NCBI RefSeq assembly: GCF_001293685.1 | Contig: NZ_BCAG01000001.1 | Coordinates: forward strand, 434,001-498,000 | Length of the DNA stretch: 64,000 bases | Origin: Desulfatitalea tepidiphila | GTDB lineage: Bacteria > Desulfobacterota > Desulfobacteria > Desulfobacterales > Desulfosarcinaceae | Direction: 5' to 3' | Part shown: in pieces, positions 1 to 64,000 of the stretch | Layout of the letters: the number at the start of each line of letters is the position of its first letter | Numbering within the stretch: the first letter of the stretch is position 1 | The notes under the pieces: generated by a model | Database searches by the model: none | Seen by the model: only the letters and a program-made list of their open reading frames with translations | What the model was told of the DNA's origin: nothing | Position numbers and translations under genes: made by a program

Positions 1-944
1 TGGGGGGTCGGGTCGGCCTGATGCTCGCCTGCTGCGGCGCACCGGCCTTCTGGGCCGGGCGCGAGGCCGATTTCGATCGTGCCCTGGCGCAATGGCAACA
101 CCATTGGGAGGCGTTGGGCAGGCCGAAGCTGATCGTGGCCTGCGCCACTTGTCATGTGGTGTTCCAAGATCACCGGCCGGAGGTGCCGGTCCAGTCGGTC
201 TGGGAGACCTTGGCGGAGGTGGGGTTGCCGCCTATCGACACCGATTCGGCGGCCGGCCCTCTGGCGATCCACGATCCTTGCACCACCCGGGAGATGCCGC
301 ACGTTCAGGTCGCGGTGCGCCGCCTGCTCGATCAGCTCGGGGTATCCATTGCGGAACTCCCTTTGAGTGGTGAGAAGACCGAGTGCTGCGGTTTCGGCGG
401 GTTGATGCAAAACGCCAACCCCGACTTGGCCCGGGAGGTGATCCGCCGCCGGGCCGACTTGAGCGGCTACGACTATGTGGCTTACTGTGCCATGTGTCGG
501 GACAGCTTGGCGGCGGTGGGCAAGCGAACCTTGCACCTGCTGGATCTCATCTTTCCCGACCGGCGGATTCCGGACCCGGCGACCCGGCCGAGGCCCGGCT
601 GGTCCGCGCGACGGGAACATCGCGCCCGGTTGAGAACCGACCTTTTGGACCGGTGGTGGGGTGAGACACCATCCGGCGGCCCGGAGTATCGCGCGCTCGT
701 CCTGAGGATGGCGCCTGACGTAAGGGAGACCCTCGATGCGCGGCACATTCTCGTCGAGGATGTGCAGCAGGTCATTGCCCGGGCCGAGGCCGGCAGCCCC
801 AAATTCCGCCATCCGGGTACCGGTCGCGTCAAAGCCGCCGGCCGTCCCCGCCACGTGACCTTCTGGGTGGAATACGCCCCTTGCGAGGCCGGATTCGAGG
901 TTTTCAACGCCTATTCCCATCGAATGGAGGTGCACGGCCCATGA
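1..944 (+). CDS. Fe-S CCG-domain oxidoreductase subunit, 5' truncated by window edge
   Basis: The reading frame is open at the left edge, so the N-terminus lies outside the window. Two cysteine-rich CCG half-domains are visible. The first has LACCGAPAFW followed by ACATCHVVF. The second has HDPCTTRE, then ECCGFGG and YCAMCRD. CCG domains bind Fe-S centres in heterodisulfide-reductase HdrB-like and glycolate-oxidase-type proteins. After about residue 200 there is a tail of about 100 residues (HILVEDVQQVIARAE onward) that I do not recognise. The stop overlaps the next start by 4 nt, so this is part of the translationally coupled cassette reaching 7948. A role passing electrons to or from a neighbouring molybdenum hydroxylase is inferred from context only. 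Confidence 0.8.
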   Translation, partial: GGRVGLMLACCGAPAFWAGREADFDRALAQWQHHWEALGRPKLIVACATCHVVFQDHRPEVPVQSVWETLAEVGLPPIDTDSAAGPLAIHDPCTTREMPHVQVAVRRLLDQLGVSIAELPLSGEKTECCGFGGLMQNANPDLAREVIRRRADLSGYDYVAYCAMCRDSLAAVGKRTLHLLDLIFPDRRIPDPATRPRPGWSARREHRARLRTDLLDRWWGETPSGGPEYRALVLRMAPDVRETLDARHILVEDVQQVIARAEAGSPKFRHPGTGRVKAAGRPRHVTFWVEYAPCEAGFEVFNAYSHRMEVHGP

Positions 945-1153
945 AGAGCGACAAGGATTGGGGCGATGAATTGGCCTGGCACTGTGCGGCCTGCGACCGG
1001 CCGCTGGAACTCGGTCAGGTCACCGTCACCTATATGAACAACAGCTTTACCACCGACATGCCCCGCTGTCCCGGATGCGGCCGGGTGCTTGTGCCCGAGG
1101 CGCTGGCCCTGGGCAAGATGGCCGAGGTGGAGAAGATCCTGGAAGATAAATAG
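941..1153 (+). CDS. Small two-CxxC redox/zinc-ribbon protein (DVU_1557-like)
   Basis: This 70-aa protein has two CxxC knuckles, HCAACDRPLELG near residue 15 and RCPGCGRVLVPEAL near residue 43. They could bind one zinc or iron ion or form a rubredoxin-like site. The ATG overlaps the TGA of the upstream Fe-S gene (ATGA). Size, motif and neighbours match, from memory, the protein annotated as DVU_1557 family redox protein in Desulfovibrio; this was not checked. The N-terminal half of the longer open frame from 881 is overlap with the upstream gene and was discarded. Confidence 0.75.
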   Translation: MKSDKDWGDELAWHCAACDRPLELGQVTVTYMNNSFTTDMPRCPGCGRVLVPEALALGKMAEVEKILEDK

Positions 1154-1164
1154 AGGCGTTTGAA

Positions 1165-1890
1165 GTGCCAGAAGAGGTGAAGTTGTATGAGACCCCGGCG
1201 CTGAGGACCGTCACCGGGCCGACCATCCGTCCGGGGGGATTGGCGTTGACCGAGAGGGCGTTGGCCTATTGCACGCTCCCGACAGAGGCCGCGGTTCTGG
1301 ACGTGGGCTGCGGCAACGGCGCCACCGTGGCCCACTTGCGCCGCAAGCATGGTTTGAAAGCCTTCGGGTTGGATGCGTCCGGCCGTTTGCTGGGCACAGG
1401 GCGAAACGCGACCGACGGTTTGCCGTTGATCCGGGGCAGGGCCGAGGCACTGCCTTTTGCGGACAGTTGCCTGGCGGCCATCTTTTGTGAATGTGTCCTT
1501 TCCCTGTTGTCCGCACCGCAGGTGGCCTTGGGCGAGTGGCACCGCGTCCTGGCGCCGCGGGGCTATCTGGTCGTTTCCGATCTGTACGCCCGAAACGGCG
1601 AACGGGAGGAGAGGCCGGCATCGGGAGCGTTGATGTCCTGCCTGGCGGGCGTCACCGGCTGCCGGACCTTGCATGAACGCATGCGCACTGCGAATTTCGA
1701 AGTGCTGCTGTTCGAGGACCACACGCCGCTGTTGAAGCGACTGGCCGCTCAATTGGTATGGGCCTACGGCTCCATGGCGGCCTTCTGGAAGGCTGCGGGG
1801 GGTGGTTGCGGCGACGGCTTCCAGGGCCCCATCGGGCGATCTGGATATTATTTGATGGTGGCACGCAGAGGAGCTGAGGAACATGGATGA
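1165..1890 (+). CDS. Class I SAM-dependent methyltransferase (DVU_1556/TrsM-like)
   Basis: A 241-aa Rossmann methyltransferase. Motif I is VLDVGCGNGATVAHLRR (about residues 40-56), with a later acidic motif GLDASGRLL and a Methyltransf_11-style post-motif (GEWHRVLAPRGYLVVSDLY). The start is GTG at 1165, preceded by AGAGG at about the right distance; the nearby ATG at 1187 is in another frame. The gene ends 8 nt inside the C-GCAxxG-C-C gene. The substrate is unknown. Its fixed place between redox and radical-SAM genes suggests it methylates an intermediate or protein in the same maturation pathway, which is inference. Confidence 0.8.
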   Translation: MPEEVKLYETPALRTVTGPTIRPGGLALTERALAYCTLPTEAAVLDVGCGNGATVAHLRRKHGLKAFGLDASGRLLGTGRNATDGLPLIRGRAEALPFADSCLAAIFCECVLSLLSAPQVALGEWHRVLAPRGYLVVSDLYARNGEREERPASGALMSCLAGVTGCRTLHERMRTANFEVLLFEDHTPLLKRLAAQLVWAYGSMAAFWKAAGGGCGDGFQGPIGRSGYYLMVARRGAEEHG

Positions 1891-2323
1891 TCTGCTGATC
1901 CGCATGATGCGCTGGGGCCAGCAGGGTTACAGCTGCAGCCAGATTCTCCTGCTGCTGGGTATGGAGGCTTGCGGGCAGACCAATGACGATTTGGTGCGGT
2001 CCGTGGCCGGCCTGGCTTATGGATGCGGCGCCGGTCGAGCCACCTGTGGCGCCCTCACCGGCGGTTGTTGCCTGCTGGCGTTTATGGCCCGCGACGATGG
2101 CGGCCCGGCGCTCGCCGCTGAACAGCTGCCCATGATGCTGCAGGAGCTGACTGACTGGTTCGAAGCGAGGGTCGGCCAGACCCACGGCGGCATCGCCTGC
2201 GAATCGATCGTGGGCGAGCGCGGACCGGCCGCTGCCAGGCAGACCTGCGGCGCTCTGGTGGCCGAGACCTATCACAAGGTGATGGAGATTCTGGCGACGC
2301 ATGGGAAGGCGGACTCGTGTTGA
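1883..2323 (+). CDS. C-GCAxxG-C-C family protein
   Basis: A 146-aa protein carrying the signature of the C_GCAxxG_C_C family: SCSQ near residue 18, then YGCGAGRATCGALTGGCC (about residues 51-68), with a further conserved Cys near residue 117 (RQTCGALV). The cysteine spacing suggests a metal or Fe-S site or redox-active thiols; the biochemical function of the family is not established. It overlaps the methyltransferase stop by 8 nt and its own stop overlaps the radical SAM GTG start by 7 nt, so expression is coupled. It corresponds by order and size to the DVU_1555 family as I recall it. Confidence 0.8.
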   Translation: MDDLLIRMMRWGQQGYSCSQILLLLGMEACGQTNDDLVRSVAGLAYGCGAGRATCGALTGGCCLLAFMARDDGGPALAAEQLPMMLQELTDWFEARVGQTHGGIACESIVGERGPAAARQTCGALVAETYHKVMEILATHGKADSC

Positions 2324-3696
2324 ATGTGGAATCCACCGCCAGCCTTTGCCCGGTTTGTCTCGAGCGCATTCCCGCCCGGCGCGTGGTCCGGGAAGATAGC
2401 GTCTACCTGGAAAAAGAGTGCCCGCGCCACGGGGCGTTTCAGGCGTTGATCTGGAAAGGCGCGCCGGACATGGTGGCCTGGCGGCGGCCCAAAATCGCCA
2501 CCCGGCCTGCGGTGGTGGGCCATGACAGGGAGCGGGGCTGTCCTTTCGACTGCGGGCTGTGCCCCGATCATCGCCAGCGGTCGTGCACGGTGATTCTGGA
2601 AGTGACCCGGCGGTGCGATCTGGGATGTCCGGTATGCTATGCCGATTCCCGGCCCGACGGGGATGACCTGCCGCGCGAGGTCGTCGGTGGTTGGTACGAT
2701 CATTTGCGGCGCTCTGGCGTCACATGCAACATCCAGCTTTCCGGCGGCGAGCCCACCCTGCGCGACGATCTGCCGGAACTGGTGGCCATGGGCCGCCGGG
2801 CGGGTTTCGATTTCATCCAGATCAATACCAACGGTCTGCGCCTGGCTCGGGACCCGGGTTATGCCCGGGTGCTCAAAGCGGCCGGTGTCGCCTCGCTTTT
2901 TTTACAGTTTGACGGAGTGGACGATGCCGCCTACCGCGCTTTGCGTGGGCGCGCCCTCTGGTCGGAAAAGCAGGCTGCCGTGGCCGCCTGCGCCCGGGCC
3001 GGCCTCGGCGTGGTGCTGGTGCCGACCCTGGTACCGGGCCGCAACAGCCACGCCGCGGGTGATATTCTACGCATGGCCCTGGAGTGGTATCCCACCGTTC
3101 GAGGGGTCCATTTTCAGCCCGTGAGCTACTTCGGCCGCCATCCGGGACCACCCGGAGACCACGACCGGATCACCCTGCCCGAACTCATGCAGTCCATCGA
3201 GATACAGACCGGCGGCCTTTTTCGGGCCGATCATTTTCGTCCGCCCGGGTGTGAACACTCGTTTTGTTCGTTCCATGCCCAATACCTTCTCTCTTCGGAT
3301 GGCCGGCCTCGGCCGTCGCATCCCGGCCCCATGACGTGGCGCCGTCAGGCACCGATCCGGGCCGAAGAGGGGGCGGCACGCGCCATCGGTTCGGTGGCCC
3401 GACAGTGGGCCGCACCACCGGCGGGTGGGGATGATTTTTCGGCGCATGCCTGTGGCTGTGGCGGGGCAATGCAAACAGGACGCGATGAAAAGTTGCTTTC
3501 CCTGGATGATTTTCTGGCCACCGCCCACACCCGCACGTTTTCGGTGTCGGCCATGGCGTTTCAGGATGTCTGGAACCTCGACCTGGAACGGGTGCAGCAG
3601 TGCTGCATCCATATCATGACCGGCGACCGGCGCCTGGTTCCCTTTTGCCTGTACAACGTGACGGCCGTCGACGGCCGCGCCCTCTATCGAACATGA
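2317..3696 (+). CDS. Radical SAM protein, TrsS-like
   Basis: A 459-aa radical SAM enzyme with the core motif CDLGCPVCYAD (CX3CX2C, about residue 95), which ligates the SAM-binding [4Fe-4S] cluster, and the GGEP-type motif LSGGEPTLRDD. An N-terminal CPVC/CPRHG region and CPFDCGLCPDHRQRSC lie before the core. Extra cysteines lie at the C-terminus (CGCGG, QQCCIHIM), so auxiliary clusters are likely. I recall such proteins being called radical SAM (seleno)protein TrsS; here every site is Cys and no in-frame TGA is present. Start GTG 2317 overlaps the preceding stop. The N-terminus resembles tetraether/MoaA-like radical SAM proteins, but the product is unknown. Confidence 0.82.
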   Translation: MLNVESTASLCPVCLERIPARRVVREDSVYLEKECPRHGAFQALIWKGAPDMVAWRRPKIATRPAVVGHDRERGCPFDCGLCPDHRQRSCTVILEVTRRCDLGCPVCYADSRPDGDDLPREVVGGWYDHLRRSGVTCNIQLSGGEPTLRDDLPELVAMGRRAGFDFIQINTNGLRLARDPGYARVLKAAGVASLFLQFDGVDDAAYRALRGRALWSEKQAAVAACARAGLGVVLVPTLVPGRNSHAAGDILRMALEWYPTVRGVHFQPVSYFGRHPGPPGDHDRITLPELMQSIEIQTGGLFRADHFRPPGCEHSFCSFHAQYLLSSDGRPRPSHPGPMTWRRQAPIRAEEGAARAIGSVARQWAAPPAGGDDFSAHACGCGGAMQTGRDEKLLSLDDFLATAHTRTFSVSAMAFQDVWNLDLERVQQCCIHIMTGDRRLVPFCLYNVTAVDGRALYRT

Positions 3697-5027
3697 TCCC
3701 CATTGCCAGGACCCCATTGGAGGATTGGGCCGTCGCACGCATCGGCCTGACGGCCCACCAACCGCTTGAGCCGGAACTTCTATCGGACTACCAGCTCGAG
3801 CGGCTCAATCAAACCCTTGCCCGTGCCGCTCGAAGCCCCTATTACCGCAGACAGTGGGAGGGTCTGGGCATCCCCCGGCTGGACCGGATCGATGAGCTTC
3901 GCAGGTTGCCCTTTACACCGTCGGACGTCCTGCGCCGGGAGCCGCTGGAACTGGTATGCGGTTCCCAGGGGGCGGTGGCGCGGGTGGTGACGTTGCATTC
4001 GAGCGGCACCACGGGTGATCCCAAGCGGATTTTCTTCGATGAAGAAGATCTGGAGCGGACCGTCGATTTCTTCCATCACGGCATGACCACGCTGGTGAAA
4101 CCGGGCCAACGGGTGTTGATCCTGTTGCCCGGCGAACTGCCTGACAGCGTGGGAGACCTGCTGCGCAGAGCGCTGGCGCGAATGAACGCCGTGGGATTGG
4201 CCTATGGTCTGGTTCAGGACCCCCGTCACGCCATCCAGGCGATCCTCGATTTGCGCATCGATGCGCTGGTGGGCATTCCCGTGCAGGTGCTGGCCCTGGC
4301 GCGCCACGAGGATCGTGCATGGATCGCTCCGGGTACCATTCAGTCGGTCCTGCTGAGTACCGACTATGTGCCCCGGGCCATCGTGAGCTGCATCCGCGAG
4401 GCCTGGCACTGCCCGGTGTTTCAGCATTACGGCATGACCGAGATGGGCTATGGAGGGGCGCTGGCCTGTGGGGCGCACGATGGCTATCATCTGCGCGAGG
4501 CGGATCTGTTGTTTGAAGTTGTCGATCCGGTGACCCATGAACCCATCGACCATGGTGGGCGGCCGGGTGAGATTGTATTTACCACCCTGACGCGTTATAC
4601 GATGCCATTGATTCGTTATCGTACCGGTGATCTGGCGAGCTGGATCGATGGCCCTTGCCCCTGTGGCGCGACGCTGCGGCGCATGGGATGGGTCCAGGGT
4701 CGACTCGGAGAGAGCGTGCGTCTCTCCGATGGGGTGACACTGGACCTGGCGAGCCTGGACGAGGCGCTTTTTGCATTACCGGATGTTTTGAATTTCCAGG
4801 CCACCCTGAAAACCAGCGACGGGCAAGACGCGCTCCAGGTGCGATTGATGGTCCGGCGCAGGGACACGCGCTTGCCTCCACAGGCGGATGCCGCACTCCG
4901 CCGGGTGCCGGCCGTCAGAGCCGCCCTGGCCAACGGGAGCCTGGTGCTGGCCCCCATTTCGATGGAGAGCGGCGCGGGTTTGACCGGACCGGCGGCCAAA
5001 CGTAAAATCGTCGTGGAAAGGGAATGA
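3693..5027 (+). CDS. AMP-dependent acyl-CoA ligase, PaaK-like (DVU_1553-like)
   Basis: A 444-aa adenylate-forming enzyme. The P-loop motif is LHSSGTTGDPKRIFF (about residue 94), the A5-like motif is QHYGMTEMGYGG (about residue 247), and YRTGDLASWID follows. Length and motifs resemble phenylacetate-CoA ligases. A CPCGATLRRMG segment after the hinge looks like the Zn-type loop of the PaaK group. The ATG at 3693 overlaps the preceding TGA; an upstream extension to 3600 is overlap with the radical SAM gene. A carboxylate-activating enzyme inside a molybdenum-cofactor-like maturation cassette is odd, and its substrate is unknown. Confidence 0.8.
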   Translation: MIPIARTPLEDWAVARIGLTAHQPLEPELLSDYQLERLNQTLARAARSPYYRRQWEGLGIPRLDRIDELRRLPFTPSDVLRREPLELVCGSQGAVARVVTLHSSGTTGDPKRIFFDEEDLERTVDFFHHGMTTLVKPGQRVLILLPGELPDSVGDLLRRALARMNAVGLAYGLVQDPRHAIQAILDLRIDALVGIPVQVLALARHEDRAWIAPGTIQSVLLSTDYVPRAIVSCIREAWHCPVFQHYGMTEMGYGGALACGAHDGYHLREADLLFEVVDPVTHEPIDHGGRPGEIVFTTLTRYTMPLIRYRTGDLASWIDGPCPCGATLRRMGWVQGRLGESVRLSDGVTLDLASLDEALFALPDVLNFQATLKTSDGQDALQVRLMVRRRDTRLPPQADAALRRVPAVRAALANGSLVLAPISMESGAGLTGPAAKRKIVVERE

Positions 5028-5061
5028 TCGATTGTCCGATGTACATGATGGAGGGAACACA

Positions 5062-6129
5062 TTGAAGACCATCGCCGAAACGGCGTTTCAGCGCTTATCC
5101 CAGGGGACCCCGCTGGTTCTGGCCAAGATCACCGCTCAACAAGGGGCCACGCCGCGCTCGGCGGGCACCCAGATGGTGGTGACCACCGAAGAAGAACCTG
5201 TCGGCACCATCGGCGGCGGCCTGGTGGAAGCCACTATCATCGAGCAATCCCGGCGGCTTCTGTCCGGCGGTGCGGCACGTTTTGAGCGGTTCGATCTGGG
5301 CCATGCCGATGTGGCCAGCATGGATATGATTTGCGGTGGGGATCTTGAAATATTGCTCGATCCCATCTTTCCTTCCCCGGAAATCGTCGATCTGTTCGAT
5401 GGCTGGCGGCAGATGGAGAACCAGGGGCATAGGGGGGTATTCGTGATCGCGCTCCAACGTTCGGCCGAGCGGGTCGATCGCATTTACCATGCCCTGTTGT
5501 ATGGTGACGGCCGCGTGAAGGGGCATCTGCCTTTGACGGCGCCGGCCGTCGCATCGCTGGCCCAAACCGGACAATCGGCCAAGGCCATGCAGATCGTCTT
5601 CGTGGAAGATCACCATGTGATCCTGGAACCGATCCACAAACCCAAGACCGCTTTCGTGGTCGGCGCCGGCCATGTGGCCCAGCCCACCGCACGGATGCTG
5701 GCCATGGTCGGTTTTCGCGTCGTGGTGCTGGACGACCGGGAGGCATTTGCCAACCGCCGCCGGTTTCCCGATGTCCATACGGTCCAGGTGCTGCTCGATT
5801 TGAACGACCCGTTTAACGGCATGTCCGTCGACGCGCAGAGCTTCATCGTCATCCTCACCCGCGGTCATCTATACGATATGGCGGTTCTCGCCAAGGCCCT
5901 CGAGACGGACGCCGGCTACATCGGGATGATCGGCAGCCGGCGCAAGCGGGATGCCATATTCCAGCGGTTGCGAAAGGATGGGTTTACCGAAGCGGCATTG
6001 CAGCGGGTCCATTCGCCCATCGGCCTGAATATCGGGGCCGAGAGCCCGGCCGAGATCGCGGTCAGCATCGTCGCCGAAATGATCGCGGAAAATTGCAAAC
6101 TCAATTTTCAGGAGTGCCAGCGTCCATGA
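5062..6129 (+). CDS. xdhC: XdhC/CoxI family molybdenum hydroxylase maturation factor
   Basis: A protein of about 355 aa. The N-terminal XdhC_CoxI domain shows QQGATPRSAGTQM and GTIGGGLVEATI. The C-terminal Rossmann domain begins FVVGAGHVAQPTARML and ends with SPAEIAVSIVAEM, typical of XdhC. The family binds molybdopterin cofactor and helps insert its sulfurated form into xanthine-dehydrogenase-type enzymes. I choose TTG 5062 because GGAGGG at 5050-5055 sits 6 nt upstream and the resulting MKTIAETAFQRL matches family N-termini; the frame is open from TTG 5032. The stop overlaps the NTP-transferase start (ATGA). Confidence 0.85.
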   Translation: MKTIAETAFQRLSQGTPLVLAKITAQQGATPRSAGTQMVVTTEEEPVGTIGGGLVEATIIEQSRRLLSGGAARFERFDLGHADVASMDMICGGDLEILLDPIFPSPEIVDLFDGWRQMENQGHRGVFVIALQRSAERVDRIYHALLYGDGRVKGHLPLTAPAVASLAQTGQSAKAMQIVFVEDHHVILEPIHKPKTAFVVGAGHVAQPTARMLAMVGFRVVVLDDREAFANRRRFPDVHTVQVLLDLNDPFNGMSVDAQSFIVILTRGHLYDMAVLAKALETDAGYIGMIGSRRKRDAIFQRLRKDGFTEAALQRVHSPIGLNIGAESPAEIAVSIVAEMIAENCKLNFQECQRP

Positions 6130-7274
6130 ATGCCGGCAATCTCTCGGCGATCGTCCTGTCCGCCGGATTTTCCAAGCGAATGGGGCGTTTCAAGCCGCTG
6201 ATGCAACTGGGTGCGACGACGGTCGTGGAGCGGGTCGTGGATCTGTATCGGACCGCCGGTATCGACGATGTTTGCGTGGTGGTGGGATACAGGGGGGATG
6301 AGGTGGTTGCCGCCCTGGGCTCCAGTGGGGTGCGCTGCGTCATCAATCCTGACTATGAAAAAGGAATGTTTTCGTCGGTGATGGCCGGTGTGCGGGCACT
6401 GCCGGAGGGTTGCAGCGGATTTTTCGTCCATCCCGTGGATCTTCCCCTGGTTCGGACGGCCACCGTGAAGGCGCTTGCCGAAGAATTTTCGACCTTTCCC
6501 GACGCCATCCATCATCCGTGCTTCGATGGCCGGCGGGGGCATCCCCTGCTGCTGCCCGTGGCATTGGCCGCCGAGTTGGCCGATTGGCGGGGGGAGGGGG
6601 GCTTGCGGGCCTTCTGGGCAGAGGGGAGCCGGTCGATGCGGGATGTGCCGGTGGCCGACCAGGGCATCTTGCTGGACCTCGATACCGAAGAAGATTACCA
6701 AAGGATGGCGGCGCGATTGGAACGAGAGGATATTCCCACGGACCGGGAGTGCCGCGCGCTCATGGTGCAGGTGCATCGGATGCCCGAAGCGGTCCGGCGC
6801 CACTGCGACGCCGTGGCTGCGGTCGCCATCGAATTGGCATCGGCCCTGGCACGCGCAGGCGTTTCCCTGGACCTCGACCTGGTGCGCAGTGCCGCCCGGG
6901 TGCACGATGTCGCCCGCGACCAACCCGATCACGCTGCCACCGGCGCGCGGCTGCTGGAAGATCTCGGATTCCCGAGGTTGGCCTCGGTCGTGCGGGTACA
7001 CATGGACCTGGAGGTCGGGCCGAACCCTATTCCCGACGAAGCCGCAGTCGTCTTCCTGGCGGATAAACTGGTGGTCGGCCACCGGCTGGCGGATCTGGGC
7101 GAGCGTTTCGAACGGAAATTGTCCAAGTACGGAACAGATCCTCAGGCCGTGGCGGCCATCGAGAGGCGCAAGCGGTCGGCGCTGGCAATCCAGGCGGCCG
7201 TCGAACGCATCACCGGCCTCGGCATCCAGATTATCCTGCAACATGTGGATACCGATGGGGGCACGATCCAATGA
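6126..7274 (+). CDS. MobA-like nucleotidyltransferase fused to HD domain (DVU_1551-like)
   Basis: A 382-aa two-domain protein. Residues 1-200 form a MobA/MocA-type NTP transferase with the nucleotide-binding signature LSAGFSKRMGRFKPL and HPVDLPLVR. MocA-type enzymes attach CMP or GMP to molybdopterin. Residues 210-330 carry an HD phosphohydrolase pattern (RRHCDAVAAVA, then ARVHDVARDQPDHA). The fusion suggests cofactor nucleotide transfer coupled to nucleotide or phosphate hydrolysis. It sits directly after xdhC and overlaps by 4 nt on both sides. From memory it matches the DVU_1551 family. The catalytic product was not established here. Confidence 0.82.
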   Translation: MNAGNLSAIVLSAGFSKRMGRFKPLMQLGATTVVERVVDLYRTAGIDDVCVVVGYRGDEVVAALGSSGVRCVINPDYEKGMFSSVMAGVRALPEGCSGFFVHPVDLPLVRTATVKALAEEFSTFPDAIHHPCFDGRRGHPLLLPVALAAELADWRGEGGLRAFWAEGSRSMRDVPVADQGILLDLDTEEDYQRMAARLEREDIPTDRECRALMVQVHRMPEAVRRHCDAVAAVAIELASALARAGVSLDLDLVRSAARVHDVARDQPDHAATGARLLEDLGFPRLASVVRVHMDLEVGPNPIPDEAAVVFLADKLVVGHRLADLGERFERKLSKYGTDPQAVAAIERRKRSALAIQAAVERITGLGIQIILQHVDTDGGTIQ

Positions 7275-7948
7275 CTGCGAAACGAGACGCCGAAGGCGGG
7301 GACCGGACGATCTATCTGTTGCGCCATGGGGAACTGTTGCAGCCATCCGGCGGCAAGCACTATATCGGTCGCAGCGATCTTGCCCTGAGCCCTGTCGGCA
7401 TGCACCAGGCCCGTCAATGGCAGGCGTTTTTCAGCGAGGCTGGTCTTTCCGACGTATTTTGCAGCGATCTGCAACGCTCTGTGCAGACGGCGCGGATTAT
7501 CGCCGAGAGCCGCCGCCTGGAAGTCATCGCGCTGCCCGAGCTGCGCGAGGTGGACCTGGGGGCCTGGGAAGGACTCGCGTTCGAGACCGTGCGCGCGACA
7601 GATCCCCATGCCTATGCGAATCGCGGTATGGATCCGGCCGGGTACCGGCCGCCGTCCGGCGAATCGTTTGCCGATCTCCAGTCCCGGGTGATGCCGGCCT
7701 TCGAGCGCATTGCGACCCAATGCACCGGAAGCCCCCTGATTGTCGCTCATGCCGGCGTCAATCGGGTGATCCTCTGCCATCTGCTCGGAATGCCCCTGAA
7801 CCATCTTTTTCGAATCGGCCAGGACCCTGCGGGGCTGAACATCATCGAAGCGCGGGCCGGTGGATTTCGGGTGCGGGCCGTCAACCTGCCCGTAGCGTGG
7901 CGGCTGCCGAGGGACGGTGAATCCGCCGGCTCAACAAGTTCATCCTGA
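7271..7948 (+). CDS. Histidine phosphatase family protein
   Basis: A 225-aa phosphoglycerate-mutase-like enzyme with catalytic motif YLLRHGELL (about residue 15), GRSDLALSPVGMHQARQW, LQRSVQTARII, and the second histidine in IVAHAGVNRVIL (about residue 158). The fold includes CobC alpha-ribazole phosphatases and general phosphatases; the motifs do not give the substrate. It overlaps the NTP-transferase/HD stop by 4 nt and is the last gene of the cassette, so it probably removes phosphate from a pathway intermediate. No clear terminator follows in the 220 nt before the next gene. Confidence 0.82.
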   Translation: MTAKRDAEGGDRTIYLLRHGELLQPSGGKHYIGRSDLALSPVGMHQARQWQAFFSEAGLSDVFCSDLQRSVQTARIIAESRRLEVIALPELREVDLGAWEGLAFETVRATDPHAYANRGMDPAGYRPPSGESFADLQSRVMPAFERIATQCTGSPLIVAHAGVNRVILCHLLGMPLNHLFRIGQDPAGLNIIEARAGGFRVRAVNLPVAWRLPRDGESAGSTSSS

Positions 7949-8168
7949 CCCGAGAGCCTTTCCCATCGACCAAATTTTGACTGCGCCGTCCGACAGCGAC
8001 GTTTTACACGGCCATCCATCTTCCATCCAGCCAGCATGCTGTCATTTTTCATCGTTATTGGTAATTATAAGAAAATCAAATGATTGGAGAAAAAATGGCG
8101 TTGACTTCCTGGGGTGTTTGTCATTAGTGGGGTGTTGCTTTACCGCCATCTACAACAGGAGGTCGCGC
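7949..8168. other. Intergenic region upstream of the TupA-like gene
   Basis: A 220-nt A/T-richer gap between the phosphatase and the tungstate-binding-like gene. The strongest signal is ACAGGAGG ending at 8162, a good ribosome site for ATG 8169. An AT-rich tract (GGTAATTATAAGAAAATC) near 8061-8078 could form a promoter or metalloregulator site, but I cannot assign one. Confidence 0.35.
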
Positions 8169-9035
8169 ATGCGTCATGCCATTTTTCCCAAGAAGACCTG
8201 GGTCATTTTTGGAATTTTCGTTTCATTCGCCACCCTTGCGTTTGCCCGGGGGGAGTGTACCCAGATATATGGCGACGGTGCGGTCACCATTCGCCTGGCG
8301 ACAGGCAGCCCCGGTGAATTGGGGTTGATCGAGGTTCTGGCCAAGGCGTTCAACAAGACTCACGACACCCGCCTGTGTTGGAACAAGGCCGGTTCAGGCG
8401 CATCCTTGAAATTGCTGAAGGATAAAGCGGTCGATTTTATCATGGTACATGCACCGGCCGCGGAAAAGCAGGCCGTGGCCGAGGGATGGGCGACCAAGCG
8501 CCACCTGATCGGGTCCAATGAATTTTTCATCGTGGGGCCCGAAAACGATCCTGCCGGTATTTCATCTGCAACGAGCGCTGCCGACGCCTATGCCAGGATC
8601 GCCCGGGCAAAGGCCCCGTTTTTCTCCCGCGGCGACAATTCCGGGACCCATAAAAAAGAGCTGGCCATTTGGTCAAAAGCGGCCATCGAACCCTCGGGGG
8701 ACTGGTATCTGACGACCCTTACCTTCATGATGGCGACCCTGAAAATGGCGGATGAAAAGCAAGGATACTTCATGACCGACAGCAGCACCTGGGTGGCGGC
8801 CAGGAAGGAGTTGAAAAACTTGAAGGTTTTGTTTCGGGGCGACCCTTTCCTGATCAACACCTACCACACGCTGTGCCAACCTTCGGGCGCGACCCCCGGC
8901 CAGGCATTGGCGGCGGCTTTCATCGACTTCGTGATCTCTGACCAGGGTCAGAAAATCATCAGGGAATACGGCGCCGAATTATATGGCGAAGGCCTGTACA
9001 ACGATGCTGAATACGCCCGCCAGTACGATCATTGA
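8169..9035 (+). CDS. Tungstate/molybdate ABC transporter substrate-binding protein, TupA-like
   Basis: A 288-aa exported solute-binding protein. A Sec signal peptide (MRHAIFPKKTW, then hydrophobic VIFGIFVSFATLAFA) is cleaved near residue 27. The mature part shows the TupA/PBP_like_2 pattern: LATGSPGELGLIEVLAKAF, then DFIMVHAPAAEKQAVAEG, then SRGDNSGTHKKE. The family binds tungstate tightly and molybdate or other oxyanions in related members. ATG 8169 has a strong AGGAGG site; the open frame reaching 7917 lacks one. No TupB or TupC permease gene is adjacent, so it is an orphan here. Its place before MoSto-like, ModE-like and formate dehydrogenase genes fits metal supply to those enzymes. Confidence 0.82.
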   Translation: MRHAIFPKKTWVIFGIFVSFATLAFARGECTQIYGDGAVTIRLATGSPGELGLIEVLAKAFNKTHDTRLCWNKAGSGASLKLLKDKAVDFIMVHAPAAEKQAVAEGWATKRHLIGSNEFFIVGPENDPAGISSATSAADAYARIARAKAPFFSRGDNSGTHKKELAIWSKAAIEPSGDWYLTTLTFMMATLKMADEKQGYFMTDSSTWVAARKELKNLKVLFRGDPFLINTYHTLCQPSGATPGQALAAAFIDFVISDQGQKIIREYGAELYGEGLYNDAEYARQYDH

Positions 9036-9068
9036 CAGACCTGACCCCATCGGCAGCCGAGGTGACCT

Positions 9069-9821
9069 ATGAAAGCCTATATTGGTTTCGACGATACCGA
9101 CCATCACGATTCACCCTATGGCACCGGCAAACTGGTCCGATGGTTTGAGGACGAACTGCCCGAGGGGAGCCGGTGCCTGGGGGTTGTCCGCCAGCAGCTC
9201 CTGGTTTGCGATGCCATTCCCTATACCTCCCATAACAGTGCGGCCTGCATGATCGTGGAGATGGCCGACCCGGCACTCCTGGACGCTGTGATCGACCGTG
9301 CCGTCGATCATATACAAACCCATTCCCTCCCAGGAAGTGATCCGGGGTTGTGTGCGGCAGCGGACGGCAGCACAGACCTGGGGGACCTCATGGACTTTGG
9401 ACAGGCCTGCACCCATCGCATTGCCACTCAGAAGCAGGCCGTTCAGGCGGCGGCCAAGGTCCATCTGTCAGGCCACGGCGGAACCAGCGACGGCATCATC
9501 GGGGCGGCGGCGGCTGTGGGATTGACCTTGTCGGGCTGGTCGGGCCGTTTCGTGGAGTTGGGCCGACTGCGTGACTGGCCGGGGCAAACCACGGTCCTGG
9601 AATTGAGAGAGAGCGGCATCGATGTCGTGTCGGCCGATCGCGATACGCGGATACCGGCCCCGAGCGATACCGTCATCACCAAGGGCTGGCTGCGTCCCCG
9701 GCTCATTGCCCACCGGCCGGTTCTTTTCGTCTCCCCCAAGGGGCCCAATCTGTGGGAGAACATCCATGAAAAGCGCAAGAAAAACGGAACTCCCATAATA
9801 GAGGGCTCTCGCCTGAATTGA
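9069..9821 (+). CDS. TiaS-like (tRNA-Ile2 agmatinylcytidine synthetase N-terminal) protein
   Basis: A 250-aa protein starting MKAYIGFDDTDHHDSPYGTG, matching the IGxDDTDS opening of archaeal TiaS, with a later GGTSDGIIGAAAAVGL segment. Archaeal TiaS is roughly 420 aa and carries C-terminal RNA-binding and zinc domains that are absent here. It follows the TupA-like gene by 33 nt with AGGTGACCT just upstream, so co-transcription is likely. Bacteria normally modify tRNA-Ile2 with TilS, so a conventional TiaS role is doubtful. The kinase-like core may act on another small molecule. Function is left open. Confidence 0.65.
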   Translation: MKAYIGFDDTDHHDSPYGTGKLVRWFEDELPEGSRCLGVVRQQLLVCDAIPYTSHNSAACMIVEMADPALLDAVIDRAVDHIQTHSLPGSDPGLCAAADGSTDLGDLMDFGQACTHRIATQKQAVQAAAKVHLSGHGGTSDGIIGAAAAVGLTLSGWSGRFVELGRLRDWPGQTTVLELRESGIDVVSADRDTRIPAPSDTVITKGWLRPRLIAHRPVLFVSPKGPNLWENIHEKRKKNGTPIIEGSRLN

Positions 9822-9889
9822 TGCCGAGTCAGCCAGGCAAGGCACTTGCTTTCGGGCCTTAACCGGCTGCAATCATGCGCCGGAGCCGT

Positions 9890-10267
9890 TCAATTTTCTT
9901 TTTGCGATGCGTTTTGGAACGACGCGATAAATTTCAATAGCTTTTCCGCCTGGCTGTTCATGTAGTCGATCCAGTACGACAACACGTCCAAACCTTCCGG
10001 GGTAATCTGGTAGACCCGTTTGGCGGGACCCGCCCCTTCGGTCTCCCACTGCGACACGACCCAACCATTTTCTTCCAGCTCCCTTAAGTGGCGATAGATC
10101 ATGCCCGGCGGCGCCTGGCCTTCAACGAAGCCGAATTTGGATATCTCCTGGATCAGCTCATAGCCGTAGGACGCCTTGCTTTTCAGGGCCAGTAAAATAG
10201 AAGGCTGGATGTATCGCTCCGCTTTTTTCGATCCGGGGTGTCGGGGTCTTTTTGTATTTCTTGACAT
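9890..10267 (-). CDS. PadR-family winged-helix regulator
   Basis: A 125-aa protein with the PadR pattern: IQPSILLALKSKASYGYELIQEI (helix-turn-helix start), PPGMIYRHLRELEENGWVV (recognition helix and wing), RVYQITPEGLDVL (wing strand). The start is ATG at 10267, preceded by GAAGGAT; the longer open frame to 10567 runs through the promoter and the divergent gene and is rejected. It lies divergent from the 72-aa gene at 10343 with about 75 bp between, so it probably controls that gene, itself, or both. The ligand is unknown. It is tail-to-tail with the TiaS-like gene. Confidence 0.85.
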   Translation of the reverse strand: MSRNTKRPRHPGSKKAERYIQPSILLALKSKASYGYELIQEISKFGFVEGQAPPGMIYRHLRELEENGWVVSQWETEGAGPAKRVYQITPEGLDVLSYWIDYMNSQAEKLLKFIASFQNASQKEN

Positions 10268-10342
10268 AGATCCTTCAAGGATATATTTGTTTATAGAACA
10301 TATAAAATAGTTAGAATTAACCCTAACGGAGGCGAAACGGCC
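10268..10342. promoter_or_regulatory. Divergent promoter region between PadR regulator and 72-aa gene
   Basis: About 75 bp, AT-rich (GATATATTTGTTTATAGAACATATAAAATAG), separates the two divergent starts. It includes the inverted-looking TATATTTG...CATATAAAATA pair near 10281-10310, a plausible PadR operator overlapping one or both promoters. GGAGG at 10328-10332 serves the plus-strand gene. Operator assignment is inference. Confidence 0.45.
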
Positions 10343-10561
10343 ATGGCAACCAAAATATTTGTCCGCGAACGGCGGAAAATCGAACAAGGCGAAAAAAAGC
10401 CCAGATTTCGGGTGGTTGGCATCAGCGGCGCGGATGTCAAGGTCTATGTAAAGCACGTCCGCAAAAAAGAGCTGGACCAGATCAGCGCCGAGACCGGTGC
10501 GGAAATCATTTATTTGAAGGCCGGAAGGGGCGACCAGACCGGCGGCGAAAAACCAGACTGA
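10343..10561 (+). CDS. 72-aa protein of unknown function
   Basis: A small basic protein, MATKIFVRERRKIEQGEKKPRF onward, with the pattern VVGISGADVKVYVKHVRKKELDQI. It has no cysteine, signal peptide or membrane segment. GGAGG lies 10 nt before the ATG, the codon use matches the neighbours, and the frame is well separated, so I judge it real. It sits head-to-head with a PadR regulator and tail-to-tail with the MoSto-like gene. I do not recognise the family; a link with metal storage or PadR-controlled stress is only suggested by position. Confidence 0.6.
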   Translation: MATKIFVRERRKIEQGEKKPRFRVVGISGADVKVYVKHVRKKELDQISAETGAEIIYLKAGRGDQTGGEKPD

Positions 10562-10602
10562 TTTCACTGGAGCGGTTCAGGCTCTGCGCCCGGCTGCTTG
10601 TA

Positions 10603-11466
10603 TCAGTCTTCATCTTTGTAAATGATGGTGCCGACATGCTTGCCCTCGAGTGCATCCAGGATGTGCTCGGGGTGTCTTAACGCGTCGATGATTTGAAGCT
10701 CTTTCAGACACTTGGCGCGTTGCAACAAGGTCAATAGCGGGCGCTCGACGATCAAGTCGTCCAAATCCAGATCGATCAGTTCCCGCGCCGAAATGCGGCT
10801 GAAAAAAGGCAGGCCGGCACGCTCGGATTCGGGAACTTTTTTGGGGTCCCTGTCGAAGAGCCCCTTTTCATCCTTGAGAAATATCAACGAACGGGCACCG
10901 ATGTTTTCGGCCAGCAGGAACGCGCCGCAATCGGTGCGGTGTGGTGGTATGGATCCGTGCTCGGCGGGATGTTCAAAGAAACCATAGGGTGGAATGCCGT
11001 AGGTGATCGGCATGTATCCCAAACGGCAAAACATGGTCAACTGCTCCAGGTTATCGCCGTGACCGATTTTAACGCCGCCGTGTTTCGCCAATAGAACCGA
11101 GAGCATCTCCGCATTCTGCCAGGAGACTTTGTCGCCCAATTTGGAAAGGACACCGGTGGGCATTCCCAGATCCACGCCGATATTATAGACGTGCCGTGCC
11201 CGGGTGCCGCCCCCGGTCATGAGAAGAATCTTGTGTTTGTCCTTGGCCTTGATCAATGCGTCGAGGATCGGAAACAGCGCCTTGCCGCCGCGGTCCATGA
11301 TGCTCTGCCCGCCGATCTTGATCACATTGATATCCGGGTGCATGCGGAAGTATTCGGCTGACTCGGTCCGTTTGAGTAATTCCTTGCTCACCAACGACTC
11401 CCCCATCAGCGGCGAATCGATATGGAGTCTTCCCTTTTCCGGTTCTTCCTTTATTAATTTGCCCAT
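10603..11466 (-). CDS. MoSto-like molybdenum/tungsten storage protein subunit (amino acid kinase fold)
   Basis: A 287-aa amino-acid-kinase-fold protein closely resembling MosA/MosB of Azotobacter as I remember them: VIKIGGQSIMDRGGKALFP (about residue 44), LMTGGGTRARHVYNIG, PTGVLSKLGDKV, GSIPPHRTDCGAFLLAE and IFLKDEKGLFDRDP. MoSto subunits form an ATP-driven cage that stores polyoxomolybdate or tungstate. The ATG at 11466 has GGAAGGTGAAG upstream; a start at 11511 is also open. Azotobacter has an alpha-beta pair, while only one subunit gene is seen here, so a homomer or a distant partner is needed. Neighbours are TupA-like and ModE-like genes. Confidence 0.82.
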   Translation of the reverse strand: MGKLIKEEPEKGRLHIDSPLMGESLVSKELLKRTESAEYFRMHPDINVIKIGGQSIMDRGGKALFPILDALIKAKDKHKILLMTGGGTRARHVYNIGVDLGMPTGVLSKLGDKVSWQNAEMLSVLLAKHGGVKIGHGDNLEQLTMFCRLGYMPITYGIPPYGFFEHPAEHGSIPPHRTDCGAFLLAENIGARSLIFLKDEKGLFDRDPKKVPESERAGLPFFSRISARELIDLDLDDLIVERPLLTLLQRAKCLKELQIIDALRHPEHILDALEGKHVGTIIYKDED

Positions 11467-11896
11467 CTTCACCTTCCCGTTTTTGGTTTGATCCTTTGAT
11501 TTTAGCCACAAATGTTAAAACGCCGAATCAAAATATATCACGAGTGTTTGCTCGTCAAAGCGTCTGTTGGATTTTCAGGGAATCTAATTGAATGCCATTC
11601 ATTAAACCCGGCGTGGTTGGAACAGCTGGCCCTGGCCACCTGCCCCACCCACGCCTTCCATCTCCGTTGCCATGTGAATCATTCTTCAAAACAACTTTTG
11701 TAATGCATGCCCTCCGTGGTGATTCACATTGAGTTAGACCTCTGTTGGATTTGAAACGAAACATGTATCATCATTGACCCTGCGACGGGATCGCACACGG
11801 GATCATTTATGTAATAAATTCTCTTTATTCCTGGCGAATATGACCCTATAAAAGTTTTTATTCCCCTTTAACCCATCTGACAAGAAGGGTGATGCC
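11467..11896. other. 430-nt intergenic region between MoSto-like and ModE-like genes
   Basis: It holds the short family-A repeat (11592-11713, listed separately), then an AT-rich stretch (11760-11880) leading to the ModE-like gene with AGAAGGGTG before ATG 11897. No coding frame with support was seen. Confidence 0.5.
11592..11713 (+). repeat. Family A palindromic repeat, short copy (A3)
   Basis: About 122 bp starting ATGCCATTCATTAAACCCGG and containing CTGGCCCTGGCCACCTGCCC and CCACGCC. It matches the ends of the two long family-A copies at 34050-34308 and 58165-58420 but lacks their internal palindrome of about 130 bp, so it looks like a deletion derivative. It has the same orientation as the 58165 copy. 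Confidence 0.8.
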
Positions 11897-12304
11897 ATGA
11901 TCATCGATGCACTGGATGGTAACCGACAACCCGTGGTGCGCCTGCATTTGTGGTTGGAAACAGAGAATGGCATTTTTTTCGGCCTGGGAAGGCTGAAGCT
12001 TCTGGAACAGATCCAAGCCGGGAAATCCCTGAGCGGCGCGGCCAAGGCCATGGGCATGAGTTATCGCGCGGCCTGGGGAAAAGTGAGAAAAACCGAGCAG
12101 GTGTTGGGCGTCGCGCTGATCGAAAAAAAAGCCGGCAACAAAGCCGGGTACCAGATCACAGAAGCAGGTTCACAGTTGGTCGTCTGCTTCCGCCGTTGGT
12201 TCCGGGAGGTCGAAGCGTATGCCCTGTCTCGGGCCAAGGAACTGTTGCCATGTGACCCGATCGCCTTTGAAGAGCCTTCCGACGCAGATCCGTCACACGT
12301 CTAG
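11897..12304 (+). CDS. ModE-type winged-helix molybdenum-responsive regulator (DNA-binding domain only)
   Basis: A 135-aa protein with the ModE N-terminal pattern: ENGIFFGLGRLKLLEQIQ, SGAAKAMGMSYRAAWGKVR (helix-turn-helix), ALIEKKAGNKAGYQITEAG (wing). E. coli ModE adds two C-terminal molbindin domains that sense molybdate. They are missing here, so this single-domain version must sense metal through a partner or act constitutively. AGAAGGGTG precedes ATG 11897. It lies directly upstream of the formate dehydrogenase operon and beside a MoSto-like gene, so control of Mo/W enzymes is the likely role. Confidence 0.83.
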   Translation: MIIDALDGNRQPVVRLHLWLETENGIFFGLGRLKLLEQIQAGKSLSGAAKAMGMSYRAAWGKVRKTEQVLGVALIEKKAGNKAGYQITEAGSQLVVCFRRWFREVEAYALSRAKELLPCDPIAFEEPSDADPSHV

Positions 12305-12652
12305 AAAAAACCTGCGCACCAGACCGTTCGCCCCTGACGGCATCGCTCCCGCCGATCCATCTCACCAGCAGAATCGTGAGTAAAATTGCGTTACTGTATT
12401 TTAAAAAGACCTCGAATAGTTAACGGCCTTCGCATGATTTCGTATTTATGCTAAACATAACATATTAAATTATTTGATGTTTTTAGGTTTCAAGGATTGA
12501 CACTGCCGATGGCATTGTGTCAATTATGATATATCTGCTCGGGTTCCCCTGCACCTCCTCTTTCAAAATTCATTTCCACCGGCTCCACTATTTATAGATC
12601 ACGAAACCGGGCCCGGTCCTTTCGCCCTTCGGCCCTAAGAAAGGAGGCAGCC
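12305..12652. promoter_or_regulatory. Upstream region of the Tat-exported formate dehydrogenase operon
   Basis: A 348-nt non-coding region, AT-rich from 12380 to 12540. It contains the near-perfect inverted repeat at 12497-12523 (listed separately) and ends in AAGGAGG 6 nt before ATG 12653. The promoter position cannot be fixed by eye. Confidence 0.5.
12497..12523. promoter_or_regulatory. Inverted repeat, candidate operator before formate dehydrogenase
   Basis: TTGACAC-TGCC, GAT, GGCA-TT-GTGTCAA: the outer 7-bp and inner 4-bp arms are complementary, with a 2-nt asymmetry. It lies about 130 bp before the fdh start and 190 bp after the ModE-like gene. It could be a regulator site or an RNA hairpin; the factor is unknown. 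Confidence 0.5.
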
Positions 12653-15600
12653 ATGCAAGTCAATCGACGTGACTTTATGAAGGTGAGCGGGGCGGGAGTC
12701 GTCGGCCTGTCCATGCTCCAACTGGGCGTGGACGTCAGGCCCGTGCGGGCCTATGCCGACACGCTCAAGATCGAAGGCGCCAAGGAGGTCGTCACCATTT
12801 GTCCATTCTGCTCGGTGAGTTGCCACGTCATCTCCCATGTCAAGGACGGCAAACTGGTCAGCACCGAAGGCGACCCGGATTATCCCATCAATCAAGGCGC
12901 CCTGTGCGCCAAGGGCGCCTCCATGCTCTCCATGACCCGTAACGAGCATCGCCTGACCAAACCCCTTTACCGGGCACCGGGCAGCACCCGGTGGGAGGAA
13001 AAGAGCTGGGATTGGACCTTGGAACAGATTGCCCAGCGCGTCAAGAAGGTGCGCGACAAGGACCTGATCCTCAAGGACACCAAGGGCAGGACCGTCAACC
13101 GGCTGGAGTCCATGTTCTTCATCGGTACCTCGCACGCCGACAACGAGGAGTGCGCTGCGGCCCACCAGATGGCGCGCGCACTGGGCATCGTCTATCTCGA
13201 CCATCAGGCCCGTACCTGACACAGCCCCACTGTTGCGGCTCTGGGAGAGTCGTTCGGACGCGGGGCAATGACGAACCACTGGATCGATCTTAAAAACGCC
13301 GATGCCTTCCTCATCATGGGCAGCAATGCTGCCGAGCACCACCCCATCTCCTTCAAATGGGTCCTTCAAGCCAAAGACAAAGGGGCCGTGGTCATCCACG
13401 TGGATCCCAAATTTTCGCGCACATCCGCTCGTTCCAATTTTCACGTCCCCTTGCGGTCGGGCACCGACATCGCCTTTCTGGGCGGTATGATCAAGTACAT
13501 CATCGACAACGAAAAGTACTTCAAAGAGTATGTCGTCGAATACACCAACGCCTCGTTACTGGTGAACAAGGACTTCGGGTTCAACGACGGCCTGTTCAGC
13601 GGTTTTGACGCCCAAAAGCGCCAGTATGACAAAACGAGTTGGTCGTTCCAGCTCGATGGCAACGGGGTTCCCAAGCGCGACAAGAGCCTGCAGGATCCTT
13701 CCTGCGTGTTTCAGCTGCTCAAGAAGCACTACGCACGCTACACCCTGGACAAAGTTTCCGCCATCACCGGCGTTTCGGAAGAGAATCTGCTCAAGGTCTA
13801 CGAGGCTTACAGCGTCACAGGCACGGGCACCAAGGCCGGCACGGTGATGTATGCCCTGGGCTGGACCCAGCACACCGTGGGCGTGCAGAACATCCGATCG
13901 GCCTGTATGATCCAATTGCTGCTCGGCAACATCGGCATCCCCGGAGGCGGGGTCAACGCCCTGCGCGGCGAGCCCAATGTCCAGGGCTCCACCGACCACG
14001 CCCTGCTCTACCACATTCTGCCCGGCTACATGGCGACACCCATGGTCGACTGGCAGACTCTGGCCGACTACCACAAGGCCAACACGCCGGTCACCAAGGA
14101 TCCCAAGAGCGCCAACTGGTGGCAGAACAAGCCCAAGTACGTGGTCAGCCTGCTCAAGGGCTGGTATGGAGAAAAGGCCACCGCCGACAACGATTTTTGC
14201 TATGATTTTTTGCCCAAACTCGAAAAGGGCGTGGACTACTCCTACATGTATCTTTTCGATCAGATGTACCAGGGCAAGGTGCGCGGCGGGTTCATCTTCG
14301 GTCTCAACCCCATGAACACCCTGGCCAACTCCCACAAGGCACGCGCCGCCATGGACCGCCTGGACTGGGTCGTCACCTCCGAACTGCACCACAGCGAAAC
14401 CACCGACAACTGGCACCGGCCGGGCGTCGATCCCAAGTCGATCAAGACCGAGTACTTCCTCCTTCCCTCGGCGCACCGCATCGAAAAGGAGGGCACGATC
14501 AGCAATAGCGGCCGCTGGCTGCTCTGGCACCACAAGGCCATCGAGCCGGCGGGCGAGGCCAAAAACTTCGGTTTCATGCTCGTGGGGATGATGAACAAGA
14601 TCCGCGAAAAGTACGTCAAAGAGGGCGGCAAGCTGCCCGAGGCCGTCACCTATCTCGATTGGCCGGCGAGCTATGACGCCGAAGAGTGGACCCGCCGCAT
14701 CAACGGCTTCTTCCTGGCCGACGCCAAGGCTGGTAACAAAGAATACAAAAAGGGCCAGCTCGTGCCCAGTTTCGGCTTCCTGGCGGCGGACGGCACCACC
14801 TCGAGCCTCAACTGGCTCTATACCGGCAGCTTTACCGAGGAAGATGGCAACAAGTCCAAACGCCGCGATCCCAAACAGACGCCCATGCAGGAGAAAATCG
14901 GTCTCTACCCCAACTGGTCCTGGTGCTGGCCGGTCAACCGCCGCATCATTTACAACCGCGCCTCGGTGGACCCCAACGGCAAACCCTGGAACCCGGACAA
15001 GGCCCTCATCGCCTGGGAAGACGGCAAATGGGTCGGCGATGTGCCCGACGGCCCGTGGCCGCCAATGGCCGACGAGAAGGGCAAGTACCCGTTTATCATG
15101 CATGTTCATGGCTTCAGCCAGATCTTCGGCCCCGGCCGCGTCGATGGTCCTTTCCCAGAGCACTACGAGCCGGTGGAAACCCCGGTGTCTTCACATCCCT
15201 TCTCCGGCCAGCTGAACAACCCGATGTACAAGTTCGTCTCCAGCGACTTGGACAAACTGGCCAAGCCGGCCGATCCCGCCTATCCCATCGTGCTGACCAC
15301 CTACAGCCTCACCGAGCACTGGTGCGGCGGCGGGGAGACGCGCAATGTGCCCAACCTGCTCGAGGCCGAACCCCAGCTCTACGTGGAGATGAGCCCCGAA
15401 CTGGCCAAGGAAAAGGGGATTCAGAACGGCGACGGCGTGATCGTGGAGAACGTGCGGGGCAAGGTCGAGGCGATTGCCATGGTGACGGTCCGCATCCGGC
15501 CGTTCCAGGTCCAGGGCAAGACCGTGCACCTTATCGGCATGCCGTTCTGCTTCGGCTGGACCACCCCCAAATGCGGCGATTCGACCAACCGTCTCACCCC

Positions 15601-15691
15601 GTCGGTGGCCGATCCCAACACGACCATTTTTGAACTCAAGGCGTGCCTGGTCAATGTGCGCAAGGCTGCCCAGTTGACCGAGATCGCCTGA
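12653..15691 (+). CDS. fdnG: Periplasmic formate dehydrogenase alpha subunit, selenocysteine-containing
   Basis: Reading through the in-frame TGA at 13217-13219 gives a 1012-aa protein, the size of FdnG-type enzymes. A Tat signal is present (NRRDFMK, then a hydrophobic stretch to about residue 34). A [4Fe-4S] site has Cys50, Cys53, Cys57 and Cys85, followed by the bis-MGD domains. The predicted Sec is residue 189 in ART-U-HSPTVAALGESFGRGAM, the formate dehydrogenase active-site context, continuing into MTNHWIDLKNADA. The enzyme oxidises formate to CO2 using Mo or W. Gene callers would split it at the TGA into 12653-13219 and 13268-15691. The Fe-S subunit follows. AAGGAGG supports ATG 12653. 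Confidence 0.93.
13217..13219 (+). other. In-frame UGA selenocysteine codon of the first formate dehydrogenase
   Basis: The TGA lies at codon 189 inside the conserved active-site context. Homology continues in the same frame on both sides. The following 40 nt (CACAGCCCC...GTTGCGGCTCTG) resemble the bacterial SECIS region of formate dehydrogenase genes, where a hairpin must lie just after the UGA. The stem here is imperfect by eye. Confidence 0.9.
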
Positions 15692-15702
15692 CACTTGACT
15701 CC

Positions 15703-15721
15703 GGGCGGGCCGGTCCCGCCC
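15703..15721 (+). other. Hairpin between formate dehydrogenase alpha and beta genes
   Basis: GGGCGGG, 5-nt loop, CCCGCCC: a perfect 7-bp GC stem in the 53-nt gap, with no U-run. It may stabilise or differentially process the alpha and beta messages. The ribosome site AAGGAGG for the beta gene follows. Confidence 0.55.
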
Positions 15722-15744
15722 GTTGAACATAAGGAGGAAGCGCC

Positions 15745-16488
15745 ATGTCCAAGGCATTTTTCATAGATACCTCGCGCTGCACGGCCTGCCGCGGCTGCCA
15801 GATCGCCTGCAAGGAGTGGAAGGAGCTGCCGGCCAATCCCACCAAACAACGGGGCAGCCATCAGAATCCACCCGACCTCAACCCCAACAACTACAAGGTC
15901 GTTCGTTTCAGCGAATACCTGGAAGACAATCGGATCCATTGGAACTTTTTCCCGGATCAATGCCGGCACTGCCTCGAACCGCCTTGCAAGGCAGAGGCCG
16001 ACAATTACGAAGAGGGCGCCGTGGTTCAGGACACGGCCACCGGCGCAGTTGTTTTTACGGATAAAACACGGAAGATTTCCGGCGAGGGATTCGAGAGCAT
16101 GCGCTCGGCCTGCCCCTACGATATTCCCCGCCGCGACCCGGCCACAGGCCTGATCAGCAAGTGCAACATGTGCCACGAGCGGGTCGTACGCGGCCTTCTG
16201 CCGGCCTGCGTCAAGGCCTGCCCCACGGGCGCCATGAATTTCGGCGAACGGGCGGACATGCTCCTCCTGGCCGAGCAGCGTCTGGCGGATCTTCGCAAGG
16301 ATTACCCCAAGGCGATGCTGGCCGACCCCGAAGATGTCAGCGTCATCTACCTGCTCGTCGACGCTCCCGAAAACTATCACGAAAACAGCGTGGCCCATCG
16401 ATTCCAGCCGCCCATGGACCGCAAGATATTCCTTTCCATGCTGGGACGTCCGCTGCGCAGAAGCGTTGGCGCCATCCTCAAACTCTGA
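15745..16488 (+). CDS. Formate dehydrogenase beta subunit, four-cluster ferredoxin-like protein
   Basis: A 247-aa Fe-S protein with four cysteine groups: CTACRGCQIACKEW (residues about 12-25), CRHCLEPPCK (about 73), SACPYDIPRR (about 118) and CNMCHERVVRGLLPACVKACP (about 135). This is the HycB/FdnH pattern that relays electrons from the catalytic subunit. Unlike E. coli FdnH there is no C-terminal membrane helix and no gamma (cytochrome b) gene follows. The enzyme is therefore probably a soluble periplasmic heterodimer like Desulfovibrio FdhAB, passing electrons to cytochrome c3 (inference). AAGGAGG precedes the ATG. It would be carried out by Tat with the alpha subunit. Confidence 0.9.
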   Translation: MSKAFFIDTSRCTACRGCQIACKEWKELPANPTKQRGSHQNPPDLNPNNYKVVRFSEYLEDNRIHWNFFPDQCRHCLEPPCKAEADNYEEGAVVQDTATGAVVFTDKTRKISGEGFESMRSACPYDIPRRDPATGLISKCNMCHERVVRGLLPACVKACPTGAMNFGERADMLLLAEQRLADLRKDYPKAMLADPEDVSVIYLLVDAPENYHENSVAHRFQPPMDRKIFLSMLGRPLRRSVGAILKL

Positions 16489-16542
16489 GACGGCGGGCCT
16501 CGTCCGGTGTGATTCTCCGGGCAAGGCCTGTGTCGTCTTTCA

Positions 16543-16591
16543 GGTCATGCCCTGGGGGGCCCGTTCAAGTGCGGGCCGCCGGGGCATGACC
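16543..16591 (+). other. Long hairpin between formate dehydrogenase beta gene and fdhE
   Basis: GGTCATGCCC pairs perfectly with GGGCATGACC, and an inner GGCCCG pairs with CGGGCC around an 8-nt loop. It lacks a U-tract, so attenuation, processing or mRNA protection is more likely than termination. Confidence 0.55.
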
Positions 16592-16608
16592 GTCGCAAAG
16601 GAGCCGCC

Positions 16609-17529
16609 ATGCCGCCTGCCATTCCAGCTGTCGCCGAAGTCGAACAACGCATCGACCGAGTGGTCGAAACCATTGCGGCCAAACGGCCCATGCTGCAGAG
16701 CGTGGTACAGCCGTTTGCCGACCTTTACAAAGAAAGGGCCCGCCTGGTCTGCAGCTTGAGAGCAGAGTTGAACACGCCAGCCCTCGATGACTTCGGCGGC
16801 CGACTGGACGACGGCGCGCCTCTGCTTTCCAGCCTCTCTTTGGGCATCCTCGAGCCGGCATTGAGCCGTGCCTTCGTTGCCTTGATGCCTGTCTTGAAAA
16901 CGGGCTTTCCGGCCATGGCCGGCGACTTCGACCGTATCATGGCCGCCCATGGCCGCGGCGGCCTGGACCTCGTGACCCTGGCCGATATCTATCTGGGGCG
17001 CACCGTCACATCCCATTCGGATCACCCGGACGAACCGCCGGCCCTCGGATTCGTCATCCATATGGCACTTTCGGCCGTGCTCCAGGCCCTGGCGCCCCTC
17101 TTGCGTGCCCAAATTCAGGAAGACTCATGGCATCACGGCTTTTGCCCCATTTGTGGATCGTTGCCCGCCATCAGTTACCTATCCAAGGCCGAGCCATTGG
17201 GCTCCGAGTATCTGGTGGGCGGCGGCGGCCAGCGCTATCTGCACTGTGTCCTGTGTGGACACGATTGGCGGGTGCACCGCAACTTGTGCGCGGTCTGCGA
17301 AAAAGAAGATACCGAGATGAAGCTGTACTTCACCGTGCCGGAAGAACCCGGAGAGCGGATCGATGTCTGCCACCATTGCCACCACTATCTTCCGTGCATC
17401 GATCTGCGGGAAACAGGCACGTTGCCCCACCTGGACACCGCCTGCGTGAGCCTGGCCCATTTGGACATGCTCGCCCAGGAAAAAGGGTATACCCCAATGG
17501 TCCTCATGCCGTGGAATACCTTTCAGTAG
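16609..17529 (+). CDS. fdhE: Formate dehydrogenase accessory protein FdhE
   Basis: A 306-aa protein with the FdhE rubredoxin-like metal sites: CPICGSLPAI (about residue 180), HCVLCGHDW and CAVCEKEDTE, then VCHHCHHYLPCID (about residue 254). FdhE binds iron through paired CxxC motifs and assists assembly of respiratory formate dehydrogenases before Tat export. The start at ATG 16609 follows AAAGGAG. It sits just after the alpha and beta genes, matching the usual order; no FdhD gene is present in the window. Confidence 0.92.
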   Translation: MPPAIPAVAEVEQRIDRVVETIAAKRPMLQSVVQPFADLYKERARLVCSLRAELNTPALDDFGGRLDDGAPLLSSLSLGILEPALSRAFVALMPVLKTGFPAMAGDFDRIMAAHGRGGLDLVTLADIYLGRTVTSHSDHPDEPPALGFVIHMALSAVLQALAPLLRAQIQEDSWHHGFCPICGSLPAISYLSKAEPLGSEYLVGGGGQRYLHCVLCGHDWRVHRNLCAVCEKEDTEMKLYFTVPEEPGERIDVCHHCHHYLPCIDLRETGTLPHLDTACVSLAHLDMLAQEKGYTPMVLMPWNTFQ

Positions 17530-17758
17530 TCCCCCGCCTCACACCAATTTCGGGCGCCTTGATGTTGAGCCTCTTAGGGCGACGTCCGGCAACGACGTTT
17601 CACGCATCCTGAGTGCCGACTCGCTTCCAAAGTTTTCTCGGGCGATTTTATATCAAAATTGACATAAGTGATACGGTATGCTATCTGCGGATGTCGTTCG
17701 TATGAAGCGGCCAATGGATTCATATATCCAATAATAACCAAGGATAACGTATCATCCT

Positions 17759-18376
17759 ATGAGAATCGCAGGGAAGGTCCATCCCACAGGTGATTGGGTC
17801 CGGGATTCCAAGGGCACAACCCACTGCTTTGATGCCTTCATGGAGCGGATCACCGCTTTCCATGGGTATCCGGCGCCTGGGCTCGTCATTGGCGGCAAGA
17901 TGGTCGATCTGGCGCTCAGCGCCATGCCATCCGGCTGCCTGTTCGACGCTATCGCCGAAACCGGCCATTGTCTGCCGGATGCCATTCAGATGCTGACGCC
18001 CTGCACCGCCGGCAACGGCTGGCTCAAGGTGATGGATCTGGGCCGGTTTGCCCTGGCCTTGTATGACAAGTACAGCGGCATCGGCGTGCGCGTGTTTATC
18101 CATACCCACAAAGTGGCCGCCTGGAAAGAGATCGACAGTTGGTTTTTCAAGCGCAAACCCAAGGCCGAACAGGATAGTGGCGCATTGTTGCGAGAGATCC
18201 GACAGGCCGGTGAAAAAATTCTGCAAATGGAGACCATCCGCGTTCAACCGCGGCTGATGGTCAAAGATTCGGTTGGAACCAGGGGGATTTGCCCGCAATG
18301 CGGTGAGTCCTATCCGCTGAAGCACGGATCGGCTTGCCGGGCGTGCCAGGGTTTGTCCCCTTACACGACGGCCTGA
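17759..18376 (+). CDS. FmdE-like protein with altered metal motif and C-terminal zinc ribbon
   Basis: A 205-aa protein. The FmdE domain is recognisable in FHGYPAPGLVIGGKMVDLAL (about residues 33-52) and CLPDAIQMLTPCTAGNGWL (about 73-91). Classical FmdE has an FHGHxCPG motif; here it reads FHGYPAPG, so the second His and the Cys are replaced. A four-cysteine zinc ribbon (CPQCGES and CRACQG) closes the protein. The gene ends 1 nt inside or just before the PhsA-like gene region. FmdE proteins in bacteria cluster with molybdenum enzymes; a role as accessory factor for the next gene is inference. Confidence 0.8.
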   Translation: MRIAGKVHPTGDWVRDSKGTTHCFDAFMERITAFHGYPAPGLVIGGKMVDLALSAMPSGCLFDAIAETGHCLPDAIQMLTPCTAGNGWLKVMDLGRFALALYDKYSGIGVRVFIHTHKVAAWKEIDSWFFKRKPKAEQDSGALLREIRQAGEKILQMETIRVQPRLMVKDSVGTRGICPQCGESYPLKHGSACRACQGLSPYTTA

Positions 18377-18396
18377 TGTCGAACAAAGGAGCGACA

Positions 18397-20508
18397 ATGG
18401 AAAATATTTATACGATCTGCGGTATGTGTACGGTGCGCTGCCCGGCCATGGCACGGGTGGAAAACGGCCGTATCGTATCGCTTCAAGGCAATCCCCATGT
18501 TTCGGCCATGTCCGGCGGCCTTTGTCCCCGCGGCAGCGCGGGAAAGGCCCTGGTGGCGGACAACGAACGGCCCCAAACCCCACTGATCAGGGAGGGGGCG
18601 AGAGGTGAGGGCCGCTGGCGCCGGGTCAGTTGGGACGAGGCACTGGATTACACCTGCGACCGGCTCAAGTCGGTGATCGCCGAACACGGTGAGCGTACCG
18701 TGGCCATGACGGATCGCGGCGGTCCGTTCCGGGACATGCACCGCGCACTGCTGCGCGGCATAGGCTCCCCCAACTACTGCAACCACGACGGTTCCTGTGC
18801 GCGGAACGTCCAGCATGCCAATTTGTCCCTGACCGGGCTGGGCCGCAAGGATGTGGTTTATGATTATGCCCACGCACGCCATGTGGTGCTGCAGACACGT
18901 AATATCTTCGAAGCGGTGGATGTCCAGGAGGTCAACACCCTCATGAAGTCCCTGGACAAGGGATGCCGACTGAGCGTGATCGATATCCGGGCCAATATAT
19001 CGTCGACCAAGGCGCATGATTTTTTCATGGTGCGGCCGGGAAGCGATTATGCCTTCAATTTGGCGGTCATCCATGTGCTGCTCAAGGATCGTTTATACGA
19101 CGCCCGGTATGCGGCACGATATATCGAGGGCATGGATGCGCTCAAGTCGTTTATCGAGCCGTACACCCCGGAGTGGTCCGAAACCGAGACCGGTGTCGAC
19201 GCCGACCGTTTGAGAGATTTTACCCATCGCCTGGCTGCCGCCGCGCCGGCGGTGATCTGGCACCCCGGCTGGATGACGGCGCGGTATCGCCATTCGTTCT
19301 ACGTGTGCCGGTCCATCTACATCATCAACGCGCTGCTGGGCGCATACGGGACCAAGGGTGGATTGCCGCTGACCAATACGCCGAAGGACGTGGGCCGCAA
19401 GGGGCTGAAAAAATTCATGGATCTCTATCCGGCCCCCAAAGAGAAACGGGCCGACGGCGTCGGATGGCGGTATCCGCACTTCGACAAGGGGCCGGGAATG
19501 GCCCATTTAATGTACAAGGCCATGGAGACCGACGACCCCTATCCGGTCAAGGCCTATATCGCCTATCGCCACGACCCGCTCATGGGGTTCCCGGATCCCG
19601 ACCACCTGAAACGGATTTTCGATCGCCTGGATCTGTTGGTGTCGGTGACCTTCAGCTGGTCGGATACGGCCTGGTACAGCGACGTGGTTCTGCCCCTGTC
19701 GACCTACCTGGAACGTGAGTGCGTTCTGGCCTGTAAAAATACGCTCCGGCCCTACTTTTTCAGGCGTCAGCGGGCGGTGGAGCCTTGTTACGACACGCGA
19801 GCCGACTGGCAGATCGTGGGCGGCCTGGCCCGGCGCCTGGGTTTGCCGCAGCTCGACTATGAAAATGTGAACGACATCTGGCGGTTTCAACTGGAAGGGA
19901 CCGGCGTGACGATCGAGGATTTCGATGCCACGGGTCTGGTGCCGCTGTGCGATGCACCGGTCTACCGGGATCGGGACAATCTCAAGTTCAAGACGCCCAG
20001 CGGAAAAATCGAGATGGTCTCGGAAAATTTAGAAAGCAACGGCATCGCTTCGCTGATGCCCTATACGCCGGTCGAGCGCCCGTCCCAAGGCATGTTCCGC
20101 CTAACCTTCGGCCGGTGCGCCATGCACACCCAGGGACATACGGTGAACAATCCGTTGCTGTTCGAGCAGGTACCGGAAAACGTGCTCTGGATCAACATCG
20201 ATGCCGCCGGGCAACTGGGTATCGAGGATGGAGAGCGGGTAGCGGTGTCCCAGAACGGCTATTCGGACACGATCGTGGCCAAGGTGACCGATGCGATTCA
20301 TCCCGAAGCCGTTTTTCTCCTGCATGGGTTCGGGCACACCCTGCCGGTGGAGAGCCGTGCCAAGGGGAAGGGGTTGGCGGACAATAAATTCATGCAGGGC
20401 GGGCTGGATCTGTGGGACCCGGCCGGCGGGGCCGTCGCTTTGCAGGAGCATTTCGTCAGCGTACATAAGGTGCAGGAAGAAAACGTGGCGTTGGCCAGAG
20501 CCATCTGA
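18397..20508 (+). CDS. Molybdopterin (bis-MGD) oxidoreductase, PhsA/PsrA-like, cytoplasmic
   Basis: A 703-aa DMSO-reductase-family enzyme. The N-terminal [4Fe-4S] motif is CGMCTVRCPAMARV, with the fourth Cys in GGLCPRG. The Mo/W ligand is probably Cys in NHDGSCARNVQHANLSLTG, as in thiosulfate/polysulfide reductases. The molydopterin-binding C-terminal domain (LTFGRCAMHTQGHTVNNPLL) is complete. No Tat signal, no Fe-S B subunit and no membrane subunit are seen nearby, so it is an orphan cytoplasmic catalytic subunit. ATG 18397 follows AAAGGAG; ATG 18376, overlapping the FmdE stop, is the alternative. The substrate is unknown, and thiosulfate reductase would be over-annotation. Confidence 0.85.
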   Translation: MENIYTICGMCTVRCPAMARVENGRIVSLQGNPHVSAMSGGLCPRGSAGKALVADNERPQTPLIREGARGEGRWRRVSWDEALDYTCDRLKSVIAEHGERTVAMTDRGGPFRDMHRALLRGIGSPNYCNHDGSCARNVQHANLSLTGLGRKDVVYDYAHARHVVLQTRNIFEAVDVQEVNTLMKSLDKGCRLSVIDIRANISSTKAHDFFMVRPGSDYAFNLAVIHVLLKDRLYDARYAARYIEGMDALKSFIEPYTPEWSETETGVDADRLRDFTHRLAAAAPAVIWHPGWMTARYRHSFYVCRSIYIINALLGAYGTKGGLPLTNTPKDVGRKGLKKFMDLYPAPKEKRADGVGWRYPHFDKGPGMAHLMYKAMETDDPYPVKAYIAYRHDPLMGFPDPDHLKRIFDRLDLLVSVTFSWSDTAWYSDVVLPLSTYLERECVLACKNTLRPYFFRRQRAVEPCYDTRADWQIVGGLARRLGLPQLDYENVNDIWRFQLEGTGVTIEDFDATGLVPLCDAPVYRDRDNLKFKTPSGKIEMVSENLESNGIASLMPYTPVERPSQGMFRLTFGRCAMHTQGHTVNNPLLFEQVPENVLWINIDAAGQLGIEDGERVAVSQNGYSDTIVAKVTDAIHPEAVFLLHGFGHTLPVESRAKGKGLADNKFMQGGLDLWDPAGGAVALQEHFVSVHKVQEENVALARAI

Positions 20509-20538
20509 CCGATATCGCCCTGGCGTGTTGCAACCGCC

Positions 20539-20561
20539 CGTCCGGCTGTGAGGCGGACGAG
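20539..20561 (+). other. Short hairpin before the second formate dehydrogenase
   Basis: CGTCCG, loop, CGGACG in the 67-nt gap between the PhsA-like gene and the second formate dehydrogenase. It is a weak candidate for processing or partial termination. Confidence 0.3.
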
Positions 20562-20575
20562 CAGAAAGGATCATC

Positions 20576-23368
20576 ATGACGCAGCAGAAGATGATGATAA
20601 ACGGACACGAGGTTCTCTTTTCCCCGGGCCAGACCATTCTCGAGGCGGCCGAGGCGGCGGGTATCTGGATTCCAACCCTGTGCCATCTGAAGGGAACCAC
20701 GCCCACCGGGGCCTGCCGCATCTGCGTGGTCGAGGTGGCCGGCGCCCGTACCCTGCCCACGGCCTGCAGCACACCCGCAACGCCCGGTATGGAGGTTCAG
20801 ACCGAATCGCCGCGCGTGATCGAGGCGCGGCGCTTGATTCTGGAATTGATGCTCTCCTCGGGCAATCACAATTGTGCCGCTCTCAACGGCGGCGATGGGG
20901 ATTGGACCGGCTTTCAGCTGGGCGTTCAGGACAGCGACGGTTCCAGCGAGCTTTGCCCGGTGTGGGGAGACTGCAAGCTGCAGGACCTGGCGTTCCGCTA
21001 TCAGGTCAAGGTGGGACGCTTTCAACCCCATGAGGGCGCTTATCCCCAGGAGTTGGCCAATCCGCTGATCGTCAGGGATTTTTCACGTTGCATCCTGTGC
21101 GGGCGCTGCGTGCAGGCCTGTAACGAGGTTCAGGTCAACCGGGCCATCAGCTTCGGGTACCGGGGCGCCCGAAGCAAGATCGTCGCCGCCGGTGATCGGC
21201 CTCTGGCCGATTCGGAATGCGTCTTTTGCGGTGAATGCATTCAGGCCTGCCCGGTGGGTGCCCTGGTGGAGAAAAAGGCGCGCTATCGTTGGCGGCCGTG
21301 GGAGACCACGACCGTCCGCACCACTTGCCCTTACTGCGGCGTGGGATGCCAGCAGTTGCTGCACGTCAAGGGCGGGCGCATCGTCAAGGTGACCGGGGTG
21401 GAGGGGGCCGAGCCCAACCAGGGGCGCTTGTGCGTCAAGGGGCGTTTCGGCTATGACTTCATCTATTCCGAGGATCGGGTCAAGACGCCGCTGATCCGGG
21501 AAGGGGGCGATTTCCGTGAGGCTTCCTGGGACGAAGCCCTGGATCTGGTGGCTTCCAGGTTCAAGGAAATCATCGCTGCCAACGGGTCGGATGCGGTGGC
21601 CGGGGTGAGCTGCGCGCGCAGCATCAATGAAGACTCATACCAGATGCAGAAGCTTTTCCGGTCGGTGTTCAAGACCAACAACATCGACCATTGTGCCCGT
21701 ACTTGACATGCTCCGACGGTCGCCGGGCTGGCGACCACGTTCGGTTCAGGGGCCATGACCAACTCGTTCAACGAATTCGCGCGGGCCAGGATGTTCCTGG
21801 TGATCGGTTCCAACATGACCGAAGCCCATCCCGTGGCTTCCACCTTTGTCAAGAATGCTGTGTTGAAAGGGGCCAGGCTGATCGTGGTGGATCCGCGGCG
21901 GCACAAGCTGGCCGATTGCGCTGAACTGCACGTGCCCATCCGGGTTGGCAGCGATATCGCCTTTCTCAATGCCGTGATGCACGTGCTCATCGCCCAAGGC
22001 TGGTATGACAAGAAATTCGTCGATTCCTGCACCGTGGATTTCGATAAGCTGGCCGCCACAGTGTTGCGCTATACCCCCGAATACGCTGCCGACATCTGCG
22101 GCGTCTCGGCGGACATGATTCGGGATGTGGCCCGGCGCATCTCGTCGGTCAAGCCCATGATGTTGTGCTACACCCTGGGCATCACCGAACACACCTGCGG
22201 TACCCGCAACGTGATGAGCACGGCCAACCTCCAGATGCTGCTGGGCAACATGGGGGTCGAGTGCGGCGGGGTCAACCCCCTGCGCGGGCAAAACAACGTA
22301 CAGGGTGCCTGTGACATGGGCGCGCTGCCCAACGTGTTTCCCGGCTATCAGAAAGTCGGCGACCTGGCCTTGCGGTCCAAGTTCGAAAAGGCCTGGGGCG
22401 TGCAAGGATTGCCGGCCCACAACGGATTGATGATCCCCCAGATGATGGAAGGGCTGGTCAGCGGCCAGGTTCGCGCCTTCTATATCTTCGGCGAGAACCT
22501 GGCCAACACCGAGCCGGACATCCACAAGGTGGAGCACGAATTGGCCTCGGCCGAGTTCCTCGTGGTGCAGGACATTTTTTTAAACGAGACCACCCGTTTT
22601 GCCCACGTGATATTGCCGGCAGCCGCCTGGAGCGAAAACGACGGCACCTTCACCAACAGCGAGCGGCGGGTCAACCGGGTCCGCACGGCCAGTCCGGCGC
22701 CGGGCGAGGCCAAGCCCAACTGGTGGATTTTCCAACAGATCGCCAAGCGTTTCGGGCACCAGTGGACCTCCAACAGCGCCAGGGAGATTTGGGACAACGA
22801 AGTGTCGGTGCTGGCCCCCCAGCTGTGCGGCATCAAGTACCATCGGCTCGAGGGCGACGGGCTGCAGTGGCCCTGCCCGGACGAAAATCATCCGGGCACC
22901 TGTTTTCTGCATAGAGACGGCCACTTCACCTGTGGCCTGGGAATCTTTACACCGGCCGAATGGACCCCGCCGGCCGAGGTGCCCGACGACACCTATCCGC
23001 TGGTGCTCAGCACCGGCCGGCGGTTGACCCACTACCACACCCGTACCCAGACCGGCCGCTGCGAAGGGCTCAACGATATCCTGGGCGAGGAGACGGCCGA
23101 TATTTCGCCGGCGGACGCCCAAGCCCTGAACATCGCCCACGGCGAAATGATTCGCGTGGCCTCGCGGCGGGGAGAGATCAAGGTCAAGGCCAACGTGACC
23201 GACGCGGTGCCCCAGGGGATGGTGTGGATGGCCTTTCATTTCAGGGAGGCCAATGCCAATTGGCTCACCAATGCCGCCTTCGACGAGATCACGATGACGG
23301 CCGAGTACAAGGCCTGCGCGGTACGCATCGAAAAATTGACCGATCCGGCATCCATGGCCCGCGTTTGA
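20576..23368 (+). CDS. fdhA: Cytoplasmic selenocysteine formate dehydrogenase with NuoG-like N-terminus
   Basis: Reading through TGA 21704-21706 yields a 930-aa protein. Residues 1-90 form a [2Fe-2S] domain (Cys36, Cys47, Cys50, Cys64). A NuoG-type His/Cys region follows (NHNCAALN, CPVWGDCKL). Two ferredoxin clusters follow (CILCGRCVQACNE and CVFCGECIQACPVGA), then CPYCGVGCQQLLHVKGG begins the bis-MGD catalytic domain. Sec is residue 377 in ART-U-HAPTVAGLATTFGSGAM. This architecture occurs in NAD-linked or hydrogenase-linked soluble formate dehydrogenases. No NuoE/F-like diaphorase genes are adjacent, so the electron partner is encoded elsewhere. There is no signal peptide. A gene caller would split it at the TGA. 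Confidence 0.93.
21704..21706 (+). other. In-frame UGA selenocysteine codon of the second formate dehydrogenase
   Basis: The TGA falls at codon 377 in the conserved active-site sequence ART-U-HAPTVAGLA, with the catalytic domain continuing in frame. A clean SECIS-like hairpin follows at 21718-21736. Confidence 0.92.
21718..21736 (+). other. SECIS-like hairpin
   Basis: GGTCGCC, loop GGGCT, GGCGACC: a perfect 7-bp stem beginning 12 nt after the UGA, the distance and size expected for a bacterial SECIS bound by SelB. It is part of the coding sequence. Confidence 0.8.
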
Positions 23369-23443
23369 CCCTGCGGATAGCAGTCGCCGCGGCTCGAACG
23401 CCATCGCCGTCAGGTCATTCATGTCCGGCAGCACATCCAAGCA

Positions 23444-23475
23444 CCGGCCGATAGGATCACCGTCCTATCGGCCGG
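23444..23475 (+). terminator. Strong inverted repeat after second formate dehydrogenase
   Basis: CCGGCCGATAGGA, 6-nt loop, TCCTATCGGCCGG: a perfect 13-bp stem 76 nt past the formate dehydrogenase stop. No U-run follows immediately, so it may be a terminator, an RNA 3'-end stabiliser or a protein site. Confidence 0.5.
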
Positions 23476-23635
23476 CACATCATTTCCAACTCCTTCCTGA
23501 ATCATCGTGAGTCGATCGATTTTTTTTGAGGCAGCTTGTACCATTTGTGCCTGAATTCTGTTACATTCCCCTGCAACGCTGAAAGAGCGCCCGATACAAC
23601 CAGGTGCGCTGACGATCCCAAGGAGTGCCCATTCC

Positions 23636-24777
23636 ATGGTTGAACCCATCTATTTGGATTACAACGGCACCACCCCACTCGATCCGGAAGTGATCGCGGC
23701 CATGCGTCCATTTTTGGAGAGAGAATTCGGTAACCCCTCCAGCTCGCACTGGTACGGCATCAAGCCCAAGCAGGCCGTGGAGGGCGCCCGGCGGCAGGTG
23801 GCCGGGCTGCTCAACTGCCGGCCGGACGAGCTTTTTTTTACTTCGGGGGGCACCGAATCCAACAACCATGCCATCAAAGGTATCGCCCGGTCGATGAAGT
23901 CCCAAGGCCGGCATATCGTCACCAGCGCCTTCGAGCATCCGGCGGTGCTCGAGGTTTGCCGCTACCTGGCGGCCGAAGGATTCGAGACCACCTGCGTGCC
24001 CGTGGACGACCAGGGGATGGTGGATCCCGGGGAGGTGGAGAGAGCACTGCGGCCGGACACGATCCTCGTGACCGTCATGCATGCCAATAACGAGGTGGGC
24101 ACCGTGCAGCCCATCGCCGAGATTGCCGCCATAGCCAGGCGCCATGGTATACCCGTGCACACCGATGCGGCCCAGTCCCTGGGCAAAATACCGGTCGACG
24201 TGCAGGCCTTGGGCGCGGACCTGCTTTCGGTGGCCGGTCACAAGCTTTACGCGCCCAAGGGTATCGGTGCGCTGTATGTGCGCCGGGGGCTGCAGCCCGA
24301 AAAATTCTGCCACGGCGCCGGCCAGGAGCGTGGCTGGCGCGCCGGCACGGAAAATGTTCCGTTCATCGTGGCCCTGGGCAAAGCGTGCGAGATTGCGGGG
24401 CGTGATCTGCCCGCCGGCATGGGGCACCTTCAGGCCATGCGCGACCGCTTGCATCATGGCATCGCCGACGGCCTGACCGGCGTGCGCCTCAACGGCCATC
24501 CTGACCGGCGGCTGCCCAACACGCTCAGTCTGGCGTTTCGCAATCTGGGGCCAACCGCATTCTCGAGGAGATCGGCCTGGAAGTGGCCGCCTCGGCCGGC
24601 GCCGCCTGTCACGCCGATACGGTGTCCATTTCCCACGTGCTCGAGGCCATGCAGCTGCCCATGGATTGGGCCAAAGGCACCCTCCGGTTTTCGGTGGGCC
24701 GCATGACGACGGCTGAGCAGATCGACCGCGCCGTGTCGGTCGTGACCACCGCCGTTCGTAAGCTTCGCGAAGCCTAG
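23636..24777 (+). pseudogene. NifS/IscS-like cysteine desulfurase with a one-base frameshift
   Basis: A class V aminotransferase. The N-terminus MVEPIYLDYNGTTPLDPEVI, SGGTESNNHAIKG, HTDAAQSLGKIPVD and the PLP-lysine motif AGHKLYAPKGIGALY are in the first frame to about 24549. Homology then continues in another frame from GCC 24550 (ANRILEEIGLEVAASAGAACHAD, listed here in parts) through SHVLEAMQLPMDW to TAG 24775-24777. A single G missing from the run at 24547-24550 explains the shift. The catalytic Cys (GAACH) lies after it, so as written the protein is inactive. Either a sequencing or assembly error or a recent mutation fits. In context it could supply sulfur or selenium for the formate dehydrogenases. 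Confidence 0.85.
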
Positions 24778-24793
24778 TCGGCGGTTTTATTTA

Positions 24794-24974
24794 TGATTTT
24801 GAACCCAATGTGATTAACTTAAGCGGATGTTGCGGGCGGGCGTAAAGCCCGCCCCTGCGAGGTTTGGGCTGTAATAGAGCCATTCGCCATAAAAAGGGGG
24901 CGTAGGGGCGGGGTTTATCCCCGCCCGTATGGAAACCTGAACGTCTTAAGTTAACGGCATTGATTTTAAACCCA
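24794..24974. repeat. GC-rich palindromic element with terminal inverted and flanking direct repeats (family C)
   Basis: The element is bounded by CAATGTGATTAACTTAAG (24806-24823) and its inverted partner CTTAAGTTAACGGCATTG (24945-24962), 15 of 18 matching. Inside are two GC hairpins, GGGCGGGC-TAAA-GCCCGCCC near 24834 and GGGGCGGGG-TTTAT-CCCCGCCC near 24905. TGATTTTGAACCCA and TGATTTTAAACCCA flank it as direct repeats (13 of 14). It has no coding capacity. It looks like a MITE or an old mobile insertion between the desulfurase and the HD-GYP gene. Confidence 0.6.
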
Positions 24975-25002
24975 TATCTCATCTTAACCAGCAGGATTGA
25001 TT

Positions 25003-26898
25003 ATGGGGACCGACAAACCTAACCCAACTTCGGATCAGGATCAGGCCGTGATCGAAGGGGAACGCCTGAAAATCCTCTTGCAGATGGCCGGCGCAACCGC
25101 CCATGAACTCAACCAGCCTCTGGTAGAGCTCATGGGCTATATCGACCTGTTTGCCTTTGATCGCGATGATCCGGTCAAAATGGACTCGCATCTGGACAAA
25201 ATCAAGGCGGCCGGTCACCGCATTGCCAAGATCGTTCAAAAGATCCAGGCCATTCGGCCGGACCAGGCTGAGCCGGCCGGGTCAGACGTCAAGATTGTTT
25301 CGTTCGATCGACCCATCGACTTGCTGATCATCGAAGACCTGGATTCGGACTATGAGCGTATCGTCGCCGCGCTTGCCGGGGAGGAGAGGATTCATATCAG
25401 CCGCGCACGCACCTTTGAGGAGGCGCTCGGTAAACTCGCCGAAAACACCTTCCATCTCATGATCCTGGATTATTTGTTGCCTTGGGGAAACGGCCTGGCA
25501 TTTCTCACCGATCTTGAACGAATGCGAATCGATATACCGGTGATCTTCAGCACCGGGCATGGAGACGAGATGGTCGCGGCCCAGGCCATTCAGCTCGGGG
25601 CCTATGACTACCTGCCCAAGTCGCACCTGGATCGGCCCAACCTGCTGCGCGTCATCGCCCATACGCTGGAAAAGCACCGGCTCAGAGCCGAGGTGAATCA
25701 GGCCATGGAAAAAATGGCCGAAATGTCGGTGCGTGACGATTTGACCGGGCTCTTCAACCGGCGTTATATGAACGAATCGTTGGAAAGAGAATTCTCACGT
25801 GCCCGGAGGTACGACAACGATCTTTCCTGCTTGCTCATCGACATGGATTTTTTCAAGCAGATCAACGATGCCTACGGCCATATTTTCGGAGATGCCGTGC
25901 TCAAGCAATTTGCCGGCCTCATGAAAGCGAAGGTCCGTGAGAGCGATCTTTGTTTCCGCTACGGTGGAGAAGAATTTCTGGTTCTGCTGCCCAACACGGA
26001 TATCGAGGGAGCCCAAAACACCGGTGAGAAACTGCGAAGTGCGACCGAAGCCTATCTTTTCAGGGACGGGGAAAACCAAATCCACACCACGATCAGCGTC
26101 GGCTGCGTGTCCCTCAGGCTTCACCAGCCTCCGGATGTCCGCAGCATGCTGGCCTTGGCCGACAAGGCGCTCTACCGCGCCAAGGCGGAAGGCCGCAACC
26201 GCCTGATCGTCTACATGGAAACGCCCGGGGATATGTTTCAGGGCGAAAAGCAGGATGTGGACATGGCCTTCGTCCGCGAGCGGATGACCGCCATTCTGGA
26301 AAAGAGCAAAAAGGCCTCCTTGAATGCCCTCGCATTGCTGCTCGATCAGCTGGGGGCAGCCCGATTCAAGGCGCACAATCACCAGTCCCTGGCCCAGATC
26401 GATTGGATGGGAGGGCGCCTGCACCTCTCCGGCGCGATGATCGAAACGATCAAGCGGGCCGCCATGTTGCACGACCGGTTGAAGATCCTGATTCCCGAGT
26501 CGGTGATCGGCAAGAACGGCCCATTGAATGCGGAGGAGTGGGCCTGCATCGAAAACCATGCCACCGTGCTGGCCGAAGTAGCCGGCCTGTTCGAATTTTT
26601 TCGCGACGAACGGGACATTCTGCTCCACCACCAGGAACGCTATGACGGTACCGGCTATCCGAATGGACTGAAGGGCGAAGAGATCCCGCTGGGAGCCCGC
26701 ATTCTGGCCATTGCGGACGCCGTTACCGCCATGATGTCGGAAAGACCCTATCGCCCACCGTTGACCGGTCGACAGATCGTCAAAGAGTTGCGGCAGAATG
26801 CCGGCACCCAATTCGATCCTCGCATCGTCGATATCTTCCTGGATGCCCTGGCGGAGAATCCCGCGGCGGCGCTTTCCCATGCCGATATGCCGGTTTAA
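25003..26898 (+). CDS. Hybrid signalling protein: DHp-like helix, REC, GGDEF and HD-GYP domains
   Basis: A 631-aa cytoplasmic protein. Residues 20-85 resemble a histidine-kinase dimerisation helix (THAHELNQPL-type, His35 in HELNQPL) but no HATPase domain follows. Residues 104-222 are a receiver domain with phospho-acceptor Asp156 (LMILDYLLP). Residues 240-400 are a GGDEF domain with active GGEEF (321-325) and inhibitory RxxD (RESD, 312-315), so diguanylate cyclase activity is possible. The C-terminus carries HD-GYP motifs (MLHDRLK, HHQERYDGTGYPNGLKG), although DIGK reads DRLK. It could make and degrade cyclic-di-GMP under control of a separate kinase. ATG 25003 follows AGCAGGA. No membrane segment is seen. 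Confidence 0.88.
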   Translation: MGTDKPNPTSDQDQAVIEGERLKILLQMAGATAHELNQPLVELMGYIDLFAFDRDDPVKMDSHLDKIKAAGHRIAKIVQKIQAIRPDQAEPAGSDVKIVSFDRPIDLLIIEDLDSDYERIVAALAGEERIHISRARTFEEALGKLAENTFHLMILDYLLPWGNGLAFLTDLERMRIDIPVIFSTGHGDEMVAAQAIQLGAYDYLPKSHLDRPNLLRVIAHTLEKHRLRAEVNQAMEKMAEMSVRDDLTGLFNRRYMNESLEREFSRARRYDNDLSCLLIDMDFFKQINDAYGHIFGDAVLKQFAGLMKAKVRESDLCFRYGGEEFLVLLPNTDIEGAQNTGEKLRSATEAYLFRDGENQIHTTISVGCVSLRLHQPPDVRSMLALADKALYRAKAEGRNRLIVYMETPGDMFQGEKQDVDMAFVRERMTAILEKSKKASLNALALLLDQLGAARFKAHNHQSLAQIDWMGGRLHLSGAMIETIKRAAMLHDRLKILIPESVIGKNGPLNAEEWACIENHATVLAEVAGLFEFFRDERDILLHHQERYDGTGYPNGLKGEEIPLGARILAIADAVTAMMSERPYRPPLTGRQIVKELRQNAGTQFDPRIVDIFLDALAENPAAALSHADMPV

Positions 26899-26963
26899 GC
26901 CCGGGTACTGGAAAATGGCAAGGTCCGGCGCGCCCTTCCATTTAAGCGTTGCATCATCCTCTT

Positions 26964-28757
26964 TTATGCTGCCGATGGATCGTTTCGCCCCATGGAAAGG
27001 TGCGGGCTATCGCCATCGGGCGGCCCGACGGCATGGAGGGTGCGCGGCTGGCGGAACCCCTTCAATTCACAGATGAACGTCCGGTGGACGCGCACCCTGT
27101 TTTTGATCCGGTCATAGAGGGGGGCCGAAACAACCACTTCACCGGGTTTGGCTTCGCCCTGGATGCGCTGGGTCAGGTTGACTTCGGCGCCGACAATGCC
27201 GAATTTGGCGCGCTCCCTGGAACCGATATTGCCCACGATGGCCGGACCGGCGTTCAATCCGATACCGATGGCGATCGGCGGCAGGCCCTCTGCGATCATC
27301 TCCTCGTTGACATGGTGCAACCGGTGGTGCATCTCGAAGGCGCAGGATACGGCAGACGAGGCCATGGCCGCCATGTCGCGCTCCAGGGGGTCGAAAAGGG
27401 CCAGAATGCCGTCACCGACAAAATCGACCACCACCCCCTCCTTGTCTTTGATGATATCGATGATGTGGGCAAAGTAGCGATTGAGCAGCTGCACCGTCTG
27501 TTCGGGGGTGAGCTGTTCGGACAGCCGCGAAAATCCCCGGATATCGGCCATAAAAATGACCACGTCTCTTTTTTGGCCTCCCAGAAGCTGCATTTCAGGC
27601 CGTTCGAGCAGACGTCGGGCCACTTCGTGGTCCACATAGCGGCCAAAGGCCGTGCGGATCATATCCCTCTCGTGCAGGCCCGCAATCATCTGGTTGAAGG
27701 CATCCCCGAGCTCTGCAAATTCGTCTTTGCCGCTCACCACCACCCGGACGCCGAAATTGTCCTTGGCTACATGGCGGGCCGCTGCAGTGAGGGTCTGGAC
27801 CGGCTTGGCGATCTCCATGGCGATAAAGAAGCTGACCAACACGCCGAGGACGATCCCCACACCTGCAAATTCCAGCATGACCCGCCGGATCTCCTGGACG
27901 AAACCGAGCTGGGCGTCGAGAGATCGGGCAATGGCAAAGGCCGGTATGCCGGTTTCCGCCTGAATGCCGATTTTTAAAAACAGGAACCTTTCTCCGGCGA
28001 TGGCGTGCATCTGCGGCACGGTGCTGGAGATGGTGTCCAACACCGGCCGTGATAAAGCCGTTGGCGCGTTTCCCGTGGGCATGGCATCGAAGGCCGGACC
28101 CGCCGATGACACGATGGCGTTGTCGGACAGCAGGGCGATGTCGGCCCCGCTCAGGCGTCGCAGTTTGGCAAGATCCGTTGCGGTCCAGGGCATGCCGACA
28201 AAGACGACCCCCAACATTTCGCGGAATTCGTTGGGGCCGATCATCAATGGCAGGGCGATGATCTGATGGTAGTTGCGGCCGACGCGCATGAAACCATGGG
28301 CGATCGAACCGTTGAAGCTGCTTTTCAGCTGATCGTTCGAGGCCAGCACCGCCGCGATGTCCGGTTTTAGGGGGTTGTTGGCCCGGATCAAACCCCGGCT
28401 GTCCGCCGCGCCGAGCACGGAGAGCTGCGGGTAACTGGGCAGGATTTCGTTGAGCACGATGTCGTCGCAGGTCAGACGGTCCAGTCGGGCGTCGGTCAGG
28501 ATGGTGCGCATCAATTCACCGCCCGACACCGCTCTGGCCAGTTCCTGGAGACGCACGTTGCGTTCTTCGATCAGGTCGGCGACGATCTGGCGGGTGGATT
28601 GCAAGTCGATCTTGATGCCCCTTATCGCCTTGGCTTCGATCCGGCGCTGGAGGACAAAGAAAGTGCCTGCCAGCACGCCGATCACCACAGCTGTGATGGT
28701 GAGCGCCAGTTTGTATTTAAAAGGAAAATGAAAACCGATCGTTTTAATAGTAGCCAT
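26964..28757 (-). CDS. Membrane class III adenylate/guanylate cyclase with periplasmic sensor and HAMP
   Basis: A 597-aa protein. TM1 is at residues 17-36 and TM2 at 297-314, with a Cache-like periplasmic domain of about 255 residues between them. A HAMP linker follows (about 315-368), then a class III cyclase domain from about 395 to 575. The metal-binding aspartates are Asp405 (IFMADIRGFSRLSE) and Asp449 (DFVGDGILALF), and the C-terminal GAEVNLTQRIQG element is present. It makes cAMP or cGMP from an extracytoplasmic signal. Its start overlaps the end of the upstream cupredoxin-like gene by 14 nt, so the two are coupled and may form a sensor pair. It converges with the HD-GYP gene. Confidence 0.88.
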   Translation of the reverse strand: MATIKTIGFHFPFKYKLALTITAVVIGVLAGTFFVLQRRIEAKAIRGIKIDLQSTRQIVADLIEERNVRLQELARAVSGGELMRTILTDARLDRLTCDDIVLNEILPSYPQLSVLGAADSRGLIRANNPLKPDIAAVLASNDQLKSSFNGSIAHGFMRVGRNYHQIIALPLMIGPNEFREMLGVVFVGMPWTATDLAKLRRLSGADIALLSDNAIVSSAGPAFDAMPTGNAPTALSRPVLDTISSTVPQMHAIAGERFLFLKIGIQAETGIPAFAIARSLDAQLGFVQEIRRVMLEFAGVGIVLGVLVSFFIAMEIAKPVQTLTAAARHVAKDNFGVRVVVSGKDEFAELGDAFNQMIAGLHERDMIRTAFGRYVDHEVARRLLERPEMQLLGGQKRDVVIFMADIRGFSRLSEQLTPEQTVQLLNRYFAHIIDIIKDKEGVVVDFVGDGILALFDPLERDMAAMASSAVSCAFEMHHRLHHVNEEMIAEGLPPIAIGIGLNAGPAIVGNIGSRERAKFGIVGAEVNLTQRIQGEAKPGEVVVSAPLYDRIKNRVRVHRTFICELKGFRQPRTLHAVGPPDGDSPHLSMGRNDPSAA

Positions 28758-29412
28758 CCTGTTGGAAGTCAGTGGCGTCGTAGCCAGGGACAGGCCATGG
28801 GGATACAGGCGTTTCGACGGCCGTTTTCACGCTCTGCAACTCTAAGGATACAGATCGATTCCCGGTGCCGATATCCACAAAGAGCGTGGCATTGCCCCCG
28901 AGGATGTGCCACGCCCGCAACCGATGCCGGCCGGACGGTACGTCGGCAATGCGGAAAAACCCCCTGTCGTCGGTCACCGCAAAATATCGGTTGGGCACCA
29001 CATATACATCGGCGATCATGCTCTGGTGAATATCGCAATAGACGGGGTGGGGGCCGACCTCGTGGAGAACCACGCTGCGGGATTCTCCTTGTCCATAGCG
29101 CGACAGGCTGAATGGCTCCGTGGGATGGGGCGAAAAAACGGTGTGCTGGTAGATGTCCGAGTTTTCGAAACGAATTGATTGTCCCTGAACGGCCGGCAAC
29201 AGGCGCGGTGTGAATTTCTTGGCCTGCTGGTCCATGACCGCCTCCCCGACCGGTTCGGTAAAGAAACCTTCCAGATACACGATCGCGTGGGCATGGCTTT
29301 TCAATGGGCTTTGGCCGGACTTGTCCATGACGACGATCCATCCGTCGATGTCGGCGGCCTCGGAGAAAACGGACGAGAGGATCATTAACAATGACAAGAG
29401 CGCGATTCGCAT
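28744..29412 (-). CDS. Secreted cupredoxin-like protein
   Basis: A 222-aa protein with a Sec signal peptide (MRIALLSLLMILSSVFSEA, cut near residue 20). A blue-copper-like site is visible: His90 (NSDIYQHTVFS), Cys126, His129 and Met132 in HPVYCDIHQSM, followed by a carboxypeptidase-regulatory-like beta domain (DDRGFFRIADVPSGRHRLR). Similar proteins are annotated as methylamine-utilisation-like or plastocyanin-like. GAGGATG precedes the ATG. It overlaps the cyclase gene start by 14 nt; it could bind copper or redox partners and report to the cyclase sensor domain, which is inference. Confidence 0.78.
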   Translation of the reverse strand: MRIALLSLLMILSSVFSEAADIDGWIVVMDKSGQSPLKSHAHAIVYLEGFFTEPVGEAVMDQQAKKFTPRLLPAVQGQSIRFENSDIYQHTVFSPHPTEPFSLSRYGQGESRSVVLHEVGPHPVYCDIHQSMIADVYVVPNRYFAVTDDRGFFRIADVPSGRHRLRAWHILGGNATLFVDIGTGNRSVSLELQSVKTAVETPVSPWPVPGYDATDFQQDGYY

Positions 29413-29741
29413 GACATCCTCGCTAGTGCCGCCATATCATAGGAGACCGGTTCCCTCACGGCCTGTGATCAGCGACGTCATTAAACTGAATAAGATCGAA
29501 TGGCCGTTCGTCAAAGAGCGGCCTTCGCCCCTATTCATATTTTCGGGTTTTTGGCATTCTTGCTGTTTCGGATAGCTCGGGCCCGGACTGGTGCGGTCTG
29601 ATACCGCAACGAACGAGACGACACGTGTGAAGCTGACTTCCAGCGGAATGATGGCTATGCACTAAATAAATACCAGCAGGTTGCCCGGCATGGGGAACCC
29701 GCAGGTAGATGGAGGAGGCGCGACGTGTCGATAGAAAGAGT
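29413..29741. other. 329-nt intergenic region between cupredoxin-like gene and tatA
   Basis: Nothing clearly coding. The region must hold the promoter for the minus-strand cupredoxin/cyclase pair and the end of the tatA transcript. Short GC hairpin-like strings occur near 29590 and 29690, but I cannot support a specific call. Confidence 0.4.
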
Positions 29742-29924
29742 TTAGGTGGTCTTGTCGTCTTCGATTTTGTCTTGTTTCTTTGCCTCTTTTTCACGGGTGG
29801 CATCGCGGAAGTTACGGATGGCTTTGCCCATTCCGCCCCCGATTTCCGGTAATTTGCCGGCACCGAAAATGATCAGAATGATCACCAAAATGATTATCAG
29901 TTCGGGAATTCCGATACCAAACAT
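29742..29924 (-). CDS. tatA: Sec-independent translocase subunit TatA
   Basis: A 60-aa protein, [30 protein letters not shown] onward in parts: an N-terminal membrane helix (residues 7-22), the FGxxKLPE hinge and an amphipathic helix ending in a charged tail. This is the TatA/TatE pattern. Tat exports folded proteins such as the formate dehydrogenase at 12653. AAGGAG precedes the ATG. No tatB or tatC lies nearby, so this is a solitary copy. Confidence 0.93.
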
Positions 29925-29992
29925 ACTGTTCTCCTTATTGTCGCCGCTGTATGGGGGGTATGCCGTCGAGTCTATGCGTGCCCAGGTAACCG

Positions 29993-30400
29993 CTAATCAC
30001 ACGTATGACCATCGGGTCCCAATTCAACCACAAGTCTGCGAAACTCTTTTGAGTGTGTATATCGATCGACGGCACCCTGGTATTCGATCCATGCGTGCCA
30101 AGCCTTGAGCCAATCGTGATTATGCCAATAGGCCTCGGGATTGCCTTTGCCCTGCAGGCGGTGAATATAATCGATATATTCTTCTGCGCATCCGCTGCAG
30201 AAATGGTACGGGGTCTTTGGCTGTTCTGTTGTCTTTCTCGGGTCTATACCTAAGGGCGTGCCACAGCGTTCGCATTTGGACGGGCAGTGACTGCACTGAA
30301 ACACCTTCCGAACGGCCATGATCTTTTGCTTGTGCAGCATGGCGGCCTTTTGCTCGGCATTGAGCTTCAGTTTGTCGTCCAATGAAATGACCTTGCTCAT
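29993..30400 (-). CDS. 135-aa zinc-ribbon protein of unknown function
   Basis: The protein has four CxxC-type pairs, [19 protein letters not shown] and FHFCSGC-type ([10 protein letters not shown]), suggesting one or two zinc sites (about residues 34-82), followed by an aromatic-rich tail ([19 protein letters not shown]) and HTCD at the end. The ATG at 30400 ([11 protein letters not shown]) is preceded by GGGAGC; the longer frame to 30442 has a weaker start. It lies upstream of tatA in the same orientation, 68 nt away. I do not recognise the family. Confidence 0.7.
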
Positions 30401-30789
30401 GAATGCTCCCGGGGCCTGGTGGATATTGAATTTTAAGGCCAAAATATATCACCGCCATCCGGGGGTGTCAATCAACGGAAACTCGGCATCATCGATATCC
30501 TCTTGGCGCCATACACCTTGTCTGGCATGGTCGCCTATGATACAGTCGCGCCCCGAATGCCTGATAATCAGTGCCTATCCACAAATGGCCAATTTGCCCG
30601 ATATCGGCGTTGCACGAAAAATTAGATCCTCGGAATATAAGCCATATGCCTGCGGTTAAATTTTTCGTGCGCCTTGATCTCGACCCAATTTGCCTGTTTG
30701 TGGACAGGCACTGATTAAGGAACAAGAGACCCAATGCGGTCTCCCTCGATTGAGTTTTCAACATAAGAGATCCAAGTCAGGAAATGGAT
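30401..30789. other. 389-nt intergenic region before the MetE-like gene
   Basis: It contains the complete family-B palindromic repeat at 30566-30717 (listed separately). The remaining sequence shows no supported gene; divergent promoters for the flanking genes must lie here. Confidence 0.5.
30566..30717 (+). repeat. Family B palindromic repeat (B1), MITE-like
   Basis: A 152-bp element with terminal inverted repeats AATCAGTGCCTATCCACAAA (30566-30585) and the partner at 30698-30717, 19 of 20 matching. The interior includes CACGAAAAATTAGATCCTCG and CCATATGCCTGCGGTTAAAT. The same interior occurs in inverted orientation at 56957-57097. No open reading frame is inside. Confidence 0.85.
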
Positions 30790-31860
30790 ATGAAGACACT
30801 AAAGAATCCACCGGAAGGGCGGGCCATGCTCATCGGGAGTCAGCCGTTGCGCGACCATGGCGAGGCCACCCGGCTGGTTTTGAAATACGTACCGGAGATC
30901 CCCAACTGGGTGCAACTTCCGTTGTTCAGAAAAGAGGGCATGGTGGCCCAGTTCGTGGATGGCATGCCCGGTCTCGTGCGCGGCGCCGAGCGAACTTTTA
31001 TCGACGTGACAGCGGAAAATTTCGGTGAAGAGATGGCCGCCTTTTTCGAGGCTTATCTCGCCGTTGCCGAACACGGCGATCGGCTGGACGACAGCCGTTT
31101 CGCCCTCGGCACGGATGTCGCCGCCGGTTTTTTTACCCTCTTGGAAAGTCTGCGCGATCGTTCCGACCCTCTCTTCGCGGTCAAGGGACAGATCACCGGG
31201 CCGATCACCTTCTGTACCTCCCTGACCGATCAGGATCGGCGTGCCGTTTTTTACAACGAGGCCGTGCGCGAGGCAGCGGTCAAGATGCTGGCCCTCAAGG
31301 CGGCCTGGCAGGCCCAGCGCCTCGGCGAGGTCGGTGCCCCGGTCATCATCTTCATAGACGAACCCGTCCTGGCCAGTTATGGTTCCTCGGATATGATCAG
31401 CATCTCCAGGGATGACATCGCAGGTTGCCTCAAGGAGGTGATCGACGCGATTCACCAACAGGGCGGCCTGGCCGGTGTGCATGTGTGCGCCAACACCGAC
31501 TGGTCCCTGCTCCTCGACTCGGATGTGGACGTGGTCAATTTCGATGCCTATGGCTATTTCGACAAATTTATCCTCTATGGCGATGCGCTCAGACCTTTTC
31601 TGGCCTCTGGCCGCTATCTGGCCTGGGGGCTGGTGCCCACCTCCCAGGCCGATCAGGTGGCGGCGGCCACCGGCGAAAACCTCTATGCCCTGTGGCAATC
31701 GTGCCTGCAACGGCTCGGTGCCATGGGGATCGATACGGAAATGGCAGGTCGCCAATCGTTCATCACCCCCAGTTGCGGCACCGGCTCCTTGACGCCGGAA
31801 TTGAGCCATCGGGTGCTGGAGTTGACCCGGGAGTTGTCGGAAAGGGTAAGGCACACTTAG
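30790..31860 (+). CDS. MetE-like core protein (cobalamin-independent methionine synthase C-terminal fold)
   Basis: About 356 aa, only the C-terminal catalytic barrel of MetE-type enzymes. Zinc-ligand motifs are present: GVHVCANTDW (His-x-Cys) and TPSCGTGSL (second Cys), with an acidic VNFDAYGYFD strand between. Related short proteins act as core methionine synthases or corrinoid-linked methyltransferases in anaerobes. The folate-binding N-terminal half of MetE is absent, so the methyl donor may be a corrinoid protein (inference). ATG 30790 is better spaced from AGGAA than ATG 30784. Confidence 0.78.
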   Translation: MKTLKNPPEGRAMLIGSQPLRDHGEATRLVLKYVPEIPNWVQLPLFRKEGMVAQFVDGMPGLVRGAERTFIDVTAENFGEEMAAFFEAYLAVAEHGDRLDDSRFALGTDVAAGFFTLLESLRDRSDPLFAVKGQITGPITFCTSLTDQDRRAVFYNEAVREAAVKMLALKAAWQAQRLGEVGAPVIIFIDEPVLASYGSSDMISISRDDIAGCLKEVIDAIHQQGGLAGVHVCANTDWSLLLDSDVDVVNFDAYGYFDKFILYGDALRPFLASGRYLAWGLVPTSQADQVAAATGENLYALWQSCLQRLGAMGIDTEMAGRQSFITPSCGTGSLTPELSHRVLELTRELSERVRHT

Positions 31861-31900
31861 TTCACAAGTATGGAAAAAAGTATGAAAGTCGGAAAGCAAG

Positions 31901-31926
31901 AAAGTATGAAAACACTTTCATACTTT
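31901..31926. other. Perfect inverted repeat upstream of the MoxR gene
   Basis: AAAGTATGAAA, ACAC, TTTCATACTTT: an 11-bp perfect palindrome in the 97-nt gap after the MetE-like gene. A near-copy, AAAGTATGAAAG, precedes it at 31878. It could be a terminator (U-rich right arm), an operator or repeat debris. AGGAGATAAGG then serves the MoxR start. Confidence 0.55.
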
Positions 31927-31957
31927 AAACTTATTTAGGAGATAAGGAAATACGACT

Positions 31958-32800
31958 ATGAGCGGAGAAACTTTCAGCGGTGCTTCACGCTACGTTTTGG
32001 ATGCCGAACTGGCGCAGATCGTCAACGTCTCCATGGCCCTGGAGATGCCCCTGCTGCTCAAAGGCGAACCAGGAACCGGCAAGACCATGCTGGCCCATGC
32101 CATCAGCGAGAGCCTGGGCATGCCCCTGCTGGCGCTCAACGTCAAATCGAGCATGAAACTGGTCGAGGCGCTCTATCAGTACGACACCCTGACCCGTCTG
32201 AACGACAGCCGCTTCGGCGACTCCAAGCGGGATGTGAGCGACATCGAAGCCTACATCAAAATGGGCAAGATCGGCCAGGCCTTCGCGGCCGACAAGCGCA
32301 CCGTGCTGCTCATCGACGAGATCGACAAGGCCGATACCGACTTTCAGGACGACATGCTCGACGTGCTCGACCAGATGGAGTTCGACATCATCGAGATCGA
32401 CAAGACCATCCGGGCCAAGCACCGGCCGGTGATCATCATCACCTCCAATGCCAAGAAGGATCTCTCCGATCCGTTTCTGGGCCGCTGCAACTTCCACCAC
32501 ATCGCCTTTCCGGACCCCAAGATGATGCGCCGCATCATCGATGTCCATTTTCCCGGTTTGAGCAGCGACCTTTCCGAAAACGCCATCGACGCCTTTTATC
32601 GCCTGCGCCAGATCGAAGGCGTGGAGAAACGGCCGGCCACCCGCGAGCTGATCAATTGGATCAGGGCGTTGCAAAGCGATCCGGACTTCAAGCCCAAGCG
32701 CCTGATCAAGGACGAACTGCCCTACCTGGGCGTGCTGTTCAAAAAGAGCCAGGACTTCGAGACGGCCAACCGCATCACCCAGCGGCGGGCGAGGTATTAG
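31958..32800 (+). CDS. MoxR-family AAA+ ATPase (CoxD-like)
   Basis: A 280-aa AAA+ protein: Walker A GEPGTGKTMLAHAI (about residue 32), Walker B VLLIDEIDKAD (about 115), sensor 1 IITSNAKKDLSDPFLGRC. MoxR ATPases pair with VWA proteins to mature metal enzymes; CoxD assists the molybdenum hydroxylase CO dehydrogenase. Here the VWA gene follows by 5 nt. The start ATG 31958 follows AGGAGATAAGG. A molybdenum hydroxylase lies 6 kb downstream, but on the other strand, so a link is only suggestive. Confidence 0.88.
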   Translation: MSGETFSGASRYVLDAELAQIVNVSMALEMPLLLKGEPGTGKTMLAHAISESLGMPLLALNVKSSMKLVEALYQYDTLTRLNDSRFGDSKRDVSDIEAYIKMGKIGQAFAADKRTVLLIDEIDKADTDFQDDMLDVLDQMEFDIIEIDKTIRAKHRPVIIITSNAKKDLSDPFLGRCNFHHIAFPDPKMMRRIIDVHFPGLSSDLSENAIDAFYRLRQIEGVEKRPATRELINWIRALQSDPDFKPKRLIKDELPYLGVLFKKSQDFETANRITQRRARY

Positions 32801-32805
32801 GCCCG

Positions 32806-33999
32806 ATGTTCATCGACTTCTTCTATCAGCTCAAGGACCACGGCGTACCGGTCTCGCCGACCGCTTTTCTGACCCTGCAAAAGGCGTTGGGCAAGGGGCT
32901 GGTGAACTCCCTGGAAGATTTCTACACCGTGTCGCGCGCCATCCTGGTGAAAAGCGAGCGCTATTTCGATCTGTACGACCAGGTGTTCGCCCACTACTTC
33001 GAGGGGGTGGCCCTGCCTGACCGGGAGGGGTTGGAACTCGACGCGCTGGCCCGCTCGCTGCTCGAACAGTGGCTGCAGCACCCCAAGGAGCTGGCCGACG
33101 CCATGGGCATGGACGAAGCCGAATTGCAGAAGCTCACCCCCGAGGAGCTAATCGAATATTTCAAGGAGCGGCTCAAGGAACAGACCGAACGCCACGATGG
33201 GGGCAATCGCTGGATCGGCACGGGCGGCACCTCGCCGGTGGGCCACTCCGGCTTTCATCCCGGCGGCATGCGCGTGGGCGGTGTGTCGCGCAATAAATCA
33301 GCCGTCAAGGTGGCCATGGAGCGGCGCTACAAGGACTACTCCCTGGAAGGCCCGCTGACGCCCTCCATGATGGGGGAAGCGCTCAAACGGCTGCGCCACC
33401 TGGTGCCCTCCGGCCCCAAGGACCAGGTGAACGTCGACAAGACCATATACCAGACCATGAAAAACGCCGGCGAGATCGAGATCGTCTTCGACAGCAGCCT
33501 CAAGGACCGTCTCAAGGTGATCCTGGCCATCGACAACGGCGGCTGGTCCATGGACCCCTACATCCCGCTCGTGCAGACGCTCTTCGATTACGCCCGGGCC
33601 CAGTTCAAGGAACTCAAGACCTGCTTCTTCCACAATACCATTTACGACACCCTGTGGGAGGACCCGGCACGCTACAAGAAGCCGCTCAAGGTCGACGACC
33701 TGGTGCGGCGCGATCCCGACACCCGCTTCATCTTCGTGGGCGATGCCAGCATGGCGCCCTACGAACTCATGGCCCAGGACGGCTCGATCTACATCACCAA
33801 CCGCAGCGGCCGGCCCAGCATCGAATGCCTGCAATTTCTCGCCAAGACCTTCCGCCACTCGGTCTGGCTCAACCCCGTGCGCCGGGTCCGCTGGCCCTAC
33901 ACCCGCACCATCAACCTCATCGCCCAGATCTTCCCCATGTTCGAACTGACCATCGACGGGCTGGAGAAGGCGGTGGGACATTTGATGGCGCGCACCTAG
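32806..33999 (+). CDS. VWA-domain protein, CoxE-like, with degenerate MIDAS
   Basis: A 397-aa protein beginning MFIDFFYQLKDHGVPVSPT, the CoxE-like opening, with a VWA domain from about residue 235. The MIDAS loop, DxSxS in active VWA domains, reads LAIDNGGWSMDPYI, so both metal-ligating serines are not in their usual places. FVGDASMAPYELM marks the later strand. It partners the MoxR ATPase immediately upstream as in other MoxR-VWA chaperone pairs. The open frame from 32656 overlaps MoxR and is rejected. Confidence 0.82.
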   Translation: MFIDFFYQLKDHGVPVSPTAFLTLQKALGKGLVNSLEDFYTVSRAILVKSERYFDLYDQVFAHYFEGVALPDREGLELDALARSLLEQWLQHPKELADAMGMDEAELQKLTPEELIEYFKERLKEQTERHDGGNRWIGTGGTSPVGHSGFHPGGMRVGGVSRNKSAVKVAMERRYKDYSLEGPLTPSMMGEALKRLRHLVPSGPKDQVNVDKTIYQTMKNAGEIEIVFDSSLKDRLKVILAIDNGGWSMDPYIPLVQTLFDYARAQFKELKTCFFHNTIYDTLWEDPARYKKPLKVDDLVRRDPDTRFIFVGDASMAPYELMAQDGSIYITNRSGRPSIECLQFLAKTFRHSVWLNPVRRVRWPYTRTINLIAQIFPMFELTIDGLEKAVGHLMART

Positions 34000-34354
34000 T
34001 CCACCTGAATTTCCACCCAGCAATTCTGCCTGAATGCGATTCCCCTTGACGGGTGCGCCCCTCAAAAGTTTTTCTATACAAAAAATGCGCATCGCAAGGG
34101 ATATGGCAGGCGTGGATGGGGCAGGTGGCCAGGGCCACGTGAGCCTGCGGTCTTAGAGCCAGTTGAATGCAAACGGCGGACAAGCGGTCCAGACTGTTTG
34201 AGCGCAGCGAGTTTCTGGGCCGCCCGCCGTGCATGTTACTGGCTCTTGACCGCTTGGCGTGTGGCATCGGCCACCTGTTCCATCCACGCCGGGTCTAATG
34301 AATAGCGTTCAGTTAGAATCACTGATTTCCACCCAAACCTTATAGCCGCGGGTT
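34000..34354. other. 355-nt intergenic region between the VWA gene and the helicase gene
   Basis: Convergent gene ends; almost all of it is the long family-A repeat (34050-34308). No gene is supported here. Confidence 0.55.
34050..34308 (-). repeat. Family A nested palindromic repeat, long copy (A1)
   Basis: About 259 bp, the reverse complement of the copy at 58165-58420. Outer arms GGGGCAGGTGGCC and GGCCACCTGTTCC are inverted. An inner palindrome runs from GAGCCAGTTGAATGCA to TGCATGTTACTGGCTC around GTTTGAGCGCAGCGAGTTTC. It sits between convergent genes and has no transposase, so it is a MITE- or REP-like element. Confidence 0.85.
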
Positions 34355-36856
34355 TTATGCCCGCCCGTTCGCTTCCAGCAACTCCCGCAGCGCCGTCTGC
34401 CGTCGGCTGGTGTCTTCGTTTTTTACGGCCATGGCAAGGGCCTTGCGGGTGCCGACCAGGACTGCCAGTTTGCGGGCGCGGGTGAGACCGGTGTAAATCA
34501 GGTTCCGGAAGAGCATCTTGAAGTGCTGGGTGAGCACGGGGATGATGACCGCTTCGAACTCGCTGCCCTGGGACTTGTGGATGGTGATGGCGTAGGCCAG
34601 GTCCAGTTCCACGATGTCGTCGCGCTGGTAGAAGACGCGGCGGTCGTCCTGGGCAAAATGGACGATACAGGTGAGGGCTTCGTTGTCGATGCGCGCGATG
34701 GAGCCGATGTCGCCGTTGAACACGCCCAGGTCGTAATTGTTGCGGCGATGGATCACCCGGTCGCCTTCGCGGAAGATTCGTTCGCCCACCTTCAGCTGGC
34801 GCTTTCCGGGTGCTTCGGGGTTGGCCGCCGCCTGGATCAGGGCGTTGAGCGACAGGGTGCCCAGGCTGCCGCGGGTCATGGGCGACAGGATCTGGATTTC
34901 ACGGCCGGCACCGAAATATTTGGGGATCCATTCGAGATAGAGCTTCTGAACCACATCCACAGCAGACAATCCATAGTGCAGGGATGACCAGGGATGGACC
35001 TTTTTGACCACGGCCAGCAGTTCCTCGATGCGGCTGCCGGCGGCATAGAGTCGTTCCGGGTCCACATGGCGGAACTTTTCGGGGATGGTCAATTCGGTCT
35101 CGTAGGGCACGATCGGTTCGTCGATGCGGAATTCATAAGGGCTCGTGGCAGGCGACGCGTCGGTGCCCGGCGCCATGCTTTTAAAATCGAAAAAGCGTTT
35201 CACCTTGGCGATGAACGATAGTTGCTCCCGGGTGGCCTCGTCGGAATCGAAAAAGAGGCAGTCCTCGCCGCTGTGCCAGATCTCCGGACGTTTGAAGGGC
35301 GAATCGATGCGGGGCAGGTCCCCCCGGTTGATCTGGTGGGCATAGCGGATGATCAGCGATTGCTCGGCCTGGCGGAAGACCTGGGTCAGGCGGAAGCAGG
35401 GCACCCGGCCCGAGGCGATGATGTCCCGGAGCACGTTGCCGGCGCCAACGGACGGCAACTGGTCCACGTCGCCGATGAACAGGACCTGGCCATGCTCGGG
35501 TACGGCCTTGAGCAGGGACGCGGTCAGGCTGATGTCGAGCATCGAGCACTCGTCCACGATCAGGAAATCGGTGTCGAGCGGCTTTTGCTCGTCGCGTTTG
35601 AAGCGGTCGAGCTGCCATTCGAGCAGACGGTGGATCGTCCGGGCTTCTCGGCCGATCACATCGCTCATGCGCTGGGCGGCCCGGCCCGTGGGTGCGGCCA
35701 GCAGCACCCGGCGGCCCATGGCTTCGATCAGCTTGACCAGCACGCGGGTGGTGGTTGTCTTGCCCACCCCCGGCCCGCCGGTCAATACCGCGAAGCCCTG
35801 GCGCACACAGCCCTCGACAGCCGCGGCCTGGTCCCGGCTCAGGGTCATGCCGGCGGTCCGGCAATAGCGGTCGATCCAGGCCGCCACCCGGTCGGCATCC
35901 ACGGGAACGGACCCCAGCATGGCGCCGATCCGGCGGGCCACGTACCCTTCGTCGTAGTACAAAGAGCGGGCGTAATAGCAGGCCTCGGCCGTTCCATGCC
36001 CGGTGGCTATGCGGCGCATCATCACCAGCCCCTCGGCCGTCATCTGGTCGAGCAGGTCCGGGAGACGCTCGGCCAGCGCCAGGCCGAGCAGTTCGTCGAC
36101 GTGCTCGTTGATTTGTGCTGCGGTCAGGTAGCAGTGGCCGAACTGCCGGCCGGCGGCCAGTACGTGCTTGATGCCGGCCATGATGCGCTGGGGACTGTCC
36201 GGCGCCAGGCCGATACTCAGGGCCACCTTGTCGGCAGAGAAGAAGCCGATGCCGTAAAAGTCGGCGGCCAGCCGGTAGGGGTCCTCGCTCACCATGGCCA
36301 CGGCCTGGTCGCCATAGGCCTTGTAGATGCGCACGGCGAACAGGGTGCTGATGCCGTGGGACTGGAGAAACATCATCACCTCCCGGATGGCGCGGTGTTC
36401 CAACCATGCCGCGCGGATCATCTCCAGTTTTTTTCGGGCAATACCCGGCACCTCGGTCAGCCTCTCGATATCCTCCTCGAAGACCGCCAGGGTCTGCTCC
36501 TTGAAGTGGCGCACGATTTTGCGGGCCGTCTTGGGGCCGACCCCTTTGATCAGGCCCGAGCCGAGATACTTTTCCAGGGCCGCCGCGCTGGCCGGCTTCT
36601 GCTCGATGGCCGTGGCCGCCTGAAATTGGCGGCCGTGCCGGGGATGCATGGTCCATGCGCCGTGGAAAGTCATGGTGGCGCCGGCATACACCCGGGTCTG
36701 GTGGACGATGACCGTTTCCTGCTCATGGGGTTGGTCGAAGGGAGAGACCCGCAGCACCGACCAGCCGTTGTCCGGATTGTGGTAGGTGACCCGGTCCACG
36801 ATCCCGCGCAGGGTTTCGGTGATGATGCCGGTATGCTGGTGGCGCGCTGGCCGCAT
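34355..36856 (-). CDS. RecD2-like ATP-dependent DNA helicase
   Basis: An 833-aa superfamily 1B helicase. N-terminal residues 1-100 include GIITETLRGIVDRVTYHNPDNGW (in parts), the usual RecD2 opening. HhH-type GVGPKTARKIVRHF follows, then Walker A GGPGVGKTTTTR (about residue 360), Walker B IVDECSMLD, and the C-terminal motif YAITIHKSQGSEF with YTGLTRARK. RecD2 unwinds 5'-to-3' and works outside RecBCD in DNA repair. Start chosen at 36856 (MRPARHQHTG) with AGGACGGAACCC upstream; the frame is open to 37225 but that part overlaps the STAS gene. Confidence 0.9.
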   Translation of the reverse strand: MRPARHQHTGIITETLRGIVDRVTYHNPDNGWSVLRVSPFDQPHEQETVIVHQTRVYAGATMTFHGAWTMHPRHGRQFQAATAIEQKPASAAALEKYLGSGLIKGVGPKTARKIVRHFKEQTLAVFEEDIERLTEVPGIARKKLEMIRAAWLEHRAIREVMMFLQSHGISTLFAVRIYKAYGDQAVAMVSEDPYRLAADFYGIGFFSADKVALSIGLAPDSPQRIMAGIKHVLAAGRQFGHCYLTAAQINEHVDELLGLALAERLPDLLDQMTAEGLVMMRRIATGHGTAEACYYARSLYYDEGYVARRIGAMLGSVPVDADRVAAWIDRYCRTAGMTLSRDQAAAVEGCVRQGFAVLTGGPGVGKTTTTRVLVKLIEAMGRRVLLAAPTGRAAQRMSDVIGREARTIHRLLEWQLDRFKRDEQKPLDTDFLIVDECSMLDISLTASLLKAVPEHGQVLFIGDVDQLPSVGAGNVLRDIIASGRVPCFRLTQVFRQAEQSLIIRYAHQINRGDLPRIDSPFKRPEIWHSGEDCLFFDSDEATREQLSFIAKVKRFFDFKSMAPGTDASPATSPYEFRIDEPIVPYETELTIPEKFRHVDPERLYAAGSRIEELLAVVKKVHPWSSLHYGLSAVDVVQKLYLEWIPKYFGAGREIQILSPMTRGSLGTLSLNALIQAAANPEAPGKRQLKVGERIFREGDRVIHRRNNYDLGVFNGDIGSIARIDNEALTCIVHFAQDDRRVFYQRDDIVELDLAYAITIHKSQGSEFEAVIIPVLTQHFKMLFRNLIYTGLTRARKLAVLVGTRKALAMAVKNEDTSRRQTALRELLEANGRA

Positions 36857-37017
36857 GGGTTCCGTCCTGGTGGCGATGAGGGCAAGGCTGCCCGTAAGCC
36901 TGAGGGGCATGCCTGACGGGCAAGCATGATGGGCAAGCCAAGAGCGCAACGCTATAGCGCAAGATAGATGAAAAAGGGCCGGGGCGTCAATGGCATTACA
37001 ACCATCGCCGCGCTCGA

Positions 37018-37350
37018 TCAGAACGCTTCGAGCGCCGCCTCCGGTGTATCGAAGTACTTGAAGAGGGAGAAGAATCCCGAGATCTGAAATACCTTTTTGA
37101 CCGAACCCCCGGCCGCGGCCAGTCGGATCTCCCCGCCATCGGCCTTCAATGCCTTGGCCGCGGCGAGGACCACGCGCAGCCCCGCACTGCTGACATACGC
37201 CAATCCGGAAAGATCGAAGACCCATTTCTTCTCATTTCGTTTGAGGGCTTCCCGGGCCTGCTCCTCGAACGCCGGGGCGGTATGGGTGTCCAGGCGTCCT
37301 CGAAGGGAGGCCACCAGCGTATCGGCTTGCACTCGAAAGTCAACTTCCAT
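37018..37350 (-). CDS. STAS-domain protein (anti-sigma factor antagonist-like)
   Basis: A 110-aa single STAS domain: VQADTLVASLRGRLDTHTAP, then VFDLSGLAYVSSAGLRVVL (residues 44-62), where the SpoIIAA-type phosphorylation loop lies (SSAG at 54-57). STAS proteins bind HATPase-type partner switches. A gene with an RsbW-like N-terminal domain (43391-44728) is the first gene of this same operon. The start overlaps the MFS gene stop by 11 nt. Regulation of the operon products or of a sigma factor by partner switching is inference. Confidence 0.85.
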   Translation of the reverse strand: MEVDFRVQADTLVASLRGRLDTHTAPAFEEQAREALKRNEKKWVFDLSGLAYVSSAGLRVVLAAAKALKADGGEIRLAAAGGSVKKVFQISGFFSLFKYFDTPEAALEAF

Positions 37351-38545
37351 TGTTTTTCTCCTTTCTCGTCCATATGAGCACTACGGCCAGCAGGCTGAGC
37401 ACCGCGCAGCAATGATAGAGCGAGGCATATCCCCAGCGGTCCAACAGAGGCGCGCCGATCAGGGGGCCCAGGAAGAAGCCCGCCTGGAACATCTGCAGGC
37501 CGAGGTTGATATTGAAGGCACGGAAACGGGGTTTGGACACATCGAAGATCAACCCGTTGAAGACCGGCATGGCCACGCCCCACCCCAATCCGAAGATCAG
37601 ACCCAGGGCAAAAAAGAGCCACTCGCCGGGAACATGGGCCAGCGCGGCATAAGCCAGGCCCAGCGCCGCCAGGGCCGCGGCCGCCAGCCGCCGTTTGTCC
37701 ATGCGGTCGAAGAGCGTTCCGGCGGCGACGCGGATACCGATTTCACCCGCAGTGGAGAGGGTCAGGAAAACTCCCGCACAGGCGATCCGAATCGATTGTC
37801 CATAGCCATCCAAAAAGAAAAAGACCATGGCGTGCCCGCAGTAGAGCAGCAGCATGGCGGCCAGAATGCGCAACACCCGCGCATCTTTTAAATTGGCCAT
37901 GATTTCCCGGCCGGTCAGGGCGGAGGCTGTATCATCCCCCGACGGCATGGGCTCGCGTCCGGAGACGAACACGACCAGCGGGAACACCAACAGGGTCAGC
38001 AAGGCGAACATCAACAGGATGCGGTTGAAGCCACCCAGGTGCGCGTCCAGAAACGGCAGCAGCGGGGGAATCAGGGTGTAGGGCAGCAGGGTCACCACGG
38101 CCAGGTATCCGAAGAACTGGGCGCTTTTGGCCTTGGGGATGACGCCCACCACAGCGGTCATCAGGGCCGTTCCGAGCACCGCAAAGGCGGTCCCGTGAAA
38201 GAGGCGCACCAGCAGCATGCTCCAGAATCCGGCCGCGATCGTGTAGGCGGCCAGGGCGGCGACGGCCAGAGCGGTGCCGATGAAGAGCAACAGCCGCGTG
38301 TTGCCGGCGTGGGAAAAGGGACTGACCAGCGGGCGTACCACCAGGGATGCGGCTGCCATGGCGCCGATCAGGATGCCGTAATCGGCCGGCGATACGGGCA
38401 GAGCCCGCAGATGGTCCACGAAACCGAAAAAGACGGCCACGTTGGCATAGGCCAGGAAAGCCGCGGCCATCAAGGCCAGGAACTTGCGGGACGTGAGCAG
38501 GCCGGCGCCGGATGAGCCCATCGCCAATGCAGGGGCGTCGCTCAT
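37340..38545 (-). CDS. Major facilitator superfamily transporter
   Basis: A 401-aa membrane protein with about 12 hydrophobic helices. The N-terminal helix is FLALMAAAFLAYANVAVFFG; a cytoplasmic loop after TM6 is PMPSGDDTASALTG; the TM7 half follows. The start at 38545 (MSDAPALAMGSSG) overlaps the stop of the hydroxylase gene by 4 nt, and the stop overlaps the STAS start. MFS drug and metabolite exporters have this size. It probably moves a substrate or product of the neighbouring hydroxylase and ligase genes, but direction is unknown. Confidence 0.87.
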   Translation of the reverse strand: MSDAPALAMGSSGAGLLTSRKFLALMAAAFLAYANVAVFFGFVDHLRALPVSPADYGILIGAMAAASLVVRPLVSPFSHAGNTRLLLFIGTALAVAALAAYTIAAGFWSMLLVRLFHGTAFAVLGTALMTAVVGVIPKAKSAQFFGYLAVVTLLPYTLIPPLLPFLDAHLGGFNRILLMFALLTLLVFPLVVFVSGREPMPSGDDTASALTGREIMANLKDARVLRILAAMLLLYCGHAMVFFFLDGYGQSIRIACAGVFLTLSTAGEIGIRVAAGTLFDRMDKRRLAAAALAALGLAYAALAHVPGEWLFFALGLIFGLGWGVAMPVFNGLIFDVSKPRFRAFNINLGLQMFQAGFFLGPLIGAPLLDRWGYASLYHCCAVLSLLAVVLIWTRKEKNNGS

Positions 38546-39966
38546 GAAGCTTGCTCCACCGTGTCTGCCGTCGCCTGGCGCGTTGGACGGTCGTCCGCGA
38601 GCCGCAGCAGCAGATTGCCGGCGACCCGGCGGCGGTAATCGGCGCCGGCGCGGACATCGCTGATCGGGGAAAGGTGTCGGCTGACCAGGGGCCGCAACGC
38701 GTCCAGGGTCTTCTGGTCGAGCCGACCTCCGCACAGGGCCGCTTCGACCTCCGGCAGGCGCACGACCGTGGGGCCGACGCTGCCCCACGCCAGGCGGGCG
38801 CGGTCGATGCCGCCGGTGTCGTCGAACGTGACGACCGCCGCCAGGCTGGCCACGGCGCAGGCCATGGCTTGTCGCAGTCCCACTTTTTCAAAGTGCTGAC
38901 GCGCATCCGCCGCCGGCTTGGGAATGATCACCGCGGAGATGATTTCGCCGGGCATCAGTGCGGTCTGTCCGGGCCCGGTGATAAGCGACGCGATGGGCAG
39001 ATGACGGGTGCCTTCGGCCGATTGAACGGTCACCGTGGCGTCGAGTACATGCAGGGGCGGCAGGGTGTCTCCGGCCGGCGAGGCCGTGGCCAGGTTGCCG
39101 CCGATGGTGCCCACGTGCCGGATATGGGGCGATCCCAAGGTTCGAAGTGCCTGCTTCAATACCGGAAAGTGTCGGGAGACGAGGGGATCGGCCAGCAGCG
39201 CCTCATGGGTTGTGGCGGCGCCGATCCGGACGGTATCGGGGGTTTCGGCGATGCCGCGCAGCGCGTCGATGCGCTCCAGGCCGATCAGGGCCGGTGAGTC
39301 GATCTTTCCATTCCGGCGCCATACCAGCAGGTCGGTGCCGCCAGCGAAGACCCGCGCCTGGGGATATTGAGCGAGCAGGGGCCACAGATCCTCCAATGTG
39401 CGGGGCATCCATACCGGGCTGCCCGCGGTCGTCCCTCCGGGCCGGCCGGCGTTTCGGAGGCCGTTTGGCGGCGGATCCGGCGCCGGCTCCTGGCGGGAAC
39501 ACGGCATGGGCGGGGTGTTCCCGGCATCCATGACGGCCGACACGATCTTCTGATATCCCGTGCAACGGCACAGGTTGCCACTGACGGCCTCGATGACCTC
39601 ATCGTGGCGCGGTTCGGGGTGACGCGCCAGCAGATCCACCGCCGTGAGCACCATGCCGGGCGTGCAGAAGCCGCACTGCACGGCCCCGTGTCGCACAAAG
39701 GCGGCCTGGACCGGGTGCAGATGCTCTCCGGGGGCCAGACCTTCGATGGTGGTGATCTTGCGGCCTTCCAGTTGGGGGACCAGCATCAGGCAGGAGAGCC
39801 GGCTGCGGCCGTCCACCAGAATCGTGCAGGCCCCGCACTCGCCGGTGCCGCACCCCTCCTTGGTGCCGGTCAGGCCCAGGTCCTCCCGGAGCAGATCCAC
39901 GGCCCGGCGGTCGGCGGGTGCGTCCAGGCAAATCGGTTTTCCGTTCAATTCGAATTCAATCTTCAT
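38542..39966 (-). CDS. Molybdenum hydroxylase fused 2Fe-2S and FAD subunit
   Basis: A 474-aa fusion. Residues 1-150 are the CoxS-type small subunit with plant-type [2Fe-2S] ligands GCGTGECGACTILV and the second cluster CGFCTPGM and NLCRCTGY. Residues 185-460 are a CoxM-type FAD domain (RVFAGGTDLLVW, HVGTIGGNLATASPAGD). These are usually two separate genes. It works with the large subunit encoded immediately upstream, its start overlapping that stop by 11 nt. It passes electrons from the Mo site through the Fe-S centres to FAD. Confidence 0.92.
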   Translation of the reverse strand: MKIEFELNGKPICLDAPADRRAVDLLREDLGLTGTKEGCGTGECGACTILVDGRSRLSCLMLVPQLEGRKITTIEGLAPGEHLHPVQAAFVRHGAVQCGFCTPGMVLTAVDLLARHPEPRHDEVIEAVSGNLCRCTGYQKIVSAVMDAGNTPPMPCSRQEPAPDPPPNGLRNAGRPGGTTAGSPVWMPRTLEDLWPLLAQYPQARVFAGGTDLLVWRRNGKIDSPALIGLERIDALRGIAETPDTVRIGAATTHEALLADPLVSRHFPVLKQALRTLGSPHIRHVGTIGGNLATASPAGDTLPPLHVLDATVTVQSAEGTRHLPIASLITGPGQTALMPGEIISAVIIPKPAADARQHFEKVGLRQAMACAVASLAAVVTFDDTGGIDRARLAWGSVGPTVVRLPEVEAALCGGRLDQKTLDALRPLVSRHLSPISDVRAGADYRRRVAGNLLLRLADDRPTRQATADTVEQAS

Positions 39967-42268
39967 GGCTGCCGCTTTCCGAAAGGGCCGTGAGAATGCG
40001 TTCCGCGGTCAGGGGGAAGCGGAACAGCCGCCGGCCGCAGGCATCGCTCACGGCATTGGCGATGGCCGGCGCGGGCGCATCGATGCCGATTTCGCCGGCC
40101 CCCTTCATCCCGAAGGGGCCGCTCTGTTCGGCCGTCTGCACGGCGATGGTTTCCATGGCCGGCATGTCCGCCGCCGTGGGCAGGATGTAGGTGGCCAGGT
40201 CGTTGGTCTGCAGCCGGCCCTGGCGGGCAATGACATCTTCGAACAGGGCATATCCCACGCCCTGGGCCACGGCGCCTTCCTGCTGGCCTTCGAAGAGGCG
40301 GGGGTTGACGATCCGGCCGCAATCGCTCACCGTGAGATAGTCGATCACCGCCACCTGCCCGGTCAATCGGTCCACCTCCACCCGGGCCAGGTGGACGGCA
40401 TAGGAGAAGATGGCGTGCGGAAATCCGTGCAGCCGCAGGTTGGCATCGTCGGTCCCCTTTTCCCTGGACACCGGGGCCCGGTAATGATGGGTCGCGAAGC
40501 GTTCGGCGGCATTGAGCGCCCGGCCGAGCATGGCCAGGGGCAGCTCTTTCCCGGACGGAAGATGACGCACGGCGCCGGGGATCAGGGTCAGTTCGGATGG
40601 ATCGGCGATCATCAAAAAGTCGGCGGATCGGGCCAACAGCCGCTTTCTCAGGGCCTCGGCGGCCGGTATCAGGGCGTTGCCGAAGGTGTAGGTGGTTCGG
40701 CTGGCCGTCGCCGAGCCGCTGGGAAAGGTGCGGTCCGTGTCGGGCAGCACCAGGACGAAGTTTTCAGACGGCTGGGAGAGAATGTCGCCGGCCATCTGCT
40801 GGTAGGTGGCCACATTGCCCTGGCCCATGTCGACCACCCCCGCCAGGATGCGGAAGCGGCCGTCGCCCATCAACTCGATGCCGGCCGTGGCTGCATCGGG
40901 CACCACGGGGCCGTACCCCATGCCGTGGGACACGCAGGCGATGCCCGTGCCCCGCAGGCAATGCGGCCCGGCCGCGGCCCGCCATTCATGGCGCGATTGC
41001 CAGAGCCGATGCTGCTCGACGGTCTGCAGGCAGGTCGACAGGCCGATGGTGCCCTGGCGCGTCACGCCCGCCGGGCAGCGGTCGCCGCGCACCAGGGCGT
41101 TTTTCACGCGCAAGGCCAGCGGACAGGTCCCCAGTTTTCGTGCCAGCATGTCCATCATCGATTCCATGGCAGCGGCCACCTGCGGCACGCCGAAGCCGCG
41201 GAAGGCGCCGGAGATCGGATTGTTGGTGTAGATTGCCCAGGCCTGGAGATCCGTGTGGGGAATCCGGTAGGGGCCGCCGGCATGTTCGAGGCCCAGGGCC
41301 GCCACGACCCCGCCCAGGTGATCATACGGTCCGGTATCGAAATAGATGCGCGCCGAAAGCGCCTGCAGCACGCCGTCGCTGGATGCGCCGAGCCGGTAAT
41401 AGAGCCGGGCCGGATGCCGCTTGACCCCGGCCAGGAAACTCTCCTCCCGGCGCCACCACATCTTGACCGGACGTCCCGGGCAGCGCAGGGCGGCCAGAAC
41501 CAGCAGGCTCTGCACGTTGATGCCGTCCTTGCCGCCGAAGGCGCCGCCGCAATAGGGCGCTATGATGCGGATGCGATCCATCTCCAGCCCCAGGGCTTCG
41601 GCCACTTCCAGGCGGTCTCGAAACGGGGTCTGGGTGGATACGGTGATCTCGATCCGCCCGTCATCGCCGGCCAAAGCCCATCCGTTTTCGGTTTCCAGAA
41701 ACGCGTGCGCCTGGCGGGGCACCTCGAAACATCCTTCCACGACCGAATCGCAGGCCGCCAGGGCGCTGTCGCCGTCGCCCGTGCAGATCCGGGCCGAGAA
41801 CAAAGCATTGCCCTGGGCATGGTCCGGATGAATGATCGGCGCATCGGCCGCCAGGGCCGCTTCGGGATCGAAAACCGCCTCGAGCGGTTCCAGATCGAGG
41901 TTAATTCGATCCAGGGCCTCGGCCAGGGCGGCCGGGTTGTCGGCCACCACCAGGGCCACCGGGTCCCCGCAATGGCGCACCCGTTCGTCGGCCAGTACCG
42001 GCTGGTCCTTGCGGACCACCCCCTGGCGGTTGGTGCCGCCCACATCCGCTGCGGTCAATACGGCCTGCACGCCGGGCACCTCCAGCGCCGCCTGGGTCGC
42101 GATGCCGCGGATGCGCGCATGGGGGACTCCGGCACGCTTCACGCCGGCCCACATAAAGCCGGGTGCGTATCCGTCCACGGCGTATTTTTCCGTGCCGGTC
42201 ACCTTGGTCAGGGCATCGGGCCGAATCATCGCCTCGCCGACCTGAAATACCCGCCTCTTATCGGTCAT
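39956..42268 (-). CDS. Molybdenum hydroxylase large (molybdopterin) subunit
   Basis: A 770-aa xanthine-dehydrogenase-family subunit. Motifs include YCGGAFGGKDG (cofactor region), AFRGFGVPQ, and the catalytic Glu in GMKGAGEIGIDAPAPAIANAV near residue 725. It hydroxylates a carbon centre (aldehyde, heterocycle or similar) with water-derived oxygen using Mo-cytosine dinucleotide. The substrate-pocket residues do not let me choose a substrate. It is coupled to the aminotransferase upstream (11-nt overlap) and the fused electron-transfer subunit downstream. Maturation factors of XdhC/MobA type are encoded at 5062-7274. Confidence 0.92.
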   Translation of the reverse strand: MTDKRRVFQVGEAMIRPDALTKVTGTEKYAVDGYAPGFMWAGVKRAGVPHARIRGIATQAALEVPGVQAVLTAADVGGTNRQGVVRKDQPVLADERVRHCGDPVALVVADNPAALAEALDRINLDLEPLEAVFDPEAALAADAPIIHPDHAQGNALFSARICTGDGDSALAACDSVVEGCFEVPRQAHAFLETENGWALAGDDGRIEITVSTQTPFRDRLEVAEALGLEMDRIRIIAPYCGGAFGGKDGINVQSLLVLAALRCPGRPVKMWWRREESFLAGVKRHPARLYYRLGASSDGVLQALSARIYFDTGPYDHLGGVVAALGLEHAGGPYRIPHTDLQAWAIYTNNPISGAFRGFGVPQVAAAMESMMDMLARKLGTCPLALRVKNALVRGDRCPAGVTRQGTIGLSTCLQTVEQHRLWQSRHEWRAAAGPHCLRGTGIACVSHGMGYGPVVPDAATAGIELMGDGRFRILAGVVDMGQGNVATYQQMAGDILSQPSENFVLVLPDTDRTFPSGSATASRTTYTFGNALIPAAEALRKRLLARSADFLMIADPSELTLIPGAVRHLPSGKELPLAMLGRALNAAERFATHHYRAPVSREKGTDDANLRLHGFPHAIFSYAVHLARVEVDRLTGQVAVIDYLTVSDCGRIVNPRLFEGQQEGAVAQGVGYALFEDVIARQGRLQTNDLATYILPTAADMPAMETIAVQTAEQSGPFGMKGAGEIGIDAPAPAIANAVSDACGRRLFRFPLTAERILTALSESGSHED

Positions 42269-43394
42269 GATTCAACATCTCCGCCAATGCTTCCACCAGG
42301 GCGTGCATGGCATCGGGCAGACCCACGGTGACGCGGATCCAGTTGGGAAATCGGAACCCGGCCATGCTGCGCACCATCACCCCATGGGTCATCAGTTTGC
42401 GATAGGCCAGGGTATCGCTCATGGGCAGACGGACCATGAGAAAGTTCCCCTCGCCCGAGACATGGGTCAGGCCCAGATAGTCCAGTTCCCGGGTCAACAT
42501 GGCCTTGGCGTCGCGGACCAGCGCCCGGGTGGCCAGGATGTGCTCGTGGTCGTCGAGCGCCTTCAGCGCCGCCTCCTGGGCCAGGCCGTTGACCGAATAG
42601 ACCACGCAGGTGCGCCGGATGATATCCACCACGTCGCGGTCGCCGGCCAGATACCCGATGCGCAGCCCGGCCAGGGCGTACATTTTGGAAAAGGTCCGGA
42701 AGACCACCAGGTTGGGATATTCGGCGATGAGACCCAGGCCGTCCGGGAAATCCGGCTGCTCCACGAATTCGCAGTAGGCCTCGTCCACCACCACGATCTG
42801 GCGGCCGGCCACGCGGTCGAGAAACCGGCGCAGCCGTTCCTCGCTCCAGTAGGTGCCCGTGGGGTTGTTGGGATTGCAGACGAACAGGATCTTGGTGCGT
42901 TCGTCGATGCGCGCCAACATGCCCGCGTCGTCGTAGGCGAAACCCTTCAACGGCACCAGTCGGGCCTCGAAGCCGGAAAAAGTGGCCACCCACTCGTACA
43001 CCGCAAAGGTCTTGTCTGCGGTGACGATGTTGTCCCCTTCCTGGCAAAAAGCTTTGATCACGAAGGCGATCACCTCGTTGGCGCCGTTACCCACGAGGAA
43101 CTGGTCCGGGTGCAGGCCGAACCTGTCGGCCAGTTTGCAGCGTAGATGGTAGGCGTCGCCGCTGGGATAGACAGAGGCTCGGGGCGGCGGATAGGTTTCG
43201 ATGATCCTGCGGGCGGCCGGCGGCGGGCCCAGGGGGTTCTCGTTGTTGTTCAGGCGCAGGAGCCGGCTGCAGCCGGCCATTTTCATCAGCACATCGTCGG
43301 GTTTGCTGGGGATGTAGGCCTCGAAGCACTTGATGTGGTCCGGGACCAGCCGGTCGATGGCCATTTTATCCATGCAGGCGTCGTTCATTGTCAT
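42258..43394 (-). CDS. Histidinol-phosphate aminotransferase-like PLP enzyme
   Basis: A 378-aa class I/II aminotransferase of the HisC type: LNNNENPLGPPPAARR (about residue 49), VCNPNNPTGTYWSEE (about 170), VVDEAYCEFVEQ, and the PLP lysine in FRTFSKMYALAGLRIGY (about 230). HisC homologues also transaminate aromatic amino acids or amino alcohols in natural-product pathways. It sits between the HATPase-GNAT and hydroxylase genes with overlaps on both sides (4 and 11 nt), not with histidine biosynthesis genes. Its substrate probably belongs to the same unusual pathway. Confidence 0.87.
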   Translation of the reverse strand: MTMNDACMDKMAIDRLVPDHIKCFEAYIPSKPDDVLMKMAGCSRLLRLNNNENPLGPPPAARRIIETYPPPRASVYPSGDAYHLRCKLADRFGLHPDQFLVGNGANEVIAFVIKAFCQEGDNIVTADKTFAVYEWVATFSGFEARLVPLKGFAYDDAGMLARIDERTKILFVCNPNNPTGTYWSEERLRRFLDRVAGRQIVVVDEAYCEFVEQPDFPDGLGLIAEYPNLVVFRTFSKMYALAGLRIGYLAGDRDVVDIIRRTCVVYSVNGLAQEAALKALDDHEHILATRALVRDAKAMLTRELDYLGLTHVSGEGNFLMVRLPMSDTLAYRKLMTHGVMVRSMAGFRFPNWIRVTVGLPDAMHALVEALAEMLNHDR

Positions 43395-44728
43395 GCGTCG
43401 GTTCTCAACTGGAATATCAACAGGTCCGCCGAACCGGCATGAGGCAGAATCATGCGGGGAAAAAATCCCAGGGCGATCAGTCCGGGAGTGAAACCCGCCT
43501 GCCAGGGTTGCCCCAGATCCATCTCGAACAAGATCGTCGCCATGGCTTCCCGGCGCAGCAGTTCCACATGGGCGGCCATATTCTTCGCCTTGTCCTCACC
43601 GGGCCAGATCGGCCGCAAGGTGGCGACGGCGAGGCGCCGGTCGATTTCGGCGCTGAGGACCGAGAACGGTTCATCGGCCTCGCCGTCCGAACCGGCTGTC
43701 TGGATATCCCGTGGGAACACGAGGCGCCGATATTCGCTTTGCAGAAAACCGACCACAACGGGATGGGCCCACACCACTTCCCCCGTCTCCTCGACCATCA
43801 TTCTGAACCGGGCGCGGGCCGGACTGCTGACATCACCTGAGATGTCGTTCTGTTTTGGCTCCAGCGCTTCCAGGTACCCTTCGGGAAGATCGGGCGTGGG
43901 CATGCGGTTGATCAGGGCCAGCGCCGACGTCCGCGCCACATGCCCGATACACCTGTCCATGAGGTCGCGGGCCATTTGCGGGTCGCCGTGTTCCTGAAAA
44001 ATATAGGGGCCGAAAAGTTCGACGGTCTTGCGCCCTTCCCATCGCCAGGCGATCCCGCCGCCCAGTTCGCCGGCAGGACCCTTGGCGGTTACAATCTGGT
44101 AGTCTCCGCCAGCCGCCATATCCACCACCTTGCCTGGATAGCGAAAATCCAATGGGAAAAGGGCATCCGGATAGCATTGGGTTACCAGGCGAAGGAACCA
44201 TTTGACATGGGCCGCATCCGCGGCCTGCAAGGTGTACTGGCTCAACTTTCCGGGCGTCGGCGACTGAGTGTCCCTTTTGATCTCCGGATACGGCAACTCT
44301 TTGACCAGGGTGAGCACCAGGTGTTGGCCGGCCGACCGGGTGATGTGGAACCGGTCGGTCATGCGCGAGGCGATCAGCAGCCCCATCTGATCGAGGCCGG
44401 CGTCATCCTCGGCATTCACCGTTGCGGTCATGTTGAAGGCATGCAGCTGCAACTGCCGCACCGGCAGAGATATCTTCGTCTCGATGAAACAGCTTCCGGC
44501 CGAACAGCGGATGTCGACATCCTGCTCGGATTGGGCCATCCGGGCAAGATAGGCGATGATCTCTTCGGTGGCCAGGGAGAGCGCATCGGCGCCATCCTCA
44601 TCGAGCCCCAGACCCTGGGCCGCCTGGTTCACGAATGCGGCCGAAAGGGGAATGAACGCCTCGGCGACCGGCATTTTCATCACAATCGATCGGTTTTCTT
44701 TTTTTGGCGTCATGGTGTCCATTGCCAT
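43391..44728 (-). CDS. HATPase (RsbW-like) N-terminal domain fused to GNAT-like acyltransferase
   Basis: A 445-aa protein. Residues 20-145 resemble an RsbW/HATPase_c_2 domain: LSLATEEIIAYLARMAQ (the usual Asn of the N-box is Tyr here) and DDAGLDQMGLLIASRM. Residues 165-445 resemble a GNAT-type acyltransferase (GGGIAWRWEGRKTVELFG, FEMDLGQPWQAGFTPGLIALGFFP) and align in pattern with the separate protein at 46725-47762. It is the first gene of a six-gene overlapping operon that ends with a STAS gene. Altered ATP-site residues suggest binding without kinase activity. The start could be 44728 or 44713; no clear ribosome site decides. Confidence 0.75.
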   Translation of the reverse strand: MAMDTMTPKKENRSIVMKMPVAEAFIPLSAAFVNQAAQGLGLDEDGADALSLATEEIIAYLARMAQSEQDVDIRCSAGSCFIETKISLPVRQLQLHAFNMTATVNAEDDAGLDQMGLLIASRMTDRFHITRSAGQHLVLTLVKELPYPEIKRDTQSPTPGKLSQYTLQAADAAHVKWFLRLVTQCYPDALFPLDFRYPGKVVDMAAGGDYQIVTAKGPAGELGGGIAWRWEGRKTVELFGPYIFQEHGDPQMARDLMDRCIGHVARTSALALINRMPTPDLPEGYLEALEPKQNDISGDVSSPARARFRMMVEETGEVVWAHPVVVGFLQSEYRRLVFPRDIQTAGSDGEADEPFSVLSAEIDRRLAVATLRPIWPGEDKAKNMAAHVELLRREAMATILFEMDLGQPWQAGFTPGLIALGFFPRMILPHAGSADLLIFQLRTDA

Positions 44729-44972
44729 GTTATCGGTTGGAAGGCCCGCGAAGTTTACTTCAAAAATGACCCAAGGACGCTAAAAATAGCGCACCGGTTA
44801 AAGATTTCCCGGTCAAAGCCAATAAGATAGTGTCCACCCGCATCACCCGCAGCCCGATGGTCTTGCGGTCGGTCATCCGGCAACGATTAAGGAAACCGGT
44901 AGCATCGGCGGGCGGTCTCGACATCCGGATCACCCATTTGATATGTCTTTAGCAAGAGGTTGGAGGTTCACC
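44729..44972. promoter_or_regulatory. Divergent promoter region of the two unusual operons
   Basis: This 244-bp region separates the minus-strand HATPase-GNAT operon from the plus-strand ligase operon. It contains CGCTA-AAAA-TAGCG near 44778 and GGAGG at 44962-44966 before ATG 44973. A shared regulator would act here; no site can be named. Confidence 0.5.
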
Positions 44973-46469
44973 ATGATCGAAAACGCGGCCGTCGCATTAC
45001 TCGCGCCCAACCTGGAGCGACACCCGGACAAGATCGCCTATTTCTGTGGCGCGCAATCGATCACCTACCGCGAGCTGGATTCGGCGTGCCGCCGATTCGC
45101 GTTTGGGTTGCAGCAGCGCGGCATCCACCCCGGCGAACGGGTCTTGATCGTCTTGCCGGATGTGCCGGCTTTTCCCATCGCCTTTTTAGGATCCATCATG
45201 GCCGGCGTGGTGGCCATCGCTGCCGGAACGACCCTCTCGGAGGCTGATGTGGCCTACATCCTGAAGGACAGTGGCGCCCGTCTGCTGATCACCCATCCGG
45301 CGCTGTCCGCGCCGCGAGCCGCCGCCAGCGGCAAGGTGGATGAGATCCTCTGCGAACCCGAGGGCGGCCTGGCCGCATCCGGATCCGAGCCGGCGGCCGA
45401 TTGGCAGCCTTACGCGCCCGCGGCCGAGGATTTCGCCTTCATGCTCTACAGCTCCGGTTCCACGGGTCAGCCCAAAGGCATTCCCCACCGTCACCCGGAC
45501 CTGATGGCGCCGTCCCGCCGGGTGGGCGAGGAGATATTGGGCCTCCGCGCCCAGGACGTGATCTTTTCGGCCAGCAAATTGTCTTTCGCGTATGGATTGA
45601 TCAACAGCCTGGTCTATCCGCTGTTTTTCGGCGCATCGGCCGTTCTTCACCCGGGAAAGCCCGATCCGGCCGAGATTCTGAGGATTATCGAACAGCATCG
45701 GCCGACGGTCTTTTTTTCGGTTCCCACCATCTACATGCAATTGATCCTCTCGTGCGGGGCCGATCAGATGAAGTTCCCCATGCGGCTCTGCTGTTCGGCC
45801 GGCGAGGCCTTGCCGGAATCCATTTTCGAAGAGTGGCGACGGCTCACCGGCCTGGAGCTGATCGATGGGATCGGTTCCACCGAGGCGTGCTGTATCTATA
45901 TTTGCAATCGACCCGGACGGGCGCGGCCCGGATCGACCGGGCAGATCGTCCCCGGCTTCAGCATCCGTATCGTGGACGACGATCTCAACGATGTGCCGCC
46001 GGGCGTGGAAGGGCATCTGTTGATCAAGGGGGACACCCTGGCCCCCTTTTATTGGAACCGGCCCGAAAAGAGCGCGGCGACCATGTTGCCGGACGGTTAT
46101 GTGCGCACCGGAGATGTTTTCGTGGAGCAGGACGGGTATTATTACTACCGCGGCCGCAGCGACGACATGATCAAGGCCGGCGGGCAATGGATTTCGCCGG
46201 TACGTGTGGAGGATGCGCTGCACAGGCATCCGGCCGTAGCCGAATGCGGCGTCGCCGCGATATCGGTCGGCGGACTGGCCAAGCCGGGCGCTTTCGTATT
46301 GCTCGCACCCGGTGTGCGGCCAGGGGCCGGATTGACCCGCGAACTGCGCGATCACATGCTCGATCTGCTCCCGGAGTATATGTGCCCGGCGCGCTTCATT
46401 TTTGTCGAAGATCTGCCGCGCACGGCTACGGGAAAGGTGAAACGATTCGAACTCAGAAAAGCAATCTAA
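44973..46469 (+). CDS. Acyl/aryl-AMP ligase, benzoate-CoA-ligase-like
   Basis: A 498-aa adenylate-forming enzyme: FMLYSSGSTGQPKGIPHRH (about residue 152), DGIGSTEACCIYIC (about 300), VRTGDVFVEQ and hinge motif GRSDDMIKAGGQWISPVRVE, with the catalytic Lys in RTATGKVKRFEL. Closest in style to benzoate-CoA ligases. The next gene is a carrier protein, so it may load an acyl or aryl group onto the carrier rather than onto CoA. GGAGG gives start 44973; the open frame from 44943 lacks a site. Confidence 0.87.
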   Translation: MIENAAVALLAPNLERHPDKIAYFCGAQSITYRELDSACRRFAFGLQQRGIHPGERVLIVLPDVPAFPIAFLGSIMAGVVAIAAGTTLSEADVAYILKDSGARLLITHPALSAPRAAASGKVDEILCEPEGGLAASGSEPAADWQPYAPAAEDFAFMLYSSGSTGQPKGIPHRHPDLMAPSRRVGEEILGLRAQDVIFSASKLSFAYGLINSLVYPLFFGASAVLHPGKPDPAEILRIIEQHRPTVFFSVPTIYMQLILSCGADQMKFPMRLCCSAGEALPESIFEEWRRLTGLELIDGIGSTEACCIYICNRPGRARPGSTGQIVPGFSIRIVDDDLNDVPPGVEGHLLIKGDTLAPFYWNRPEKSAATMLPDGYVRTGDVFVEQDGYYYYRGRSDDMIKAGGQWISPVRVEDALHRHPAVAECGVAAISVGGLAKPGAFVLLAPGVRPGAGLTRELRDHMLDLLPEYMCPARFIFVEDLPRTATGKVKRFELRKAI

Positions 46470-46489
46470 TGGAAAGGACGACATTTGCC

Positions 46490-46723
46490 ATGGTTACGGT
46501 TGAGGAATTGAAACGGATCATGTGCCATGCCGGCGTCGAGCGATCCATCGTCGACGCGATGGACCCGGCCAAACCCCTCTTGTTGCAGGGCATGGATTCC
46601 ATCGATTATCCGGTATTCGCATTGGCCGTGGAAGAGAAGTTCCGGGTGCGGATATCGGACCGCGATGCCCTGCAATTAAAGACACTCGACGATTTCAAGC
46701 GCTTTATCGAAGGGAACCGGTGA
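46490..46723 (+). CDS. Acyl carrier protein-like (phosphopantetheine attachment) protein
   Basis: A 77-aa carrier (84 aa if the ATG at 46469, overlapping the ligase TAA, is used). The phosphopantetheine motif is LLLQGMDSIDYPVFALAVEE, with Ser in DSID the likely attachment site, followed by a typical helix (FRVRISDRDALQLKTLDDFKRFIE). AAAGGA at 46473-46478 favours 46490. It lies between the AMP ligase and the GNAT-like gene, 1 nt from the latter, so it probably carries the activated acyl group between them. Confidence 0.85.
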   Translation: MVTVEELKRIMCHAGVERSIVDAMDPAKPLLLQGMDSIDYPVFALAVEEKFRVRISDRDALQLKTLDDFKRFIEGNR

Positions 46724-46724
46724 T

Positions 46725-47762
46725 ATGGACAGACCAGAGGCCCTTGAATGGCTGGCCGATGAGCGTCACGAGATTCCGGCAGGACAGGAATTCAAAGCCG
46801 GCCTTTTCGAACCGGCCGATGCGCCGGGTATTGCGCGGCTGTTTTACGCCGTTTATGGCGACGGCTATCCCATCGACACCTTCTACATCCCCGATCGCCT
46901 GATCGCGCAGCATCGCACGGGCGAGTTGCACAGTGCCGTGGCCCGCGCACCGCGCGGCGACATCGTGGCCCATGCCGCTCTCTTTCGCAGTTCGGCGCCC
47001 AACCCCCATCTCTACGAATCCGGCCTGGGATTGACGCTGCCGGCCTATCGCACCACCATGGCCTTTTACCGGGCCTATCAACTCACCATGAAACTGGTCG
47101 GCCGAGATGGCGTCGATGGGATTTTCGGTGAAGCGGTGTGCAACCACACCACTACGCAGAAACTGTCCAAAACCAGCCGGTGCATCGAGACCGGGCTGGA
47201 GCCTGCCCTGATGCCCGCCGAGGCGTATGAGACCGAACAGAGCGCCCAGGGCCGCGTCGGGTGTATGCTTTTTGCCCGGGTGGTCAATGACGATCGCAAG
47301 GTGCTCTATGTGCCTGAGGGGTATCGAGAGCAGCTGGCTTTTATGTTAGATGGATTGAACCTGGACCGCGAACTGCTGCCCTCGCACCTCGGCCTTCCGG
47401 GCGACGACGGCGCCATTCAGGTGACCCGCTTCGATTTTGCCCAGGTGGCCCGCTGCATCGTCGCCGCGCCGGGACGCGGACTCTCCGCTCGGTTCAGGGA
47501 TCTGGAAGAAGAGATGCGGCGGTTCAATTTTGCGCTGATCCAAGTCTACGTGGATTTGGGCCAGCCCTGGGCGGGTGCGATGGTCGCCCTGCTGCGGGAG
47601 TTGGGGTATCGCCTGGGAGGATTTTTACCGATCTGGTTCGGCAGTGACGGGTTGTTGATGCAGAAGCATTTCGTGGATCCCGATCTGGACGGTCTCGAGA
47701 TTCTCTCCGACCGGGGCCGTCGTTTGGTCGAGATGATCCGCGAGGATATGCAAAGGGGTTAA
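46725..47762 (+). CDS. GNAT-like acyltransferase, paralogue of the HATPase-GNAT fusion C-terminus
   Basis: A 345-aa protein with a GNAT-like opening (AGLFEPADAPGIARLFYAVY, about residues 24-45) and later VYVDLGQPWAGAMVALLREL, parallel to FEMDLGQPWQAGFTPGLIAL in the protein at 43391. It lacks the N-terminal HATPase domain. Directly after the ligase and carrier protein, it likely transfers the carrier-bound acyl group to an amine or hydroxyl acceptor (inference). Residues needed for acyl-CoA binding are not obvious, consistent with a carrier-protein donor. Confidence 0.75.
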   Translation: MDRPEALEWLADERHEIPAGQEFKAGLFEPADAPGIARLFYAVYGDGYPIDTFYIPDRLIAQHRTGELHSAVARAPRGDIVAHAALFRSSAPNPHLYESGLGLTLPAYRTTMAFYRAYQLTMKLVGRDGVDGIFGEAVCNHTTTQKLSKTSRCIETGLEPALMPAEAYETEQSAQGRVGCMLFARVVNDDRKVLYVPEGYREQLAFMLDGLNLDRELLPSHLGLPGDDGAIQVTRFDFAQVARCIVAAPGRGLSARFRDLEEEMRRFNFALIQVYVDLGQPWAGAMVALLRELGYRLGGFLPIWFGSDGLLMQKHFVDPDLDGLEILSDRGRRLVEMIREDMQRG

Positions 47763-47791
47763 AAAAAGGCCCTCCCCAGAAGGAGAGGGCC
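47761..47791 (-). terminator. Rho-independent terminator of the thiolase transcript
   Basis: On the minus strand the hairpin GGCCCTC ... GAGGGCC (47791 to 47768) is followed by a run of seven U (complement of 47761-47767). It ends the minus-strand acyl-CoA operon and overlaps the last codons of the plus-strand GNAT-like gene. Confidence 0.85.
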
Positions 47792-47831
47792 TGAGAACAA
47801 CGGTGTTTCAACACAGAAGACGTACAGAAAC

Positions 47832-49040
47832 TTATCGCTGCAGGTTCTCGATCACGGTGGCCACGCCCAGCCCGCCGCCGCAGCAGGAGCTGAAGAAACC
47901 GTAACGACCCTTGCGGCGGATCAACTCGCGCATGGCGAACATGCAGACGCGGGCGCCCGATGCTCCGTTGGGGTGGCCGAAGGCGATGGCGCCGCCCAGG
48001 GGGTTCCATTTGTCCATATCGACCTTGTCGCCGGTCTGCTTTTCCAGTTCCTTGATGACCGCCAGGTTCTGGACGGCAAAGGCCTCGTTGCACTCCATGA
48101 TGTCCATCTGGGAGAGTTTCAAGCCGGCGCGTTTCAGGGCCAGGGGAATCGCGTAGGCCGGTCCGATACCCATGATCTTGGGATCCACGCCGTAGTCGCC
48201 GCCGGCCAGCCATTTGGCCATGGGGGTGTAGCCCAGCTCTTTGGCCTTTTCGGCGGTCATCATCAGCACCATGGCGCCACCGTCGTTGCGGCCCGAGGCG
48301 TTGCCCGCAGTCACGGTGCCGTCCTTGGTGAAAGCCGGGGGCAATTTGGCCAGGCCTTCCAGGGTGGTGTCGGGACGGCAGTGTTCGTCGACTTTGAAGA
48401 CGACTTCCGGGGTCTTGCGCGTGGCGGGGAAGACGACCGGCACGATCTCTTCGTCAAACCAGCCGGACTCCATGGCTTTCTTGGCGCGCATCTGGCTGTT
48501 GTAGGCGAATTGATCCGACGCTTCGCGGGAAATATTGTACATCTTCTGCAGGTTCTCGGCGGTCAGCCCCATGCCGATGGCTTCTTCTTTCACCGGTGAC
48601 AGGGTGGTGTTCAAAGGCATGGGCGGAATCAGCTTGTAGGGAGGGGTCGACATGGAAAACTTCACCGGGATCTGGCTGTAGGCCTCGCTGCCGCCGGCGA
48701 TGACGATGTCGGCGTGGCCGCAGAGAATTTTCCAGGCCGAATGGTTGATCGAATCGATGGCCGAACCGCACTGCATCTCCACGTAGGAGGCCGAGGTTTC
48801 ATAGGGCAGGCCCGCATCCAGTGACGCCCAGCGGGCCGGGTTGACGGCCACCGAGCAATGGGCGGCGATGCCCATTATCACGCAATCCACCTTGGCTTTT
48901 TCCATGATCTTGGTTTTTTCCAGCAGTCCCTTGATGGCGATGCTGGCCAGTTTCGAGGCCGGGATGTCGCGCAGCGTCCCGCCCATACGTCCGAACGCGG
49001 TGCGAACCGCATCCACAAATACGACTTCTCTTTCTGCCAT
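47832..49040 (-). CDS. Acetyl-CoA C-acetyltransferase (thiolase)
   Basis: A 402-aa thiolase. The nucleophilic Cys is in VEMQCGSAIDS (about residue 88), the catalytic His in FGHPNGASGAR (about 350), and the second Cys in SSCCGGGLGVA near 386. It cleaves 3-ketoacyl-CoA or condenses acetyl-CoA. The gene is last in the acyl-CoA cluster, 70 nt after the ligase gene, with GGAG before ATG 49040. The cluster context favours a degradative role. Confidence 0.93.
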   Translation of the reverse strand: MAEREVVFVDAVRTAFGRMGGTLRDIPASKLASIAIKGLLEKTKIMEKAKVDCVIMGIAAHCSVAVNPARWASLDAGLPYETSASYVEMQCGSAIDSINHSAWKILCGHADIVIAGGSEAYSQIPVKFSMSTPPYKLIPPMPLNTTLSPVKEEAIGMGLTAENLQKMYNISREASDQFAYNSQMRAKKAMESGWFDEEIVPVVFPATRKTPEVVFKVDEHCRPDTTLEGLAKLPPAFTKDGTVTAGNASGRNDGGAMVLMMTAEKAKELGYTPMAKWLAGGDYGVDPKIMGIGPAYAIPLALKRAGLKLSQMDIMECNEAFAVQNLAVIKELEKQTGDKVDMDKWNPLGGAIAFGHPNGASGARVCMFAMRELIRRKGRYGFFSSCCGGGLGVATVIENLQR

Positions 49041-49110
49041 GTTTTTCTCCTTTTAATCGATTTAATCGATTCGTTAAAATGAAATCCCGCTCTAATGACC
49101 GGGGGATTCC

Positions 49111-50778
49111 CTATTTCTTCATCTTTTTCTCTTCTTCGGCCCGCAGCACCTTGCGCAGCACCTTGCCGACCGCGGACTTGGGAATATCGTTCCTGAACTC
49201 GACCATCTTGGGCCGTTTGTAGGGCGCCAGCTTGTCTTTGCAGAACTCGATGATCTCTTCTTCGGTAGCGGTCTCTCCGGGTTTCAGGGTGACGAACACC
49301 TTGATCGTTTCGCCGCGATACTCGTCCGGTATGCCGATGGCCACCGCTTCGGCGACCTTGGGATGCCGGAAGAGGACTTCGTCGATCTCCCGCGGGTAGA
49401 TGTTGTACCCGCTGGCGATGATCATGTCCTTGGTGCGGTCCACGATGAAAAGATACCCGTCTTCGTCCTGAACGGCCACGTCGCCGGTGTAGAGCCAGCC
49501 GTCCTTGAGCTGGTTGGCGGTCTCCTCGGGATTGTTCCAGTAGCCCTGCATCACCTGGGGTCCCTTGATGATCAGTTCGCCCGGTTCGCCCCGCTTGACT
49601 TCGGTGACCCCGTCGTTGGGATCGACCAGCTTGACCTCGGTATCGGGGAAGGGAACGCCGATGCTGCCTTCTTTTTTCAGCCCCATGTTGGGGTTGGCGA
49701 CGCCCACCGAAGTGGTTTCACTCATGCCCCATCCTTCGCTGAACGACACGCCCAGGTCCTTGGCCCGCTCGATCAATTTGACCGGGCAGGGGGCGCCGCC
49801 GCTGTTGAGCAGGCCGAATTTTTTGCCCAGCCCGATCTCTTCGGCTCTGGGATGGTTGAGAATCGCATTGATCATGGTCGGCACGGCCGGGAAGAATTGG
49901 ATGCGGTCGATGCCGGCCAGAAGATTCATCACCTCTTCGATGTCGAAACGCGGAACCAGGATCTGGGTGGCGCAGTTGAACATGCCCCAGTTCAAAACGA
50001 TGATATCGCCATAGACATGGAAGAAGGGCAGCATGGCCAGGACGTTGCGTTTTTCCGGCGGGGTCTTGTCGTTGAGGAACGAGCCCCACATGCTGGCCTG
50101 AACGGTGGCGGCGATGATGTTGCCATGGGTGAGCACGGCGCCCTTGGGAATACCGGTGGTGCCGCCGGTGAATTGAATCAGGGCCGGATCGCTGGAGACG
50201 ACGGGCACTCGCGCGGGCTTGGTGTCGGTGCTGCCGGCCAGAAGTTCGGAGAAGTGGTGCCAGCCTTCGGGCAGATCCATGTCCTTGGCGGTGCTCACAC
50301 CAAAACCTTCGATATAGTCGGTCACCCGGGTGACGATCATTTTGGAGATATTCACCTCGGCGGCCAGGGCCTTGATGTTGGCCATCACCATATCGAAGGT
50401 GAACATGGCGGTCGTACCGGTGTTCTTGTTGATAGCGATGAGTTCCTGGGCCGTGTACATGGGGTTGAGATTGACCACGATGGCGCCCACGGCCATGGTG
50501 GCATAGTAGGCGATGGCGTATTGGGGGCAGTTGGGCAGATGGACGGCGACGCGATCCCCCTTTTTGATGCCGAGTTTGGTCAAAGCGTTGGCCATGCGCA
50601 GAACCTGTTCGCGCACCTGCCAGAAGGTCAGCTCGGTGCCGTAGAGATTGAACGCCGCCTTGTTGGGAAAGATGCTGGCCGCCAGGTTGACCAACTCATG
50701 GACCGGAATGTTGGGATAGCGGATGGATGTGGGGATATTAAAGTCGTAATTTTTGTGCCAGAACTTCTCTTCCATCAT
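49111..50778 (-). CDS. Long-chain fatty acid-CoA ligase
   Basis: A 555-aa AMP-binding enzyme: [20 protein letters not shown] (P-loop, about residue 192), [34 protein letters not shown] (in parts) and [11 protein letters not shown] with the catalytic Lys near the C-terminus. The FadD-type family makes acyl-CoA from fatty acids. AAAGGAG precedes ATG 50778. It is upstream of the thiolase in the same direction. Confidence 0.93.
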
Positions 50779-50930
50779 GTTGTCTCCTTTAATGCCCTAT
50801 AGTGATTGTATCGACTCCTGCTCAGTCCAGTACGGGCCTATCTTTGCTGTAACAAAGAACGCCGAAGTCCACCTGTGGTTGGTCCGATTAAAGGTTGGTT
50901 GAACTCGTTTTTATTTCTATTACAATAGGT

Positions 50931-50965
50931 TGCATGGTGCTCAAGGCCTGGTCGGCCACCATGCA
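50931..50965. promoter_or_regulatory. Extended inverted repeat upstream of the acyl-CoA ligase gene
   Basis: TGCATGGTG (50931-50939) pairs with CACCATGCA (50957-50965), with GGCC/GGCC inside. It is about 150 bp before the minus-strand ligase start and beyond the stop of the winged-helix ferredoxin gene, so it could be a terminator hairpin or a regulator site. It has no U-tract. Confidence 0.45.
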
Positions 50966-51056
50966 AACTGTCAAGTTGTTCCATTTTTTTACGATCTTCG
51001 CCATACGCTAGTTGGGCGTTAAATGCAACTTCGCGTGCGGCTCCCCTCGGATAGTT

Positions 51057-52148
51057 CTATTCCCCTACCATCGATAGGGGAACCAGAGAGGTGCCCCTGA
51101 GCTTGGCCGTTCGGGTCATCAATTTCCTGCCGCTGGCCGGCGGCTTGGACTGCTTATCTTCGGGTTTGAGTTCCAATTGTGCGGCTTCAGTGGGGCAGGT
51201 CGTGACGCAAAGCCCGCATCCGATGCAGCGGTCTTGATTCACCACGGCAATCCCATCCACCATGTCGATGGCGGCCATCTGGCAACGGTCCAGACACGTT
51301 TCGCAACCGGTACACAGTTCCGGGTTCACGTGCGCCCAGTAGTCGTTGAAGACCGCCTCGGCCGGCTTGGGCAGTTTGTTGAGCGTTCGCAGGACGCCGC
51401 AGCAATCGCCGCAGCAGTTGCACATGCCGCCCGGATTGATCATGTTGGCCGGTTGGTTGACCAGGCCCGCCGCTTCGCACCGGTCGAGCACCTCGAGGGC
51501 CTCTTGCTGGGTGATGTAGCGTCCCAGCTTGTTGTCCACATAATAGTCGGCATGCGAACCGAACGAGAGACACACCTCTTTGGGTTTGCCGCACCCCTTG
51601 TCCAGCAACTCTTGCTGTACCCGGCAGATGCAATCGGACAGGGCGATGGTCTCTTTGGTTTTGATGATCTCACGGGCCTGGGCATAAGGTGACACCGGAT
51701 GGCTCACCGTGATGGATTTGTGTACCGGAATGGTGCGCAGGGGCAGAATGTTTTTTCCCGGCGTAAAGTCGAGCAGCCCCTCTTCGAGGTAGGCTTCCAT
51801 CATTTCGGCCAGTTCTCGGTCCATGTTCTTGAGCTGGAACTCATACGAACCGATGACAAACGCCACGGCTGCATAACGCACGTCACCATTCTTGCGTTGA
51901 CGGAAGATCAGTCCCCTGGCAGCCATGCGCTCGAGCAGTGCGCTCACCGCTTCCGGTGCCCGGCCGGTGCGTTCGGCCACGGCTTGGGGGGCCTCGAGCA
52001 TCATGGTCATGTCGAGATACATGGCCGCTTCCTCCGGGGTGAAGAGCTTTTGTAGGATCTTCAGCTCGATGCCCGAAGCGGTTTTGGGAAAGCCTACCGA
52101 ATACTGGTCCAACTGCTCGCGTAACTTGATATAGATAGAATCTGTCAT
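51057..52148 (-). CDS. Winged-helix and 4Fe-4S ferredoxin-domain protein
   Basis: A 363-aa protein. The N-terminal half (residues 20-95) is helix-turn-helix-like (MTMMLEAPQAVAERTGRAPEA, then a wing GLIFRQRKNGDVRYA). A middle part has cysteines CICRVQQELLDKGC and a CNCCGDCCGVLRTL group. Two ferredoxin clusters follow: CTGCETCLDRCQMAAI and CIGCGLCVTTCPTEA. Similar proteins in sulfate reducers are called 4Fe-4S ferredoxin or MarR-like Fe-S proteins. It could be a redox-sensing regulator or an electron carrier of the acyl-CoA pathway. Start ATG 52148; upstream extension enters the family-B repeat. Confidence 0.78.
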   Translation of the reverse strand: MTDSIYIKLREQLDQYSVGFPKTASGIELKILQKLFTPEEAAMYLDMTMMLEAPQAVAERTGRAPEAVSALLERMAARGLIFRQRKNGDVRYAAVAFVIGSYEFQLKNMDRELAEMMEAYLEEGLLDFTPGKNILPLRTIPVHKSITVSHPVSPYAQAREIIKTKETIALSDCICRVQQELLDKGCGKPKEVCLSFGSHADYYVDNKLGRYITQQEALEVLDRCEAAGLVNQPANMINPGGMCNCCGDCCGVLRTLNKLPKPAEAVFNDYWAHVNPELCTGCETCLDRCQMAAIDMVDGIAVVNQDRCIGCGLCVTTCPTEAAQLELKPEDKQSKPPASGRKLMTRTAKLRGTSLVPLSMVGE

Positions 52149-52173
52149 GGTTTTCTTCCCCTCCGCGGGAGAT

Positions 52174-52216
52174 CCAACGCCGATATCGGGCCGATTGGCC
52201 ATTTGTGGATGGGCAC
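52174..52216 (-). repeat. Family B half-element (B3)
   Basis: CCAACGCCGATATCGGGCCG through GGATGGGCAC matches one arm of the family-B element (terminal repeat plus adjacent interior). Its last base is the first base of the stop codon complement of the nitronate monooxygenase-family gene, so the repeat edge coincides with that gene's end. Only half of the element is present. Confidence 0.75.
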
Positions 52217-53370
52217 TATTTCAGCCGTACCCGTTCGGGCAACTGCCTTGCCAGGATGTCCACCGTTTCGGCCACCATCTCCTCCAACACGGTCCGCGCC
52301 GGCTTGATGTCATGAATGATGCCCGATACCTGGCCGGCCAGACCGCCCACATAGTCGTCCTTTTTGGCTTCGATGAAACCGGCCAGCAGCGCCGAGGAGA
52401 TCATCACCTGGGTCGGAAAAGGCAGAGGTGCGAGCCCCGATTCGGCCCACAGGTCGTGGAACTTGTTGTAGCTGGCGCGCAGGGTCTTGCCGGTGTACGC
52501 CGTGCTCACGCGGGTGTCTTCGTCCGTGGACGAGATGATGCGCTGCTTGTTGACCGGCAGGGCGCCGCCTTCGTTGGTGGCCAGGAAACGGGTGCCCACC
52601 CACACGCCGATGCAGCCCATGGCCAGGGCCGCTGCCACGCCGCGACCGTCGCCGATGCCGCCGGCCGCCAGAACGGGAACTGGGTTGGCTGCGTCGATGG
52701 CCGCCGGCAGCAGCGCCATGGTGCCGATACGGCCGGTGTGTCCGCCGCCTTCGTGGCCTTGGGCCACCAGCAGGTCAATACCCGATTCGGCCATGCGCCG
52801 GGCGTTTTTCGCGTTGCCGGTGATGCCCAGCACCTTCATGCCGTTGGCATGGGCCTCGGCCACCATGAATCCCGGGTTGCCCAGGCCGGCGCAAAAAAGA
52901 GGCACTTTTTCTTCGATGCACACCTTGACCGACTCCTGGGGCCGCATGGTGGTGGAGTTCATTCGCACCATCACCTCCACCTCGGGCAACCCCAGATCGG
53001 CCCTGACCTTGTTGACCCAGTCGAGGTGGGGCTTGGGCAGCAGCTTCAGCAGTTGGCTCAACGGCACCTCATCCACCTGCTTGCCGCCCATAGGGCCGCC
53101 CAGGTCGATCTTTTTGGGGAGCAGCAGGTCCACGCCGAAGGGTTTGTCGGTCTGGGCCTTGATTTCTCGGATGGCGCTGCGCAGCTCTTCCACCGTAAAT
53201 CCGCTGCCGCCCAGCACCCCCATGCCGCCGGCCTCGGAGACCGCCACCACCAGTTCCACCGGTGCACCGGTGTTTTCGCCCATAAGGGTCGGCCCCATGC
53301 CGGCGCTGAGGATCGGATAGTCGATGCCCAGCATGTCGCACAGCTTTGTTTTCAACACAGGTCTGGCCAT
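52216..53370 (-). CDS. Nitronate monooxygenase-family flavoprotein (FabK/NMO-like)
   Basis: A 384-aa FMN-dependent TIM-barrel protein: YPILSAGMGPTLMGENTG near the N-terminus, AQGHEGGGHTGRIGTMALLP (about residue 200), VLAAGGIGDGRGVAAALAMG and VWVGTRFLATNEGG. The family includes nitronate monooxygenases and FabK enoyl reductases; motifs do not decide. In this cluster a role in acyl-CoA or enoyl reduction is possible. AAGGAG precedes the ATG at 10 nt. Its TAG stop lies at the edge of a family-B repeat. Confidence 0.85.
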   Translation of the reverse strand: MARPVLKTKLCDMLGIDYPILSAGMGPTLMGENTGAPVELVVAVSEAGGMGVLGGSGFTVEELRSAIREIKAQTDKPFGVDLLLPKKIDLGGPMGGKQVDEVPLSQLLKLLPKPHLDWVNKVRADLGLPEVEVMVRMNSTTMRPQESVKVCIEEKVPLFCAGLGNPGFMVAEAHANGMKVLGITGNAKNARRMAESGIDLLVAQGHEGGGHTGRIGTMALLPAAIDAANPVPVLAAGGIGDGRGVAAALAMGCIGVWVGTRFLATNEGGALPVNKQRIISSTDEDTRVSTAYTGKTLRASYNKFHDLWAESGLAPLPFPTQVMISSALLAGFIEAKKDDYVGGLAGQVSGIIHDIKPARTVLEEMVAETVDILARQLPERVRLK

Positions 53371-53395
53371 ATTTTGATATCTCCTTAAAACTGGT

Positions 53396-54199
53396 TTAAA
53401 ATTTCATTCCAGGCAAATTCAAAGATGCCGTATTGCCGCCGTCCACGGGCAGAGCCTGTCCGGTGATGTAGCTGGCCTCGTCGCTGGCCAGAAAAAGGAT
53501 TGCGGCGGCGATCTCTTCGGGCCGGCCGTAGCGGCGCAGCTCGCATCGGCTGCCCAGCTTGCTCTCCTTGCCTTTATCCCGGGCATAGTCGAAGACCGGC
53601 TTGGTCATGCCGGTTTCGATGAGGCCCGGGCAGACCGCATTGACGCGCACATTGAAGCCGCCCAGGTCGCAGGCCGTTGTCATGGTGAGATTGATCAGGG
53701 CACTTTTGCTGGCGCTGTAGGCATTGCCGCCGGCGCCGGAGCGGATGCCGGCCACCGAAGCGGTGTTGACGATGGCGCCGCTTTTGCTTTCGATCAGATG
53801 TCTGGCCGCGTGCTTGATCATATAAACCGCGCCCAACACGTTGACTGCGTAAACCCGCTGCCAGTCCTCGCCGTCCCACTCTTCCGGACCGCCATACTGG
53901 CCGGTGATGCCTGCATTGTTACAGACGACGTGGATGCGGCCGAAGGTTTCGATCGCCAGGTCGACGAGGCCCTTGACCTCTGCTTCGGAGGCCACATTGA
54001 CCTTGCGGGCGACCCCCTGGGCGCCGGCGGCTTTGACCATGGACAGGGTCTCTTCCAGCGCACTCTCCTGCATATCCGCCAGCACGAGGGCCGCTCCCTC
54101 GCGCGCAAAAAGGATGGCGGTCGCCCGGCCGATGCCGCTGGCGGCGCCTGTGATGATGGCCACTTTATCGTTCAGGCGGCCGCAGCTGTTCTGGTTCAT
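53396..54199 (-). CDS. Short-chain dehydrogenase/reductase
   Basis: A 267-aa SDR: TGAASGIGRATAILFAREGA (NAD(P) loop, about residue 17), NNAGITGQYGG, catalytic Ser in NTASVAGIRSG and YSASKSALINL (Tyr and Lys), with CPGLIETGM following. This is the FabG/3-hydroxyacyl dehydrogenase type. It is 25 nt upstream of the flavoprotein gene, so they are probably co-transcribed; a 3-hydroxyacyl-CoA dehydrogenase role in the cluster fits. Confidence 0.92.
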   Translation of the reverse strand: MNQNSCGRLNDKVAIITGAASGIGRATAILFAREGAALVLADMQESALEETLSMVKAAGAQGVARKVNVASEAEVKGLVDLAIETFGRIHVVCNNAGITGQYGGPEEWDGEDWQRVYAVNVLGAVYMIKHAARHLIESKSGAIVNTASVAGIRSGAGGNAYSASKSALINLTMTTACDLGGFNVRVNAVCPGLIETGMTKPVFDYARDKGKESKLGSRCELRRYGRPEEIAAAILFLASDEASYITGQALPVDGGNTASLNLPGMKF

Positions 54200-54265
54200 C
54201 TGCCTGTTCTCCTATGGGTTGCACTGCAACGGTCAATGGCTGCCACCATCGCCGGCGTCAGCAAT

Positions 54266-54304
54266 GGATGTACCCCTGTCCAAGAAAAGGGCAGGGGTAC
54301 ATCC
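54266..54304. other. Perfect 13-bp inverted repeat between dehydratase and SDR genes
   Basis: GGATGTACCCCTG, 13-nt loop, CAGGGGTACATCC, lying 80 nt past the dehydratase stop. It may end or attenuate the dehydratase transcript or bind a regulator; no U-run follows. Confidence 0.5.
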
Positions 54305-54383
54305 TGTTTGGATTGGTATAACAACCGCTTTTACGGGCGATACGGCCGTGACGCCGCTCCGTTTCGCCCTGCGGGTTCGAACG

Positions 54384-55886
54384 TTATGCTTTTTTGGGTT
54401 TCGGGGCCAAAGCTTCCCGGTCCCCGCCGCTCATGCCGGCAATATATTTGACGACCTTTTTGCGGGATTCGATGTCGTATTGGGTCGTGATGGCGATCTG
54501 CTCCATGACGGGCGAGCCGCCGCCGTGATAGTTGCCGACGTTCATGATGCCGCCCGACGCCGAACAGAGCACGTCGCCCAGGTAGCGCCAGAACTGGGCC
54601 TGGTCTTCCACCGGCATCTTGGGATTACGCTGGGTGTACTTGAGCAGCAGGTCGCCGATATCCGGATTGGAGAAATCCTTTTCGTGGGGGAAGGTGGCCA
54701 CCACGCCGCCGGCGATGTCGCACAGGATCTCGGCCTCTCTGTAGACCGCTTCGCCGGTCAGGCAGCGTCCCACGTTGCAGTAGATGGAGTGGGGGATGTA
54801 GGAACCCGGGCCGTAGGGCACGAAGCCGATGCCCGGCACGTACACTTCCGGTTTGCCCAGGTCCGAAGCCGTGTAACCGGCGGCGTATCCCAGCTCGGAG
54901 GTCATGATGATCTCGGCCAGCTTTTCACGGACATGGGATGCCTTGTGCACGTTGTTGACTTCGGCGGCCAGGGCGGCGGTGCCCAGGATGATGTCGCCGA
55001 TGGCCGGTTTGCAGCCCGAGTAGGAGTGGCGGTGGAACAGGGCGAACAGCAGGGCCAGGACCCCTCCGTGCTGATGCTCGCCGGCCAGGAAGACCCGCTC
55101 CCAGGGGATGAAGCAGTTGTCGAAAATCATGTAGGAGTCGGTGGAGCCCGGCACGAAACCTCGCGCAAAGTGTTGGCGCGGACGCAGGTTGTGAATGGTG
55201 ACCACCTGCTTCAAACCGTCCCAGTCGCCGGGAATGGCGAACGAAACGGCATAGTCCTTGTCTTCGGGACGCAGGGCGCGGGTGGGCACCACCAGCACTT
55301 CGTCGGCCACCGAGGCTTCGGAGATGTGCAGCTTGCAGCCTTCCACCACGATGCCGTCCTTGAGCCGCTCCTTAATATAGACGTAAGAGCCCGCATTGGG
55401 TTGGTCGGCCGGTCGCAGCATGCGGTCGCCCTTGACGTCGGTCTGGGCCGCGCAGCCCACCATGTCCTCGGTCTGGAAACGGGCCAGCCACTTCTTGAAG
55501 TTCTCGTGGTAGCTGGTTTCGCCCTTGTTCATCTTGTCCGCCTCGTAAGAGACGTTGTAGATGGCGTTGGTGGCGTCGATGCCCATGCAGCGCTGGATGC
55601 AGCCGCCCACCTTCTGGCAGAGCATGCGGGTCATGTCCTGCTTTCTATGAAGGTCTTCCTTGTTCTGGTGGATGTGGTTGAAGCGGTTGATGCGTTCGCC
55701 GGTCAGATGGGAAATCGCGGTCATCAGATCCTGGTTTTCCGGCTTTTGGGCTTCGTCGTAGGTCGTGCCGATGGTGTTGATGCAGTCCATCTGCATTTCG
55801 TCGGTCCGGTCGATCAGTTCGCCGTCGAAATAGAGGTTGCGTTTCATCTTGGAAAGCGCATTGATGTAATCCTGTTTTGTCCTCAT
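54384..55886 (-). CDS. abfD: 4-hydroxybutyryl-CoA dehydratase / vinylacetyl-CoA isomerase
   Basis: A 500-aa member of the AbfD family. The [4Fe-4S] ligands of the clostridial enzyme are conserved in spacing: Cys96 and Cys100 (GGCIQRCMG), His285 and Cys292 (FHRHSYSGCKP). FAD-binding acyl-CoA-dehydrogenase-like segments follow (PHSIYCNVGRCLTGEAVYRE in parts). It dehydrates 4-hydroxybutyryl-CoA to crotonyl-CoA and isomerises vinylacetyl-CoA. AGGAGG precedes ATG 55886. With thiolase, ligase and SDR it would feed C4 acids into acetyl-CoA, though family members with other substrates (for example 4-hydroxyphenylacetate hydroxylase-like) exist. Confidence 0.9.
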   Translation of the reverse strand: MRTKQDYINALSKMKRNLYFDGELIDRTDEMQMDCINTIGTTYDEAQKPENQDLMTAISHLTGERINRFNHIHQNKEDLHRKQDMTRMLCQKVGGCIQRCMGIDATNAIYNVSYEADKMNKGETSYHENFKKWLARFQTEDMVGCAAQTDVKGDRMLRPADQPNAGSYVYIKERLKDGIVVEGCKLHISEASVADEVLVVPTRALRPEDKDYAVSFAIPGDWDGLKQVVTIHNLRPRQHFARGFVPGSTDSYMIFDNCFIPWERVFLAGEHQHGGVLALLFALFHRHSYSGCKPAIGDIILGTAALAAEVNNVHKASHVREKLAEIIMTSELGYAAGYTASDLGKPEVYVPGIGFVPYGPGSYIPHSIYCNVGRCLTGEAVYREAEILCDIAGGVVATFPHEKDFSNPDIGDLLLKYTQRNPKMPVEDQAQFWRYLGDVLCSASGGIMNVGNYHGGGSPVMEQIAITTQYDIESRKKVVKYIAGMSGGDREALAPKPKKA

Positions 55887-55992
55887 GGGGGTCCTCCTTG
55901 CCCGAAGGTTCGAGCTAACACATTGATATAAAATGAATTCCCTTCAACCGAAAAAGGGGGCCGCAAAAACGGTGGTTTTGGATCGTCTAAAC

Positions 55993-56013
55993 TGGCCATT
56001 TGCCTGGATAGGC
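55993..56013 (-). repeat. Possible solo family-B terminal repeat fragment
   Basis: TGGCCATTTGCCTGGATAGGC resembles the terminal repeat TGGCCATTTGTGGATAGGC of family B with a small insertion. It is 107 bp upstream of the dehydratase start. Chance similarity is possible. Confidence 0.35.
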
Positions 56014-56076
56014 CCGATGAAAAAGTCTTAGCAAGGGGAGTGGGGGCATGTCAATGAAAAAAATCGAGCGTTCGTT

Positions 56077-56811
56077 CTATTTTTTTATGAGGAACTCGCT
56101 GACGAATTCGACCACGAACTGGGCATACTGATCCACGGAAATATTGCGCTGGTTGTACTTGTAGCGTTTCAGATACCAATCCTGGAGCATGGCCTGGATG
56201 AGGCTGGCGGTCAGCTGGCTGTCCCGCTTGTGGAACTCGCCATTCTGCTGGCCTTCCAATATAATGTTTTCGATAGCTTTTTCCATGTTCAAATCACTGG
56301 CCACCGCTTTGTCGCGTTCGATCTTGCTGAGATTTTTGGCCTCCATGTAAGAAAAATAGTACCAGGGCTGCATGGCTTCGCTCAGGTACAGATGGGTGTA
56401 TATGGCCGCCTTGAGCTTGCCCTGATTGGTGGTTTCTTCGTCGAGCCGCTCCCGCACGATGCGTTCGGAGATCGAGCGGCGTTGGTTCTGGAGCATTTCC
56501 ACCAGTTCATCCTTGCTGGAAAAATAGGTGTACAGCGCCCCCATGCTCAACCCGCTTTCCCGGCTCAGGTCGCGCATGCTCATGGCTTTGAACCCCTTGC
56601 GGTTGCTGATCTTCAGGACGGCCCCGAAAATTTTTTCGAGATTCTTGAAGACGGTTTTTTCCTTTTTGACGCGCAGGGTCTCGCGGTTTTCAGAAATGGT
56701 CTCCTGGTAAATGTCCTTCTTGGAAATGGTGACGACTTTGCTGAATTCCGCAAAGGTGGTCGGTGGGTTGATGTCGGCGGTCTTTTTTTTCGCGGCCATG
56801 GCGTTTGTCAA
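56077..56811 (-). CDS. TetR-family transcriptional regulator
   Basis: A 244-aa regulator. The helix-turn-helix is AMSMRDLSRESGLSMGALYT followed by YFSSKDELVEM (about residues 76-106). The C-terminal ligand domain contains FSYMEAKNL and QAMLQDWYLKRY. The unusually long N-terminal extension of about 55 residues before the HTH is Lys-rich. Start TTG 56811 has AAGGTG upstream; ATG 56799 is the alternative. It lies upstream of the dehydratase on the same strand and is the likely repressor of the acyl-CoA cluster, probably sensing an acyl-CoA (inference). Confidence 0.9.
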   Translation of the reverse strand: MTNAMAAKKKTADINPPTTFAEFSKVVTISKKDIYQETISENRETLRVKKEKTVFKNLEKIFGAVLKISNRKGFKAMSMRDLSRESGLSMGALYTYFSSKDELVEMLQNQRRSISERIVRERLDEETTNQGKLKAAIYTHLYLSEAMQPWYYFSYMEAKNLSKIERDKAVASDLNMEKAIENIILEGQQNGEFHKRDSQLTASLIQAMLQDWYLKRYKYNQRNISVDQYAQFVVEFVSEFLIKK

Positions 56812-56956
56812 GGGGCACCTTTCGTGTTCAATTGGAGTCCGTATGCTGAAGCCGTTTGCGGCGGCATTGCTCCGGGGCAGCTCATCGAGCGGACGTTCGT
56901 TTTATTTATACGGCTAACCATACCTGCTTTATACAAAATTGAAAAGCGCTTTTACA

Positions 56957-57097
56957 GTGTCCGTTCACAAATAGGCAAATTGGGTCGAGATCAAGGCGCG
57001 CGAAAAATTTAACCGCAGGCATATGGTCGATATTCCGAGGATTAAATTTTTCGCGCAACGCAGATATCGGATCAATTGGCCATTTGTGAACGGACAC
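56957..57097 (-). repeat. Family B palindromic repeat (B2)
   Basis: A 141-bp element with perfect 16-bp terminal inverted repeats GTGTCCGTTCACAAAT (56957-56972) and partner at 57082-57097. The interior is the reverse complement of B1 at 30566 (AAATTTAACCGCAGGCATAT and ATTCCGAGGATTAAATTTTT). Its right end is 3 bp from the ROK kinase stop. Confidence 0.88.
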
Positions 57098-57100
57098 GTT

Positions 57101-58024
57101 CTAACATCCTATCCAGGCGGCGCCGTAAACCCCCGCCGAATCCCCCAAATGGTTTTTGAGGATGGGGGTTTGGACATTGGGGTGGAATGCATAGCGCCGA
57201 ACGCGCGCCAGCCCCATGCTATAAAGCTCCTCGATATTGGACACGCCGCCGCCCAGCACGATGGCATCCGGATCGAGCGTGGATATCAGTCCGCCGACGC
57301 AGCGGCCGTAATCATCTATGAATTGTTCGAAGGCGACGGTGCAGTCCGGATCGTCGCCGCGCCGATACCCCTCGGTGATCTGCTCCAGGGTCAGCTTGCG
57401 GCCGCAGCGCTTTTCAAAGGCCCGGGCCACGCCGCCGCCGCTGATTTTCGTTTCGATGCAGCCTCGGTTGCCGCACCAGCAAAGCTCCCCCTGGGGATCG
57501 ACTGAAAAATGGCCCCACTCTCCGGCGATCTGGTGCCGGCCCGAGTGCAACCGGCCATCGATGCAGATGCCGCCGCCGCATCCCGTGCCCATGATGATGC
57601 CGAAGACCAGGCCGTAACCCTGCGCCGCGCCCATTTGCGTTTCGGCCATGGTGAAGCAATTGGCGTCATTTTCCATCCCCATGGGGCGCCCCAGGCGATG
57701 TTCCAGGTCCCCTTTCAGCGGCCGGCCGATGAGGCTGGTGGTGTTGGCGTTCTGCACCAGGCCGGTGTGACGGTCGGTGGTGCCGGGTATGCCGACACCG
57801 ATCTTGCAGGGGGCGCGGTTCGGCATTCCGTCGATCATCTCCGTCACCAGCCCGCAGATGGCGGTGCAGATCTCCTTGTACTCTGTGTCGGCATGCGCGG
57901 CGTGCCGCGGCGTTGCAATCCGCCGGCGGGCCAGGGTCCGGCCGTCGGGTGCCAGCAGCACGCCTTCGATCTTGGTGCCGCCCAGGTCGATGCCGATGCG
58001 GTATGGACGGGTTTGCGAAGTCAT
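57101..58024 (-). CDS. ROK-family sugar kinase
   Basis: A 307-aa kinase: RIGIDLGGTKIEGVLL (phosphate-1 loop), GVGIPGTTDRHTGLVQNANT, GMENDANCFTMAE with the catalytic Asp, and the ROK zinc motif ELCWCGNRGCIETKISG. It phosphorylates a hexose such as fructose, glucose or N-acetylmannosamine; the motifs do not decide. Start ATG 58024; the frame to 58144 lacks a site. It is isolated, followed by the family-B repeat at its 3' end. Confidence 0.88.
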   Translation of the reverse strand: MTSQTRPYRIGIDLGGTKIEGVLLAPDGRTLARRRIATPRHAAHADTEYKEICTAICGLVTEMIDGMPNRAPCKIGVGIPGTTDRHTGLVQNANTTSLIGRPLKGDLEHRLGRPMGMENDANCFTMAETQMGAAQGYGLVFGIIMGTGCGGGICIDGRLHSGRHQIAGEWGHFSVDPQGELCWCGNRGCIETKISGGGVARAFEKRCGRKLTLEQITEGYRRGDDPDCTVAFEQFIDDYGRCVGGLISTLDPDAIVLGGGVSNIEELYSMGLARVRRYAFHPNVQTPILKNHLGDSAGVYGAAWIGC

Positions 58025-58587
58025 AGGCCGATCGATAAAAGGGTGATGGTAAGATGGTGTCGCCAGTCGTCCTTTCGAAAAATGAGCTGCGATCCGCTCA
58101 ACAGATATCCGAAATTGATTCTCTTCGCAACTTTTTGGCGTCATGGCCGGCGATTATAACTGCGTGCCATTCATTGAATCCGGCCCGGGTGGGACAGGTG
58201 GCCGATGCCACACGCCAAGCGGTCAAGAGCCAGTAAAATGCACGGCGGGCGGCCCAGAAACTCGCTGCGCTCAAACAGTCTGGGCCGCTTGTCCGCCGTT
58301 TGCATTCAACTGGCTCTATTGACCGCAGGCTCACGTGGCCCTGGCCACCTGCCCCACCCACGCCTGCCATAATCGTTGCCATGCAAATTTTTTATCAAAA
58401 ACTTTTTGCAAGCATGCCCTTCAGATTGAATCGAATTTGCTTAAAACGGCTGCACCTTGGCGGTTAGTGAAACACCTTCCATTGAAACCGGAAGCCGGTT
58501 GACCTATGATGATAGGCCAATACCACGCCATTTTCACCGAACCCCCAAACCGGCCGGCCTTGTCGGTCCATCAGATGGAGTACGCTC
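58025..58587. other. 563-nt intergenic region before the efflux operon
   Basis: It contains the long family-A repeat (58165-58420) and about 165 bp before the TolC-like start. Divergent promoters for the kinase and the efflux operon must lie here; no gene is supported. Confidence 0.5.
58165..58420 (+). repeat. Family A nested palindromic repeat, long copy (A2)
   Basis: About 256 bp. Outer arms GGGACAGGTGGCC and GGCCACCTGCCCC are inverted. An inner palindrome runs from GAGCCAGT (58227) to ACTGGCTC (58316) around CTCGCTGCGCTCAAAC. It is the reverse complement of A1 at 34050 and is almost identical in its inner part. Confidence 0.88.
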
Positions 58588-60045
58588 ATGAGGTTGTTCA
58601 GGTGTTTTTCAGGATGCAACCGTGCCGTGGCGCGGGTGATGCGAATCGTCGGGTCGACGTTCTCCCTTCGGCTTTCGGGACCGGCCAACGCCTTGATTCC
58701 GCTTGCATTGGCCGCCGGGATCGTGTGCCATGCAGCGGTGCCGCCGGCCGGCGCCGAAAGCTCTTTGCCGACGCTCACCCTGGAGGACGCGATTGCGACG
58801 GCGGTGAAGTTCAATCCCTATGTCCAGGCGTCCCGTCATGAGGTGACGGCTGCCGATGCCCAGGTGACCCAGGCCCGCTCCGGACTGCTGCCCCAACTGG
58901 AGGTGTCCGAGACGTACAATCGCACCACCAGCCCGCTGTGGGCCTTCGGCACCCGGCTCAACCAGGGCGCGATCACGGCCCGGGACTTCGATCCCGACCG
59001 CCTCAACGATCCGGATCCCATCGACAATTTCCGCACCGCCCTCACGCTCTCGTGGAACATCTTCGACGGCGGCCAGACCTGGATCGGGTGGCGCCAGGCC
59101 CGGGAGAATCTGGAGGCCGGCAACCTGGCGCTCCAACGCACCGAGCAGGAGATCATCGCCCAAACCGCTATCACCTATGTGGGTTGCCTGCTGGCCGCCG
59201 AGGAGCGCGGCGTGGTCGACCAGGCCCTGGAGACGGCCGGGGCGCATCTCAAGGTGGTCGAAGACCGCGAGCGCAGCGGCCTGGCTGTCAAGAGCGACGT
59301 GCTGCGGGCCCGGGTGCGCATCGGTGAGCTTTCCCAGCAGCGGCTGCAGGCCGACAGCCAGGTGAACGTCGCCCTGGCCCAACTGGGCGCGGTGATGGGC
59401 ACTCCGGACGCCGTGCCCCCAGGCACCCGGCTTGCGGGGGCCTTTTCCCAATGCACCGCCCCCCAGGGAGAACTGGATGCCTGGATCGAAACGGCCTTGA
59501 ACCGGCGGTCCGATCTGAAACAGCTCGATCTGCAGGAGACGGTGGCCCGACGGCAGCTGGATCGGGCCCGCGCCGCCCATTTGCCGACCCTGGCGCTGCA
59601 GGGCAACTACGAAATCAACAGCGAAGATTTTTCCGATTCCCATGACAGTTACGCCGTGGGCGCGGTGTTGCAGATGAACCTGTTCAGCGGCCAGCGCATC
59701 TCGGCGCGCGCGGCCGAAGCCAAGGCCATGGCCGCCCGGGTGCGCGCCATGCGCGACGCCCAGGCGCTCAACGTGCGCGTGGACACCCAGCGAGCCTACT
59801 ACCAGGCCCAGAGCGCCTGGCAGAGCATCGAGGTGGCCCGCACCGCCGTGGACCAGGCAGAAGAGGGATTGCGCATCACGGCCAACCGCTACCGGAACGG
59901 CCTGCTCGCCCTGGTCAGCCTGCTCGATGCCCAGGTGGCCTTGCAGCAGGCCCAGACCCGGCACTTCAAGGCCCTGCACGACTACAAAGTGGCACGGATC
60001 GCACTGGCGCTGGCCAGTGGCACCCTGGACAAGGACTTTAAATAA
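58588..60045 (+). CDS. TolC-family outer membrane efflux protein
   Basis: A 485-aa protein. A long N-terminal signal region (hydrophobic ALIPLALAAGIVCHAA, cut near residue 57) precedes the TolC repeats: LEDAIATAVKFNPYVQASRH and, in the second half, WIETALNRRSDLKQLDLQE (in parts). Two coiled-coil/alpha-barrel repeats with conserved FDGGQTW and NLFSGQ strands form the trimeric outer-membrane duct. GGAG precedes ATG 58588. It starts an operon with an MFP and an RND gene (23-nt gap to the next). Confidence 0.92.
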   Translation: MRLFRCFSGCNRAVARVMRIVGSTFSLRLSGPANALIPLALAAGIVCHAAVPPAGAESSLPTLTLEDAIATAVKFNPYVQASRHEVTAADAQVTQARSGLLPQLEVSETYNRTTSPLWAFGTRLNQGAITARDFDPDRLNDPDPIDNFRTALTLSWNIFDGGQTWIGWRQARENLEAGNLALQRTEQEIIAQTAITYVGCLLAAEERGVVDQALETAGAHLKVVEDRERSGLAVKSDVLRARVRIGELSQQRLQADSQVNVALAQLGAVMGTPDAVPPGTRLAGAFSQCTAPQGELDAWIETALNRRSDLKQLDLQETVARRQLDRARAAHLPTLALQGNYEINSEDFSDSHDSYAVGAVLQMNLFSGQRISARAAEAKAMAARVRAMRDAQALNVRVDTQRAYYQAQSAWQSIEVARTAVDQAEEGLRITANRYRNGLLALVSLLDAQVALQQAQTRHFKALHDYKVARIALALASGTLDKDFK

Positions 60046-60068
60046 TCGCCGATAGGGAGTGAGACCCA

Positions 60069-61232
60069 ATGAAGCCAGTTCCCATCTTCATCGTGACCTT
60101 GTGGATGGCCGCCGTTTTAAGCGCCTGCGGCGGCGATATCGCGCCGGGCAACACCCCGCCCGGGGCCGCCCGGACCATCCAGGCGCCGGTGGCCGAGGCG
60201 CAGATCAGCCAGGAGGCGGTGCGCTACGAGGCCGTGGCCACCATCAACGCCCGTACGGCCAGCACCATTTCGGCCAAACTGATGGGCGCGGTCCAGCGCG
60301 TCCACGTGCAGGAGGGGGACGCGGTCAAGTCCGGAGATCTTCTGGTGACCATCGATCCGCGCACCGTCGCCGCCCAGTTGGACCAGGCCCAGGCCGGGTT
60401 GCGCGAGGCCATGCGGGCCCAGACGTCGGCCGTCTCCTCCCGGGATGCGGCCGCGGCGGCCGCCGACCTGGCCGCGTCCACCCACCAGCGCTACGAACAA
60501 CTGCTCCAGGAGCATTCCGTCTCCCAGCAGGAATTCGACGAAGTCCAGTCCCGCAGCCGCCAGGCCCGGGCCGCCCTGGCCCAGGCCGAAGCCATGGTGG
60601 AAGCCGCCCGCTCACGGGTGCAGCAGGCCCGCGCCGCCCTGGAGCAGGCCACCCTGGCCCGCAAGGATGCCCAGGTGGTGGCGCCCTATGACGGCCGGGT
60701 GACCGCCAAGTTGATCGAGGAAGGCGACCTGGCCGCGCCCGGCACGCCCCTGCTCAACATCGAGCAGGAGGGGCGCTTCTGCGCCGACCTGGTGCTGCCC
60801 GAGCGCCACATCCAGGCCGTGCAGATCGGACAGAAGGTTACCGTGCGCGTGCCGGCCCTGGACGAGCTGGAAGTGGCGGGCGAGGTGGGCCGCATCGTGC
60901 CGGCCGCCGACGCCCGCAGCCGCAGCTTCGAGGTCAAGGTGGCCATGCCGTCGGACCTGCCGCTCAAATCGGGAATGTTCGCCCGGGTCTTTCTGCCCAT
61001 CGGCGGGGCCGGCCTGCTGATGGTGCCCGAAACGGCCATCGTGCAGCAGGGCCAGCTCACCGGCCTGTTCGTCGTCGGAGAGGAACAGATCGCCCGCTTC
61101 CGCCTGGTGCGCACCGGCAAATCTCTGGGCGACCGGGTGGAGATCATCTCCGGCCTCAAAGCGGGGCAGCGCTATGTCAGCGACGTGCCTGTCACCCTGC
61201 AGGACGGCATGCGCGTGGAGGAGGTCCGATGA
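60069..61232 (+). CDS. RND efflux periplasmic adaptor (membrane fusion) lipoprotein
   Basis: A 387-aa adaptor. A lipobox (AAVLSAC, Cys19) marks a lipoprotein. The biotinyl-lipoyl half-motif [20 protein letters not shown] is followed by a long coiled coil (residues 95-190) and the second half-motif [18 protein letters not shown]. It bridges the inner-membrane pump to TolC. The stop overlaps the RND gene start by 4 nt. Confidence 0.93.
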
Positions 61233-64000
61233 AGCCAGGTACCGGTGCCGCAGGCAAAATCGCCCATTTTTTCATCGACTCCAAGCTCACCCCGCTGGTG
61301 ATCGCCGCCTCCATTCTGCTGGGCATCGCGGCCGTGGCGGCCTTGCCGCGCGAAGAAGAGCCCCAGATCATCGTGCCCATGATCGACATCTTCGTGCAGA
61401 TGCCCGGCGCCGACGCCCGCGAGGTCGAACAGCGCATCACCGGTCCCATGGAGCAGCTGCTCTGGGAGATCCCCGGCGTGGAGTATGTCTACACCACCTC
61501 CAGCCCCGGCATGAGCATGGCCATCGTGCGTTTCTACGTGGGCGAGGACGAGGAGAACGCCATCGTGCGCCTGCAGTCCAAGCTCATGGCCAACTACGAC
61601 CGCATTCCTTGGGCCGCCTCGCCGCCGCTGATCAAACCGCGGTACATCGACGACGTGCCCATCCTGGCCCTCACGTTCTGGAGCGAAGACGACGGCGTGG
61701 ACCACTACCTGCTGCGCCGGGTGGCCGCCGAGATGGAAACCGTGATCAAGCGCGAAACCGATGTCTCCATCACCACCCTCATCGGCGGCACCCCGCGCCA
61801 GGTGCGGGTGCTTTTCGATCCGGTGCGCCTCTCGGCGGCCGGGATCGACCTGAATCAGGCCGCCGGCATGCTGCAGGCATCCAACCAGGCGTCGCACGCC
61901 GGCGCCTATCCTTCCCAGGCGGGCGAGGTGACCGTCCACGTGGGCGGATTTTTGAAAACAACCGAGGATGTCCAACGGGTGGTGCTGGGCAACTTCCACG
62001 GCCGGCCGGTCTACGTTCAGGACGTGGCCGAGGTGGTCGACGGCCCGGCCGAGCCGGACCAGTACGTCTTCTTCGGCACAGGCCCGGCCGGCGAAGAGAA
62101 GCAGATCGAATCCCGGGGGATCCGTCCGGCGGTGACGCTCTCCCTGGCCAAGCGCAAAGGCACCAACGCCATCGACGTGGCCGAGCGGGCGCTGCACCGC
62201 ATCGAGAAGATGCGCGGCAGCAAACTGCCCGACAACATCCAGATGACCGTCACCCGCAACTACGGCGAGACCGCGGCCGAGAAGTCCAACGAACTGCTCT
62301 ACCACATGGCCATCGCCGTGATCTCCGTCACGTTGCTCATCTGGTTCGTCCTGGGCCGGCGCGAATCGGGCGTGGTGGCCCTGGCCATCCCCGTGACCCT
62401 GGCGCTCACCATGGCCACCTTCTACCTCTACGGCTATACGTTGAACCGTATCACCCTCTTCGCCCTGATCTTCTCCATCGGCATCCTGGTGGACGACGCC
62501 ATCGTGGTGGTGGAGAACGTGGTGCGCCACTACCACCTGCCGGAGAACAAGGGGCGCAGCCGCTTCAAGGTGGTCATCGAGGCCGTGGACGAGGTGGGCA
62601 ACCCCACCATCCTGGCCACGCTCACCGTCATCGGCGCCATCCTGCCCATGGCCTTCGTGGGCGGCCTGATGGGGCCCTACATGCGCCCCATTCCGGTGGG
62701 CGCATCGGCCGCCATGTTCTTTTCTCTCATCGTGGCCTTCATCGTCACGCCCTGGGCCTCGGTGCGCCTGCTCAAGAGCGACGGCACCGGCGAACACGGC
62801 GGCGGCCATGACCACGGCGGCGAAGACTGGTCCACCCGGCTTTACCGCCGCGTCATGGACCCTTTGCTTCACAACCCGCGCTGGCGCTGGATCTTTCTTA
62901 TCGGCGTGGTGGGCCTGCTCGTCGTTGCGTGCGGCCTTGTGGCCGTCGGTTGGGTCAAGGTCAAAATGCTGCCCTTCGACAACAAGAGCGAGTTCCAGGT
63001 GATCATCGACATGCCCGAGGACGCCACCCTGGAGAGCACGGCCGCCGCGGCGCGCGAAATGGGCGACTACCTGGCCACGGTCAACGAGGTGACCGACTAC
63101 CAGATTCACGTGGGCACCAGCGGCCCCTTCAATTTCAACGGTCTGGTGCGCCATTACTACCTGCGGCGGGCGCCCTACATGGCCGACATCCAGGTGAACC
63201 TGGCCGCCAAGCACCATCGCGCCGAGCAGAGCCATGCCATCGCCAAGCGCGTGCGGCCGCCCCTGGTGGAGATCGCCCGGCGCCACAACGCCCGCATCAA
63301 GGTGGCCGAGGTGCCGCCCGGCCCGCCGGTGCTCTCCACCCTGGTGGCCGAGGTCTACGGCCCGGACTACGACCGCCAGCGCGAGCTGGCCGGCCGGATC
63401 ATGCAGATCTTCGAAGAGACCGAAGGCGTCGTGGACGTGGACTGGTTCATGGAAGACGACCATCTGCGCTACGAGCTGGAGATCGACCGCGAACAGGCCG
63501 CCCTGCACGGCATCAGCGTCGCGCAGATCGCCGACACCCTCCAGCTGGCCCTGGACGGCCGCCAGGTGGGACTGCTGCACCAGCCCCTGGAGCGCGAGGA
63601 CGTGCCCGTCGTCGTGCGCCTGCCCCTGGCCCAACGCGCCGACATCCAGCGGCTGCAGGCCATCAAGGTGCGCGCCGCCACCGGCGACCTGGTGCCGCTC
63701 AGCTCCCTGGTGCGGCTCGAGGAGACCACCGGCCAGAAGAGCATCTACCACAAGAACCTGATGCCCGTGGTTTACGTCATCGCCGACGTGGCCGGCGCCA
63801 AGGAGAGTCCGGTCTACGCCATTCTCGAAATGCAGAAGAAGATCGCCCAGCTCCAGATCCCCGAAGGGTATGAGATTGCCCAGCACACCGCCCAGCTGCC
63901 CGACAGCGACCGCAAGTTCGCCATGAAGTGGGACGGCGAGTGGCATATCACCTACGAGGTCTTCCGCGACCTGGGCATCGCCTTCGGCGTGGTGCTGGTG
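61229..64000 (+). CDS. RND efflux permease, 3' truncated by window edge
   Basis: The frame is open to the right edge (924 codons visible; the family is about 1,030-1,100 aa). [20 protein letters not shown] starts a TM1 helix. The proton-relay motif in TM4 is [18 protein letters not shown]. Periplasmic pore domains contain [20 protein letters not shown] (in parts). A His-rich loop ([16 protein letters not shown], about residue 527) could bind metal. With the upstream TolC and MFP genes it forms a tripartite pump; motifs do not separate drug from heavy-metal export. The end of the gene lies outside the window. Confidence 0.93.

Follow-up and report, generated by a model that had tools for sequence, protein, structure and literature searches.

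Nine genes lie between positions 37018 and 47762 of the window, by which we mean the whole 64,000-nucleotide stretch of Desulfatitalea tepidiphila DNA that was analysed: six on the minus strand, then three on the plus strand (Table 1). An earlier description made from the DNA alone (the sequence-only reading) gave six overlapping minus-strand genes and a divergent plus-strand operon, all of which are present where it placed them; its total of ten genes is an overcount. The overlaps, described as 4 or 11 nt, measure 11, 4, 11, 11 and 4 nt from the STAS gene to the HATPase–GNAT gene in coordinate order. Matches above the Pfam cut-offs were obtained for STAS, MFS_1, Fer2_2/FAD_binding_5/CO_deh_flav_C, MoCoBD_1/2, Aminotran_1_2, AMP-binding and PP-binding, and predicted structures and PDB fold searches agree with both GNAT assignments, albeit with no Pfam match. 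A consensus scan for sigma-70-like sites found none in the divergent intergenic region and a single one outside it, which is below the chance mean of 2.3, and an Rfam search of the window returned no match. The terminator-like hairpin fits the end of a convergent thiolase run; read on the plus strand, just past the second GNAT gene, it has no T-run.

Table 1. Genes and other features of the locus, in window positions
Feature	Position	Strand	Evidence
STAS protein, anti-anti-sigma type	37018-37350	-	PF01740 73.7 bits; TIGR00377 over cut-off
MFS transporter	37340-38545	-	PF07690 128 bits
Fused 2Fe-2S/FAD subunit of Mo hydroxylase	38542-39966	-	Fer2_2, FAD_binding_5, CO_deh_flav_C
Molybdopterin-binding large subunit, xanthine dehydrogenase/aldehyde oxidoreductase family	39956-42268	-	MoCoBD_1/2
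HisC-like PLP aminotransferase	42258-43394	-	TIGR01141 305 bits (cut-off 276.55)
HATG, RsbW/SpoIIAB-fold domain fused to GNAT-like region	43391-44728	-	Model, PDB fold search, motif counts
Divergent intergenic region between both operons	44729-44972		
AMP-forming ligase, benzoate-CoA ligase family	44973-46469	+	TIGR02262 424.4 bits (cut-off 375.25)
Acyl/aryl carrier protein, DSID phosphopantetheine site	46469-46723	+	PF00550 28.8 bits (cut-off 20.8)
Second GNAT-fold protein, trio subfamily, FGEAVCNH..QK motif	46725-47762	+	Model and PDB GNAT matches
Terminator-like hairpin, 11 pairs, T-run on minus strand	47767-47792	-	

The fusion protein HATG consists of an RsbW/SpoIIAB-fold part (approximately residues 13-143) and a GNAT-like part (approximately residues 158-441), an order, RsbW part N-terminal and GNAT part C-terminal, that follows from the position of the Pfam match and from a profile alignment, the fold table giving no model ranges. 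HATPase_c_2 scores 26.4 bits over residues 30-140, slightly below the Pfam cut-off of 27.4; the GNAT part has no match in Pfam or NCBIfam, and neither HATG nor the second GNAT matched PHROGs. The predicted structure of HATG (pLDDT 88) matches RsbW/SpoIIAB folds in the PDB at E ∼1e-7 (top matches 6m37 and 1til) and PDB GNATs more weakly (best E 3e-4, with 2jlm among the matches). HATG and the second GNAT are homologous, aligning by profile across 276 columns (E 7e-8); the GNAT-like region of HATG is without the acyl-CoA loop. HATG has the RsbW/SpoIIAB fold but not the residues for Mg-ATP: in an alignment motif count, the N-box Asn and the G1 Asp were each found in 0/34 HATG sequences against 12/12 RsbW proteins, one N-terminally extended ORF (L059) being left out of the first such count. 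The Glu corresponding to the catalytic residue of RsbW is kept in 34/34. With the ATP/Mg motifs lost, HATG is probably not a kinase, and a classical RsbW kinase was rejected on this ground. Five positions (D202, G223, G239, P240 and D434) are invariant in 24 sequences, numbered on a 444-residue window row that starts after the first codon and so runs one below the protein numbering, as does the structure model of HATG. The sequence-only reading had put forward an RsbW-like partner for STAS; the RsbW fold stands, but the HATPase part is degenerate, which sets HATG apart from an ordinary RsbW partner. A canonical RsbW is encoded elsewhere in the genome.

Comparison across genomes used loci gathered in two ways, by the second GNAT (26) and by HATG itself (40). 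A HisC-like gene adjoins HATG in 25/26 of the former and in 39/40 of the latter, where a scripted rule gave 38/40 and locus L190 failed solely through an extended reading frame; three of the 40 are contigs of the first set, and among the new ones HisC adjoins HATG in 36/37. Also found around HATG were the Mo enzyme large subunit (27/40), MFS (22/40), GNAT (19/40) and STAS (14/40), in a set of which 16 of 40 loci are shorter than 16 kb, and in one locus (L194) HATG stands alone, its 19.9 kb containing no partner gene. Locus L066 was dropped, being on the same contig as L061, and L127, which has no profile match, is within the count of 61. Taken two at a time, five core families have correlated distances (r 0.54-0.86, 0/999 permutations as high for each of the ten pairs, shared ancestry uncorrected). 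Among 146 relatives, HATG occurs in 13, the second-GNAT family in 22 and both in 12 (Fisher 6e-11, ancestry uncorrected). HATG occurs in 39 of the 246 genera sampled in the phylum. Desulfobulbus elongatus DSM 2908 carries counterparts of every window gene in one run, together with the binding protein and phosphatase described below and with FeS and FAD separate, as they are in many relatives; the window genome lacks a core-type GNAT that is common to many relatives. The locus is not a chance arrangement, the same gene order being found in dozens of genomes, and the set is real and widespread among sulfate-reducing and related bacteria. By this comparison HATG and the HisC-like aminotransferase form the constant pair around which the Mo hydroxylase, MFS transporter and GNAT recur.

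A second HisC-like gene lies elsewhere in the genome (37% identical), so membership of TIGR01141 implies no role in histidine synthesis, and an enzyme of the histidine pathway only was rejected for this reason. In the molybdenum enzyme, the motifs GGxFGGKDG and GxGE of the large subunit are invariant, with F244-G249 and E726 present in 30/30 sequences; GxGE contains the catalytic Glu. With MoCoBD domains, FeS and FAD subunits and this Glu, the enzyme falls within the xanthine/nicotinate dehydrogenase/aldehyde oxidoreductase family, whose domain set and FeS/FAD subunit it shares, several relatives also having XdhC- and MocA/MobA-type maturation genes. The nearest solved structure is nicotinate dehydrogenase (3hrd), followed by aldehyde oxidoreductase. 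It differs from the known systems of this family in that neither subunit passes any equivalog cut-off (the best large-subunit model gives 551.8 bits against 783.65) and in the GGKDG that is invariant here; a xanthine dehydrogenase proper was rejected, all models listed being below cut-off.

On the plus strand, the ligase exceeds the cut-off of the benzoate-CoA ligase family, and its nearest solved structures are benzoate-CoA ligase 2v7b, a near-full-length match, and anthranilate-CoA ligase 4wv3. Judged by family, it would activate aryl acids. Unlike 2v7b it has its own carrier protein, whose gene overlaps that of the ligase at TAATG, and it reads GSTEACCIYI where 2v7b has GSTEMLHIFL. DS[IVL]D is present in 13/13 listed carriers, of which two come from a single contig included twice. 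The second GNAT has no Pfam or NCBIfam match; its model (pLDDT 94) matched GNAT enzymes of the PDB (best E 1e-8), which places it in the GNAT fold, and an alignment against sequences of solved structures gave weak GNAT matches alone (five hit, best E 0.013). R109, H141 and Q145 are present in 45/45 members of its family. The acyl-CoA loop motif of GNATs, R/Q-x-x-G-x-G/A, is replaced by RTTMAF in the window protein, the Arg being kept in 45/45 and the fourth-position Gly in 22/45. LuxI-type proteins are GNAT-fold enzymes that act on carrier-bound acyl groups, and the second GNAT shares the fold and adjoins a ligase and an ACP; it differs in being two-lobed, with 345 residues and the FGEAVCNH..QK motif, and no LuxI is among the five solved sequences matched.

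In a quick tree, the trio GNAT clade comprises ten rows, all adjoining ligase and/or carrier, and HATG-HisC adjoins the trio in 6/10 trio loci, a seventh being L078 through a longer view (L052) of the same contig. Four relatives from three phyla (L067, L069, L070 and L071) have the trio running co-directionally into HATG-HisC and further, which supports the proposal of the sequence-only reading that the two operons belong together; among trio loci they are not separate in most relatives. Two loci (each ∼21 kb) contain the trio but lack HATG, HisC and the Mo large subunit: L072, where the ligase is an 89-aa ligase-like ORF alone, and L080, which has MFS and a core-type GNAT nearby. In L076 the trio is likewise apart from these genes as far as the short contig extends. 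Among the 40 HATG loci, a ligase match was found in three and a carrier in two. The trio is, on these neighbourhoods, an accessory add-on module. In some relatives, benzoyl-CoA-reductase-type genes adjoin the trio, and in some indolepyruvate ferredoxin oxidoreductase-like genes adjoin the GNAT; these neighbours and the ligase family make aryl-acyl chemistry the best lead for the pathway.

Approximately 385 kb from the locus, the same genome encodes an NMT1-type binding protein, a Cache/HAMP/PP2C phosphatase and a canonical RsbW, with no STAS gene there. A single SpoIIE domain and a single strong stand-alone RsbW occur in the genome, and they are encoded side by side together with the binding protein. 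The RsbW (G000:C1, 84.5 kb) matches PF13581 at 67 bits and has its ATP motifs; the PP2C phosphatase (L145:8913-10865) matches SpoIIE at 193 bits and has HAMP and PDC/Cache-type domains. The window STAS is 57% identical to the STAS of one such cluster (G023) and 94% to that of another (G007), while of the genome's five other STAS domains three matched it, at ≤24% identity over 51-90 residues, and two did not match at all. The unlinked set lacks a STAS and the window STAS is of the type found in such clusters, so we regard it as the fourth component that completes this SBP-SpoIIE-RsbW set. Across the phylum, a phosphatase orthologue is present in 41/47 genomes with HATG against 18/348 without (Fisher 5e-35, shared ancestry uncorrected), and in 25 of those 41 it lies >20 kb from HATG or on another contig; it accompanies HATG in 36/42 genomes outside the first sample. 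Conversely, 6/47 genomes have HATG and no phosphatase orthologue, and 18/59 genomes with the phosphatase have no strong HATG match; the three of these that are among the 146 relatives have a long HATPase-GNAT fusion in place of HATG. Four matches that were short or weak (G190, G241, G487 and G255) are outside the strong HATG set of 47, and retaining all 51 raises the overlap to 44. In L067, where binding protein, phosphatase and STAS occur, no RsbW was found in 21 kb.

The partner switch suggested by the sequence-only reading is supported, and the comparison widens it to a complete set of sensor, phosphatase, kinase and STAS. The STAS type, the RsbW kinase with ATP motifs (E..N, D.G, GGLG) and the PP2C phosphatase with its sensor domain recur together as in SpoIIAA/SpoIIAB/SpoIIE and RsbV/RsbW/RsbU of Bacillus. 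In contrast to those switches, there is an extra RsbW-fold protein, devoid of ATP motifs, that carries a GNAT region and is linked to an aminotransferase; no sigma factor was identified in the cluster, and a periplasmic NMT1-type binding protein forms part of the sensor set. Output beyond the classical stress response has a parallel in Bordetella BtrU/V/W, where the partner switch governs type III secretion (reviewed in PMC8256260); here the output would be a small-molecule operon.

We tentatively propose, at a little short of an even chance, an operon type that places a small-molecule pathway under a phosphorylation partner switch, with HATG as the switch output. Engagement of the periplasmic sensor would lead the phosphatase to remove phosphate from STAS, and free STAS would then quit RsbW and dock on HATG at its pseudo-RsbW domain; this would alter pathway activity, most likely that of the adjacent aminotransferase. 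The ligase would charge the carrier with an aryl-type acid, the second GNAT would move the carrier-bound acid onto an amine, and the conjugate, or an oxidized form of it, would exit through the MFS transporter. The switch part of this model is more likely than the chemistry part. The order of steps put forward in the sequence-only reading (activation, transfer to an amine supplied by the aminotransferase, oxidation, export) is a conjecture from gene names. Counted against the model are the genomes in which HATG and the phosphatase do not occur together, the missing RsbW of L067, the solitary HATG of L194, the lack of a core-type GNAT in the window genome and the rarity of the trio among HATG loci; moreover, STAS could instead serve just the unlinked RsbW and some sigma factor. 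An elaboration that we consider improbable is self-sensing signalling, in which the operon would export an aryl-amide-type conjugate, the NMT1-type protein would sense this conjugate or its precursor, and phosphatase, STAS and HATG would set enzyme activity directly, with no sigma factor.

HATG might instead be an anti-sigma factor of an unusual kind, or a co-regulator of transcription, that acts with STAS on an unlinked sigma factor switching the operon on, its GNAT fold serving for binding only. This unlikely but serious alternative would account for the RsbW/SpoIIAB fold, the missing acyl-CoA loop and a switch set that is unlinked in many genomes; against it are the fixed position of HATG beside an enzyme gene, HisC, the loss of the ATP motifs and the lack of a sigma-factor family among the recurring clusters identified, several others being unassigned. 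Doubtful to a like degree is a catabolic operon, in which MFS would import an aromatic or N-heterocyclic compound that the binding protein senses, the Mo enzyme would hydroxylate it, the ligase would activate the product and HisC would remove nitrogen. Degradation routes of this sort typically involve Mo hydroxylase and benzoate-CoA ligase families, and many of the hosts belong, by name, to groups known as anaerobic degraders; nicotinate dehydrogenase is moreover the nearest solved Mo enzyme. However, catabolic routes are not generally known to include GNATs or a carrier protein of their own, and no ring-cleavage or beta-oxidation family is recurrent in the core among the clusters identified. 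That HATG is an active pathway enzyme, its fused parts binding a different cofactor or acyl-ACP while STAS regulates something else, strikes us as slightly less probable; its invariant positions across distant genomes and constant pairing with the aminotransferase are consistent with this, but the ATP motifs and the GNAT acyl-CoA loop are both gone and HATG tracks the switch phosphatase. Two unrelated operons, divergent neighbours by accident, are very improbable despite the loci in which the trio stands apart, as trio and core form one co-directional run in four relatives from three phyla and the two GNAT-type proteins are homologous, and chance adjacency was rejected.

Partner switches are best known for sigma factor release. 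Full-text searches of open-licence PMC papers found no description of the gene set, and the sequence-only reading knew of no described system with it; the operon type is so far undescribed, the partner switch itself being known. Here the partner that is conserved with the switch is a pseudokinase joined to a GNAT-like region, its gene fixed beside that of a metabolic enzyme. If STAS docks on HATG, the output of the switch would be enzymes instead of transcription, and a function would be assigned to the uncharacterized group of HATPase-GNAT fusions. The operon further suggests a metabolite that is so far undescribed, and Desulfobulbus elongatus DSM 2908 is a named strain with such an operon.

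Gene calling of the window placed the nine genes and their overlaps as the sequence-only reading had them. Seven were well identified by Pfam and NCBIfam; the HATPase domain of the RsbW-fold/GNAT fusion (HATG) scored slightly under its Pfam cut-off, and the GNAT parts of HATG and of the second GNAT had no match in either database. AlphaFold models, built from alignments of the window's and relatives' sequences, agree with the folds named from sequence alone. For HATG (445 residues) the first PDB fold matches were RsbW/SpoIIAB, with GNATs next, the domain places (RsbW part N-terminal, GNAT part C-terminal) coming from the Pfam search and profile alignment. The second GNAT (345 residues) has a predicted GNAT fold with 429 PDB matches (E ≤0.001), the best 50 of which are acetyltransferases except for one multidomain protein that includes a GNAT region. 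Homology between HATG and the second GNAT extends across 276 columns of a profile alignment, while single-sequence BLAST is significant over the last 65 residues only. Downstream of STAS lies a RecD2-type helicase gene, whose true start is probably further in, since its longest open frame overlaps STAS. On the other side a convergent thiolase run ends in a terminator-like hairpin; no link between this run and the operon was seen.

That these genes form one real unit is well supported by recurring gene order, HATG–HisC adjacency and a trio co-directional with the core. Scanning named genomes with the second GNAT gave 62 loci, reduced to 61 (L067–L127) by dropping a contig duplicate (L066). HMM annotation found HATG in 26 of these, the HisC-like aminotransferase in 34, the Mo hydroxylase large subunit (MoL) in 25 and MFS in 33; HisC adjoined HATG in 25 of the 26 HATG loci, and ligase, carrier and GNAT occurred jointly in 10/61. 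A second set, 40 of 47 strong-match loci from a phylum sample searched with HATG alone (three lie on contigs also in the first set), had HisC present in 39 and adjoining HATG in 39 (38 by the automatic rule; L190 was missed solely through an extended reading frame). Here MoL was found at 27 loci, FeS at 27, FAD at 26, MFS at 22, GNAT at 19, STAS at 14, SpoIIE at 14, RsbW at 12, binding protein at 10, ligase at 3, MobA at 3, XdhC at 2 and carrier at 2, the lower counts being minima because 16 of these 40 loci lie on stretches of under 16 kb. One locus, L194, has HATG without any partner gene over its 19.9 kb. Without correction for the species tree, HATG, HisC, MoL, FAD and MFS are correlated in their pairwise distances, which fits joint inheritance.

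The trio is an accessory that plugs into this core: clade data link the two, while L080 lacks HATG, HisC and MoL around its trio. In a quick tree built from 88 GNAT sequences the window protein sits in a ten-member clade (support 100), every member of which lies beside a ligase and/or carrier, in hosts from Thermodesulfobacteriota, Chlorobiota, Pseudomonadota, Nitrospirota and one Bacillota bin. HATG–HisC is next door in six (the window, L067, L069, L070, L071 and L074). In genome G007 the clade member is L061, and a ligase opens the HATG contig (L060); L068 and L073 are short contigs, and L072 has no core gene within 21 kb. Trio and core are co-directional in L067, L069, L070 and L071 and divergent in the window. 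In Desulfobulbus elongatus DSM 2908 (L067) the run reads binding protein, phosphatase, STAS, ligase, carrier, GNAT, HATG, HisC, MoL, FeS, FAD, MFS; RsbW was not found within the stretch examined. Against the link stands L080 (21 kb), the trio locus without HATG, HisC and MoL, with MFS and a core-type GNAT, the subfamily of relatives' core operons, nearby. A search of the window genome gave one GNAT match only and no core-type GNAT. The MFS frame of genome G023 opens with residues that match positions 13–82 of the second GNAT at 50% identity, perhaps what is left of a trio-type GNAT gene 5′ of the transporter. Two Desulfarculus genomes carry four tandem GNAT paralogues of this family; the remaining operon genes were not present in the stretches examined.

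Coordinates of features in the window and at loci of relatives
Feature	Location	Strand	Remark
RecD2-type helicase	window 34355-37225	minus	downstream of STAS; frame from first possible start overlaps STAS
Thiolase, second AMP-binding protein (acyl-CoA ligase type), 4Fe-4S protein	window 47832-52202	minus	convergent run
Benzoyl-CoA-reductase/2-hydroxyacyl-CoA-dehydratase-type genes (two HGD-D, two BadFG ATPases)	L074:5560-9900, L075:4564-8811, L080:11075-15560		inside or adjoining trio unit
Long fusions	L034, L036-L038, L040, L042, L046, L048, L110:7593-9173, L125:9497-10972
GNAT-like start of MFS frame	L050 (G023:C1:5134665-5134874)
Four tandem GNAT paralogues	L107:7567-11790, L112:1239-5617

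Partner-switch involvement, also proposed from sequence alone, is well supported. In relatives, genes for STAS, stand-alone RsbW, an NMT1-type binding protein and a Cache/HAMP/PP2C protein lie within or beside the operon, with varying completeness; in the window STAS is the sole switch component. Across the whole window genome there is a single SpoIIE-domain protein and a single strong stand-alone RsbW, clustered with a binding protein at 84.5–87.8 kb of contig C1, ∼385 kb from the window STAS and with no STAS gene beside them. The STAS protein of the window shares 57% identity with its G023 operon counterpart and 34–46% with those of several other clusters, and bears only a distant likeness to other STAS domains of its own genome. 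Among 146 relatives, 13 have the full-length phosphatase, defined as an author-chosen best 13 (≥563 bits). HATG accompanies it in 10; the remaining genomes, G004, G012 and G141, each have a long HATPase–GNAT fusion, and all 13 have a GNAT family match, compared with 22/146 overall. Across 395 genomes of the phylum, phosphatase (E ≤1e-100) was found in 59: in 41 of 47 with HATG (51 before removal of four weak rows) versus 18 of 348 without, and in 36/42 HATG genomes once those common to both samples were removed. The two genes lie ≤20 kb apart in 16 of the 41 genomes and not within 20 kb in 25, and this unlinked co-occurrence is the strongest evidence that switch and operon act together.

Comparison of 34 HATG proteins with 12 RsbW proteins bearing all motifs showed that HATG keeps the N-box Glu (34/34) and the last G2 Gly (30/34) and lacks the N-box Asn, the G1 Asp and the first G2 Gly (each 0/34). 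That Gly is likewise absent from long fusions of an RsbW-type domain and a GNAT region, an uncharacterised protein family with frames of ∼490–535 aa; in genome G110 (L046, L158) one such gene lies directly 3′ of a SpoIIE phosphatase gene. Since three long fusions (L054, L110 and L125) keep the Asn, two of them also the Asp, the degenerate HATG probably descends from an active type or runs parallel to one. Profile alignment revealed no arginine-containing acyl-CoA loop in the GNAT part of HATG. The second GNAT retains the Arg in 45/45, and its window loop, RTTMAF, would fit a donor different from free acyl-CoA.

As to chemistry, the ligase passes the family cut-off for benzoate-CoA ligases and differs from benzoate-CoA ligase itself in a stretch that we take to line the substrate pocket. 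At three loci the trio has two genes each of the HGD-D and BcrAD/BadFG types next to it, identified by Pfam for L074 only and by clustering for L075 and L080. In Syntrophorhabdus-like bins (L113–L116, L126) an aminotransferase, indolepyruvate ferredoxin oxidoreductase-like subunits (by family search for L114 alone, with scores under the equivalog cut-offs; by clustering for the rest) and a glycosyltransferase-like gene precede the GNAT, a separate operon type using the same GNAT family. Benzoyl-CoA-reductase-type and indolepyruvate ferredoxin oxidoreductase-type families handle aryl-acyl thioesters, and because both neighbouring families do so we favour an aryl group for the pathway. The Mo enzyme forms a distinct group with GGKDG in 30/30, and an XdhC gene (L124) that scores high enough to pass an aldehyde-oxidoreductase maturation model hints at aldehyde-type substrates. 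The proposed order of carrier-bound carboxylate activation, transfer to an amine, oxidation and MFS transport is a guess. We found no description of the gene set in print within the literature searched, and rate the locus as a partner switch with a conserved pseudokinase–GNAT companion in a metabolic operon.
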